Shown here one piece after another: positions 1 to 64,000 of a DNA stretch of 64,000 bases. The position numbers and the translations under genes were made by a program. The notes under the pieces were generated by a model that saw nothing but the letters and a program-made list of their open reading frames with translations, was not told the origin of the DNA and made no database searches. This DNA is from Ashinkailepas kermadecensis (lineage: Eukaryota > Arthropoda > Thecostraca > Neolepadidae). Position 1 is the stretch's first letter; each line of letters starts with the position of its first letter. The stretch is taken from contig JAOTOM010004363.1 of assembly GCA_034440615.1 (NCBI GenBank), forward strand, positions 46,001 to 110,000, read 5' to 3'.

Positions 1-239
1 CTCTTCTCAGCCACCAAAAATTGTCGATGGAGCGTTTCTACAACACCTGTATTTACGTGTATATACTTTACAAAGCATAATCACAACATGACTGTGGAAC
101 AGGCACTGAGCAATTGGACATATCACATGGAAGTCGGCGTGGCAGGCGACCTGCGGTTGGCCCAGACTCTCTGGCTGCCCCCCCCCCCCACACTGCGTAT
201 TAGCCGGCACCGTACGCAGCCGGCCAATGGTGATCCTCC

Positions 240-408
240 ACCGATGCCAGCGATGTGCGAACTTATGCAGCCACTCGACGATCGCCGCCGTGACGGCCGT
301 GACCAAAACGTCGATCATGTTCTGCGTGTAGGCCACCGTCTCCTCGTACGACAGGCTCGGCATGCAGCAGAAGTGGCAGTCATGCACAAAAGTCTACAGC
401 AGGACGAT
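240..408 (-). pseudogene. PIK3C3: PIK3C3/VPS34 C-terminal fragment
   Basis: Read on the minus strand, this encodes a stretch containing [17 protein letters not shown] followed by [14 protein letters not shown]. This matches the end of the class III phosphatidylinositol 3-kinase catalytic subunit, whose family ends with a helix containing a ..VVEQIHKFAQYW.. type sequence. VPS34 makes PI3P on endosomes and autophagic membranes, and its last helix is needed for membrane-bound activity. A plausible splice acceptor (a pyrimidine-rich run ending in CTGTAG) lies just upstream at about 409. The family stop codon after the Trp-rich end is absent and the frame runs on into unrelated sequence, so the copy is probably dead. 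The kinase-core fragment at 1.8-2.0 kb lies upstream in the same orientation. Family recognition is by eye. Confidence 0.72.
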
Positions 409-412
409 CACA

Positions 413-812
<400 letters not shown>

Positions 813-1499
813 ATTGTACGGAGATGTATACATTTACCTCTCACGTTCCTTTGGAAGTAATTGCAATCTTTGCCAAAAATGAGTTTGTGGAGGTACTTGG
901 TGCAGCCGTACAGCTTGCTATGAATTAATTGCACAGCTGTTGGTCGCCGACCCTTCCTCGTTCTTGTCAGTTCGGTCGTTAGAGAGTCTGGTTGTAATCG
1001 GGAGCTATTACGTCGAATCCAAAGAAACGTGTTCCATCAGTACATTTAGTGATGCAATTTGGTGAATGTATCGTATTTGAAGTTGCATTAGTTCTTCATA
1101 CACAGCTGAAGACGCGTGGTTATAGGAATACGAAAGTCCAAGACCGACATACAAGGAACCTCAATCGAGCACACCGTATTCTGAACACCGTAATCTCCCT
1201 TGTCCAGCGCCTTCAATGACGCCTTATGCCAGTAGTAATTGCAAAACAACTTAACAAATAGTATTACCATTAAAAGGCGGAGAAGGAACAAGGCAAAAAG
1301 CAACAAAAAAAACTCCTTTGCATCAATAATGGACCTCAGAACTGGCATGTGCTCACCTGAAAGCAACAAAGTATAGTACAGTGGTGCTATCTGGTGGACA
1401 GTTGTAAATATTCCACGTACAGTACTGCAGGGTACCTTAATCACTACACCTTGAACAGCGACGAACTTTCCTATCCAACCTAGTTACCTGTCTGGTGAC
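813..1499. other. unassigned DNA
   Basis: No recognisable coding or repeat structure. The short open frames have no motif I can name. Confidence 0.5.
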
Positions 1500-1800
1500 C
1501 CCAGATAAAAATGCATCCTCCGGAGGTGAAGAGGAATGCGAAACATTGCTCCTTGGGAGAAAGGATGCGAGACTGCTTCCGGTGGCGAGAAGGGGTGTGA
1601 AATACTGCCTGCTCCGGAGATGAAAAGGCAATGCGAAATAATGTTCCATCTGGAGTTATAAGAGATATGCGAAAGTCTACCCTCTAAAGGGATTAGTGAA
1701 TCTAGAACACTACTTCCTCACCAGATGAAGTCAGGACTTAAAATACTGCCCACCTGCGCAGATTAAGGAACGAGGTATAGCACTATTTCCGGAACGTCTC
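1500..1800. repeat. degenerate minisatellite, unit about 30-38 bp
   Basis: Imperfect repeats of a unit resembling GCGAAATACTGCCTCCTCCG followed by GAGATGAAGAGG recur from about 1,535 to 1,790 with variable spacing. They separate the two PIK3C3-like pieces. Confidence 0.5.
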
Positions 1801-1811
1801 GTATTGTTCGG

Positions 1812-2040
1812 GAGTCAACGCCGCCTATCGCTACGGCCATTTCCTTGTTAAGCTTCATGGGCTTCGGATTGCGGTCCAGGATGCAGTCGATATTGAAGTC
1901 CACATCGATGAGGTTGCCGGCTTAGGCAGTAGCGAGCTGTCCAGGTGGCGGTCTCCGACACCCGGCAGGTAGATGATGACGCAGTAGGCAGCTGAAGGGC
2001 ACGGGACGCGGTTACACGCCGCGTGACGGTACACGGACAT
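1812..2040 (-). pseudogene. PIK3C3: PIK3C3/VPS34 kinase-core fragment, frameshifted
   Basis: The minus strand encodes [20 protein letters not shown], then after a one-base frameshift near 1,920 a stretch with GNLIDVDF and [11 protein letters not shown]. This matches the VPS34 catalytic loop and activation segment (family pattern [16 protein letters not shown] ... DFG ... DPKP...MKLNKEM). Key residues are damaged: the Asn of the DRHxxN catalytic loop reads Ser, the DFG glycine is replaced (DFN), and the proline-rich residues before MKLNKEM are missing. With the frameshift, this cannot encode an active kinase. It is cut off upstream by an (AT)n tract at 2,071. It may be a duplicated pseudogene, or less likely a badly assembled true exon. 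Confidence 0.75.
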
Positions 2041-2068
2041 TTCCTCAGGATTCCGGTGTCGCCGTCAG

Positions 2069-3004
<936 letters not shown>

Positions 3005-4660
3005 ATTGTTGAATGGGACGCTAGTGCTACCTGATGAAATGCGTCATCGATAGAGGTCAGGTTACGCAGTGTGCTGCTTCTTGTGTTGCTAGTGCATGCA
3101 TCAGTGTTGAGATAGTCTACATACAATGCTTCGTTTGGCCCACATATGGTACCCAAGTGGACTACTTTCTTTTTCTGAATTTCGTTAAACCTGACCTGAG
3201 GTCAAACGATGACCCTGACGGTCACATGCTCGGATGTGCTGCGTCCTTGCTCGGTGGGCGATTCTTTGACGCTAATATCCATCCGATAAATGTATTCAGG
3301 AAAATTGTATTCGGTACACCGTGATATTCCCATAGGGTGTAATGTTAAAGTCTTCGTTGACCTGAGGTCAAATGATGACCTCGAGTGACCAGTTGACTTG
3401 GTGTGCTGCATGCTACCGTGATAGCGGTGGCACAAGCGTTTGAATGATTCCAATAAGTGAATAATTGTCCGGTAAATTATGCGGTACCCCAGATTTGACC
3501 TGGCTGACCTTTTCGCCTCTGAAGGCGAAATGGTTCGTCGTAGCAGAAAATGGTTTCGGGATGCATGTACGGATATTTCTGCGAAGGTTGTGTCAAATTT
3601 TCAGACGAATCGGAGAACATTGGTGAATTCGTTTCTGAATGCGTGGTTGAATGGGACGCTAGTGCTACCTGATGAAATGCGTCATCGATAGAGGTCAGGT
3701 CACGCAGTGTGCGGCTTCTTGTGTTGCTAGTGCATGCATCAGTGTTGAGATAGTCTACATTCAATGCTTCGTTTGGCCCGCACACTGCACCCAGGTGGAC
3801 TACTTTCTTTTTCTGAATTTCATAGAACCTGACCTAAGGTCAAACGCTGGCGCTGACGGTCACATGCTCGGATGTGCTGCGTGCTTGCTCGGTGGGCGAT
3901 TATTCGACGGTAATATCCATCCGATAAATGTATTCAGGAAAATTGTATTCGGTACACCGTGATATTCCCATAGGGTGTAATGTTAAAGTCTTCGTTGACC
4001 TGAGGTCAAATGGTGAGCTTGAAGGTGACATGCTTGGATGTGCTGCTTTCTTGTTCGATGGGAGATTTTTGCCGCTAATGTCCATCCGATGAATGTATTT
4101 ATGAGGGTATTATCAGGTACCCCGTAGATAGCAATAATGCATGGTCAAAACAGTATTTTGCGAATATAGGTAAAACTATGAGATTGTAGATCAGATGCTT
4201 CAATGTGCTGCATCCATGGGCCATAACCAATGTCTGGGTGTTTTTTCGTCGTGCCAAGTAAAATTTTGCGGAAATTATCTGGTACACAATGATTTGGTAT
4301 AGGTGCATTTTTGGGGAATTTTTGGCGAACGGTGATGAATCAGTGGCCATAATGGGTCATTTTGATTAATGTGCTCTATGTACGTGCTATGTAGACTATG
4401 ACCTGCAAAAATCAGGTATATCCAATGTGTCGCCATGATTTTATTCGGTACCCCGTAAATAGATATAGTGCATGAGTAAAACTAACTTCGGTGACCCGAG
4501 GTCAAACTGTGACATTGAAGTTCACGTAATTCGATGTGCTGCATCTTTGATGGACAGCGGAAATCTAGGCGTTGGAATCATTCGGCTAAGTGAAATACTT
4601 CGAATTTTATACGGTACACCGTTTTTGACCCGCGTGACCTCTCTGGACCTCTGGAGATCG
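3005..4660. repeat. diverged tandem repeat with TGACCT/AGGTCA core
   Basis: A roughly 370-bp block starting GAATGGGACGCTAGTGCTAC recurs at about 3,012 and 3,648, nearly unchanged. Each block contains a shorter unit starting GACCTGAGGTCAAA, passing through GGATGTGCTGC and CATCCGATAAATGTATT, and ending GGTACACCGTGATA. Diverged versions of that unit recur at about 4,005-4,130 and 4,485-4,635. The small open reading frames in the blocks are shared only because the DNA is repeated. The copies are in direct orientation. Confidence 0.85.
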
Positions 4661-5193
4661 AACCGCTCGTCCTACTGAAGAATCGTTGTTTGCCTTACTT
4701 TTGCAAGCGACGAAGATCATATCCTGAAAAAAATGAACGAATTCGGAGAGTATGCGAATAGGATGCTGAATGCGAATGCGAATGCGTTGCTAATATCATG
4801 GACTTCAAACACTGTGTCTTTCTCACCCATTTGCACGACAGCCCTCTTCACACTTTTCCTTGTAGCACCCCTTCAGGGTGCTTTTCTTGTCCGCACCCCT
4901 TCTGGGTGCCCTTCCCACAGCTCATACACTCCCCTGCCAGGTACCCTCCCCGCCCCAGTATGGCAGAGGACCCCCCGCCCCTCGGAGGGCGGTGGATGCC
5001 GACCCCGGCCGGGAGCCCGCCTGTCAAAGACAAAGACGTATATTCAGGTCATCCACAATAAACTCGTGGCTATTACAAACTATTGTCGAGTTTTAAAACA
5101 GATGTCACGGGGAAAAGGGCTTTCACAGGCACACATAAAAACATATAACAATTCCTCATACCAGCGGCACGGAAAGAGTCAGGAATTACGTTA
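4661..5193. other. unassigned, C-rich segment
   Basis: Includes a pyrimidine-rich stretch (4,840-5,030) with two imperfect CACCCCTTCNGGGTGC words. No gene is recognised. The last part is probably 3' flank of the minus-strand LINE that follows. Confidence 0.4.
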
Positions 5194-5256
5194 AGTATGA
5201 TAAGAAGTCAGCAAGTATGATAAGAGGTCAGAGAGTATGATAAGAAGTCAGGAAGT
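5194..5256. repeat. three copies of a 20-bp repeat at a LINE 3' end
   Basis: AGTATGATAAGAAGTCAGCA is repeated three times head to tail with small changes, just past the C-terminal coding end of the minus-strand L2-like LINE. Short tandem repeats are a usual 3' terminus for L2/CR1-group LINEs. Confidence 0.7.
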
Positions 5257-6800
5257 AGATCACATCAATCTGACCGATCTCGTGCACAAATGCCGCCTAA
5301 GGCGGCGACCAAACGTGAGAACTGGCAGTTGCCTCAGTTCGTGTGGTAGTTCATTATGCAGGGCAGGACTTCTGGAACAAAAACGGCGCCTGGCCGTCTG
5401 TTCGCGACCTGGGGAAGTATAGGTCCCGGTCCTGACGGGTGTGGCGGTCACGGTGCTCGGCGACTGTTGAGATGGTGCCGACTAATGAAGCCGGCTCCTG
5501 CAGTCGGCGCACCTTGTAAAGTAGGCACGGTGTTTGGTATGAGGCCAAGTTCTCAGCGCTCATCCAGCCAAGACGCTCTGACAGATCCGTTACATGGTCA
5601 AATTTAGTTCGTCCGAAAATAACTTTTGCTCCATAGTTGATAATTGGTGTTAATCCAATGCATATTATTTTGGGTACTATTTCCGTACACCGAAATGCAG
5701 TACCGGATCTGAGAGAGGACCAAGGCATTGACGAGCACCGAGATGACAGATGGTGGCAAGTGGCCTCTGAGATGCGATAGACCGGCCAAAGTTCCGAAAC
5801 ATCGTCTGGTAATGGTGGAAACATGCGAGTCCCAGCTGAGGGTGCGATCAAAAGTGAGCCCTAGATTGTTTCCTTCCAAACAGGGGAGCAATTCTTGATC
5901 GTGAAACGTTACAGTAAAGTTGGGGAGATTGCGCACATTTTGTTGGCTGCCAAAGACCATAAACTGGGTTTTCTCCGCATTTACTTTCAGACCGTTACCG
6001 CGGAACCAAACGTCGAGAGAGGCCAGGACGTGTTCCAACTCGGCAACGACACACTATGGATCCGAGTTTTGTTTCCGGTGACCAAAATTTGTGTGTCATC
6101 TGCATACTGAATGACCACTGCGTCTTCAGCGAACAGACTGAGGTCGTTGGTGAAGACGCAGTAGAGCAAAGGGCTGAGAGATGAGCCTTGAAAAACTTCG
6201 ATGTTGTTTGGAAGTGGCATAGATTTTAAACTGCGACCCAGACTGCCAGTGAGGCTGACACTCTGGGTGTGGTCTTTCAGATAGACCGAAAACCATGAAG
6301 TGTCAATACCGTGCTGGCTTAATTTGGTCAAGAGTTTTGAATGGTCTATCACATCAAAGCATTTGCTCAAGTCCAGGAGGCAAAGGAGGGCCATCTCACC
6401 ACGATCATTGGTCGGAAGGATCTGGTCGGATATGGATCAGTGTGTGGTCGGATGTGAAATCAGTGCGGTCTCCGTTCAGTGACGGGGACGGAAATCATGC
6501 TGGGTAGGAGAGAGGAGGTAGCTGTTGGATAGGTAGGCATAGAGCTGCTGATGGACTGCGCGCTCCACAATTTTGGCAATGATCTGGACAATAGAGATGG
6601 GCCGGTAGTTGGATGGGCTGGTAAGGTCCCGGATTTAAAGATGGGATAAACTATGGAGTGCTTCCAGGAGATGGGGACGTCGTCAGTGGTGAGGTTGGAG
6701 TTGACCAAATGCAGAAGCACACTGCCAATGACGTCAAAACTTAACCGGATCATACCCACGCTGATGCCGTCCGCCCGGCAGGCGGATGAGCTGTTCATGC
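5257..6800 (-). mobile_element. L2-like LINE, C-terminal part (RT and tail)
   Basis: The minus strand encodes a non-LTR reverse transcriptase in several frames: NYRPISIVQIIAKIVERAV (about 6,600), then motif A LLDLSKCFDVIDHSKLL (about 6,380), a motif B region FQGSSLSPLLYCVFTNDL, and motif C VIQYADDTQIL. The catalytic aspartates of motifs A and C are present. The tail has the thumb-like KVNAEKTQFMVFG and, near 5,300, a C-terminal segment APFLFQKSCPALHNELPHEL typical of L2/CR1-group elements. At least one in-frame stop (after FRPRH, about 6,475) and frameshifts make it inactive. The upstream protein sequence continues at 9,333 beyond a plus-strand insertion. Confidence 0.85.
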
Positions 6801-9332
6801 GGTGATTTGTGAGGAAATCAGTAGAAACTTTCGGAGGAAATGCCTTATTCTTGGTGACTTTAATATAAAAGGATATGAGAATGTTGGTGTTGGCTCCCCA
6901 GCATGTAAACTGTTTAGGAAATGCCTTGAAGAGGACGTGTTCTTACACCAGTTTGTAACGGAACCAACAAGGCAGGGCTCATTCTTGGACCTTGTCTTCT
7001 CGGATTTAAGTGATTTAATTCAAGACTTGACTGTAGGAGAAACTCTGGGAAGAAATGACCATGAAATAGTGAGATTCAAGGCACAAGTAGCAGGGACAAT
7101 CAAGGATAATTTGGCAAATGTTCCAAATTTTAACAGGGCAGACTTTGTCTGCATGAGAGCGGCTTTAAGGGCCATAAAATGGGACGAAGAATTCTCCGAT
7201 TTAAATGCCTGTGAAATGTGGGAAAAGTTCAAATCTTACGTGAGGGGAATTCAGATTAGACATGTCCCCCAAAAGCAAAGGCGCAAAAAAAGGGTAGGAA
7301 AGCCAGCATGGCTTAAACCAGATTTGATGAAAGCAATTAAGGCTAAGAAAGATGCATTTAGAGTATTTAAGGAAACTTCAAATATCGTAAATCTAAGGTT
7401 GTATCAAAAAGCTAGAGATGCTGTAAAGCAGAAAACCAGAGGAGCAAAGCGAGCAAAATGATTGAATTTGGCTAGGAACTGTAATGGGGACAGTAAAAAT
7501 TTCTTTACTGTTTCTACAAGCTAAGCAAAGTTTCAAGCACAATTGGTCCACTGGAGGTAAATGGGACTATGTTGAGTGAGGATGGTGAGATGGCTGAGGA
7601 GCTGAGCAAGCAGTTTAAACCAGTGTTTACATTGGAGGATGTGACTAATCTGCCAACCGTGAACCACAGTTCAGTGACAGGTGATCAGATACACGATGTT
7701 GATTTCATTGATAGTGATGTTGTTTTCAATCATATCAGGAAAATAAAGCCAACAAGGCAGCAGGACCTGATGGAATTTATGCTATGGTATTGCGGGAAGC
7801 TGAAAAGGAACTGGCAATTCCACTTAGTATAATACTTTGTAGACCAGTTTCACAAAATTAAATTCCAACAGATTGTAAAAGGGCAAATGTAGTTCCTATT
7901 TTCAAGAAATCAGAAAGACGGAAAGTTGAAAACTATAGGCCAGTAAGCCTCACATCCCTAGTCTGCAAGGTACTCAAATCAATTATCAAGGATAGAATAG
8001 TTAGTTTTCTGGAAGGAAACAGATTGATTCAAGATACTCAACATGAGTTTAGAAAAGGGTGATCGTGCCTCACAAATCTCTTGGACTTTTTTAATTTTGG
8101 TACAGAACAATTTAATCAGGGAAATCAGGTTGATGTAGCATATCTTGACTTTAGTAAGGCCTTTGACAAGGTACCCCATAAACGGTTAATGATGCAGCTT
8201 CAGGTCCATGGTATTGCAGGTAGCATCCTAAAATGGATAGAGTTGTGGCTTTCAGATAGACAGCAGAGAGTGATACTAAATGGTACAAAGTCATCATGGC
8301 AAAATGTTCTTAGTGGAGTCCCCCAGGGGTCGGTACTGGGGCCACTATTGTTCATTATATTTGTAAATAACATTGAATGTGCCCTAAGCAGTAAGGTTTT
8401 GAAGTTTGCGGATGATTTGAAGGTCTTTAGGGCAATAACGTGGCACAATGAGCAGGCCTTGCTGCAGAAAGACTTAGACGAGCTTGTGAAGTGGTCCGAA
8501 AAATGTCAAATGAAGTTTAATTTTGATAAGTGCAAAGTCATGCATGTAGGTAGGCAGAATATGAAGGGTCCATACTTGATGGGTGGCCAAGTACTATCTG
8601 TGACTCAGCAGGAGAAGGACTGATGTGTTATTTTGAACACAAAATTGGGGGCATCAGAACAGACCAAAGAAGCCAGGAAGAAGGCACTAAGAATGCATGG
8701 GGCAATACATGGGAATGTATCATACAAAATTGAGGAGGTCATCAGGAAGCTTTACTCTGCATATGTCAGGCCACATTTGGAATACTGTGTCCAAGCTTGG
8801 TCCCCTAGTGAGAAAGATTGTTGGCTTTTAGAGAGAGAGTACAAAAGAGGGCAACACAAATGGTTAATGGTATAGGCAACCTGGCATATGAGGAAAGATT
8901 GAAGAAATTGAATATGTTTTCACTTAGATATAGAAGGCTGAGAGGAGATCTCATCCAGGTTTTTAAATTTGTTCATGGTCAGGAACAGGGATATCTCAGG
9001 GAAATGTTTGAACAGAAATGATGCAATTAGAGGTCATCAATTCAAAATTAAAGTTAATCACGGCAGGACAAGATTAAGGCAGTCTTTCTTCACCAACAGG
9101 TAGTAGAACACTGGAACCAGCTGCCAGGAACCATTGTCAGTAGCAACACACCGAACATCTTTAAAAACAGCATAGACAATCATTATAAGAATAGGGGGCT
9201 TGTTTTTCTGTATTCCTGGGAGGGTTGATCGACGGATTTGGTGGGCAACTGATTCAGTGTCCAGAGTGGAACCAAGAAGGGTCCTTGTGGCTCATAGTTG
9301 CACTGATCTTTTATGTCTTTATGCCGAACACG
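6801..9332 (+). mobile_element. CR1-like LINE, 5'-truncated, nested insertion
   Basis: It begins inside the endonuclease (LILGDFN near 6,850 and GRNDHEIVRF near 7,055). It continues through the RT: VENYRPVSLTSLVCKVLKS, motif A YLDFSKAFDKVPHK, motif B SGVPQGSVLGPLLFIIFVNN and motif C KFADDLKVF. It finishes with the CR1-type C-terminus YVRPHLEYCVQAWSP and RLRGDLIQVFKF. RT catalytic residues are intact, but there are stops (for example TGA at about 8,061, inside FRKG*SCLTNLL) and frameshifts. The 3' end is a TTATGTCTTTATG-type repeat. It interrupts the minus-strand L2-like element: the host reading frame is continuous across the two outer junctions if one copy of ATGC is taken as the target-site duplication. 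Confidence 0.88.
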
Positions 9333-9545
9333 ATGGCGCGCAGCTCGGAGAAGGACAGTGGCACAAGGCAAAAAGCACAGGCACCCACTCGCTGCAAACG
9401 ACAGGCCAGGCTCGGGGAGGCATCCTGACCAGCAACCTCGCCAGCAATGCGTGGTCCTACACCAACAAAATAATCGTGTAGCTGGTCAGGTGTAGCGTCA
9501 GGAGCCTTACGATGGCACTTGGCATCGCCCACGGTGGACCTAATG
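9333..9545 (-). mobile_element. L2-like LINE, upstream part of the split element
   Basis: The minus strand encodes DQLHDYFVGVGPRIAGEV and then LSFSELRAIVFG. This is the linker before the RT of L2-type ORF2 and reads straight into NSSSACRADGIS at 6,796 once the CR1-like insertion is removed. The element's N-terminal endonuclease is missing because a different LINE begins at about 9,550. Confidence 0.8.
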
Positions 9546-9559
9546 CACCGTCATATGCC

Positions 9560-10765
9560 GCCTCGTCCGCTCTCCTGGATACGTCTTTGCACATCGTCGA
9601 GGGTGTCGCGTCGAATGGCAGAGCGTACCTGTCTGTTGAGCTCGCTGTCCCCTCCCCGCGACCCTCCGGAAGGGGAGTCCTTCGTCCTGTTGACCAGGAA
9701 GGAGGGCTCGTGGTTCCGCACCTCCCCGTTTGGGATTGCGAGGGAGTTGGACGGTTGGACCGGCGGAGTGGTGTCCGCCAAGGTCCTCCGCTCTGAGGCT
9801 CTTAGTGCGAGTTAGGGAGGCCTCCCAGGACCGGGCACTCCTGAGCCTAGAAAGGTTCCTGGATATCGCCCTCACGGTGGAGCTAGCGGACCGGCTAAAC
9901 CTAGTCTTCATGAGTGCGTATGCCACAGAGCTCGTGGAGCTATCCGAGGAGGAGTTCCTCGCCGAGCTGCGGTCTCAAGGGGTGTGCGAAGTCACCCGCC
10001 TCGGCCGCCATCCCCGCCCTGGCCCGGTTCTGAAACTGGGCTTCCGGACACAGGCCCCGCCCACCCATATCATGGCGGGCTACCTGCACATCTCCCTCCG
10101 CCCCTGTACCCGGCCCGCTGTGCTGTTTGCCAGCGGTACGGTCACCTGAGCAAGGCGTGCCGCTCCAGGGATCCAGTCTGTGGGCGCTGTGCCGAGAGGC
10201 ACCCTACAGACACGTGCGCGTCCGAGGTCCCTCGGTGCGCGGCCTGCCTGGCCCCCATCTGGCTTCGTCTCCCCGCTGCCCTGCATGGCTTGACGCCAAG
10301 GAGCGGCAGCAGCGTCGCCTCACCGCTCGAGCCTCCCCGTCGCCTCAGGCACCGGTGGTGTGGGCTCGGCCCCGCTCGGCCCCCCTGTGACCGACCCCTG
10401 CATAGGCGACCACCGGCGCGGGCCCCTCCGACGCCGGGACCCCCCACCGACAACAGGTCGCTCCGCCACCGGCCACGCGCCCAGTCGCGGGCCGCTCTGT
10501 CGTCCGCCCCCCCCCCCACGCCACCAGGCCGCTCCGTCCACCAAGGCAAGGGCCTCCTCCACTCCGCCCCCTCAGGGTCTCCTTCCCTCCATGACCCCTG
10601 GGGTCCGTCACCTCTGCCGTTCCTCGCGCCCGGACCCCCCCCCGGGCATCGAGAGCCCCCCTCATTTTCACCGGGATCGTCCGACACGTACGAGACGGAC
10701 GACTCCGCCATTCTCTCCCCGTCATACACACGCCTGCGGGGGCGTGAGCACCAGCACCACTAATT
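9560..10765 (+). pseudogene. I-type LINE ORF1 (gag-like, zinc knuckles)
   Basis: Frames in this stretch encode RKEGSWFRTSPFGIARELDG, then SLERFLDIALTVELADRLN and LAELRSQGVCEVTRLGR. This is the layout of ORF1 proteins of I/Jockey-group LINEs, which bind the element RNA. Three zinc knuckles follow at about 10,120-10,275: CAVCQRYGHLSKAC (CX2CX4HX4C), CGRCAERHPTDTC, and a third starting CAACLAP. After the knuckles there is a proline-rich, low-complexity tail. At least three frame changes (near 9,800, 10,110 and 10,250) break it. The GC content is much higher than in the surroundings. Confidence 0.8.
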
Positions 10766-10786
10766 CAGACACCCACCACTGAATTC

Positions 10787-11560
<774 letters not shown>

Positions 11561-12590
11561 CGTTCTCCCATTCATATCATACTTGAACGCTCAGCCCAGT
11601 CTAGAGATTACTCATTTCTACCCCGCTGGAACGTTCGCAAAGCGAAATGGCCATCTTTCTCCCAGCAAATTGACACTGTCTCCCCTCCTCACTCTCACCC
11701 CCCCCATTTCAGCATTTCTTAATACCATATTACTCGCAGCAGAAAAACATATCCCCACACACGTCGCTCCGCCGGCCGTGACCACGTGCTGTGGTGGAAC
11801 GACGAGTGTCAACGCGCCGTCGCCCTACGGCGGCGGGCTGAGGGGAAATTTCGCAAAAATCTAACCCCACAAAACATGTTAGAAGCCCGCGAAGTTATGA
11901 AAACGTTGTCAGCAGATTATCCTTTTCGTAAAAAAAAACGCAGCTAGCAACTTTATTCAAACTCATTCAATCGTGTTATTCCCATCGGCAAAATTTGGAC
12001 CCAAATTCGCTCGTTCTCAAATGGCAGATACCCACACCGCGGATCCCCACAACTGACAATTAACCAACGCCGCATCACAGAACCCTCAGACGTCGCGGAA
12101 CACTTTGCCACCAATTATGCTGACATGTCCTCAAATGCACAATACTCGCAACACACCTTCGATTTCCTCTCCACAATACTCACAACACTCTTGCCACCTG
12201 CAACTTTACCTCGGACCACACTGAATAATTTACTCTCTATGAACTGAATTTATCCCTTTCCAAAGTAACCAACACTGCGGCTGGTCCCGACTAATTGGCA
12301 TACCCCTTCTTTCAAAAACCTATCCGACTCCGGAAAAGACAATCTCCTTTCGGCACTAAATCAACTATGGACCGACGGCACCTTTCCCCCTTCTTGGTCC
12401 ACTAGCACTATCATTCCTATTGCTAAACCTCTTAAACCTCGCGACCTACCCCCGAGCTGTCGACCCATCTCTCTCACTAGTTGTGCCTCTAGCATTTTTG
12501 AGCCCATGGTCAATGGACGAATCAGAGTCTACCTCGAAAACAATGAAATTATCTCCCCCTTTCAAAGCGCCTTTCGACCCAGACGCAGCA
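11561..12590 (+). pseudogene. I-type LINE ORF2, linker and N-terminal RT, decayed
   Basis: This joins the endonuclease to the RT. Scattered recognisable pieces include SDHCPIHI at about 11,560 and LPRWNVRKAKWPSFSQQI at about 11,617. Multiple stops and a poly-A-like run (about 11,931) show heavy decay. Confidence 0.6.
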
Positions 12591-13370
12591 CCGCCGACAC
12601 CTCATCCAAATTGTTGACTCTATACAGCGCGGTTTCATGAAAAGAAACATGAAACCTTCGCACTTTTTCTGAACTTAAAATCCGCATTCAATAAAGTACA
12701 CCGTTCTGCGCTTCGAATCAAATTACACCGTATTGGCATCAGGGGCAGAATGGCCACATTTCTCACTAACTTCCTCGCTAACGGAACATTCACCGTCCGT
12801 TGCGGCAACATCCACTTTCGGCCCCAAAACTCGATCAAGGCCTCCCACAAGGCAGCGTGTTATCCCCCACCCTCTTTCTCATCATGATCAATGATGCTCT
12901 CGCTGACCATTACAAAATTTCCCTCTGTCTAAAATATTCCACTTACGCCGACGATTTGGCAATTTGGTGCACACAGCCATTGGCAGACAGAGCAAACTAC
13001 TTCATCCAGCGCACCATGTATCAAATTGATTCCTGGTGTTCCCTCTGGGGACTGCAGATCTCCCCCGCGAAATCCGTCACAATGCTTTTCTCTCGGCTCC
13101 ACTCGTACATCCCACCTCTCACCACCGCTCCGCTATCGCGACGAAATTATCCCTCACCAAGCCACCTCCGCCTATTTTGGCATCGTAGCATACAAAAGTC
13201 TTTGTTTCGCCCCCATATTGCTCATCTAAAACAACGTTGCGCAAAACGCCTAAATATCTTGCGCTGCATCTCCGGTCGCGACTGGAGTGCAAACAGGGCT
13301 ACCCTCAATACAATGTATATTGCCCTGATTCGCTCAATCCTGGAATACAATGCGTTTATCACCTGACACC
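12591..13370 (+). pseudogene. I-type LINE ORF2, reverse transcriptase core
   Basis: It contains motif A read as FLNLKSAFNKVHRSAL, motif B QGLPQGSVLSPTLFLIMIND and motif C YSTYADDLAIW, then LWGLQISPAKSVTMLFSR. The order and sequence are those of I/Jockey-group reverse transcriptases. The motif A aspartate is replaced by asparagine (LNL in place of LDL), so this copy lacks an essential metal-binding residue, although the motif C aspartates remain. Frame changes occur near 12,830 and 13,085. Confidence 0.85.
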
Positions 13371-13429
13371 CCACACCTCACAACACATCACGCCCGACAC
13401 TCCATGCTATCCGTCAACTCTACCACACC

Positions 13430-13834
13430 CAGCATGCTCACCTCCAACTCACACTGCTCTGGGTCCCTGGCCACATGGGGATACCGGGAAACGAGCGTGC
13501 GGATGAGCTGGCTCGGCGAGCAATAGGCTTCCCACCCGCCCCCAACCTCTCGGTGCCCCCGGTGACCTTTTGTCCCTCATAAACCAATTATTTATAAAAA
13601 TATATCCAAGCATGCTGGATCTACAACACCATACACTTACATCACATTAAACCTCTTCTCGCCAATTGGCCGTCCTCCCGACAACACACTCGCGCACACG
13701 AAATCCTCGTTGCCCGGCTCCGACTCGGACACACAACCCTCACCCACGATTTCCTCCTCCGCCAACTCCGCCGCACTCTGCCTTGCCAAATGTGTGACAT
13801 GCATAACTCTGTTGAACATTTTTTGCTTATTGCC
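13430..13834 (+). pseudogene. I-type LINE ORF2, RNase H end and C-terminal zinc motif
   Basis: LLWVPGHMGIPGNERADELA at about 13,455 is the last motif of LINE-encoded RNase H. The earlier RNase H motifs are deleted. After it, from about 13,690, comes HEILVARLRLGHTTLTHDFL and a CQMCDMHNSVEHFL zinc-like motif, the usual C-terminal tail of this group. The reading stops abruptly at 13,834 where the foldback element begins. Confidence 0.8.
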
Positions 13835-14268
13835 CTTGGTTTTTTACCTACGGGTTTTACGAGCAGCTTGGTTTTCCCCCTTCTCAGGGTTTTCCAAGCT
13901 TTAGCTTTAGCATACACCTACACATTCAAGGTCGGGCCTGACGCTCACGACACGCTCTGGGCGCCTGGACTCGTTTCGTTTCAGGTCGCAGATGGTCATT
14001 GGAGCCTGTCCGTAGGCTACCAAGCTGCCCACCCTCCAAATGTCCTTCTGATTGTTATGCATGTATGTATATATATATATATATATGTATGTCTGTTCAT
14101 GAACCTATATGCCATGTACATATCGGCCTTTACGCCACGTTCTTTGTTTGACGGCGTCTCACCTTTCCTCTCTTGCTTAATTGATATAACAGGTTGCCAC
14201 ATCAGCCGGATTAACGTAATTATTTCCTTAACGTAACAATCTCCAGCGGATGGCACTCTGCCTCTGCG
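13835..14268. repeat. foldback 1, left inverted arm
   Basis: Begins CTTGGTTTTTTACC and ends near GGCACTCTGCCTCTGC. It matches the reverse complement of 14,616-15,035 over its whole length with scattered changes. An internal (AT) expansion at about 14,066 is not matched in the other arm. It interrupts the C-terminal coding region of the I-type LINE. Confidence 0.9.
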
Positions 14269-14615
14269 AAAGATAAAATTGGGTCTCAAAATCAGGGCAA
14301 CGATGGTGAAACCAGGTTCATTCAAATACGAAATGCGCGAAAACAAATGTTCATCTTCCCAAGGCATACATCATCTTTTAGAACTCGGCTGCAGATACTT
14401 GCAAAGCTGGACGAAAACCAAAAGCAGCTCCCATTCAATTCGTCGAGAAGGTCGGCAGTGAAGGAAGCCGTGAGTTTTGTCAGCTCGTCTCCAGATCAGC
14501 TTCACTAGTAGCAGAGCTGACCACATTTATCCCGCGCCAGCGTTGAGCAGGCCAGCCTCAACCGGAAATTTCGGGGCCTATCGATTCCTAAATGTTCCGA
14601 TTAAAAAAAAATTGG
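14269..14615. other. spacer of foldback 1
   Basis: About 350 bp of unique sequence between the arms. No gene is recognised. Confidence 0.6.
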
Positions 14616-15035
14616 GCAGAGGCAGAGTGCCATCCGCTAGAGATTGTTACGTTAAGGAAAGGGTTACGTTAATCCGGTTTATGTGGCATCCGGTTATATC
14701 AATAAAGCAAGAGAAGAAAGACGAGACGGCGTGAAACAAAGAACGTGGCGTAAAGGGCCGATACATTCATGGCATACAGGTTCATGTACAAACATACATC
14801 ATACATACATGCATAACAATCAGAAGGACATTTGGAGGGTGGGCAGCTTCGTAGCCTACGAACAGGCTCCACTGCCCACCTGCGACCTGAAACGAAGCGG
14901 AGGCCCGGCTCCTAGAGCGAGTCGTGGGTGTCAGTCCCGACCTTGTATGTGTAGGTGTATGCTTAAGTTAAAGCTTGGAAACCCTGATAAGGGGGAAAAC
15001 CAAGCTGCTGGAAAACCCGTCGGTAAAAAACCAAG
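14616..15035. repeat. foldback 1, right inverted arm
   Basis: Reverse complement of the left arm, starting GCAGAGGCAGAGTGCC and ending GGTAAAAAACCAAG. With the left arm it makes an element of about 1.2 kb capable of a very long hairpin. I could not define a target-site duplication. Confidence 0.9.
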
Positions 15036-15249
15036 CGCAATCTATAAGGAAAATCATTAGTGTTGGCCAAATCGGATCGGTCCTCGCCTACCTGGTGTGA
15101 AATAACCTATATGTGTGTGTTTTACGACGTCGGAGAGGAAGACGTGTGTAACGAAGTCATATAGCTAACGAGGAGTGTAACGCGTGTCATATGGCGTTTA
15201 ACTTCACATCAAATCAGCCAGGTACCAGGCAACGTGTGGCAGATAAATC

Positions 15250-16130
15250 AGATCAGTTCGGAAAGTTTGGTGTCATTCAAAAAGCGGAAAAGTAGCTCGA
15301 GGAGTGCCGGGTGCTCATTCCGAAGAGAGCCCGAAGTGAAATTTGGGTATGGATGTTGGTGAAATATTGGATAATAGCGCGACGACGAGGAGCATATGTT
15401 GGACAGGTAAGTACAATGTGGGCGACCGTAATGCAGACACGACATGTGCTACAATGTGGTGGGCGGCGTGGTCGATAAAAAATGTAATTGTGTGGCAATC
15501 TGGTGTGTCCGAGGCGAAATCTGGCGAGCACCACCTCGTTGAAACGGGAGTGCTGGTTGGAGGAGGGTCTGTTGGAGGGTGTGGGTTTGATATCGTGTGG
15601 TGTGTGATGTTGGGTGACCAACGGGCTTGGATATATTTATTTAAAAAAAAAAATATTTGTTCGGAATAGGAGATCCCCGGGGGCACCGGAACTCCCTCGT
15701 TCTGGGGAGGTCGATCGCCGCCCGGGCCAGACCATCCGCTCGATCGTTCCCCGGTATACCCCTATGTCCGGGGATTCAGAGCAGGGTGAGCTGAAGGTGT
15801 GCGTGGTTGTCATTGTAGAGATGTCGGATGGCGCGGAGTGTGGGGTGCATGGTGTTGTCTATGGCCGCGAGACGTCAACGGAGGATCGTGAGTCAGTGCA
15901 GATTGTAGTAGAGGCAGTGATGTGTTCTACAATGATGTGTTGAAGGCAAGTGAGTATGACGACTAATTCTGCTGTGTATACCGAATGATGAAGTATTAAT
16001 TTGGTTTGACCAGTGTCGGGCCCACCGTACCAGGCGGCGCCTGTACCATTGCTGGTACGGAGCCGTCAGTGTAAAAGAAAGTGTGTTGTGGGTGGGCTTC
16101 ATGATATTTAAAAAATTGACTTGAACGTCG
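15250..16130 (-). pseudogene. second I-type LINE relic, RNase H and C-terminus
   Basis: On the minus strand HTFFYTDGSVPA (about 16,075) holds the first catalytic Asp of RNase H. Later, RGIPGNDRADGLARAAIDLP (about 15,740) is its last motif. Further on, VVLARFRLGHTRLPHNYIF and CSTCRVCITVAHIVLTCP (15,400-15,530) match the C-terminal zinc-type tail seen at 13.7 kb on the other strand. Frames shift several times. A short A-rich run (about 15,643) and deletions show decay. It faces the plus-strand copy across foldback 1. Confidence 0.8.
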
Positions 16131-16732
16131 ATGGGGTGAATATGATTTTATTGTGCCTAAAGGGATACTTAAGTTTGGGGTGTTTCATGTGCCGGAATGG
16201 GACAAGGGGGGGGAACTCGGTCAGGGCCTACATCGTGAAATTTCAGTGTGGATGTGAGAACCGGCTTCAAGTGAATAGGATATAATAAAATCGGCTCGGA
16301 AATAGAGATGTTGTGAGCCATGAAAGATTTCCCCATATTCCCACGTTATATGGCTCCTGTATTATAGTGTCAAAATATTAAGACTCTTCTTTTATAGAAA
16401 TGCAGATAGCGAGCGTGACAATAAATTCAGTGCCGTTTTCTACGGGAAAGTCGGCCAGTTGCCTTTCGAGGTCAGGGGGGTGGGGGCACTATGTGCTCCC
16501 TCCCTTAGCTACTTCGCGGCCCAGCGGAGCCCTGCCGCAATTGGGTTAACTGGGGGTGGGGCGTGACCCCTATTCATGACCGCAACCCTCAGATAAGTCG
16601 CATTTGCCATTGCTCAAGCATTACTGGAAGGAAGACGCTCGGAACGCTGGGATCTACCCTGTTTTAAATAAATGGTACTACCCCCCCCCCCCCATTGAAA
16701 GCTTGTTAGACGAAGCACTGCAGCCCCTTCTT
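16131..16732. other. unassigned DNA
   Basis: Perhaps more of the minus-strand LINE at first. It also has GC-rich stretches (16,480-16,570) and a C-run at 16,681. No gene is recognised. Confidence 0.4.
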
Positions 16733-16966
16733 CTTCGTGGGTCCAATGGTACTTCGTGGGTCCAATGGTACTTCGTGAGTCCAATGGTACTTCGTGGGTC
16801 CAATGGTACTTCGTGGGTCCAATGGTACTTCGTGGGTCCAATGGTACTTCGTGGGTCCAATGGTACTTCGTGGGTCCAATGGTACTTCGTGAGTCCAATG
16901 GTACTTCGTGAGTCCAATGGTACTTCGTGAGTCCAATGGTACTTTGTGAGTCCAATGGTACTCTTT
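16733..16966. repeat. 19-bp minisatellite, about 12 copies
   Basis: Unit TGGTACTTCGTGGGTCCAA, repeated about 12 times with only GGG/GAG variation in the middle. Because 19 is not a multiple of three and the unit lacks stops, open frames arise on both strands. They are not genes. Confidence 0.96.
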
Positions 16967-17280
16967 GCTTTCAGGCAATAACTACTGAATGATATTTAAA
17001 TAACCAGAATATATCAAGATAGCTAAATACGCAAGCTAAATAACAAACCGAGAACACCCCTACCCTGTCACAAGTCTGCAAGTCGGAACACTCCGACAGA
17101 GTCACAAAAGTCGCGATTGGAGCATGCACAAATAACGTAACGTCTCGGTGCCGCTCAGAGCTGATACGTGTCTGCAGGGAAAACCATGCTAACTACGCCT
17201 GAACTTATGCTAGCAACAACAGGTTTATTGTTCCTTAAATTGCCCTACATTTCCTTCCAACACATTCGAAGAGAACAGTT
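16967..17280. other. unassigned DNA
   Basis: Nothing recognisable. Confidence 0.4.
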
Positions 17281-17830
17281 CCAAGAACTAATATAATACT
17301 GCGGCCGCACCTTTACGTTTCGATGGCCTTGGTTGATCATAATGTTGGCATAATTCCACCTCGCTGGACGTTCTGATGGCATAATGCCACCTTCCTAGAC
17401 GCAAATCTGTGCCAAGCTTTTCGGATGTTTCGGTATGTCGGAAGCCTGGCGATAAAAGCAACATTTCCGTTCGTGTTCCTAATCGCATCATATTCGCAAC
17501 TTCGGCGCTCGTGTAAGAGGGCCAGTAAGTCGGAATCGCACCAGAGCCGATGTCGCCGACCGTACAGGCAGCTGGTGGGAGCTGTCGATCCCCATTGACA
17601 ACAATACTCTCCCATCTGTCCGATTTACGTTCGGCGCAAAGTGTCGTCTCCGGCAGCGTGGTGGCCCTGCGGCGCGCAGGCACCTCAGACCACGTCCCGT
17701 CAGCTGCGACAGCGCCAGGCGGCGGTGGCCGCGCGCGATACGGCGCGCGCGGCCGCCGCGGCCCCATTTATATGACTGCTGGGGCGCCCTTCAGCAGCGC
17801 TCTCATGCTCCGCCGAGAATTAATCGGCAC
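17281..17830 (-). promoter_or_regulatory. CpG-rich segment with TATA-like box
   Basis: 17,640-17,790 is strongly CpG-rich with runs such as GGCGCGCGCGGCC. On the minus strand a TATAAAT (17,766-17,772) precedes it. A 159-codon open frame runs away from this on the minus strand, but it has no motif I recognise. It may be a promoter or an LTR of an unrecognised element. This is inference from composition only. Confidence 0.25.
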
Positions 17831-18532
17831 GGCGTCAACTACTGGCGCCCCATAACGACAAGAAATACGACTACTAAAACACAACCCAGTGCGCAATGAA
17901 TCCCAATAGCGCTGGATTGGCTCGGCAAACGGGCCGAACTATGCAACGAGTCGCGACGAGAGAGAGAGGGAGAGAAAGATGTCAACGCTGACGGGTGGCA
18001 GCCGCTTGCACTACCTCGTGCACAGGTCGTGGCGCCGATGCTGCGACACATGCACCCACGTAGTGCCTGGCCAGGCGAGCAGTGGAGGCATTACCAGCGC
18101 TATCGTGTATGTTATTACCGACTATGTAAAGCGCTGGATGGCCTTCAAGCGTAAACGAAACTATTAAATGGCAAGTTATTAATAATATTCCCGGACGGTC
18201 ACTTTAGGCCCGGAGCGGCCAATTTGTCTCTGCCGGAGAAAGAGCAGATTACATCCTTGATATTTCGAAATCCTGGCGCTTGATTACTTTGCAGGATAAC
18301 GCAACCGAATCGTCGTGAATTAGATCATGTTGTTCTCTCTACGTGTTTGTTCTCAAAAAGTATATATCCACGTCTTCAAAACTCCAAAATTGACATTCGC
18401 GAGTTAGAAACCAACAGTTGTGAGCACGTCATATCTTTGCTTCTCCACTAGAACCTCATTGTATTTTGCTCCGAATTGCAGGCATGGATGCATAAATTAT
18501 TTCGGATACAATCGCACAAACACACATATGCA
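17831..18532. other. unassigned DNA
   Basis: A short AGAGAGAGAGGGAGAGA run at about 17,959; otherwise nothing recognised. Confidence 0.4.
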
Positions 18533-18777
<245 letters not shown>

Positions 18778-20043
18778 TACATATTTGGCCCTCGTTTTTA
18801 GGTGCTGCCCTCCAATCGCTTGCCTTTGAGAAACTAATTGCACAATTGCCTCTTGTGTATTTTATATGACTGAATGTGATAGATCACATGTGTGGAACTT
18901 AGTGCCGGTTTCTGTAACATGAATGATTAACTCCGGCATCCGAAAGTGGGCGACGGGGGAGGATTTTGGGACTCTAGTATTCAGTCGTCTATTCTCGGAA
19001 TATTATATTGTGTGCCTATATACCATACATCCTGATGTGTATTTTACTCCTTGGGAACGTAACAAATGAGAGAGGGAATGCATGAAGGAGAGAATGGTGG
19101 GCCATGTGCTACCCGACATAGATGTCTCGTGACAAGCATGATTAAGAAAGAAATATGCCGTGGAACAGCGCTGCGTCATGTTCATGATAGATGGTGCCAG
19201 GCAGTGATGGATTCAGAGGTGGGCAGGCCCCGGTGGGGAGGGGAGGGAATGGAATGTGCCTCCCTTCTGATCACAAAACTGCACCGCATCGGGAAAGCGC
19301 AACTGCACCTCTGAAATTTTGGCGGAAGGCGCCCTCGCGTAGGGGCGCTTAAGTCCCTTCTCCCCAAGTGGCCCTCGGACTCGGAGGAGCGCTGAAGTGC
19401 CCACAAGTGCCCCTCGGGAGAGGAGGAGCTCTCAAATGCGCTCGGTCACAGACATTTTAGAAGTTGCCACTCTGATGAAATTCGCTTCCCTTGGGGAGGT
19501 TTGGGTCGATGTGTTGCCGATCGGTGGCGTTCCTGCGGAGACATGGCTTCCCTGGACGAGTCCAGCACAAGGACGGGACGGGAGCGGTGTGGTTCGCCCG
19601 ACTGACCAACAGCTTCGGCGAGCACTCTTTCGGCGAACACACGGGGGCGATTCCAGACATTCTGATGGCAGCAGTCGTCCGGCAGGTGCTAATTCTATGG
19701 AGGGGAACTAACTGGAGAACGGAGAACTGGCCCAAAAATATAACTCCATGGGGTGTATGTCGGCCTGTCTAATGGAGCGCTGCGTTTCGAGCAGTAGCTC
19801 TCAGATCGAAAGGGGGGAGGGAGTTGTTCGATCTGGGTGGGGCGTGCAATGCCCTCAGCGTCTGTCTGATATGAACAGTGACGCTGGATATTTTCTGGCA
19901 ACATGAGCGCGTACAACATGAAAGCTGTGCAATATGCTCTCCGTGACGAACTTTTATGAAGGCGGCGTTTGCGGTAAGCTAACGCTCGGGTTCTTTTTTC
20001 GTCTCCTGTCAGATTTTTTTTAATGATAGCAGGGTCATTCTTT
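18778..20043. other. unassigned DNA
   Basis: Includes 19,315-19,440, with two or three imperfect copies of a roughly 40-bp GC-rich segment (GGCGC..AAGTCCC / GGAGCGCTGAAGTGCCC). The open frames have no recognisable motif. Confidence 0.4.
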
Positions 20044-20491
20044 GGAAACTCGACACCTCGATAACACAGCACCACCTCGGATTCCCATGCAAGTTTGTGT
20101 ATGGGGTTGTCTAGGCCCGAGAACACGAATCTGAGGTTTTTAGGTCCCTAGGTCTGACGGTTATTGCGTCACGATGACGTCATATGCTGACTTTTTTCTG
20201 CTCATTGCAAATTTCAATGCGATATAACTCCGAGGTTTATCATTATGTTTCAATTCTGTAAAATGTTTTGTAAAGCAGACGTAGTATGGTATTGCATAAT
20301 ATTTTTTTTGAATTTATACATCCATGTTTTATTATTTTTTACATTATATATTTTATATAATATCATTTTTCGAAAAATGTATAACTGTCGATTTTCGAAA
20401 AACATCCATATTCTGATTCTCCGTGCAATTCTGTATTAGAAACAATCAAAGATAGAATGGGCGCACCCCTGGAACACCGTCAGAAAAATCG
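20044..20491. repeat. transposon C, left terminal inverted repeat
   Basis: About 448 bp matching the reverse complement of 23,398-23,857. Landmarks in order are AACTCGACACC, GGGGTTGTCTAGG, TGACGTCATA, GATATAACTCCGAGGTTTAT and, at the inner edge, CGTCAGAAAAATCG. Similarity fades beyond 20,044, which I take as the outer end. Confidence 0.9.
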
Positions 20492-20639
20492 TTATAACAT
20501 AGCACAGGCCTCTGTCCTGGCTGTTGCAGCAGCGCTATGCACAATGCAACTATGGGCGATAACCTCGCTGCTGGATGCCATCCAGGGTGGGGGTAGGGTT
20601 CAGGTTTGCGGTGGGCTGCGTCGGTCATCTCCAATCAGC

Positions 20640-21230
20640 AGCGTATGCATTTAGTGGGGGGGGGGGGGCTGGGGGGCAATGCGCCGTAGTGTTTATACGG
20701 TGGGAATTTCCGGTTGTCCAAGAATAATCAAGTTGCGACTGCAGTCGAGAATGGCATAGAATGACATAGCAGCACAGAACAATTCAAAACGCGCTGCATT
20801 TCATGAAATTTCTAAAATATACATCCGGTTTTACGTAACCTGTCACTAATTCTTCTGAATGTAGACCATATACGCAGCGGTCTGTGAGCAGGTACGTAGC
20901 CAAGAACTCTGTCAGGGGGGGCATCTCACCAAAAGGGCCCAAGGTCGGCTCCAAAAGGGCACCAAACCTTCCTTGGCGGCGGAAGTGTTGCTGACTGGGG
21001 GTGGGGGGGGAGCGATGTCGGTGAGCGCGCCCGTGTGGCGGATGTGTTGCTGAGCGGGGCGGGGGGGGGGAGGGGTTGGGAAGCCGTGCCTGGCTTGCCC
21101 ATACTCTCGCAAAATCGCTACAGATCTAGTATAAGCTGCTTCCCTCAGGGGGGCTCAGGAGGGGGGGGGGCATGCCCCCCTGGCTGCCCCCTGGCCATGT
21201 CACTGTCTGTGAGAGATGCGAAATGACCGT
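20640..21230. other. G-run-rich segment
   Basis: Several G tracts of 7-12 bases (20,656; 21,001; 21,061; 21,160), including an imperfect GGGGGGCATGCCCCCC inverted word at 21,163 and two copies of a GTGTTGCTGA..GGGG unit (20,987 and 21,045). It lies inside transposon C and may be a secondary insertion. Confidence 0.45.
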
Positions 21231-21452
21231 ACTGCACGTACAATTCGATCACTGTCGTAAAAACGCGGGTCTAGGCGAGGCCGCATAGCACGTAATACGA
21301 GCGTCATGGAAACACGAGCGTCTTGACAACGGAGACGAGATTCGCACGATGAGATGTAGCGGCGTCGTTGTTGGGGTCTGACATGCTAGTTAGTCGTCAG
21401 TAGCCTTCGGTGCTGTGTGTAACATTGGTGAGGCTTCGCAAGCGAATGAAGA

Positions 21453-21847
21453 ATGGCACACAGGGTGTTAGTGGCAACATTTTGTGCGAATCCTTTCAAT
21501 TCACACCCAAAGCATAAGAGGTCAGGTTTGAGACCACTAACCCAGGAATACATCGACAAACATCCCAGTATTACAGGTGTGTTGCATCCAGGGGCAAGCC
21601 TTTGCACCACATGCAGGAAGCAAGTGCCGTGGAAAGATCAGCAAATTGCAGATCCCTCACAGCCCAGCACATCAGGTGCTCAGCATAGTCGGTCCCAGAG
21701 CTCGACACAGGATACCGCTGAAGCCGAAACATCGTCATCGTCGTCACCCTCACGACCAGCAAGTGATGTCTCTCCCGACAGACAACAAGCCACTGACTAT
21801 CTTCGCCGTATTATGTCGGCGGTTGGAGAAACGCCAATCCGCACAGG
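21453..21847 (+). CDS. N-terminal exon of transposon-encoded protein family
   Basis: ATG-started open frame of about 132 codons ending at a good GT donor (CACAG/GTAATTT). It begins with a cysteine-containing module, CANPFNSHPKHKRSGLRPLT, followed by ASLCTTCRKQV. This is the N-terminal pattern (CxNPF..H....GLR.LT ... G..IC..CRK) of an uncharacterised protein family repeated in arthropod and cnidarian genomes. A Ser/Pro/Gln-rich linker follows (QPSTSGAQHSRSQSSTQD), then SPDRQQATDYLRRIMSAVGE. The Cys pairs suggest a zinc-binding, perhaps DNA-binding, module. It lies inside the TIRs of transposon C; the matching C-terminal exon is at 22,510. The middle of the protein is absent. Confidence 0.65.
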
Positions 21848-22017
21848 TAATTTCAGTGCTATATACTAATATTACACATACGTCACGCATATATTTGTAA
21901 AACATAGAGCTCAGTTGTAATGGTTGTAAAAGAAGCACTGGCGGCCGCAGGGGGGGGCAACGGGGCCATGCCCCCTTTGGCTCCGAAAGGGGAGCCATCA
22001 TGTCTTTTGGCCCCCCT

Positions 22018-22185
22018 TTGGTTCAGGAGGCGCCCTCTCGGATCGCCTCGGCGCCCTCTCGGATCGCCTCGGCGCCCTCTCGAATCCACCCGGCGCCCTC
22101 GCCAGGCACGCTTCCCACGCCCCCCCCAGAATCGGAGAGCGGCGCCCTCTCGGATTCACCCGGCGCCCTCGTCAGGGACGCTTCA
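22018..22185. repeat. 21-bp GC-rich tandem repeat
   Basis: Unit GGCGCCCTCTCGGATCGCCTC occurs about three times in a row, with decayed copies to about 22,180. It lies in the intron or deleted region of transposon C. Confidence 0.7.
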
Positions 22186-22509
22186 TTCTTTATTAGCACC
22201 ACCTAGCGCCATTTTTCGCAATTTTCTGTCAGATTCTAATTTTCGCGGGATTTTGGGTATTCAGGGCACATCAGCTCAATATACCTAAGCCTTCACTGGT
22301 TACCCAGGATCAACAACTGGTCTTTATAAACAAATAAATAGTCCGTTCACTATGACACCCGTCAAAAGGGCGAGTGAAAGCAGCGCATTTCTTACCCGTT
22401 TTCTAGATACTCGTAAAAATATTGCATATGTGAAATGCTAAAAAGATCGAAGATTGTGCGATCGGGATGACAAATACTTGCAAGGGAGCTGATGAAAATT
22501 TCGTCCCAC

Positions 22510-22718
22510 AGGGATCGAATTCATCTACGTCTCCCAGGCGGACATCGAGAAGACAGCGACAATGCTGTCACAGCGTTTCGCTTCAGCAAAACTTGTGAAG
22601 GGCACGAGGAGCTTCCACTGTTTTCGGCCCAGAAGCGCGACTCGGGTGGCCGCATATGCGACTTCGCGGACCTCAACATTCAAACTAGTGAAAACTGTCG
22701 TTAATCGAAAATAAACCT
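22510..22718 (+). CDS. C-terminal exon of the transposon-encoded family
   Basis: After an acceptor-like TCGTCCCACAG, the frame reads GIEFIYVSQADIEKTATMLS, then RFASAKLVKGTRSFHCFRP, and ends at TAA near 22,718. It matches the family's last segment (pattern GI.F.FV....I......L..RF..A..V.GTR..H.F.P), seen also in copies A and B as KFIFVSKQEAMNVTTHLTERF followed by VKGTHGYYKFAP. The core with the putative catalytic motifs is missing between 21,847 and 22,510, so this is an internally deleted copy. A spliced two-exon transcript would lack the core. It is in the same strand and order as the N-terminal exon. Confidence 0.65.
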
Positions 22719-22849
22719 TTCGCCGACGCATTCCTTTGAAGCCTGGAGAATGTCTGAAATATAAAAATCCAGAGGAAATCGGAATTTCTATCGGTTCAGT
22801 CGCGTGGGGCATCCTATTATATCGCAAGGGACACCATTCTACACTGTAC

Positions 22850-23397
22850 AGTGCCCTGAACCCCCCCCCTCAGTCCCTCTTCCCATAAAGATGCCACTCA
22901 TTGTACACGACTGACGCAGCCCACAGAAACTCTGGTCTCCTCCCCAAGGGCGTCGCCACGGATTTTTATTTGGGGGGTCGGTCCCAGGGACGGATCTAGC
23001 CACTCGGTTTAGGGGGGCCAGTCCAGGCCCAGGACTTCTCGACCGGGGGGGGGGGGAAACGATGTCGGCTCGGTGTCTGGTGATTGTATTGTTGACCGGT
23101 TGTGTGTTAATCTCTGTGGTAGTTTTAAGGGAAAATGCTGTGACCGGGGGGGGGGGGGGAAGCGATGTCGGATGTCCGGTGTTTGTATCGTTGACCGGTT
23201 GTTTTTTGGGGGGGGGTCGAGCCCCCTAATTTTCAAAGTGGGGGTCCGACCCCCCTGACCCCCCCGGTGGCGACGCCCATGCTCCTCCCCCATACCCGCG
23301 CCCAATCCCCACCCTCACTGGATCCACCAGCCACGCTCGCGCTCAGCTCTTCACAACGCTACTCCAAATGGAGGCACATCAGGTGGTATGTTTTTTG
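22850..23397. repeat. G-run segment with about 102-bp direct duplication
   Basis: GACCGGGGGG..GATGTCGG..TTGTATNGTTGACCGGTTGT occurs at about 23,041 and again at about 23,142. Nearby sequences (CTCCCCAAGGGCGTCGCCACGG at 22,940 and CGGTGGCGACGCCCATG at 23,264) form an imperfect inverted pair, which suggests a small insertion inside transposon C. Confidence 0.6.
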
Positions 23398-23857
23398 CGA
23401 TTTTTCTGACGGTGTCCCAAAAGTGCGCCCACTCTATCGTTGATTGTTTCGTATACAGAATTGCACGGAGAATCAGAATATGGATGTTTTTATAAAATCG
23501 ACAATTATACATTTTTCGAAAAATGATGTTATATAAAATATATGATGTAAAAAATAATAAAACATGGATGTAAAAATTCATAAAAAAATATTATGCAATA
23601 CCATACTACGTCTGCTTTACAAACCATTTTACAGAATGGAAAAATAATGATAAACCTCGGAGTTATATCGCATTGAAATTTGCAATGAGCAGAAAAAAGT
23701 CAGTATATGACGTCATCGTGACGTAAAAACCGTGAGACCTAGGGACCTAAAAAGTTCAGATTCGTATTCTCGGCCCTAGACAACCCCATATAGCAACTTC
23801 CTTGGGAATTCGACAGGGTGCTGTGTTGAAACAGGCCTTCTGGGTGTCGAGTTTCTG
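23398..23857. repeat. transposon C, right terminal inverted repeat
   Basis: Reverse complement of the left TIR, from CGATTTTTCTGACGGTG to GGTGTCGAGTTTCTG, including the conserved TGACGTCA. The whole element is about 3.8 kb. Confidence 0.9.
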
Positions 23858-24515
23858 AAGAACTACTCAGCAGGAAAACGACTACGCGCAGGGAGGGACG
23901 CACAATTTTCAGCACCTTAGTTTTGATAATTGTTGCGTCTGAAGTGAGATTTTTAACCTCACGTCCTGTAAGGTCATTGATCTAGCTGAGGTGAAAGATG
24001 ACCACCTAAAAAAAAAATGTTTGAGGATCGATAGCTCACACGCATGCAGAGATATTGAAATGAATCCTGTTACGCTAGTGCAATTGGGCAGTGCCTCTAA
24101 AACGAATGTCTCGGATTTGTGTTGGAGACCTGGTCGTCGACCTAAGGTCACGGCCAATGTTGGCCACTTTTGGGCCAATTTCCATATTTTTGTAACATGC
24201 ATGCTCTTCTAACATCATTTTTCTACCTTGGCATGCATGCAGAAGTATCAGGAGAACTTCTCGATTTAATTTGCTTGACCTCCATCGAGCGACCTGATGT
24301 CAGGTCACGATAAAGTGTGCAATGTGGGCTGAGCCCGTCCAGACACTGCTGTTCTTATAATTTATTTCGAGTTTTCATAGCATAAATAGTGTCAATGTTG
24401 CATTGCACAACCTAAACTAGTCTAATATGCCGAAGTAAAAGGGTTTTGAACATCGATTGTTTCCCAATAACGGACATTTCTTACTTAAAAATTTACAAAA
24501 AATCAAGATAAAGCC
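23858..24515. other. unassigned DNA with AGGTCA words
   Basis: Isolated TGACCT/AGGTCA words (for example GACCTAAGGTCA at 24,139 and ATGTCAGGTCA at 24,297). No gene is recognised. Confidence 0.4.
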
Positions 24516-24656
24516 ATGTTGGGACCATATTCGTTATGGGTTTCCGATGATACCCCGTTGGTTTTCGTGCAACGCTCAGTTTTGAAAGTAGACGGAGCGG
24601 TCATTAAGGACCCCCAGGGAGAGACGGAGTGGGCTAATCTAATTGTTCCCAAACAG
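24516..24656 (+). CDS. possible isolated coding exon, unknown
   Basis: ATG, then LGPYSLWVSDDTPLVFVQRS and ETEWANLIVPKQ, followed directly by GTCTGT, a possible splice donor. The residue mix looks protein-like, but I do not recognise it and no matching second exon is visible. It could equally be chance. Confidence 0.2.
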
Positions 24657-26364
24657 GTCTGTATAATTTGTGTGTTCCTTTGTCTATTTCGTCAGTGCAA
24701 CACTTCGTCTATTGACGGGGATGTCTTTTTAACCACTTGCGTGAATAAGCGTATAAACATGGTCATATAAAAGGTATTGGATGCTCTTGAGAAGTGCAAC
24801 TTTGTGGTGAATTACATGTTATATCAGAGAAATGCCGACAGACGCGGAGAGCAGCCATCTTTGGTGCATGACGAAAAGTGTCCTGTGCACCTTTCTCATG
24901 CCTCCACTACTTCATAACAGAAGTTAGTGGTATTGCACGCACATCATGAGTACCAGCCATTAGCATAATCATCGCAAAACATTGCTTGCTTGGGGAGATT
25001 ACTGCAGCAATGGGGCGTGGACAATGGTGTTTTCCAGACGAATAAAATTGAATACCAGTCTTTACGGTTGGTTAATCTAGGTAGGCAAATGTGTTTGTTG
25101 GGAAAGTCTGGTCTAGAAAATAATTAAAAGGAAATGAATACAATAAGTCATGTACTCTGCTTTCTATGCTATATAATAATTTAATTCCTGTATGATCGAC
25201 AAGTTAGAGATCCGGCATTTTCCTTTTACATTTGTATGTACTTGATATTGGTTTTGAGGAACATGCTCCTATAGCCACGAAGGCCCTCTTCATTTATGCA
25301 AAAACTGAGGAGATATTACATCACTTTCGATGATGGGTGAAACGCTAAGCAAATGCCCCATCTCCAGCAACAATGTAGCTTAGTGAAATCTCCGAATGCC
25401 TTAGATCCAATTCTGAGGTGACAAATAATCAATGGGAAAATTAGGTCATCGAATAACATTGGAAATGGGCACCACCGTACGAAACATTGATATCGTACCA
25501 ATACGTTCTCAGCTTTTTTAGCATTTGCTTCTCGATTTTCTGACGTGGACGTATCGCACAGGACACCTTACCATGTTGAACAAAGTGTTCCTGTGTATTG
25601 CATCAAGAAGACGATGTTTTTCCCATTTTCCTGGACAATGATTATATGGCCCATGTCCTTGGCTTGTCTGGTGCATGGCTGCATTTCTAGTCATTTTCTG
25701 CAGAAGCGAAGCCGATTAAGACTAGTTTCAGACGAATAACAGTGTTGCATGCCTACAGTTTGTTTCCATAATATTTTGCATATTTGAAGTAATTATTCTA
25801 AAGAGGAACTTCCATCCTCCATCATGCATTTTAAACCATGTTATTGTTTTCTAACTCGATAATGAATGGACTATCGCTTAATCGAGGTTTAGTTATCGGT
25901 GTGTGCACGTTATCATCAGCCGGAACATTGTTTTTTAATGTTTTTTTTTATAGAATTGACATCGGATGCACGATGGAGGCTACGGACGCACGCTGTCAAG
26001 CTGAGTATGTACTTGTGTCTCCCGAAAGATAAATATTAACTCCTGCATAAGCCCGGATACTTCAGTGCAAATATGTCGAGACAAACACATGGCGAAATTT
26101 AGTCGACTACGTCTTACCCGTTTAGGTATGTGCAAGAAGCGTCCTTCTCACCAAAAACTGAGTGCCGCTCCTCTTGTAAATAGTTCTGCTGCGTCTGCAT
26201 AGTGTGCTTATGTGCTAGAAAGACGCGCGCCAAGTTGAATATTGCATATGTCCACCAAGGAGAATGCTAATGTCGGTAAAAATGACGACAAAATTGGACA
26301 AAAAAGTGTCGTGTTTAGTGCGCAATGCAAGTGAAATCACATGAAGTCTGGTCAGATATCACTT
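24657..26364. other. unassigned AT-rich DNA
   Basis: No recognisable gene, repeat family or microsatellite. Confidence 0.45.
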
Positions 26365-26595
26365 TGATAACTTTAACATTTGCAGACAAATGACCAGTGT
26401 GACCCTTATCATTTTCTACCTATAGTCGTTGGTCATAACAGACATCAGCTTTACATTTCAAACACAGAACTCCCTGCTATCATATGTTGTATGCTTTCTA
26501 ACTTCGTAAAATTTTCCTTTTAATCTTCTTATGGCTTGTCTACATGCATCGCCTAAAGCCATGCCTAATTGTTGTTCGCGTGTGGATTCGACGTT
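26365..26595. repeat. foldback 2, left inverted arm
   Basis: About 231 bp, starting TGATAACTTTAACATTTGCA and ending near GTGTGGATTCGACGT. It matches the reverse complement of 26,935-27,164 closely. Confidence 0.92.
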
Positions 26596-26934
26596 CTTGA
26601 GACGTTCTTTGACGATGGAGGGTTTTTACCAGTCTTTGTCATACATACTAGGCTTTTGACCGGTTCTTGGCAATCTCATATTAGCATGTGACAAAATAGC
26701 AATCATATTATGCTAAATGTTCAAAAATTAGTTGATGCTCGTCATCACGTGACAAGTGAACTGGCAGCTCAGCATTGCATTTAATGGTTTGTGTTCAGGA
26801 TAAACAGTAGGATGCAACTTAAATTTGTGTCAAGGTCAGGTATATTCACAGGATAATGGCAACACACATGATGGTCGTTAACGTTCTTCCCGGAACTATG
26901 TCAGTTTATTAACCTTGGAAGTTTTCCTCATTCC

Positions 26935-27164
26935 ACGTCGAATCCACACGCGAATAACAATTAGGCATGTCTTTAGGCGATGCATGTAGACAAGCCATAA
27001 GAAGAGTAAAACGAAAATTTTACGAATTTAGAAAGCATACAACATATGATAACAGTGAGCTCTGTGTTTCAAATCTAAAACTGATGTCTGTTGTGACTAA
27101 CGGCTATAGGAAGAAAATGATAAGGGTCACTCTGGTCATTTGTCTGCAAATGTTAAAGTTATCA
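26935..27164. repeat. foldback 2, right inverted arm
   Basis: About 230 bp, starting ACGTCGAATCCACACGCG and ending AAATGTTAAAGTTATCA. The spacer (26,596-26,934) has no recognised feature. The small open frame across this arm is not supported by anything else. Confidence 0.92.
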
Positions 27165-27755
27165 CCTGGATATACCGATTACGTCTTGTATGTAAAATAT
27201 GCATTTGAGAAACGGTAAGTGCAGTGTACAAATTGTGGTCAATGGTGGTTCCAGTATATCTTGCTGGAGGGTGGGGTGCGATAGTAACATGCATAGGCAT
27301 TCATAGCCTTGGTATATTGAAACCCAATATCTGACGTGCTTTTTTGGCGTCACAAGGTACTGTTTGCGAGACATGCTTGCTGTAATTCGTCTTTTGTTTG
27401 TTTCGTTTACGCACTAAAAGCAAAATGTTGCATGCATTTTGACGGCCTCTATCCGGGAAAAAAAATCCAGCCACGAATGAGGGGATGAACAGAAAGCACC
27501 AAAAGGACGACATTGATTTTTTTTAAAGGCGGTTTATCTGGCCAACGACTAGGCCCACGATAGGCAACTAGTGCGGACATCGATGGCAGAGCCTCTGGTG
27601 GCTGTTATTGGTACTATTCATGCATGTTTAAATGTTCTGTACTTTGTTGCATATTTGCGCCATAACTTAAGTGCATAACAAATGGAGAAATTGCCTTAGA
27701 TCCGTTATCGTCCATTGCAATCAACTGCAAACTCAATACTGATATATTAGCCACT
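27165..27755. other. unassigned DNA
   Basis: Nothing recognisable. Confidence 0.4.
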
Positions 27756-28091
27756 TTAACACGCGCACTGGAGGGGGGTGGCGAAATCCGCCCACCCCTC
27801 CGGTTTTTCGCAAATAACTGCAGATTGTACCAGTCGATATACGCGATTTTCCGCGTACCTGCTTAGTAATGAACGGCGCGTCGTTTAAAGCAAGAAAAAT
27901 GGAAATCGGCGGAAAATGTTTTCACACAATAGAGTTCACACAATTGCACACAATAGAGTTCACTACCGTACCCATCCACCCTGCAAATTTCATTCCTCCA
28001 GCTTTACTACGAGCCGAGATCTTAGGGGGTGCGGAATCCGCCCCCCCTCCAGTGCGCGTAATTCTCAGAGGCCCTTCAGGGCGCGTGTTAA
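27756..28091. mobile_element. TTAA-flanked MITE, piggyBac-like (copy 2)
   Basis: TTAA at 27,756-27,759 and 28,088-28,091 flank a 328-bp element. The ends are CACGCGC inward from the left and GCGCGTG at the right. Subterminal inverted words GCGCACTGGAGGGGGG and CCCCCCCTCCAGTGCGC lie just inside. Each end also carries a C/G-rich stem around AATCCGCC / GGAATCCG. There is no coding capacity. The TTAA target duplication is the hallmark of piggyBac-type transposition. Its ends resemble those of the element at 46,391. Confidence 0.8.
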
Positions 28092-31000
28092 GCAGCATGT
28101 ACACTGTGTAGTTCGCACAATTGAAACCACCCGTCTCTGCGAACCTATGTTAAAACCATACCGTAACTCATGAAATGTCTACTTCGGATCGTCTAGCCGA
28201 GACCCCAGAAGGTAAGTAACAGATAAAAAAAATCGTTAAAAAAAATTGTTCGGGTTTTGAAGTTTTAAAGATGTAGAGATGCTATCAAAATAAGTAAACT
28301 TTCAAAAGCTACATTGTTTGTAAAAAAAATGGTAAATGGTTCGAAATTTGTCCACCCCAGATAAAAATCTGCATTTCATTGGGAACATGGCGGAACAATT
28401 TTTTGTTACCTTCGGAAATAATTATGCTCGGGATTTTTTGGTTTAATATCTACCGATTCCCAATATTGTGCACTGTCATCGGCGTTTCTGGCACTGTTCT
28501 TCAAATTGACTGAGATAAAAGTTCGAAGCATTTATATTCTACCAATGAATCGTCATTAGTTTCTTATGCACATAATTCAGCCTTAAGGTCACCTGAGGCA
28601 ATGTCTTAACACACCCACGGTCTGGGGGGAGGGGGGCAACCGTCACCCCGGCCGGTCTTTCAGGAATAGTTTACGAACGAAGAACGCAACAAGTTCAAAC
28701 TTGGTGTAAGATATTCTTGTGTGATTTGAGATGGTGTGTAAAACTTGTTGATGGATTGATTATTTGGGTTTAAGGGCGCGCCGACCACAGGGTCATTTGG
28801 CACCCAGGTGTGTAAAGCTTGCGAACATCGGTCATGTCAGGTCACCTATTCAGTGTAGGCCAGATGTCATCACTCTAAATGAATTCACGGTTCCTATCTT
28901 TTTAAAGATAAAATTGCTTGCCTTGAAACCTGCAGGATTTAGTGTTAGCATGCTGCATGCTCAATAATTTGCATGTAAATAACCGACATAACCTGATCCG
29001 AGGTCAATATAATTTGTGTTGCCCTATTTACCATTTATTTACGCCCTATTTCGCCCTATTTAGGACCTTCATCCAATCTCCATCTCCGCGCCACCGTCGC
29101 TGGATAAACCGCGCATGAACTTGAGTTCGCGGTTGAACTAAAACGATCAAACATGCAAAAGCCAATCCTACCATCCATAAGTCACATACAACGAAATGTA
29201 TCAAAATATTTTGAGTTAACGTTCATTCATCTTCATCGTCATGTTTGAAATAGAGTCATAGGTAAAACTACCTTTCTAGCGAACAAATGCCGATGTGCGT
29301 CGACCAACGCGGCGAATAATCGTTTGAAATGCGTCGGACAGACTGACAATGAAAACAAGTCTTGGCATGGTGTTTTCTTTTTAGCTGCCCCCGGTGCTCC
29401 AATGTCCGCTCCAAAGCGAGGATGGGCTCCTATCGCACAAGTGATCAATCGAAACAATAAACAGTGTCTTAGACGCCCGATTGCATCGTGTGCGCGTGCT
29501 TGGACTGTGGTGACGCCGGGAATTAATGTTTTGTTCATCATCTAAACACATTCCAACTGCCTCTGTAAGCCCACCAGAAGACCGTGCTTGTTGTCGGACA
29601 GATAACCAAAATATTTCGACTTCATTGACCAAATGATAATCTTCATGTGTTTTTTTCTGCTTGTCTGGCGAAGTATTTTTCTTGTTTTAACCATTGAGTT
29701 CTTTAGCTTTTTCTTTATTTTTTTTTCTACGAATGGATTCATATAAAAATGTCAGAGCATCAATTTCAAAACATTTGAGGAACAGTAGAGTTTCCACGAT
29801 GCATCTGGTGTACACAAATGTACTACCAAATATACCTGTACACAATACTCAGTTGCATTTACTGAATCCTGTTTGAAATTGAGCACTTTAAGTACTTCAT
29901 AAATGATGCGCCAGCTGTGTAACTGGATGCCTTCTGCCGTCCACTTTGCCTCTGATGTTGGTGTAGCTCTGCAAATCATCCCTCGGTAGATTTGTATACT
30001 TTGTAAATACTTGACCAAAATTTGAGCTCCTCTACTTTTTTATCGAAGAACTACTCTATTTTCTGCAGTAAGTTTCCTATTGGGTTTCTGGAGAAGCACA
30101 CGAATCTATGCAACGTTAAGAATTATCCCTCATTTATACGTATTTTTACATCACTGGACAAGCGTTCATTCGACAAATATTTCCATGTGCGTTAACAATA
30201 TCACACAAGATTGTATATGAGCCACGCATCTTCGTAATAAATACTGAATAATTATCAACGTAGGCCTGTTATTGTGCCAGGCACATGTCTGTCGAACATA
30301 GAAAACACGATTGGCTAGCGCGAAGCACATTTCATGGTAGTTGAGCCCAATCCCTTTCTAGACGTTTGGAACCTGCAACTTACCACTGGACGCTTTGCTT
30401 TTGTTAATCATGACCCAGTCAATCAGGTGATACGTTCCCACCTAAACGATGGGTTTTGTCCTAGCCGCCACAATAGGTTTTCGGGAAATGATGTTCAGCC
30501 AACCCGAATAAGCGACGTAATTAACCACAAATGAGCTCAGGCTTCAAGGACAATGTGACTTGTGAGATTCTCCAAGTTCCCTCATAGTTCTCGCTGAACT
30601 TAGTTCTCTTTAAATTGTTAGCACCGGGGTTGCATAAATCGTCCTAATTACTCACTTAATATCACTGCGAGCTGTCACGAGTAATGAAGCGCCTCACAGA
30701 TGCCGCGTCAAAGTCGTCTAAAGGAATCTTAAATCCTTCAGTGCCTCTGGAAGTTGCCTTCAGCGGAGAAATAGAGGAACGAAAAACGAATTTGAAAGGA
30801 TATCATCCCCTTTAAAGTTTGACCCTTATTGTGCGGATATTTTTGTTTGGAAACAGCCGGCTACTTTCCGCCCGTGGTCCACACAATTTAGAGCCATATA
30901 GTAGGCTTTCTATTTGCTTTAGTCGTGGTAGAAGACAATTGAAATCTATTTTCAGGCCACGAAAGTGCCTTGATATTTCTGTGCCGGTTTCTCCAAGCAT

Positions 31001-31944
31001 CATTGCATTCAGGTGGAGCATACATTGCGTTATAGGGGTAACTGAATGCGTGCTTCCTTCTCTTTCAAAGGCGTTTCCCTATGTTTTGATGCTCTTAAGA
31101 GGCACTATTTAGGGAAATAGCCTGGAAACTACAAGAGCATGCATCAGTTGAAACGATTGATTTATCATTCGCTTTTGGTCCCCCGGCCAAAGTATGCACT
31201 TTCCATGTGAGGGGAGAAGGTCCCCTGCATAGCACCTATTTCAATGAAGTCAATAAGCCTTAAACCTCACATGAACAAAGCAAAGTTGCCAAATGTAACC
31301 TGTTGCAAACAGCTAGTTAGATTCCGCGATAATTGACACGTGGCTGTTCCTATAAAAACGTGACGACACAGGTAACGCGGAGAAAATGCCGACAAGAGAT
31401 GATAATTGTTGTTTCTCATAGTGCAAAGGCTCACAACAACACATAAATATTTTCATCTTCTACACCTGCAGATGTCTTTTCTTGGATGAGGAAAGGTGAT
31501 TAATATTTCAGACATTACTAACCGCAAGTTTTAAAAACACAGTAACAGTGTATGTATGCATGCATGCTGTATGCTTTGATACATGCAACACATAAATTTT
31601 TCACTGATAAATGAAATACCACAGCAGCGGAAAACATGATCCTCAAAGCTCGAAGTATTCATCAACTCACGTTTTTCAACATTAACTAATTACAAATACC
31701 AACATAAACAACGTGTTACACAAGACTCAAACCAGGAAAGCGATTAATCGAAAGGATGCCTATTTAGATACCTGAAGTAATCAGCAAGCTGTTATTGGTA
31801 TATAAACACCCACTATTTTATGTAATTTTGGCTTGCCCCCACCGCGCGCATATCGTCAGCCTTACTATCTCAAGTGGTTTGACATCCGTAACCATTCCCC
31901 TCCTCATTGAGATAGATACGAGAGTTATAGGCAGTGGGTACCAT
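28092..31944. other. unassigned AT-rich DNA
   Basis: Contains a short G-rich element near 28,620, a 55-bp shared segment at 28,752 (listed separately), scattered AGGTCA words (28,590; 28,840; 29,005) and the phrase GCCCTATTT repeated three times at 29,021-29,062. No gene is recognised. Confidence 0.45.
28752..28806 (+). repeat. dispersed repeat fragment, copy 1
   Basis: GATTGATTATTTGGGTTTAA, then GGGCGCGCCGACCACAGGGTCATTTGGCACCC. A near-identical segment in the same orientation is at 36,383-36,440. Confidence 0.75.
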
Positions 31945-32110
31945 GCCATCAGCAAATCCAATGATGCCATATTTATATCATGTTTTGGTCAGCCAGTGAG
32001 CTTACATGCTGCATAAATGCCATATATGCCATCAGCAAATCCAATGATGCCATATTTATATCATGCTTTGGTCAGCCAGTGAGCTTACATACTGCATAAA
32101 TGCCATATAT
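31945..32110. repeat. 83-bp direct duplication
   Basis: GCCATCAGCAAATCCAATGA begins at 31,945 and 32,028. Both copies run through TTTGGTCAGCCAGTGAGC to GCATAAATGCCATATAT with only two or three differences, so the duplication is young. Confidence 0.95.
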
Positions 32111-32132
32111 AAATTCACACTCACCGCAAGCG

Positions 32133-32154
32133 TATATATATGGATATATGTATA

Positions 32155-32220
<66 letters not shown>
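32133..32220. repeat. (AT)n microsatellite
   Basis: About 85 bp of alternating AT. Confidence 0.97.
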
Positions 32221-32222
<2 letters not shown>

Positions 32223-33000
32223 TACGTACGTATGGGAGATTGCGCAAGCAAATGAACGCAGGCAAATGTGCGCATGGGAAATGTACGTAAGCGAATGGAT
32301 GCATGCAAATGTACGTATGCTCGAAAATACTTGGTTGCAAATGTACGTAAGCGCAAATGTACGTAAACGCAAAATTATTTAGGAGCAACTGTTCGTGTAT
32401 TTAAGTTCAAGTACATCAGCTTAGGTGCATATGCCATACTTACATTTGCCTTACGTAGTACATTTGCGATAGGTGCATTTGTTATATGTACTTTTGTGTT
32501 CAGGTACATCTGTGCTTACGTACATTTACCATTCTTGCATTTGTGCATACGTATATTTGCTTACGCAAATCTGCCATACGTACACTTGCGTTTACCTGCA
32601 GTTGGGATACGTAAATTTGCAGTCACATGCCATAACGTACCTCTGCGTGTACGTACAATTGCGCTTACGTACATTTATACTTACGTACATTTTTATACGC
32701 GTTTTCCTTGCACGTATATTTGCATTGACGCGCACTTGCTCTTACGCACTTGTCCAATTACGTACATTTACACTTGCTTACATCGGTACACATGTACATT
32801 TGCACTTACATAACTTGCGATGGCGCACATTTACACATGCGTACATTTGCGCATACGTTCATTTACGCTTAAGTACGTTTGCGCTTTCGTACATTTCCGC
32901 TCACGTACTTTTGCGCTTACGTACAACTGCGATTACGTACAATTGCTTACGCACATTTGCCACATGTGCATTTGCTCTTACGTACATATGTCATACTCAG
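32221..33000. repeat. degenerate CGTACATTTGC minisatellite, orientation switch
   Basis: Words of the type GCAAATGTACGTAAGCG fill 32,221-32,390. From about 32,390 to 33,000 the reverse complement form dominates (GCGCTTACGTACATTTGC and variants at 18-20 bp spacing). The repeats are heavily diverged, and the open frames they create have no meaning. Confidence 0.88.
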
Positions 33001-33494
33001 GGGCCCAACTTGGATAAGGTGACGGAGTCGAATATATTTTGAATGGCCCTAACCAACTCCGAAATGGAAAAGTTCCGGATTTCGAACGTAATTTTTGGCG
33101 GGGCCACTTTTCAAGTTATTTGAGGTGATAATGTTCTATGTCTTGTTATCGGCCACTGATTCTAGGTTTCCATTGGTAGTTCCACCGGCTGATTCTTCTG
33201 GGGGATGAGGGCATGTGTGTATTAAACTAGGAAATTATTGGGATGGGAGAAATGGCTGAAGAGGAATTTTTTGGTTTACTTGTTGGTCCAATGTCTAAAG
33301 AGAACATTAATGCTATTGATTACATGATGAAGATTAATGGAAGCCTCTTTACCTGCCCTATTGGTTCGTACACTCATGGACAATGTGCATTTTCACTCGA
33401 TCTTTCCATGCATCGCCACGTCCCGGACGGCGCAGCCATCACAAGTCTGTAATCGAACGAAGTTGCATCATGACGTCATATTTTGACGTCACTG
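33001..33494. other. unassigned DNA with two TGACGTCA sites
   Basis: ATGACGTCATATTTTGACGTCACT at 33,471 holds two CRE-type words (TGACGTCA). No gene is recognised. A 69-codon open frame at 33,243 (MGEMAEEEFFGLLVG...) is not recognised. Confidence 0.35.
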
Positions 33495-33690
33495 TTGTAG
33501 GGGAGTCCGGGGCCATGTTCACGGGGCTTGCGGCTGTCTGCGTTCGCTGCGGCTCTCGCGGTCAAAGGGGTGGAGCTTAGGCGTGACCAATCAGCAGTGA
33601 GCAGGATGACGTCACGCTGCCTGCGGCCGCCGCGGTTCCTGCGGTCGCTGTACCACCAACCGCAAGCGGCCGCAAGATTGAGAAGCCTCA
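33495..33690. repeat. GC-rich dispersed repeat, copy 1
   Basis: GGGGCCATGTTCACGGGGCT, then GCGTTCGCTGCGGCTCTCGCGGTCAAA..GCGGCCGCCGCGG. An inverted relative is at 37,370-37,505. It looks like a non-autonomous element. Confidence 0.65.
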
Positions 33691-34339
33691 TCTTGGCGCG
33701 ATGGTGCGTAATTATGCGCTGTTGAAAGATGGGTTGAGTATAGTTCACTGTGATATGTATGATTTTGTGCAGGGCACCAAATAGTGGAATTTTCTGGTGT
33801 CATGCAAAAATGTAGGTGGTGCTTTTCCATGGCATTGTGGTTTCTGGAGGTACTTTTCCATGCGTCGCTATAGACACCAATATTGATATTGAGTGTGAAA
33901 GCTAGGTGCTGTTCAGCCATTTTTTATATGTGGCACTGAAGCACCAGCTGTTATTGAAACTCCACCCACGGAGCAGTGTCAGGATTAGTAAAACAGCTGT
34001 TTCTGGATGTTTGGCGTCCAGAATATTAAGAAAGAAGATAGAATCAAGAAATAAGATATTCTTTCACTTTTCTCCTCTGTATGTTGAATGGTGGATAGTA
34101 TTGTGCTTTAAGGTATTCAAGAAGCAAGGTTTGCACACATTTTACCTCCATCAAGCAAGCAAAGGGGTAGATTAGGCAGTAAATTTGTTTTTCAAGGTAA
34201 TTTCTGAATTCCTCTAATTTTTCCAATGCAATGCTTGTGAATGTAGTTGACGTGTGAGTCAACCACTCATTTTCTCTCCAAGTGCTTGCCTTTCAGTTAG
34301 CAGGCAAAACAACATCCAAGATTGGCATTGAATTTGGTA

Positions 34340-34500
34340 ATATAGCATGGCATATGCCCCTTTTTTCTGACAACCCAACCTACCTAGCTGAATCTCTAGT
34401 GCTAGCCAACCTAGCTGAACCTTGCATATGATGGTTTTACCTAGCTTATGTACAAATTTTACCTAGCCTGACCACCTGGACCTAACTACCTAACCATATT
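34340..34500. repeat. CCTAACC/CCTAGC-rich stretch
   Basis: Loose array of ACCTAGCTGAA, ACCTAACTACCTAACC and similar words. It is similar to TAGGTTAGG-rich intergenic DNA common in arthropods, but not a clean telomeric array. Confidence 0.5.
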
Positions 34501-34660
34501 GGATGAGTAGTGTAGGTGTAAGTTAGCAATTTCACAATCAAAAGATTGTGGGTTTGAGTCTCGCCTGTTGCTACTCTTTGCCTGCGGCCAATAAGTGTGA
34601 GAGATTGGTGATGCTGCATAACTCAATGGTTGAAGTGTTGTAAAACCAATAACCAACTAC
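34501..34660 (+). mobile_element. tRNA-derived SINE, family 1, copy 1
   Basis: The head is tRNA-like: a degenerate A box (GTGTAAGTTAGC) and a good B box inside AAGATTGTGGGTTTGAGTCTC with an anticodon-stem-like CAATC..GATTG hairpin. The body is GCCTGCGGCCAATAAGTGTGAGAGATTGGTGATG and the tail GTAAAACCAATAACCAAC. A clearly related copy lies on the minus strand at 54,204-54,368. SINEs are transcribed by Pol III from these internal boxes. Confidence 0.8.
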
Positions 34661-36382
34661 CTAACCATGAAGAAAAGAATTATCTCCATTTTTCAAAAAA
34701 GAAAGCATGTCCAAATTACAAAACACTTGTACTGCTAACTAACCAACCAACTAACATACATGTTTGCTTTATGGAGGTAAAATGTGTACAAAAATTTGTC
34801 TTGTGAATACTCTAAATAAAGCACAATAATACCAATTAGGCTAGGTTTATTTAGGTTGGATTCAGTTCTTTCAAGTTCAAATAGTGAAAAGAAATTATTT
34901 GTCCAAATTGTTGGTTTTTCATAAAACTGAGGTTTGGTTAGGTTATATTATGTTATAATCTACCTCATTTGGTGTGCTATGTAATGCTTGACCCATAGCA
35001 ACTTTTTTTGTGTTTTTTTTGCTTGCCAACCGAAAACTGAGCACTTGTAAAGGAAATGATCACAATGGTCACATCATCTTAGTTGCATTCATAAATGGCA
35101 TTGGGAAAATTGTCAATTTTTTTTAATCCCTGAAGCACAAATTTACTATGATATTTGATATCATAGTAAATCATAGCAAACTGCTCTGTGACAATGCTCA
35201 ACATTTGTCAGAAAGTATGCACAACTCCTGATGTTGAGGGTTTGAATACAAAATATCTTCCTTGTTTGATTACATATTATCTTCATCTCAACTACCATAA
35301 TTAGAAATAGTGGCACTGATATCTCAGCACAAATTAGAAAGAAAATGGACTAGACTTGTTGACGCTGACCTAGCAACATCTTCCCCTGCCATTTATTTGG
35401 GGAATCACATAAAAGCAAGGTACCTATTTCACTATATAAAATCACGCCTCATCTTCAGTATAGCAGATCATACTGACTCCTTTTGTCATGTAATAATATT
35501 ACATGACCAAACATCACTACACCAGTAGGTTTTATGTGATCCACCATCAGTAGGCTAGAATAGGTTATACTAAATTAACCTAGGTTGTGCAAAACCTTCT
35601 TGGGGATGGTCAACAGATAAATGTGTAAATCTCTGCATGATCACAGCACAACTGAGCACAGCAAAATAAGCAATGCAACCAAATAAGCAAGATAGCAGCA
35701 TAGGCAAACTAGGTGCAAAGGAGCATGCACTGTTACTATGCAATTTGGATGGTATGATCATCTACTTGAAAATTGTCCATGGATTGCTCACTGGTGCTAT
35801 TGCTTCTGCAGAGATATAAGATAAGATCTATAACCAAGGAATAATTAAAACATGAACAGATTGTGCAGAAAATGGCCCCAGGAAATGAAAAAGTCCATCC
35901 TGTTGTCTGGCAAGGGCTGTACACACAGGTGTTGATCTCTGAAAATTATTGGGGCAGGACCAAATACAGGCGATGGCAAGCCCAAATTGATTTGGGAGGA
36001 GGGGTACACTCCATAGTGTCGCATGTTAAAAGCTGAAATGATTAGGGGCAAAATCACCATTATGGGGGCACTGGCCCCCTCAAAAGTATACAAAACAACA
36101 CCCCTGGCTGTGAAGGAAAGAGGACATGCCTCAGAGCTGGAATGGGCTGTCTGGACTGGAAAGGGCTCTACATCGACCTATTCTTCAACAATAGAAGCAC
36201 CAAAATAAAGCAAATATTAACCTGACAGACAGAAGGCACAAGCCTAAGTCAGCAAGTCATAAAGTGATCAGACTTAATAAGAGAGACAAGGGCAGACCCA
36301 GGTTAAGCCCGTAAAGGGAAGATACCATAACCCTGGCAAAAAGACACTCAGACTCCAACCAGCAACACATCCCTAATTTCTT
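34661..36382. other. unassigned AT-rich DNA
   Basis: A few GGTTAGGTTA-type words (34,850; 34,930). No gene is recognised. A 35,975-36,090 segment (GGGGCACTGGCCCCCTCAAAAG) has the look of a decayed mobile element. Confidence 0.4.
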
Positions 36383-36440
36383 TGATTGATTTATTATTCG
36401 GGTTTAAGGGTGTGCTGACTGCAGGGCCATTTGGCGCCCA
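36383..36440 (+). repeat. dispersed repeat fragment, copy 2
   Basis: GATTGATTTATTATTCGGGT, then TTAAGGGTGTGCTGACTGCAGGGCCATTTGGCGCCC. Same sequence and orientation as 28,752-28,806. Confidence 0.75.
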
Positions 36441-36773
36441 TATCCATAAGTTAAAAGAATCCATCTACCAACATACCACACCCCCATCAATGTCTATCTG
36501 CCTTACATATACAGTCCTATTCGCCCGATCCCATGTAACACATGTGGCTTGAGTCCCCTACCAATAATTTTCAGACTCCACCCATGCCTCCTTAAGGGTC
36601 CTGTATAGTTCACACCTACTTAGCATAAATCTCACCCCATCCAACACTACTTAGAACTCAAAAACAAGATTTTGCAGTATAAAAAGAATCATCCACCCTA
36701 TTTTAAGCTTAATATTATGGGTGTGTGGCAATTCATCGGAGTCGTCCATATATCTTTCGTTTATAATTGTATG

Positions 36774-37352
36774 TGCATATGTCAGGCCACATTTGGAATA
36801 CTGTGTCCAAGCTTGGTCCCCTAGTTATGAGGAAGATTGTTGGCTTTTAGAGAGAGTACAAAAGAGGGCAACAAAAATGGTTAATGGTATAGGCAACCTG
36901 GCATATGAGGAAAGATTGAAGAAATTGAATATGTTTTCACTTAGATATAGAAGGCTGAGAGGAGATCTCATCGAGGTTTTTAAATTTGTTCATGGTCAGG
37001 AACAGGGATATCTCAGGGGAAATGTTTGAATTTAACAGAAATGATGCAATTAGAGGTCATCAATTCAAAATTAAAGTTAATCACAGCAGGACAAGGTTAA
37101 GACAGTCTTTCTTCACCAACAGGGTAGTAGAACACTGGAACCAGCTGCCAGGAACAATTGTCAGTAGCAACACACTGAACATCTTTAAAAACGGCATAGA
37201 CAATCATTATAAGAATAGGGGGCTTGTTTTGCTGTATTCCAGGGAGGGTTGATTGACAGATTTGGTGGGCAACTGGTTCAGTGTACAAAGTGCAACCAAG
37301 AAGGGCCCTTGTGGCTCATAGTTGCACTGATCTTTTATGTCTTTATGTCTTG
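36774..37352 (+). mobile_element. CR1-like LINE, second 5'-truncated copy
   Basis: It encodes only the last part of ORF2: YVRPHLEYCVQAWSPSYEED, KRATKMVNGIGNLAYEERLK and VVEHWNQLPGTIVSSNTLN. The 3' tail (TTGTGGCTCATAGTTGCACTGATCTTTTATGTCTTTATGTCTT) is the same as that of the nested element at 6,801-9,332. The sequences are almost identical base for base, so both copies come from one recently active family. One frame change near 37,018 breaks it. Confidence 0.9.
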
Positions 37353-37369
37353 ATATGTCCTGCGCAAGA

Positions 37370-37505
37370 TTTGACGCATGCTTTGACCGCGGCGGGCCGC
37401 GGCGGTGTTCAAGTGCGTCCCGCTGCTGATGACGTTCGGTGGTAGGCGGAGCCTATTTTGACCGCAGAGCCGCAGCGACCGCAGGCTCCGTGAACAGGGC
37501 CCGGG
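37370..37505. repeat. GC-rich dispersed repeat, copy 2 (inverted)
   Basis: Read in reverse it gives GGGCCCTGTTCACGGAGCCT, then GCGGTCGCTGCGGCTCTGCGGTCAAAA, matching the 33,495 copy in part. It begins just past the 3' end of the CR1-like fragment. Confidence 0.65.
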
Positions 37506-38637
37506 TCTAGTTGGTACAATTTTGGTGACACTCAAAATAACTCATCACTTTGGAAGGGTAATGATAAAATATTGCATTTATACACCTACGCCAAGACTGA
37601 ACTTTCTAGTATTATCCACGATAATTATTGTTTCGTCACATCTTCTGGGCTTTCCACCAGATATCAAGACATCGCGCAGGCACCGGTTCATCAACTTACC
37701 CCGCCATAGAGGTAAGTTGGCACTGACGATGTTGTAAGCTGATAAAATATAGGTCGAATAAAGTAGATTATCTAGATGTGGCATTAGCTTACTCCACTTG
37801 AAAGGTCCATATTCCTCCCTTAGAGAAATAGTACTGGTTTGAATCCTGGCTGACTGTAGCTCATGGTTTATGTCATTTATTGAAGACGCAAGCTTTCGTT
37901 CCGTTTCTACATATTTTCCTTCCTTCCGTGATTTCCGTCTGGCGAGAAATGCCCATAGAAATATTGAATAAGATCACCTTAAAACTTAGCAAACACCTGG
38001 ACAAAAATAGGCAATTCTGCGGTTATGTTGTTGCATTACCAGCGCACGAAACGTTGATACAGTCTAGTGTTGATACAGATTGATCAAGTTGATGCAGGCT
38101 GTATCAATTTACCCCGCAGGTTTTCTGGTGTAGGCTCCAACATGTTATGGAACATTACGGGCACGGTGCTGCGGCACACGTTCAAAGCATTTCACTGTTG
38201 CAAAGCTGAGAGAACATGGCAATGATAGCATGTCTACACATAAAAGTTAGCAAAGGGGCGACAAAGGAGAAACTAATGGAGAAGCACAGACATTTAAATT
38301 TTGCTTTCGCTCCAAATATATGTCACATCGTCACCATGCCACAGCCGCGCGTCGAAAGGACTTGCGCTTCTGTCTGACTCGATAAGAGGGTGCCAGGAGC
38401 AACATGTGTGGTAGCCATAAAAACGGTTGCATGCTTTTGGAGTAAACGCTGTTGTACCGACCATCCCGTGTATCAACCAGACCGGTCTCCCCTATATAAA
38501 CGGTTAACCCAACGGATCCTTCGACCTCAGGTTTACTTTTAGGGCATGAGTGAACTCCACAGACATAGTTTCGAGGAAATCGGTGAGGGTGGTGCGTAAA
38601 ATTGCACTTTTTCTGGTTGAGTTGGCGGGAAATAACC

Positions 38638-38639
<2 letters not shown>
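37506..38639. other. unassigned DNA
   Basis: No gene or repeat recognised. Confidence 0.4.

Positions 38640-38713
<74 letters not shown>
38640..38713. repeat. (AT)n microsatellite
   Basis: About 74 bp of uninterrupted AT. Confidence 0.98.
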
Positions 38714-38716
<3 letters not shown>

Positions 38717-39399
38717 GAGGATGGCAATGTGGGCCCTTGAGGCCAACTACTTTTACTTAGGTACGTCTAGGTCAACAAAATCGCCTACCTGTCATGAAAC
38801 TCACCGAGCTGTTGATTTTTGTTTACATAAACCAAATATGTACATTGGTCGCACAGATACGAGGGACACAACAGGTTCCCGCCCCATATTGACCCGTGTG
38901 ACAACTTCTACATCATCATCATGCTAACAACACGCTAGCAACATGCTTTGGCCAAACCTTGAATTCGCCACTGGGGTGGGGTGGGTGGGTGTGTGGCGTG
39001 ACGGTGCTTTGGAGGAGGGGAGCGGTATCGTGGTGTGGTGGTAGTTGAACGGCAGGTGAATTCACGCATGTCGGGTGTACTAAAAAAAGAAGAAGAATAC
39101 AAGAAACTATCTAGAAAAGCAGCCACGAAAGCACCCAGCTCGCCCGGAAGACGACAGCTCTTGTTGTCGTGGTGAAAACGCGCTGCCGTGGCAGATTGCT
39201 TCAATTTCAGTCATAGCTATATTACTTCCAGACTTTATGGGTTGCACTCCAATGTCGGACAAAGTTATGGCGGCGAGGGTTCAGCCAAGCATAATATCGT
39301 GAACAACTCCAATTGAATCGCTTCATGTCGTAAGGAGCTGAAGCTGAATGGCCTAGCATCGATTTGAGCTGGAATAATTTGACATCAGCGCGCCTTCGC
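38714..39399. other. unassigned DNA
   Basis: GGTGTGGTGG-type G/T runs at 38,970-39,050. No gene is recognised. Confidence 0.4.
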
Positions 39400-39830
39400 T
39401 GAGTTATGGATGGTACCGCCGGTGCGTGCGTCGCCAGGTCAGAGCGCAGGCGCCGTTGGACCAGCCGCCGGATGAGCTGGCACAGCTTCACGCACCGCAT
39501 GGCCATCCATCACCAGATCGGACCGCGGGCGCGTTGAAATTGGCGCGCAATCGAATCACTGTCGACGGGGCGGACGGGCGGGCGGCAGCGCTGACCGCGG
39601 CCGTCGCCACCGGACCAATTGGTCCCACCGGACCAATTAGTCCGGCCGCGTGCCGTGCGACCGCTACAGTTCCGCCGAACGTGGCGCGCCACAAATCTGC
39701 CATATCGGCGGCGGCGACAGGCGCCGGCAGAGTGACCCGGCGACCTTTCGATGTCACCGGTGTCACTCGCGGCTGCGCCGTCTCGGGTGGCTCGATTCTG
39801 TTGCAACTTCGCCTTCGGCTGACTTAGGTG
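39400..39830. other. CpG-rich segment, open on both strands
   Basis: Strongly GC- and CpG-rich against an AT-rich background, with overlapping open frames of 92-133 codons on both strands. The plus frame contains TGPIGPTGPISP, which looks collagen-like but arises from a short repeat (CACCGGACCAATTGGTCC..). I recognise no protein. It may be a CpG island, a decayed GC-rich exon or part of an element. Confidence 0.3.
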
Positions 39831-40146
39831 ATGTGTCGAGATAAGACGTTACGCTGGACACTGCTATGCAAGACAGCTGCGACCCGTGAAGGATAGCAGA
39901 GGCGAATTTTACAATTGATCTGATACAGAAAGTGAATTACAATTCGACAACAGCGAAAAGAAGTCTTTTCAAACATGGTATATATTAAATGTGGCACATT
40001 TATTTCAGTCAAGTCTGTGATTGCACGTTATGTGATGTCAGTTTTGTCCAGGCTCTGGTAGTAAAAATATCCAGCCATTACATATCCAGCCACCCTTCCT
40101 ATTTCCTCTATTTTCAGCACCTAAACTACGCATAACCAGCTTAGTA

Positions 40147-40405
40147 CATCTCAACAAGAATACACGTGCATACATTTAGATGCTTGACAGCTTCCTGTGT
40201 CGAGCAAATTCACATTGAGTTGCTTGATTAATTGATGATGGGATTTAATGTCGATGGTTCGGTGAATTCACCCTAGCATCTCAACGAGAAGAAACGTGCA
40301 TACAATTAGTTGCCTGACAGCTGCTTGTGTCGTTGATCAAATTTACATTGAGATGCTTGACTATTTGATGATGAAATTGAATGTCGATGGTTCGATGGTG
40401 AGCTG
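40147..40405. repeat. direct duplication, about 129-bp unit
   Basis: CATCTCAACNAGAANANACG..GTGCATACANTTAG..TTGATGATG..AATGTCGATGGTTCG occurs at 40,147 and 40,276, diverged. Confidence 0.85.
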
Positions 40406-40779
40406 ACAAATGAAGGAGTTGGGCACATAGGCGGCAGGACGAAGTAACATTTAATATACCACTAGTGTTTCTAACAGCTTAAAGCTGTTTTGTATTATGT
40501 TGAACTTCCCAAGTTCTGCAATGTTGCTACAAAAAAGAAAGAGCAAAGGCGAAGTCAGGTCCCATCTCATCCGGCTGGAAAACCTGCATCAAAGCAGGTT
40601 GGTACGTGTTTCACCATAGCAATGACTATTTTGTCCTTGCCTGGAGGAAAGGCAGCCTTCTGGGTGAGTGGAAAATGCCTGTGGAATCCCTGATCAATAT
40701 GCACCTAACGCGCACTTGTTTTGCGAACATTCCACGTATGCTTTGTTCACGATGCCGCTGATGTTGAACAATACGAGAT

Positions 40780-40985
40780 GTTCCACCGATAATTTTATGT
40801 ACCACTGGTGCGCAAATTGTGATTTCCCGGTCTGCTATGCTGCTATGCTGCTATGAGTCCGGTCTGCTCCACCACCGGGAACTTTGTGTACCACTGGTGC
40901 TCAAATTGTGTAGCCCCGGTCTGCTATCAGATGCTCCACCGGGAACTTTGTGTAGCACTGGTTCCCAAATTATGAAGCCTTTGTA
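40780..40985. repeat. about 75-bp tandem repeat, three copies
   Basis: CACCGGGAACTTTGTGTACC, then ACTGGTGCTCAAATTGTG..CCCGGTCTGCTA, repeated three times with divergence. The first spacer also has a GCTATGCTGCTATG micro-expansion. Confidence 0.85.
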
Positions 40986-42357
40986 TACTATTTGGTATGG
41001 TGCTATTAAAGACGTTATTTTTTGTATCACGACGATTATGAAATTCAGCTGAAGCATGGACGTATTTTGAGTATGTATGATCCTACTTGCAACATAGAGC
41101 GCATATATTTCAAGTTATATAACTTCCCATCTTCATCCCAATTTGAATCACTTGGGCACTAATTCACGAAAATATTTTTATCAACTACGTTAGTATGAAT
41201 CTACGCAATTTTGGTCTATATTCATAGATTCCAATGTGACAACGTGAACGCCTACGAACTTACGGACGGACGATGATTTAAACGGAGGCCAATGGGCCAT
41301 GTCACGCCCATCAGTTTCGAAAGAAACGAATCTATAAACTAACTGTGGGAGGTTCGCTCGCTGCCCCGGCTCCTCCCTCCTTCCCCACCAAGCTCGTCCA
41401 TACGTCTTTTCTCGACCACCTGCCTGGATAAATGTCCTTGGACTGCAAGTGTTCAAACGTGCAATGACGCCTAACGTTTTGCTTTCAGACACTGCATCAC
41501 CAGAATTAGCTTGAATGAGGTATCTCGGTTCACCCGGATGGGTTGTTTCAATTCGTGGCTGCACTCCATTGCCTGGCGCCACGTCTCGCATATGATAGCT
41601 GAGTCAAACGAATTACTTTAACACCAGCGTTTACCGAATATCTCCATTCGGATACGTTCAAAACGGCCACACCACGGGTCTAAGGTTTCGCCGGATTGTA
41701 AACTGCGCTCCCACGCGTACAGGTAAAGCAGCGATCAGCCTTCTCCGGCGATTTCAGTCGACAGGGTTTATACGTAGTTGTGATGGCATACGCCTCCGCG
41801 CCGTAGGCAGGCCCGGGGCGGGACCAATATCCACACCGTCTGCATGGCAACGACCGACTGTTGTGGCGAAATGTGATGAAAACCCAGCTATTTAATTGGC
41901 AGACTCAAAGCTGGCTTTCATATTTATGAAATCGCCAGAGCATAATGAATGTCGTCTGTGCAATGCCCGGTGTAGGCTTCCACGTCACATAGCACAGGAA
42001 TTGGTATATCAACCAAAATTACGATTGTTGCGAACAAACGAAATCGCGATTCGTTGGTCCGTAACTTTCGATGAATCTACATGTAGGTTCGCACTTTCGT
42101 ACATTCGCAAATGATCTTGTGAATCGCGCTAATGACCTTCTGCAACATATATCATGAAACACAAATAGTCTAAGAGCGAGATCAGCAGCCGCATAAGGGA
42201 TAATACTTCTTCGCCCAACATAATCGGCATCGTTAGCTATGATACAATGCGAAGGATTTGGCAAGGTATTTTTGTCATGGGTACAGCCCCGATGGTGACT
42301 CACCAATTATTGGTGAGGGTAAAGGGTGAACAGGTAGAAGGACGGTTGTTTCTGAGA
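40986..42357. other. unassigned DNA
   Basis: A 133-codon minus-strand open frame (41,190-41,591) has no motif I recognise. Nothing else is seen. Confidence 0.35.
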
Positions 42358-42363
42358 TGGGCT

Positions 42364-42590
42364 GGCCGGGCCCATGTCCAGACCGGACCAGTGTCTCCTG
42401 CCGGTCTGGCCGGGCCCATGTCCAGACCGGACCAGTGTCTCCTGCCGGTCTGGCCGGGCCCATGTCCAGACCGGACCAGTGTCTCCTGCCGGTCTGGCCG
42501 GGCCCATGTCCAGACCGGACCAGTGTCTCCTGCCGGGCTGGCCGGGCCCATGTCCAGACCGGACCAGTGTCCCCTGCCGGTCTCGCCGCC
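42364..42590. repeat. 44-bp minisatellite, about five copies
   Basis: Unit GGCCGGGCCCATGTCCAGAC, then CGGACCAGTGTCTCCTGCCGGTCT, nearly identical in each copy. The unit length is not a multiple of three and it lacks stops, so long repetitive open frames appear on both strands. Confidence 0.97.
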
Positions 42591-43799
42591 CCAGTGTCCG
42601 TGCAGAACCCGTGCCGCGTGCTGCAGGTGGCCCAACACCCGCATTGGTTTGACATGGGGTTGGGCAATGCTCGGCGAAGAACGTTTATGGCACATATTGC
42701 TTCGTGACTCGGCTCACGTGACTACCATCGAGTCGTGGGTGGTATGTACCGCGCGAATGCTCGCAGTGTCGGCCGCCAGTCTGGCACAGTTTCACGGCAC
42801 AGATGGTGGCTTGCCATTTTTATAACTTTTTATTCGAAGCCCATATATTTGACGTGAAATAATATTGATAACCAGTTAACAGTGGCCTAAAGTTGCACTA
42901 AATTGGGGTCGCGACCCATGCTGGATTGGGAGGTGGCTTCACAGATGATCTGTGGCGTCGGCGGTTAGGGCTACATCAGAACATATCCCATTGAGAACTG
43001 TGTACTTATGTTTATCCTTCACTCCAGTGTCATTCCACATTTCAGATAGGTGCCATGATTTAAGCACCTAGAGCTTTTGCACCACTCTGAGAAAATGTCC
43101 AATAAAACGGTAAGATTGATTACAATAAACGTTATGATGAGTTTCAGTGCATTTGTGTTGATATGTGACCTAAGCTTGTTCTGTCTTCACATGTATTGTG
43201 CATTGTATGTATATGAAATGTATGTTTCATTTAAATACTTCACTTTCGATGATTAAGGGCGTGAAAGTGGTAATTCGTCCTCATAATGAGGTCAGACTAT
43301 TACGAGATTCATGATAAATTGTCTCTGGTTACATTTAATTATATCTGAGTAAAAACAATAACACACATTAGACGCGTTGGTCATGCCTCGTCGATACCTA
43401 TCCGATAGTAGCTGTACCTTCTATGTAGGTCTCATAGTTCCTGATATTATGTGGAAGTCATCTCCTCCGGCCCGACGATGGTGGAACCAGAGGCCAGAGG
43501 CGAATGAAAGTTTCCAACCAGCCCCTTCAAGTGAATCAAACTATGTGTCAATCTTATTGCATCGCTCTTCACGATATTTCCTCAACAAGAGCGTGCCAAG
43601 CCTCGTCACTTCCGATTATTCTTCACCATTGGCTTTTCGTGGTAACCATGAGTCAGTCAGTGTTCTGTATTTGGCTGTTATTGGCCGATCGCCCAGCCGG
43701 GGAGCGGATCGATACGCAGCTGGGCTATCTCCTTCGTCTAGACTGTTCGGATCACGCGATGGCTGTGGAAGCTAGGAACGTACGGAATAACGAGATAAG
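42591..43799. other. unassigned DNA
   Basis: No gene recognised. A 132-codon plus-strand open frame at 43,377 has no identifiable motif. Confidence 0.35.
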
Positions 43800-44110
43800 G
43801 AGGGGCTATATCATAACATCCAGAGTTCATAACGTCCAGAGTTCATAACGTCCAAAGCTCACAACGTCCAAGGATCATAACGTCCAAAATGCGAAATAAA
43901 GTCCAAAATGTATAAGATAGGGTGCGTTCATAACGTCCAGAGTTCATAACGTCCAAGGATCACAACGTCCAAAACTAGCTTCAGAGGGAGCGTTCATAAC
44001 GTCCAATAACGTCCACAAATAGTTCCTCAGTTGTCCGCTAGAGGAGCCAGCGGAACCCTGGTGATGAAATCGTGCGGCTGCGTCTCCACTTGCTGTCAAC
44101 AGGTGGCAGG
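43800..44110. repeat. CATAACGTCCA repeat element, left copy
   Basis: Words of the type GTTCATAACGTCCAGA recur about every 15-20 bp to about 44,020, followed by CAAATAGTTCCTCAGTTGT, CGTGCGGCTG and TGTCAACAGGTGGCAG. The reverse complement copy is at 55,833-56,160 and matches in the same order. Confidence 0.9.
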
Positions 44111-45234
44111 AGTGTGCAGTTATTGTCGCATGGTACCTCGAAAATGTGCTGCCAAATGAAATCTGGTGGTTTCTTCAGGTGTGGATTCTGAAATATTCTC
44201 CAGTTCCTCGAGGGGACGAATACATTTCCTCAGAGGGTCGCCTTCGGTGGCAAAATTCGTTGAGCGGATGCAGGGGCTGCGCATGAGAATACTGAGGGGG
44301 TACCTTATCCTCCGAACATAGCGCCTTTGGCTGGACAATTCGATCCAAAGGGGTGGGGGAGGGTCTTTTTCGGTCGAACCAGCGCCACCTTACTCTGGGG
44401 AGCGGGGGTAAAGACTGCCGTGGGACGCTGGGGAATGTATCTGGACGTCGCTGCTTATCAGTTATCAGCTATCTGGACGGTCCCCCAATGCCGGAACACT
44501 CGACTTTGACCATGAGGGATGCGGTTCACCGACGCGCCGGGCCGGGCATCATAACAAGCGGTGGGGCACAAGTTTGAATGCATACAGTTCAGTTTAGTGA
44601 ACACACAGCAAAATGGAATGGGCGATACCTTGCATTCGAATCCAGGGATATATTATTCAGGCATAAAAGCTAGGAAATCCATTTATCGCGCATTCTTATT
44701 TTCCTCGCGTTAGTCACAATAGATAACCTCACGGCTTAGGATAAAATACACATAAATTGTTATGTGCGTTGCAAGGAACATGAAAATACAGGAGTTGCGC
44801 CCAAATAGGGAAAGCAAAACTGGAATCCTTTCGGCCGGATATGGTGAATACACGACTAGAAACTGCTTGAAATGGTTCTTGTTCACTCTGGTGGAGCATT
44901 ATTGCAAAGCGCGGATCCAGGCTGCAGGGTGGGACGCATATGGTGCAAAAGATGCCTTTTATCTGATCGTATTTGCAAGGAACAGGCGTGCATCTATGTC
45001 GACCCCTCGTCGTTATGTCGTATTTCCGCCATTTAGCGGAAAAAATGCCGATTGCATGAAATGCATCCATGCAACAACGGCTTGACGGTTATGTGAGGTA
45101 CTTTTATACTCATTTTAAGAACATGACATCCCTTATTTGTTTGTTCTGGAAACAGGGACGCGGACAGGGCAGGAGCTGCCCTGTCCGCGAAGTGCAAACA
45201 AAAATATTGCGAGGTGTCTTCAAGAAACCTGCTA
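44111..45234. other. unassigned DNA
   Basis: No gene recognised. The minus-strand frame at 44,120-44,338 (FATEGDPLRKCIRPLEELEN) looks protein-like, but I cannot assign it. Confidence 0.35.
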
Positions 45235-46260
45235 GCCCATTCAACGCCAAATCGACAAGTGAAAGGGCAAAATACATCCAATAATTAATATTTTGATGCA
45301 AATAATTGTGTGGGGTTATCTGATGCACCGAATCCAGCTGTGAAATTCCTAGAAAGAACAAATCAATGGTCAAGGAGTTACAGACTGAGGCATTTACCGC
45401 CCCGGTAGCTCAGTTGGTTAGAGCGCTGGCCTGCACTGGTCTCCCCTGTCCTGGCAACGCAGGGTCCGAGTCGCTTCACGCGCTCGCATTTAGCCCCCGG
45501 CTGGGAGGGTCAGTTGGCAGCTGGCCCGATAAGGCCGGGGACGAGGTACCGGGCGGCCGTGTCTGTGCATTGACGGCACGTTAAACTTTCAGTCTAAATT
45601 CTGCCGTTGAACTGGAGTTCATGGATCGGGTGGCGGAGCCAGGGTTCACGCCACAAGCTCTGCTTAGCAATAGAACCCTGGTTCATAAAGCCATCCCAGC
45701 AAGAATTCAGATTAAATTATATATTTGTTTTAATGTGATAGGTCAACTAACAAGGGTGTCTTTTAAAGTGATTAATTCAATAAAAAACGATCCGAATTAT
45801 GCAAACGTATGCATAGGTGAACTCACAATAATTCACTGCATCTTTTGGCTCTTTCGGAATTTTCCTTTACGGGCTATTTGAAACGTGACATCGTGACCTA
45901 AGTGCACACGACCTACTTTAACTTTCGGAACAATCGCAATGCGATCGTAAAAAAATGCAAAACTGAAGTTCGATATTTTATCTTTCGAAGCAAGGAATAA
46001 AAAAACATGGTTTTGCCCATAGAACTCTACATATGCGCTCTAAATTAGGCATGAATGCATATTTTTGCTCTTGTGTGCCATTTCCTGTTTTAAAATGTCT
46101 CTAAAACGGTAGATCAATGAAATATAAGCATGTTCACGATCATCAAGGCACGTGCTGGGATGAAAACGTTGGTAATCTGAGCCTGAATGTTGTGTTGTAG
46201 AAGTATTCGAACACGTGATATCAAAGGTTAAACAGATATGACAAAATGTCTACAAATTGT
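45235..46260. repeat. transposon A, left terminal inverted repeat
   Basis: Starts GCCCATTCAACGCCAAATCG, then GGGTTATCTGATGCACCGAATCC, GGGTGTCTTTT, TTCACTGCATCTTTTGGCTC, CGTGACATCGTGACCTA and ACATATGCGCTCTAAATTAGG. The same series appears inverted at 49,500-50,545, and also in both TIRs of transposon B. It is interrupted by a SINE-like insertion (45,395-45,735). Confidence 0.88.
45395..45735 (+). mobile_element. tRNA-derived SINE, family 2
   Basis: GCCCCGGTAGCTCAGTTGGT, then TAGAGCGCTGGCCTGC is an excellent tRNA 5' half with A box. GGGTCCGAGTCGC is a B-box relative. The rest (GGCTGGGAGGGTCAGTTGGCAGC..GACGGCACGTTAAAC) is not tRNA. It sits inside the left TIR of transposon A; the same point is uninterrupted at 51,445 in transposon B, which shows it is an insertion. 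The tRNA-like part does not close a proper acceptor stem, so this is not a functional tRNA gene. Confidence 0.72.
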
Positions 46261-46386
46261 GGTAGTAGACGATTTATAAGTCCTGCCTTGCGATGAATTA
46301 CAAGGAGAGAGAAGCATCCACAACACAGCAACCACCTTATGATCACCGAGAAACCTTTCGCTCAACCATTTATTGCATCTCGAAAG

Positions 46387-47420
46387 TTAACCCGCGCACG
46401 TCCGGGGGGGGGGGGGCGGATATCTGCCCCCCCCCTGCGGTTTTTCCTACTTTACCGCCATACTAATCGGGTTAGCAAGGCCAACCCTCGCATGGCTGCT
46501 CAGTAGTCTTTTCCGCATATCCTCAGAAATTTTTGACCCTGGGTCATCTCAAGTCAGGTCACCAGGTCAGGCGAAATGACCTAACGTCCCTCCGAGTTCT
46601 AGGTGGCATCACTCCCACAATAATTGGGCGATTGATTTGAAACTTATATCACGTCATGATCTTATCAGGGTCTATAATATGTATGTCACGGTTTTTTCGT
46701 AGCGTTGACCTGAGTTCAGGTCGTGGCCATGGCTTACCCATTATAGGCCTATGGAAAAATATACAAATGTTTCCTGGTTACATATTTGCTCTCGGAATAA
46801 CCTCCAACCGTTATGGCGTGTAGTTGGAAGCTATTCGCAATGCTATCGCTGACATTTTTGCTCAGTGGCCCCACCAAGGTCAGCTGAGGTCACCTGAAAT
46901 CACTAGCACATTTCTGCGCATTATATCGCAATGCATTGAGCTAGAAGGCTGAAATTACCATCATTGTGCTTGTATCGCCAAGACGTGTCGATTGATATAT
47001 TACATGACCTCCCTACTCTACCCCATGACCTTGACCGGAGGTCATTGTTTCGGTGACCCATCTGTTGACCTGACCTTAAATTACACAGCGTATGTCGATA
47101 GCACATTTCGACGGCTGTCGGATAGCATTTGCAGTTTGTTTCTATCTGTTACAGGTCCTGAGATATGTGCCAATATCTGAGGGTCCCACCCGATCTGGTC
47201 GAATTTGACATACGATGACCCAGCGACCTAAATATTGACCTGAGCGAGAAAATGACCGAAATACTTGCGATAGAGCTTGTCACCAGCTATCCAAAGCCGT
47301 TTTCCGTTTGTCGCTATCTAGCATAGTTCTCGAGATCTTAGGGGGGGGAGCAGACATCTGCCACCCCCCCCCCCCTGGACATGCGAAGTTGGCGCGGACC
47401 GCCGGACGTGCGAGTGTTAA
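46387..47420. mobile_element. TTAA-flanked MITE, piggyBac-like (copy 1)
   Basis: TTAA at 46,387-46,390 and 47,417-47,420 bound a 1,026-bp element. The termini are CCCGCGCACGTCCGG (left) and CCGGACGTGCGAGTG (right, inverted). Both ends have a long G-run/C-run stem around GATATCTGCC / GCAGACATCTGCC. The interior holds TGACCT/AGGTCA words and no coding capacity. The homologous position in transposon B (about 53,745) lacks it and reads CGAAAATAAAAATATACG, so an empty site with a single, mutated TTAA-like word can be seen. Confidence 0.85.
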
Positions 47421-47435
47421 AATATCTGCGAATGT

Positions 47436-48895
47436 AGTGAAATATCAGGAGGGGCACGAACATCAAGTGGCGTCGTGTTTGGGTGCCCAGTGCTCACTGC
47501 TCACTCTGGCTGACCGTGCTGCCTGTGAAGCGCGGCAATTTCTGAGGGTGTCGGACGCAGACGAGGTGAAAGCAAAGCTATTTTATGAGTCTGACCAGAT
47601 CAGCCGCATGTGTCTCGGCAAGACCGACTGTGTCACGGTGTGACAGGCTGATGGAACCAAAAGTATAGTTCCGAAAAGGCCTGTTTTTGGAAACTTGTGC
47701 GAGATATATGATCTATGCAAGGAGAACCCTGAAAACCCTCGCACCAGCTTCTTAACCTTTGCCGCCCTTCGTCCGAAGCATTGCGTCTTGGCAGGCAGCA
47801 GCGGGACGCACTCGGTGTGGGTGTGCACTTATCAGCAAAACCCGAAACTGTTCATATCCGCTCTTGGCCTTCCAGGTCACAAAGGCCGTGACCTTCTCAA
47901 TCACGCTGTATGTGGGAAGGAAAACCGTGATTGTATGATGCACAACTGTGAGGACTGCCCTGGTGAAGACGGGGTGATGAACTTTCTAAGGATTATCCTC
48001 ACGGACAAATAAGGAGAAGAGAATGAAAGTGATTCAGCCCCAGATGATGACATGGATAATGGAATTAGGTACAGACAGTGGATGAGCATGCATCAGTGCG
48101 CACTCGTAGAAATAGTGTAGACCAAAGAAGAAAGCATGAGATATTGGAACCAGCAAGCCGTTAAGCTGATCAGACACCACTTTGTGGCTAACAAACAAGG
48201 TCAGTACTTCACCTACGCAAAGGCTACTGGCAAGGAAGGCGAAGCGATTGCCCAGTGCGATTTCGCTAAAAATTATTAATTTGCGGTGCAGGATGTAGCA
48301 CAAGACTTGTACTGGAATTCGTCCCAGTGTACGGGGCACCAGTTTGTAGTGTACTGGTGTGAGGACGAGGTACTGTGCCATCAGAGCTACTGTTGTATCT
48401 CTGACGGCACAAAGCACAATACCGACATGGTGCATGCGTTCCTGCAATGGCTTATCCCAGAAATTCGGACCGCAGTACCTGATCTCCAAAGATATTTATT
48501 TCAGATACGGCAGTGCTGCACAGTATGCGAATCAGCATAACTGCATCAATATGTGTTACCGTCACACAGATTTTGGGGTACCCTGTGAGTAGCATTTTTT
48601 GTCGCATCTCATGGCAGGAGCGTTTACGACGGTATCCGGGACACAGCCAAGCGTGTCGCCGCTCAAGAGAGCCTGAAGCACCGCTTAGCAACCAGGTACT
48701 GACGAAGGAGGACATGTTTGAATATCTGTCGCACAAGCTTGTCAACGGCATCAAGTTCATAGTTGTATCAAAGCAGGAGGAAATGAACGTCACGACCCAC
48801 CTCATCGAGCGCTTCTCGAAAGCTGTCACGGCGAAGGGAACACAGCGGTACCACAAGATCGCACCAGTGACCCACAGAACAGAAATAGTTCATTA
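47436..48895 (+). pseudogene. transposon A protein, putative transposase, decayed
   Basis: It encodes, in order: FYESDQISRMCLGKTDCVTV (47,580), LTFAALRPKHCVLAGSSGTH (47,755), QDVAQDLYWNSSQCTGHQFV (48,289), CCISDGTKHNTDMVHAFLQW (48,388), SHGRSVYDGIRDTAKR (48,610) and KFIVVSKQEEMNVTTHLIERF (48,750). These are ordered blocks of an uncharacterised family whose members carry patterns such as ALRPKQCVLAGASGTHSV and SHGKGxCDGxGGTxKR. I infer a DNA transposase from the flanking TIRs; the chemistry is unproven. Disruptions: in-frame TGA at 47,641 where copy B has CGA, TAA at 48,010 and 48,278, and frameshifts after 48,480. Confidence 0.72.
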
Positions 48896-49499
48896 ACTGT
48901 CTACCGATGCGGCGCGTATGCTAATGGTAGCTGGGTGAAATGAGACGAGTTAGGGTCCGCTCTGATGCATATTTTGAATTGTTATCATCGCAGTGACAGA
49001 TCATTAGCCTGCATTGGGATTCTGACAAGGTATGGGATGATCTGCATATCTGTAGATCATCACATTGCATTATATTATAATACTGTACTGCAACACCTAA
49101 TTGTATTGCATCGCATTGTGTAATTATGCTACTTCAATTTTGTTACGCTGATGTAGACAGATCACGTTCCAATTCGATTCATTTCAAACTCAACATGTAT
49201 CAATGAATGCGTCCGCACCAAATTTGTTATCAAACAGTTCACGATGACTACACTTACTGAGTCAATGACGTTCATCTTTTCGGTTCCAGAATGTGGGGTT
49301 TGAAACACCAGAAAGTTGATTTTACAGTGTTTGGCGGAGTTATAATCCATTCAGTGTTGTCGGTGAAATATGATCGTACATTTTTGATATGCTGGCATTG
49401 GTGCAGAAATATATTGTATCAGGTGAAAATTGATGTTTCTGTTCTTCCTACAAGTGACGATCTAGGATTTCACAAATCACCCTTCGTCGCTTCTGCATT
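48896..49499. other. transposon A, 3' noncoding part
   Basis: 48,960-49,250 is repeated inverted at 51,930-52,220 (ATTGCATTATATT, GTGTAATTATGCTAC, GATGTAGACAG). It holds clusters of GCATTGCATT-type words. 49,250-49,499 is not matched in copy B. Confidence 0.65.
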
Positions 49500-50545
49500 T
49501 ACAGAATAGCATTGTGACACTCTCGAAGGTCAAACTAGGTCACGTTATCTTAGGTCACAAGTTCATGGTTTAAAAAAACGCGTGAACAGAAATTTCGAAA
49601 CTGACACAAGATGCAGTGGATCATGACGAGTTCAGCGATATGTAGCTTTGTGCAATTTGTGCTACTCTTCATTGAGTTCCAGGCCTTCAAAGAGTTCGGT
49701 GACCACTAAAATATGTCCGAGGCTATAACTCCTTAACCGTTGCTCGGATCTTTCTCGAAATTGCATAGCAGCTGGAATATAGTGACAAACTTACTCTATA
49801 TGAGTATTTTCCTTCGAATATGAAGTGTGGGCTGTTATTTTGGCCCCTTCACTTGTCAATTTGTCGTGGAATGGGCCACCTACTACAATTCGTAGGCATT
49901 TCTGCCATTTCTGTTTAGCCCTTGACCTCACAACGAGTTAGAACACTTGTGCAACATAGCACTCTATCAGATGACTAACATTCTCATTCCCTCACGTGCC
50001 TCGAACGTCAAAAGGCTTGTATTTCAGTAGCATGCCGTTCTAAACACATAATAGGCCACGATAAACTAGCACAAAAACAACCATGCATGTCTAATTTAGA
50101 ACGGATATGTAGAGTTTTAGGGACAAAACACTATTTTTATGTTTTACTCCGAAAGATAACATATCAAACTTTATTTCTGCACTTTTTCAAATCGCAATGT
50201 GACTGTCTCGAAGGTTAAATTAGGTCATTTAAGTCACGATGTCACGATTTCAAATTAACCGTAAGCGAAAATTCAGCAAAAATCAAAGTATGCAGTGAAA
50301 TGTTGTGAGTTCACCGATATATGCTTTTGCATGATTCGGTTTGTTCTTCATTGTGTTAAGGACCTCAAAATACACCATTGTTAGGTGGCATCTCCGAATT
50401 GCCAGAGGCTATAGCTCCTTGACCATTGACCTGATCTTTCTAAAAACGGCATAGCTGGATTCAGTGCATCAGATAACCCACAATTATTTTAATCAAAATA
50501 TAAAATATTGGGTGTTATGCTCTTGTCGATTTGTTGTGAATGGGC
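49500..50545. repeat. transposon A, right inverted repeats (two stacked)
   Basis: Two TIR ends occur one after another. 49,508-49,880 runs from ATTGTGACACTCTCGAAGGT to TTGTCGTGGAATGGGCC. 49,900-50,545 runs from CTACTACAATTCGTAGGCATTTCTGCC through CAATGTGACTGTCTCGAAGG to TTTGTTGTGAATGGGCC. Both end with the same terminal word as the left TIR (GGCCCATTC when inverted), so either could be the true end. The extra one is a second insertion or a tandem duplication. Confidence 0.8.
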
Positions 50546-51304
50546 CTGCTGTAGATTCAGCCATGCCGAGACAAAAAGTTGACATTGTGACACCAAATGT
50601 ACATGAAAGCTGTGAACAGCCACCAAGTTTCGTGGAGCTACTCCTAATAGCAATTGACATTGAAAAGCATGAAGAAGGGAGTGGGACTGAATCAGCATCA
50701 TAAGGAATCAGGATAAGACTAGGCAAAGTATATGCTTTCGTTAGCACGGGAGAAATATGGGAAACATTGACATTAGTGCACACTCGAAGATGGGTGTTTT
50801 GGGCTGCAATGAATCTTGCGCACCGTACATGCGATGCATGGGTTCCCCAGGAATGAAATGGAATAGCGCAGTGGACCACGTTAATTATCACATATCTGTA
50901 AATCTTACCATGTCCATCCTTGTACACAAAACTACTGAAACATACCATCCATTATAGGTGAATGAGGCTAGTTTCTCATAACATTGCCCGCTCTTTCTGA
51001 ACAGCACTGGTTTTGGTGTTGCAAGTGGGAATGGCTTGCAATAGTGGTGAAATATGTTTGTACGATTTCTTGTGTTATTGCTGTTGATATTGCACAAGTC
51101 TCGTGCCCACACTATTAATCATAAGTACTCTCTCATACAGTGCATAAGTACTAAAGGTTTTCTGGTCATACAATTTTCGGATTGATAAGTGTAAATGAGA
51201 AATTAGCATTAGCAGTCACCAACCAGGAGGTCTGAACCATCACAACCCACCCCGGATCTGCAGCCATATGCAGTGGACATCAGATTGTCTGCATTTTCTC
51301 TTTA
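50546..51304. other. spacer between transposons A and B
   Basis: Unique sequence at the centre of the mirror arrangement. A 46-codon open frame from 50,563 (MPRQKVDIVTPNVHESCEQP...) ends at 50,703. It may be a remnant of coding sequence, but I do not recognise it. Confidence 0.4.
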
Positions 51305-51895
51305 GGCCCATTCCACAACAACTTGACAACACCCAATATTATATATTTCGATGAAAATATTTGTATGGGGTTATCTGATGCGTCGAATCCAGCTATAACT
51401 CCTTGACAGGTCAACGGTCAAGGAGTTATAGCCTCGGGCATTTCTGAGATGTCACCAAACAAGGGTGTCTTTTGAGGTGCTCAGTACAATGAAGAACAAT
51501 CCGAATTGTGCAAAAGTATATATCGTTGAACTCACAATAATTCACTGCATCTTTTGGCTCTTTCGGAATTTTCGTTTACGAGGTATTTCAAATCGTGATA
51601 TCGTGACCTAACGTAACGTGACCTACTTTAACTATCGGGACAGTCACAATGCGATTTGAAAAAGCGCAGAAATGTAGTCCGATATATTATCTTTCGAAGC
51701 AAACATAAATAAAAATAAGGTTTTGCCCCTAAGAATATATATATCCGTTCAAAATTAGGCATGCATGGTTGTTTCTGCGTTAGTTTATCGTGGCCTGTTT
51801 TATCATTGGTTTAGAACAGTATATTACTGAAATACAAGCCTTTTGATGTTCGTGGCACGCATCCCATCACGTGCAGGTATTCCATCACGATGAGT
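51305..51895. repeat. transposon B, left terminal inverted repeat
   Basis: GGCCCATTCCACAACAACTT, then GGTTATCTGATGCGTCGAATCC, AACAAGGGTGTCTTTTGAGG, TTCACTGCATCTTTTGGCTC and AAATTAGGCATGCATGGTTG. It is inverted relative to 53,760-54,735 and in the same orientation as the left TIR of transposon A. It is uninterrupted at both points where SINEs have inserted into other arms. Confidence 0.9.
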
Positions 51896-52213
51896 AATCC
51901 CATTCATCTTGAACTGCTTGAGAACAAATTTGGCGCAGACGCATCCATTGACACATGCTGAGCCTAAACTGAATCGCATTGGATCATCAGCCGTCTACAT
52001 CGGTGTAATAATATAAAGTAACAGAATCACACAATGCAATGCAATACCATAATGTGTTACAGTACAGCATTATAATGCAATGCAATGCAATGATCTACAG
52101 ATGTGCAGATCACCCCATACCTTGTCAGAATCCCAGTTCAGGCTGACGATCTGTCACTGCGATAATATTAATCAACACAAGCTGTATCAGCGCGCACACC
52201 AACACGTCTCACT

Positions 52214-53730
52214 TCACCCAACTTCCATTAACACACGCCCCGCATCGGTAAGCAGTTCATAAACTATTACGGTGCTGTGAGTCAATGGTGCGAACTTGTA
52301 GTACCCATGTGTTCCTTTCACCGTGATGGCGTTCGGAAAGCGCTCGGTGAGGTGGGTCGTGACGTTCATTGCCTCCTGCTTTGATACAAATATGAATTTG
52401 ATGCAGCTGGCTAGCTTGTGCGACACATACTCAAACATGTCCTCCGCCGTCGGTATCTGGTTGTTAAGCGAGCGCTTGGGGCTCTCTTGAGTCGCGGCAC
52501 GCTTTGGCTGTGCCCCTGATGCCGTCGCAAGCGTCCATGCCATGATATGTGACAAAAAGCCACTCACAGGGTACCCCAAAATATGCCTGATGGTGACACA
52601 CATTAACGAAGTCATGTTTATTCTTATACAGCCGTCTGTGAAATACATATTTTTGGAGGTCAGGTACTGCGGTCCGAATTTCTGGGATAAGCCGTTGCAG
52701 GAACGCATGCACCATGTCAGTGTTGTGCTTTGTGCCGTCAGAGATACAGCAGTAGCTCTGATGGCACAGTACCTCGTCCTCACACCAGTACACTACAAAC
52801 TGGTGCCCCGTACACAGGGACGAATGCCAGTGGAAGCCTTGAGCTACATCCTGCACCACAAATTAATAATTGTCGGCGAAATCGTACTAGGCAATCACTT
52901 CACCCTCCTTGGCAATAGCCTTTGCGTAGGTGAAGTGCTGGCCTTGTTTGTCAGCCACAAAGTGGTGTTTGATCAGCTTCACGGTTTGCGGGCTGAAATA
53001 TCGCATGCTTCCCTCTTTGGTCTAAACTATTTCTGCGAGTGTACAGCGGTGCGTACTCATCCACTGTTTGTACCTAATATAATTATCCAAGTCATCATCT
53101 GGGGCTAAATCACCTTCACTCTCTTCTCCTGATTTGTCCGCGAGTCCTTAGAAAGTTCATCAGCCCGTCTTCACCAGGGCAGTCCTCAGTTGTGCATTAT
53201 ACAATCACGGTTTTCAATGTGTCACATACACACACATGCGAAATACAGCGTGATCGAGTAGGTTACGGTATTTGAGACCGAGAAGGCCGAGAGCGGATAT
53301 GAGCAGTTTTAGGTTTTGATGATAAGTGCACATGTACACCGAGTGCGTCCCACTGCTGCCTGCCAAGACGCAATGCTTTGGATGAAGGGCATCAAAGGTT
53401 AAGAAGCCGGTGCGAGGGTTTTCAGAGTTTTGCTTGTATATATCATATATCTCACACAAATTTTCCAAAGCAAACCTTTCTTGAACTCTACTTTTGGTTT
53501 CATCAACCTGTCGCACCGTGACACGGTCGGTCTTGCCGAGACACATTCGGCTGATCTGATCAGACTCCTAAAATAGCTATACTTTCACCTTGACTGCGTC
53601 CGACACCATCAGGCATTTCTTCGCTTCACAGGCAGCATGTTCAGCGAGAGTGAGCAGTGAGCACTGGGCACCCAAACACGGTGCCACCCCTTGTTTGTGC
53701 CCTCCCTGATATTTCACTACGTTCGTATAT
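52214..53730 (-). pseudogene. transposon B protein, putative transposase, decayed
   Basis: Same protein as transposon A, on the opposite strand and slightly better preserved. Blocks in order: MCLGKTDRVTVRQVDETK (53,546), LAGSSGTHSVYMCTYHQN (53,360), MVQDVAQGFHWHSSLCTGHQ (52,859), CCISDGTKHNTDMVHAFLQR, a short KNMYFTDG segment (52,650), FVNVCHHQAYFGVPCEWLF, YHGMDACDGIRGTAK, then IPTAEDMFEYVSHKLASCIK and VKGTHGYYKFAP. The QGFHW block and the CHHxxxFGVxxEW block are well-conserved family positions. It is broken by frameshifts near 53,215, 52,640 and 52,520. The upstream zinc-type N-terminal exon seen in transposon C is not found here. Confidence 0.75.
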
Positions 53731-53759
53731 TTTTATTTTCGCGATGTAATAAATGGTTG

Positions 53760-54735
53760 TGCTATAAATGGTTTCTCGGTTATCGGAATGCGATTGCTAT
53801 ATTGTGGATGCTTCTCTCTCCTTGTAATTCATGGTAAGGTATAACTCAGAAATAATCTACTACCACAATTTGGAGACATTTCTGCCATTTTGTTGGCCCT
53901 TGACCTCACGAGTTAGCACACTTGTGCAACACAACATTCAAGATCAGATGACTAACATTATCATCCCATCACGTGTCTCGAACGCCAAAAGCATTGTATT
54001 TCAGCAATATACCGTTCTAAATACATATTCACATAGGTCACGATAAACTAGCGCGAAAACAATCATGCATGCCTAATTTTAAACGGATATGTAGAGCTTT
54101 AAGAGCAAAACCCTGTTTTAAAAAAAATACTTTTTGCTTCGAAAGATTATATCTAACTTTAGTTATGCACTTCTTTAAATCGCATTGTGACTGTCCCGGA
54201 AGGTGATGGTTGTTGGTTTTACGACACGTCGACCGTTGAGTCCTGTAACGTCGCCAATCTCTCACGCCGATTGGTCGCGGGCGAAGAGCAGCGACAGATG
54301 AGACTCGAACCCACAATCTTTCGATTGTGAGACGGGCAACTTACCCCTAGATTGCTCGTCCCCCTTTTTGTAAAAATAGGTCACCTGTCCTAAGGTCACG
54401 ATGTCACGATTTCAAGTATCCAGTAAACAATAATTTTGAAATAGCCAAAAGATAAAATGGGTCATTGTGGGTTCACCGATATATACTTTTGCACAATTCA
54501 TATTGTTCTTCATTGAATTATAGTCCTAAAAAGACACCCTTGTTGGGTGACATCTCAAAAATTCCCTTGACTCCTTGACTTGACTCCTTGACCGTTGACT
54601 TGATCTTTCTAAAAATGGCAGAACTGGATTCGGCGCATCAGTTAGTCCCACACAAATATTTTCATTAAAATATAATATATTAAGTGTTATTTTGGCGTTT
54701 TCAATTGTCGATTTGTCGTGGATTTGCATATGGCG
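53760..54735. repeat. transposon B, right terminal inverted repeat
   Basis: Runs from GGTTTCTCGGTTATCGG and TTGTAATTCATGG through GGCATGCATGATTG-type words (inverted) to GTCGATTTGTCGTGG. It pairs with 51,305-51,895 within B, and over nearly 1 kb with the left arm of transposon A. It is interrupted by a family 1 SINE (54,204-54,368). Confidence 0.88.
54204..54368 (-). mobile_element. tRNA-derived SINE, family 1, copy 2
   Basis: On the minus strand the order is GGACGAGCAATCTAGGGGTA, then CACAATCGAAAGATTGTGGG with a B box TTCGAGTCTC, the body GACCAATCGGCGTGAGAGATTGGCGACG, and the tail GTCGTAAAACCAACAACC. It is a clear relative of the copy at 34,501. It splits the right TIR of transposon B between GGAAGG and TAGGTCACC. 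The corresponding sites at 50,210 and 51,630 are unsplit. Confidence 0.82.
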
Positions 54736-55384
54736 GACGTGGCCAATTTCTTTCGGTTTGATTTGACGAGCACACTCAAAAAGAGCTAGATTGGATTTCA
54801 CATGGAAGTATTGTGATATACTGGTGCAAAACACCATTTCTCTCTTCGTTCCAGTTGTGATTTCAATTCAGGTTGGTTGTGATAGAACGTTCCGTCGTGA
54901 TCCCTCTGCCTTCCCCGCCGATCCTCGATTCCTCTGGCAGCGATATTGACATGCAGATCCCGAGACCTCCGCCTCCGGTTTACAGTTATGTGTCATTGCG
55001 GTTGGTTCGAGGTCAGGAATCCACCATAGTTATCAGTCCAATATATCCACCTATGGATTCACCAACAGCTACTCAGGCAATCATCTCACATAGTCTTTCT
55101 CAATGCAATCCCATAAATATCCGCGTTTCATGCCTATTAAACCACTCGTTATTTCCGGCTATGCCTAGCCGTCACAGTCGGAACGCAGACATGACTTCAT
55201 GAAATACATAGCCAAACGGCATCTAGCGGATCGGTCCCTGAAATATATTAATGAATCTGTGTGTTTATCTAATTATGCAGTTCTTAGTGGTTAAAATATT
55301 TGCCATCATGGTTTTCATCGCTTTTCAATCCCATAGAACTGTACATGCAGGTTTCCAAACAGAGTCTCCTACTTCATTCATCAG
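54736..55384. other. unassigned DNA with a 109-codon open frame
   Basis: 54,873-55,202 on the plus strand encodes LPSPPILDSSGSDIDMQIPR and further Pro/Ser-rich residues. The composition is that of a disordered protein segment. I do not recognise it and see no partner exons. Confidence 0.25.
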
Positions 55385-55620
55385 CAGCACGGGGCATATG
55401 GAAAAGTTCTTGACTGGATTGAAACATTGCTAAGGGGAAGGAAACAAAAGGTAGTATGCAATGGATATGAATCTGAATGGAATAATTATGATTGGTGTGC
55501 CACAGGGCTCCGTTCCAGATACTCTTGTATTTATAATCTTCGTGAAGAATATTGAGGTTAGGCTGAGGAAAAGGCTGCTCAAATTTGCGCATTATATCAA
55601 CCTGGTAGCAATGGCTACGC
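55385..55620 (+). pseudogene. CR1-like RT fragment
   Basis: The plus strand encodes GAYGKVLDWIETLLRGRKQK and VVCNGYESEW, then in a shifted frame GVPQGSVPDTLVFIIFVKNI, the motif B region of a CR1/Jockey-type reverse transcriptase, and LKFAHYINLV where motif C (FADD) has decayed to FAHY. Only about 75 residues remain, ending at a GC-rich junction near 55,620. Confidence 0.72.
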
Positions 55621-55832
55621 GCCCGCTCGGCCGGTCGGCCAGTCCGCGGCCTTTTTGCGGCCAGCCGGTCGGCGAATAGAAACGCTTCCCCGGTGCGCTT
55701 ATCGGTGGGGTGTGGGTTATCAGAGATAGCGATAGACATCCGATAGCCAAATCGGACGCACCCGGGTGTGCGAAGGAGAAGGCAGGCTTCAGCAGGGGAA
55801 GGGGTGGACGGAACGTCACGTTTGCCACTGCC

Positions 55833-56160
55833 ACCTGTTGACAGAAAACGGAGACACAGCCGCACGATTTCACCGTCAGGGCTTCGCTGGCTCCTCTAGC
55901 ATACAACTGAGGAACTATTTTTGGATGTTATTGGACGTTATGAACTCTGGACGTTATGAACGTTCCCTCTGAAGCAAGTTTTGGACGTTGCGATCCTTGG
56001 ACGTTATGAACTCTGGACTTTATGAACGCACCGTATCCGAGACATTTTGGACTTTTTTGGACTTTATTTCGCATTTGGGACGTTATGATCCTTGGACGTT
56101 GTGAGCTTTGGACGTTATGAACTCTGGACGTTATGAACTCTGGATGTTATGAATGCTCCC
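55833..56160. repeat. CATAACGTCCA repeat element, right copy (inverted)
   Basis: Reads CTGTTGACAG, CTCCTCTAGC, ACAACTGAGGAACTATTT, then GGACGTTATGAACTCT-type words to ATGTTATGAATG. It is the near-complete reverse complement of 43,800-44,110. Confidence 0.9.
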
Positions 56161-56279
56161 CGATACGGACAGGCGGCGGAGGGGTTCTCCGCCCGCACGC
56201 TTTTGTCGCTGTCGCGGAATTGCACACCTGTTGGGTCGTCTGCCTCGTGAGAACACACGATCTACACCAGGCTTTTAAT

Positions 56280-56378
56280 CTACATCTGCACCTACATCTA
56301 CACCTGTCTACATCTACACCTGTCTACATCTACACCTGTCTACATCTACACCTGTCTACACCTGTCTACACCTGTCTA
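56280..56378. repeat. 16-bp minisatellite
   Basis: Unit TCTACATCTACACCTG, about five copies, ending in three copies of a shortened TCTACACCTG form. Confidence 0.93.
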
Positions 56379-57159
56379 GGCGGACGGCCGGACTTTGGCC
56401 AGCTTACTTTCTGTTCCTTTCTGACATTGGATCTGCTATAGTGCTGAATATAATTGTTGGATGGGAACGAGATTTCAGGAGAAGTTGATGTAGATGTTCA
56501 GCCTAATAGGGGTGCATTCATGATTCACAGTTATGTGCTTTCTATAGGAAACGCAGCCTCATGCACTACGTAACACGAATTCCACCGCGAACGCGTCTCA
56601 GTGGCGATGCTTCTTCTCGTCGCCATAACCACTTTTGGGCCGGAGGGACATGTTATAAATTTGGGGACAGGGGCATAAATTTGCCAAATGGACTATTTTT
56701 CCCCTCCCTGCAATTGACTGATCGCCTATTTTCGACCAAGATCATCAAGTAGTTCTGTTTTTTTTTGTAATAATGTAATTGTAATCTTATTGTTCTTCAG
56801 GAAGTATTTTATACAATTTTCATCCTCGATTTTATTCAATCACGGATGGCCGATAAATGATTGCTGTGTTGTTGTTCTGTCACATGATGGATGGCGGCCG
56901 GCTGTTCGCGAGCTCTGCAATCTCCGACAACAAAGCGGTGGACGTGTTGTTGGTTATTCTTATTCTATGCATTTTTGTCCATGCTAAAGTTTGCAGTTTT
57001 GGGGTAATGGCCGTTCGGGATGATATACAGCAAGAACAAATGAGTTGCATGGTATGTTCGTATAACGTACCAGGTAACTCATCACAATAATTGTCACCAA
57101 AATGTATCAACTGACTGGACTAGGTACACTCACAAGCATTTGAGAGCTACGGGCAGTCT
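56379..57159. other. unassigned DNA
   Basis: Nothing recognisable. Confidence 0.4.
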
Positions 57160-57500
57160 CGAACATCACTGGAAGGCTTCGTCCGAGCACCACAAGTTCT
57201 CAACTGAGTACCTAAGGTTCCCAAGATAGATGTTCTCGTCCGAAAATATTCCTCGGTTTCCGAGATGGTTTTGTGGCTTTTCTAAGAACCTTGACTGACA
57301 CCCTTCAAGAATATCCGAGAACCTTACTGAGGTTCGGACACCATTGTGAGCTCTCACAGGAGCACCACATATTTTGAATGGAGTATTGTATATGGTTTCT
57401 GATGCTATTGGAAGGTGTTATGAGAGCACCAAACGCTTCAACCTGGAAACCCCCATGTAGTCTCCGACACCGTTGCAGGGTATCACGAAAACACCACATT
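57160..57500. repeat. degenerate tandem repeat
   Basis: Diverged units with words such as CGAGCACCACA, GAGAGCACCAAA, GAAAACACCACA and TCCGACACCGTTG at roughly 60-80 bp spacing. Confidence 0.4.
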
Positions 57501-58899
57501 TTATTTTAAAAACTACTTGTCTGGAATAATTGTATATTTCATGCAACATACATCATACATAACTGCGATCACAAGGTTAGGGTACACTGACTCATTCATC
57601 AAACTCAATGTTCCGACCTTTTCTACTCGAACAACTTAGACAAAACCATAATCAAAATGGGCACACCCAAACAGTGAACCTGTGCGCTGCTCATGGTTGG
57701 TTTTTCACCTGCCACAGTGGCATGACCGAGCAATTCCTGAAGAAGAACTAACTGAACTAATGAATACATCAATTCACCATGTGATCACAAGTAACCAGCG
57801 ACTGGAAAACTTCGATGCATCACAGAAATCCACGACGACAGAGAACTCAACGCATCAAACAAATACAATCTCTTCAGATTCTTTCGAAAGCAAAATGATG
57901 CTCGGATGACAATTTGGCAGGCGACGTGTGCTGGCTACGAATATCTGTATATTTACCGCAAAATATGTAACGTTTAAAAATAGGCCTTCTTGTTACCAAC
58001 TGATTAGACTCAACGTATACTGCTTACGCTTTGTTGTGCGACTATCATACGTAGTGCTGACACATTTGTGAACTTTTAGTTCACCACATTTCACATCTGG
58101 AACAGATAGTTTTGTTCCACACACGATGCATGCAACGATGCGTAAAACTTTGTTGCTCCCTTCAAAACTTTGTTGACTTTGAACCCACCTTCCCGTCCAG
58201 AAGGTGGAAGACTGCGCACTGCTCAGGCGCGAGCAGAACCCACCTCCCCGTCCCCACAGTGGACGACTGCGCACTTTGATGGAGAGCGAGCATGCAAAAA
58301 CGAGCCATAACCCGCAGGAACAACTCAGAAGCAGGACCTCCTATATGTTAACTAGATGGGATGCGTCCCACCTAGTGCCGTGAAATCCCACATAGTGGGG
58401 CGAAGAATCCCACCTAGTCAAAGGAAGCTCCAATGGAGAAAGCAGCCAAAGAAACCTTCGTACAGTTCTGGTAGCGGAAGTCATTTTTTTCCTTAGAGCG
58501 GTGTATTTTTATCAAGAAGATAAAATGGTAGCAAGTTGGCAGCACTTCTACTTAGGTCAAATCGACGATGAAGGTCCAAACGTGAAATATTTCTGTGAAA
58601 AAAATGCATGCTACAAAGCCAGCAATTGGATCCATTAACGTAGTATTATAAAAACATGACTTTTTAGACTTTTACGCACACCACAAGAGGAGCGGGGCGA
58701 CGCGAGCCAGGCCGCATGACATGAGTGACGAGAGCTAGATATTCATTTGTGGTCTTTTCTTCGATTTGCTAAAATTAAGAGACATATGAAGCTAGATACC
58801 TTTGTAAAAAGACCAGGTGTGTAACGTGGTGGAATATTCATCGTTCCCCCCCCCGGCGACACTGCCCCCTTTCCCCCGGGCAAAGTGGGTAGTTGCCCC
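57501..58899. other. unassigned DNA
   Basis: Small repeated phrases only: CCCACCTAGT/CCCACATAGT three times at 58,367-58,420 and ACCCACCTTCCCGTCC / ACCCACCTCCCCGTCC at 58,184 and 58,239. Short C-rich tracts lie at 58,845-58,910. No gene is recognised. Confidence 0.4.
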
Positions 58900-61200
58900 C
58901 CTCCCCCCGAGAGGTTATGGGATCCCCAAGAACCGCACCGTGGTTCGGAAAAAAATGCGCTGGACCCTCTAAAAATCCCCTGTGGCCCAAAAACTCGCAT
59001 CGGGGCTCCTGCAAAAAAAAACATTGAGGACCCCAAAGCATCGCGCAGGGGCCATGTAAATGTCGCCGGGGGCCAACAAACGCATTGAGGCGCCCGATAA
59101 TCACATTAGATGCCGAAAAAAAATCGCTGTGACCTCTAAGAATGACGTGTAGGCTCTAAAATGTGAGACCGGGACCACCAAAAATCGCACAGGGGCCCCG
59201 AAAATCACGCTGGAGCCTCAAAAGGTCGGGCCGGCGCCCCAGAAATAGCGCTCAGAACGCAAAAAGTCTGGCCGGGCCATTGGAAATCTCGTTGGGGGCC
59301 CGAAAAGTCGTGCCGGGACCACTGAAAGTCACGCTGTGAGCCCCAAAAGGTCCGGCCCCTTTTTACACTGGGGTCGCTTGAAACCACGAAAGAAGTCTCG
59401 CCGGGGCCAGGGCCCACGAAGTATCGCTGTGCCCTTGCAAATGACGCTGGAGGCTAAACAAACTGAAAAGAAAGGGCTCTGGTGCCCCAACAATCGCACA
59501 AAAAGCACCCAATAACGTGTGGAGGCAGCTAAACCTCACACTAGTAATCCACACAAATAATGAGTAATCCAAACAATTGAAAATAGCGTCTCAGTCTTTG
59601 AAAAATAAACTGGGGGTACAAAAGGCCGCGCAGGAGCCCCACAACTTGCAGCTGTCCCACAAAATAAATTCTTACCCGGAATATCAATCTTTGCGGTCTC
59701 ACAAATCGCGTCAATGAACCCCAAAAAACCGTCGAGCCCCGGGACATACATTTGCCGAGCCAACGAACAAAAAGTCGCACAGGGAGCCCGAAGAATCGTA
59801 ACGGGACCCAAAAATATCGCGCAGGGGCCTTACAAAAAAATTATATCCCCCAGAAAAATAATACCGCGACTCAATTGAATCGACCCGAGCACCGCAAAAT
59901 TAAGAACAAGTCACGAAAGAAAATTGTCGGAAGGGTTTTTCTCCTCTGAAGGGTGCCATCGATTGAAAAAAGAAAAATAACTCGATGAGCAGCCGCAGTG
60001 GCGTACCAAAGGGAAAATTCCCTCTCTCCATCCTGAGTAGGATGGGGTCCCAAGAATCGTGCCGAGGGCCCCAAAAATCGCGCTGGTGCCCCAATTCGTA
60101 TCGGGGTCCTCCGAATTCGCGTAGGGGGCTCCGAAAAAAAAATAGGCCACATAAATATCTCACCGGGGCCGGAAAATTTGCAACGGGGCCCGCCAAAAGC
60201 GCGCTGGACTCTAGGTAAGCACAACGCGCCCCGCAAACTCCGGGCGGGACTCAAAACATCTCGTTCTAGACCCAAAATTCCCGTCAGTAGTCCCAAACAT
60301 TTATGTCCGGGCATCAAAACTCCCGTCTGGGCTCAAAAAAATTGGTGTCAGGTCCCCAAATAAGCACAGCATAGCCCCAAATATCGCATCGGGACCCCAA
60401 ATATATCAATCCGGAGCCCTTCAAAATAAGGAACGATTAAAAAAATGTCTGAGCCAGGAAGATCGCTCAGCAGCCAAAACAGCACCAGATGCCTTCAACA
60501 ATCGCTTACGACCCGTAAAAATGTACTGGGGCTCGAAAATCGAGGAGGGACACAAAATATGGCGCCGGAAGTCCCAAAAAGATCAGACAGAGATTCGGAC
60601 ATTAAAAAATAAGAAGAGGTCCCCAAAAATCGCGTCGAGCGCAGAACACTGGCGTCGGGTCCCAGAACCATGCGCCTGGGCTCGAAAAGTCGCACCGGGA
60701 CCCCCAAAGTCGTGCTGGGGCCTCGCAAATGTGTGTCAGGAGCCCCAAATAAACACAGTATGACCCTAAGAGCACAACGGGAGGCCGAAAAGGTGCCAGG
60801 TCCTCCAAGGTTCACCGAGTCTCGGAAAAACGGCAGGGCCTTCAAACATGCATTGCATGCCTAAATGAACACACTGGGAGCTCTAAAAACCACATCGTAG
60901 GCCCTCAAAGCACACCGGAGCCATGAGACTGCATCAGGACTTCAAAATACAGGCTGGGGCTCGCAAAAAGCAGCATGGACTAAAAAAAGAACAAAAAGGC
61001 CGGGCACTAACTAAACGCATCGGGTTGTTCAAAAACGACCCGGTACCTAACCAAATTAATCCGTGCATAAAAAGGAACATCATCCTAACAAGAGCCGGGG
61101 GTTTCAAAAATGTGCCGAGCCTCTAACAAAAAATTGCTGGAGCCCAAAAACACATCCGTAGACGAAGAAAAACGCAACGGATCGAAAAATGAGTACCGAG
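58900..61200. repeat. degenerate 20-bp satellite with phased A-tracts
   Basis: An A-tract of 4-6 bases followed by a GC-rich block recurs about every 20-21 bp: consensus close to AAAAATCGCGCTGGGGCCCC. Near 59,180-59,350 successive units can be read almost without gaps. There is a break of non-repeat sequence at about 59,910-60,040, after which the array resumes. Copies are very diverged, so the array is old or strongly mutated. Many short repetitive open frames (GAPARFLGP on the minus strand, SKSRTGTPK on the plus) are by-products. Confidence 0.85.
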
Positions 61201-62870
61201 CCAGGGCCTCGGTTCGATAGCCAATCTGTGAGCATATTTAACCAAAGAGACGAAGTGAATCAAAGATCAGCGAGTATCCGGATCTCAACCACCAGAAAAT
61301 GTGGGATGAAGATAACTAATCATCGAATTGAATTTGCCGAATTTTCCCAGCGAACCCCCACGCGAAGCATTCAATCGCGTAAAATATGGCGCAAGACTAT
61401 CATGTGGTAGCAATTAGCAAATCGTAGGAGGCCTAGCAGAAACCATATAATCGCACGAAGTGTGGTGAATGCGCCGAATGCGCAAGTCGGGCATGCACAT
61501 GCACGAACGTTGGGGTGGTGGCGACCGGGCGTTATGAACTGGAATGCCTGAAATTGGAAAATATTGCATTTGTAAGTGATTTGCACATGTGTAAATTCAG
61601 AATTCTGAAGAGATACCTTGTCAAGGGATACCAAAACAAATCGAACAGGGTGGAGAAGTTAGGGTTCAAATCCGGTGACCCAGAAACGGTGATGGGTGAT
61701 ATTGGGCTCCCTTCACATGACAATTAAGTTGGCCGCTAATTATTTTCGTTTTAACAAAATATAACGAATCCTATTGAAAAATCGTGGTCGAAATCCGTTG
61801 CCCTTAAACCAGGAATAATGGTAGGTTGGGCACCCTTCAAATCCGTTTGCCCCTCCCATGACGCATACCCTAGGTAGGCCGCTGGGGGAGGGGCTTAGGG
61901 TTGGGCACGCGCCGAAAGTTGACCTTCCCCCAAGCAGGTGGGCTAGATCCGCCAGTGACGCCATGTTATGCTCATTAGGTATGAGCAAGAAATCCCACCA
62001 AGTGAAAACTTCCTAGAGGAGGCCCTGCTCAGAAGGTAAGTCCGCACACACTATGCCATTCGCTCTTCCAGCTGCACAACGTCCACTTGATTGCACCATA
62101 TCGACTGCTACACGACGCTGGAAACCACTGCTCACTCGCTGCAAAACAGCATGCTGGCATCACCGACGGACCAACAACAGATCCGTGCAACAACAACAGG
62201 TGCAATGCTCTGGGAGCATTGCAAAAATCGCGGTACGAAGGACCGTTGGACGTCCCTGACATCCCGGGGGCGCAGCTGCTGAAGCGGGCCTGGCGCTGCT
62301 GGGACGGCGAGCTGCTGACATGCTCCAGCTGCTGAGACGGGAGCTGCTGGCAAGAGGGCACTGCTGGGTTCGTGAACGGCAGTGAGCGATGACCTGTCCA
62401 AATGTCTGAGCTGAACCGGCAGATGCAGAGCGTTGCAAGCTACTGGCTTGGACGCCGGCAAGCTTGATCAACACAGCCAAGGTCGAGCGGCCTTTAAAGC
62501 AGCCAGTTCAGGGAGTAGATACCGAAGCTGGCTTGCCAGCGAGCTGCCGCTGCTGGGATCTTCGACTCGGCGTCAGTCAGCTGAGCATGCCTTCTCTCAT
62601 GCGACCTGCTACACCAGCCTGCTCAGTGAAGCCCGCCACTGTGCCTGAACCGCCATGATCGGATGCGACCGTCGAATAACCCGGGCATGATCATGCCAGA
62701 GTCGGACCCTGCCTAGGTCAATGACTCTCACTATCTCACTCTCAGACGGCTGGCGTGGCCGGATGGCTCTCGTGCAGAAGCTGCCAATAGGCGCGGCATG
62801 CCAGCTGCGCCCGATTGTCGGACACTTGTGGTCGGTTTCGAGTGTCGGCCCTCACCTCGACAGCCATTTG
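61201..62870. other. unassigned DNA
   Basis: The 62,040-62,700 part is GC-richer, with repeated CAGCTGCTGAGACGG-type words (62,270-62,350). I recognise no protein in any frame. Confidence 0.35.
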
Positions 62871-63262
62871 TCACTGGATATCTTTCGTGTACCACTTGCT
62901 GAAGCGGCACACCATTTCCTCCCAGTCTTCCATCTCTCGGCGAAGGTGAGCGCCCCGCTCCGGATCCGGCTCGAACACACGCTCGACAGTGCGCAGCGCG
63001 GCCACCTCCTGGTCGTCCTGCCACACACCGGCGGCGATGCCGGCCAACGCAGCGGCGCCCCACGGCGACGTCTCAACGTCCTGAACACGCTCCAGCCGCA
63101 CGCCTAGCACGTCGACAGCCATCTGATACACCACGTCGTTGTTGGGTTGTTGGCGACGCCGCCGGCCACGCGCACGTGCCGCAGCGGAAAGGTCGCCTCC
63201 GCCTGTAGACTGGTCTGCAGCTGGCGCAGCCGGAACACGGAACATGACTGGCGCACGATGCA
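62871..63262 (-). pseudogene. GK5: glycerol kinase 5-like C-terminus, frameshifted
   Basis: On the minus strand one frame reads FRLRQLQTSLQAEATFPL, then RHVRVAGGVANN. A second frame continues NNDVVYQMAVDVLGVRLERV, ETSPWGAAALAGIAAGVWQD and EDWEEMVCRFSKWY, ending at TGA (62,871). This is the C-terminal actin-like ATPase fold of an FGGY carbohydrate kinase: GG..N..... for nucleotide binding, then ET..GAA..AG...G.W. The spacing and the final W....R..KWY favour glycerol kinase 5. The frames are separated by a perfect 8-bp tandem duplication (63,138-63,153) that shifts the frame, so the copy is broken or the base calls are wrong. Upstream exons are not in the window. Confidence 0.78.
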
Positions 63263-63469
63263 GCAGCGCCAGAGTCATGTGCGCGCGCGTGGTGGCTGTC
63301 GTCACATCGATGATGCCTTGAAGGATTCCTTCTTGACGTAGTTTGTTTCTGGTTTGTAGTTTCTGTGAGTGTCTGCACTACTGAGGAGGCTTTTCTGCAT
63401 TCCACGTGTCTTTTTGCACGCTTTTTCCCGCGTGGTGTTTTCAATTTTTTAATCTTGACCTTTTTTCAT

Positions 63470-63512
63470 GACTCCTGACGATGGCCCCTGGCCGAAACGT
63501 TGAGTAATAAAG
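63470..63512 (+). other. Penelope-like 3' tail with hammerhead-like core
   Basis: CTGACGA (63,475-63,481), a GGCC/CCT/GGCC hairpin and GAAAC (63,494), then GTTGAGTAATAAAG. The CUGANGA..stem..GAAA arrangement is the conserved core of the hammerhead ribozymes found in Penelope-like retroelements, and similar ..GAAACGTTG..AATAAA tails end many such elements. Stems I and III are not clear, so catalysis is doubtful. No Penelope coding region is seen. Confidence 0.4.
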
Positions 63513-63695
63513 CATAACCTTTATCGTTACTTTTGATATCAACTCAGCACCTCCTGTTATATTGAAGGTCGTATATTTTCTTTACACGCAATGTCTAGGG
63601 TAATTGCTTAATGTTGATATTCACTTGGTTATTTTTAAATGTCACATTTACTATGTGTACCTGAAGAGGTACACATAGCAAATGTTCCGTTGTAG

Positions 63696-63966
<271 letters not shown>

Positions 63967-64000
63967 CTCCGTAGGGTTTGAACAGGTGTTGCTCATTTAA

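Follow-up and report, generated by a model that had tools for sequence, protein, structure and literature searches.

An internally deleted cut-and-paste DNA transposon with long inverted repeats in Ashinkailepas kermadecensis, probably of the Sola superfamily

The window analysed here is a stretch of 64,000 nucleotides from the genome of Ashinkailepas kermadecensis (assembly GCA_034440615.1, contig JAOTOM010004363.1, positions 46,001 to 110,000). A young cut-and-paste DNA transposon is very probably represented in it by a non-autonomous copy with an internal deletion. We regard the transposon as real and recently active, and as probably of a known kind. Many animal genomes carry predictions of the protein to which its exons belong, for which Pfam has no model. 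The evidence assigns this protein a function (transposase), a predicted fold and predicted catalytic residues, along with defined ends and a duplication of known length; the family can thus be masked and classified rather than counted as host genes. The features of the window element are as follows.

20028–20031, no strand: left target-site duplication (AGCA), exact in 15 of 18 copies
20032–20505, plus strand: left terminal inverted repeat (TIR), terminus 5'-GGGTCATTCTTTGGAAACTCG
21453–21846, plus strand: exon 1 of the transposase, N-terminal C..H..C..C (zinc-type) domain, CANPFNSH...GLRPLT...CTTCRK, start codon putative
22183–22186, plus strand: deletion junction, where one internal stretch of ~1.87 kb with core exon 2 is missing relative to full-length copy L013
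22512–22714, plus strand: last exon, GIEFIYVSQADIEK...KGTRSFHCF, acceptor AG at 22510–22511, stop TAA at 22712–22714
23383–23868, minus strand: right TIR, terminus ...GAAGAACTACTC-3'
23869–23872, no strand: right target-site duplication (AGCA)

Inverted repeats of about 450 bp around the two exons had been reported in the first-pass annotation and were confirmed, with 88.5% identity over 480 columns between 20038–20505 and 23862–23383 and 92% in the ungapped arms. The pair is not due to chance, as no inverted pair of at least 400 nt spaced by more than 1.5 kb turned up in 23 control stretches, which cover 138 kb of the window and its flanks. The limits originally proposed, 20044–23857, marked a real element, but its exact ends, fixed from copies elsewhere in the genome, lie at 20032 and 23868. 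The TIRs are ~475 bp long, the termini of the family start with GGGT, and AGCA stands on both sides. Read from the window alone, the duplication had appeared to be the 6-bp AGCAGG. Across 18 copies it is 4 bp long, and the 6-bp reading was therefore rejected; the extra GG on the left comprises the first bases of the element itself. Another inverted repeat in the window, at 26356–27173, has 239-nt arms (92%) separated by 340 nt; its ends are unlike those of the GG-rich family and it is a possible MITE of another kind. A direct repeat of ~570 bp (8758–9323 and 36774–37347, 95% identical) adjoins reading frames that by eye resemble reverse transcriptase and probably represents LINE copies. An Rfam scan of the window at the gathering threshold gave no hit.

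In the genome (908 Mb in 4,689 contigs), the left TIR has at least 143 candidate places, and the 40 that were scored are 97–100% identical. Twenty left-TIR places were fetched, with up to 10 kb each. Both TIRs were present in 19, and the other (L020) has one TIR within the fetched stretch. Ends were placed in 17 fetched copies and in the window copy, leaving out a copy at a contig end (L010) and one with an altered terminus (L009). The 4-bp duplication is exact in 15 of these 18 copies, matches at three of four positions in two and does not match in one, against a background of 8 agreeing four-mers in 936 at offset positions and 9 in 306 between different copies. Left TIRs deviate by only 0–1.3% from their own consensus. 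Such near-identical copies make the transposon a candidate for recent activity, and the window copy is a recent insertion of a gutted cut-and-paste element. Full-length copies of 5.6–5.8 kb contain exon 1, a core exon and the last exon. In the six with placed ends (L013, L014, L024, L025, L027 and L028), exon 1 and the core were always found by protein match, and the last exon in five (below threshold in L027). The core exon of L013 has 558 open codons; frames are broken in some other full-length copies. Shorter copies of 2.5–4.1 kb with various, differing internal deletions are common among those fetched, some retaining only exon 1 and some only the last exon.

The window element carries a first and a last exon of one protein family in the order and on the strand first described, with 27 of the 141 database proteins that served as queries matching the exon 1 region (21453–21860) and 88 matching the last-exon region (22496–22828). 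As read from the sequence, the donor is ACAG/GTAATT at 21846/21847, the acceptor is CACAG/GG at 22511/22512, and the exon ends are phase-compatible. Direct comparison with full-length copies in the same genome bears out the suggestion of an internal-deletion derivative: the window copy is colinear with L013 on either side of one gap, and it is without the core exon through this single 1.87-kb deletion. Because the remaining exons are phase-compatible, it is conceivable that transcripts of deleted copies might have exon 1 joined directly to the last exon, yielding a core-less DNA-binding protein that might repress its own family after the fashion of the P-element KP.

The deletion could also have occurred in place, after insertion of a full-length element, in which case the window copy would not be a derivative mobilised in trans. 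Either order of events could leave one clean deletion relative to L013, and the junction is shared by none of the 20 fetched copies, which sample at least 143 candidate places. However, deleted copies are common, since, of the 19 fetched copies that have both TIRs, 12 fall short of 5 kb (20 of the at least 143 places being covered), and the duplication is exact in 9 of these 12, as expected if deleted forms transpose. We therefore regard deletion after insertion as possible, though the less probable course, and prefer insertion of an already deleted element.

The same protein family had been noted inside different TIRs at 45–55 kb. Two inverted elements with degenerate cores are indeed found there, each between copies of one ~1-kb inverted repeat that has no match to the TIR at 20 kb.

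45234–50546, plus strand: element A, older and belonging to a different subfamily of this transposase; target-site duplication TGCT at 45230–45233 and 50547–50550
about 45234–46385 and 49880–50546: TIRs of element A
47458–48947, plus strand: transposase core in element A, degenerate (stops, frameshifts)
51305–54730, minus strand, approximate ends: element B, of the same subfamily as A and inverted relative to it
52205–53885, minus strand: transposase core in element B, degenerate

No target-site duplication was found at the ends of element B. Elements A and B lie ~0.75 kb apart and form a palindrome (45234–54730) that holds four copies of one TIR and has 1.8-kb arms including the coding cores (83% identical). 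An insertion of ~350 bp (45387–45735) interrupts the left TIR of element A; its start resembles a tRNA promoter (GGTAGCTCAGTTGGTTAGAGC), and we take it to be probably a tRNA-derived SINE. ARAGORN found no tRNA genes in the window. A 155-bp repeat (79%) is present as inverted copies at 34501–34655 and 54207–54361, one of them within the right TIR of element B.

Searched with the protein, the genome gave 88 matches from 80 scored of 5,414 candidate stretches. Nine loci outside the subfamily of the window element (L029–L037) were hand-picked from these matches and fetched; all have open frames, so they are no random sample. In all nine the coding region lies between inverted repeats of 466–741 bp (L029 completed by L038), the weakest pair being that of L034 (67%), and the elements are about 4.4–6.7 kb long where both ends could be placed. 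The TIRs of L030, L033 and L037 belong to one subfamily (89–93% identical), so that the nine loci represent about seven TIR groups; several other loci have weak, short similarity. No TIR of the nine matched the TIR at 20 kb in the window at E 1e-5. At seven loci the matching ends are flanked by an exact 4-bp duplication.

L029: AGTG
L030: AGCA
L031: CCCT
L032: AGTC
L034: TATT
L035: CACT (identified by eye; terminal match at 7 of 15 positions)
L036: AGCT

No 4-bp duplication was found at the plausible ends of L033 and L037. The termini are of the form GGKG (GGGG or GGTG) in the seven loci with exact duplications. The first-pass annotation had taken the protein, on the simplest reading, for a DNA-transposon transposase and had proposed to look for inverted repeats and duplications around its homologues, with a lack of repeats at most of them counting against the reading. 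In this non-random sample TIRs are present at nine of nine loci and exact duplications at seven, and these flanks together with the predicted RNase H DDD fold described below support the assignment. The TIRs and exons might instead belong to a host gene, or to some other mobile element carrying the domain, as a captured or domesticated copy. The protein has a wide distribution among animals, in some of which it is a predicted host gene, but in several subfamilies the gene stands between TIRs, most of which are bordered by 4-bp duplications, and the fold predicted for the protein is of the integrase or transposase type. We consider such an origin highly improbable and retain the reading as a transposase.

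Family members were collected with a composite query from the degenerate element at 47.4–48.9 kb (31 proteins among 5,745 candidates) and then with the alignment from that search (237 proteins among 7,994 scored, 120 listed). Source names include Ephydatia, Patella, Antedon, Rotaria and Frankliniella, placing the family in sponges, molluscs, crinoids, rotifers and thrips. No homologues were confirmed in viral contigs or in bacterial or archaeal contigs. D467, E470, H519, D550, H568 and cysteines 365, 372, 377 and 380 are invariant in 108 aligned members and D591 is present in 107, while the C..H..C..C pattern occurs in many members that include the N-terminal region. The RNase H-like DDE/D fold for which a structure check had been suggested is predicted in two AlphaFold models, with acidic residues after β1, after β4 and in the last helix, and D467, D550 and D591 fall at the DDE/D positions of this predicted fold. 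In VIA-align, the top solved matches are retroviral integrase cores and Mos1. Foldseek gave no match at E <= 0.001 for the first model, and a PDB sequence search gave none. Structures of hAT, P, MuDR and Transib transposases are absent among the best 50 VIA-align rows, from which their exclusion does not follow. Some family members have a C-terminal beta-rich domain, predicted with high pLDDT at residues about 687–770 of P0020, across which the two-domain RSV integrase aligns with a high rmsd; no such domain is encoded by the last exon in the subfamily of the window element.

The full-length copies encode a three-exon transposase. We propose that the ~475-bp TIRs are probably bound by its zinc-type domain (N-terminal C..H..C..C) and by a helix-turn-helix. 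The RNase H-like core, with its three aspartates, would cut the ends and join them to target DNA, and a 4-bp stagger at the target would give rise to the 4-bp duplication. The window copy, in which exon 2 with the putative catalytic aspartates is gone and both TIRs are retained, would probably be mobilised in trans by intact copies.

Bao et al. reportedly defined the Sola superfamily (Sola1, Sola2 and Sola3) in 2009. On a comparison of published traits, Sola is the likely superfamily of the family described here. According to PMC10741241, Sola elements have a DDD transposase, 4-bp duplications, TIRs of 11–1124 bp and sizes mostly of 2–9 kb. All of these traits are found here, the DDD residues as a prediction, which makes a new superfamily unlikely. 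The novelty that had been implied for the transposon superfamily was thus not borne out, and the family probably falls under a named one. No Pfam family reached the cut-off with three query pieces, and none matched more than four of 40 members scanned (best HTH_23, E 0.048). The few source names given among the matches listed are 'hypothetical', 'uncharacterized' or 'unnamed', with one exception ('UPF0246 protein'), and a literature search for the motifs DFSENY, SDGCAGQYKN, ATSHGK and HGKGACDG found none. This anonymity, and duplications that differ from the AWWT given for amoebal Sola2 in PMC3627910 (4 of 15 fit), would suit an undescribed DDD superfamily other than Sola. Such a superfamily would be marked by 4-bp duplications, by a zinc-type N-terminal domain of the CHCC pattern and by termini rich in GG, with GGKG at seven loci and GGGT in the family of the window element. 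The missing name carries little weight, however, as the papers searched did not cover the original Sola descriptions, and the Sola traits given above are all present. We consider an unnamed superfamily improbable and favour Sola.

Compared with known systems, the family has about 10% identity to the retroviral integrase core and to Mos1, and the rmsd to Mos1 exceeds 11 because the domains are placed differently. The third acidic residue is an aspartate in the family and, unlike it, a glutamate in retroviral integrases. The piggyBac transposons share a DDD RNase H transposase (predicted here) and a 4-bp duplication (PMC9499001, PMC9587614), but by the latter source they duplicate TTAA, which occurs in none of the 15 exact duplications, and piggyBac was ruled out. 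Kolobok likewise has a eukaryotic DDD/E transposase and a 4-bp duplication; PMC9587614 gives it a TTAA duplication and places a C/DxxH motif behind its second D, and it was ruled out by the absence of TTAA (0 of 15) and by the presence of C/DxxH between D550 and D591 in only 7 of 108 members. Dada, with 6–7-bp duplications in small RNA genes according to PMC3706591, was ruled out on duplication length. Amoebal Sola2 has AT-rich AWWT duplications (PMC3627910), to which only 4 of the 15 exact duplications conform, so that a Sola group other than amoebal Sola2 is more likely. In common with Sola, the family has predicted catalytic DDD residues (D467 and D550 in 108 of 108 members, D591 in 107), 4-bp duplications (15 of 18 copies of the window's family, seven of nine other loci, and element A), and TIRs of about 466–741 bp in elements of about 4.4–6.7 kb, within the Sola ranges given in PMC10741241. 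The full-length copies of the window's family, at 5.6–5.8 kb, are also close to the mean of 5445 bp given for curated Sola1 elements of bivalves in PMC10294476.
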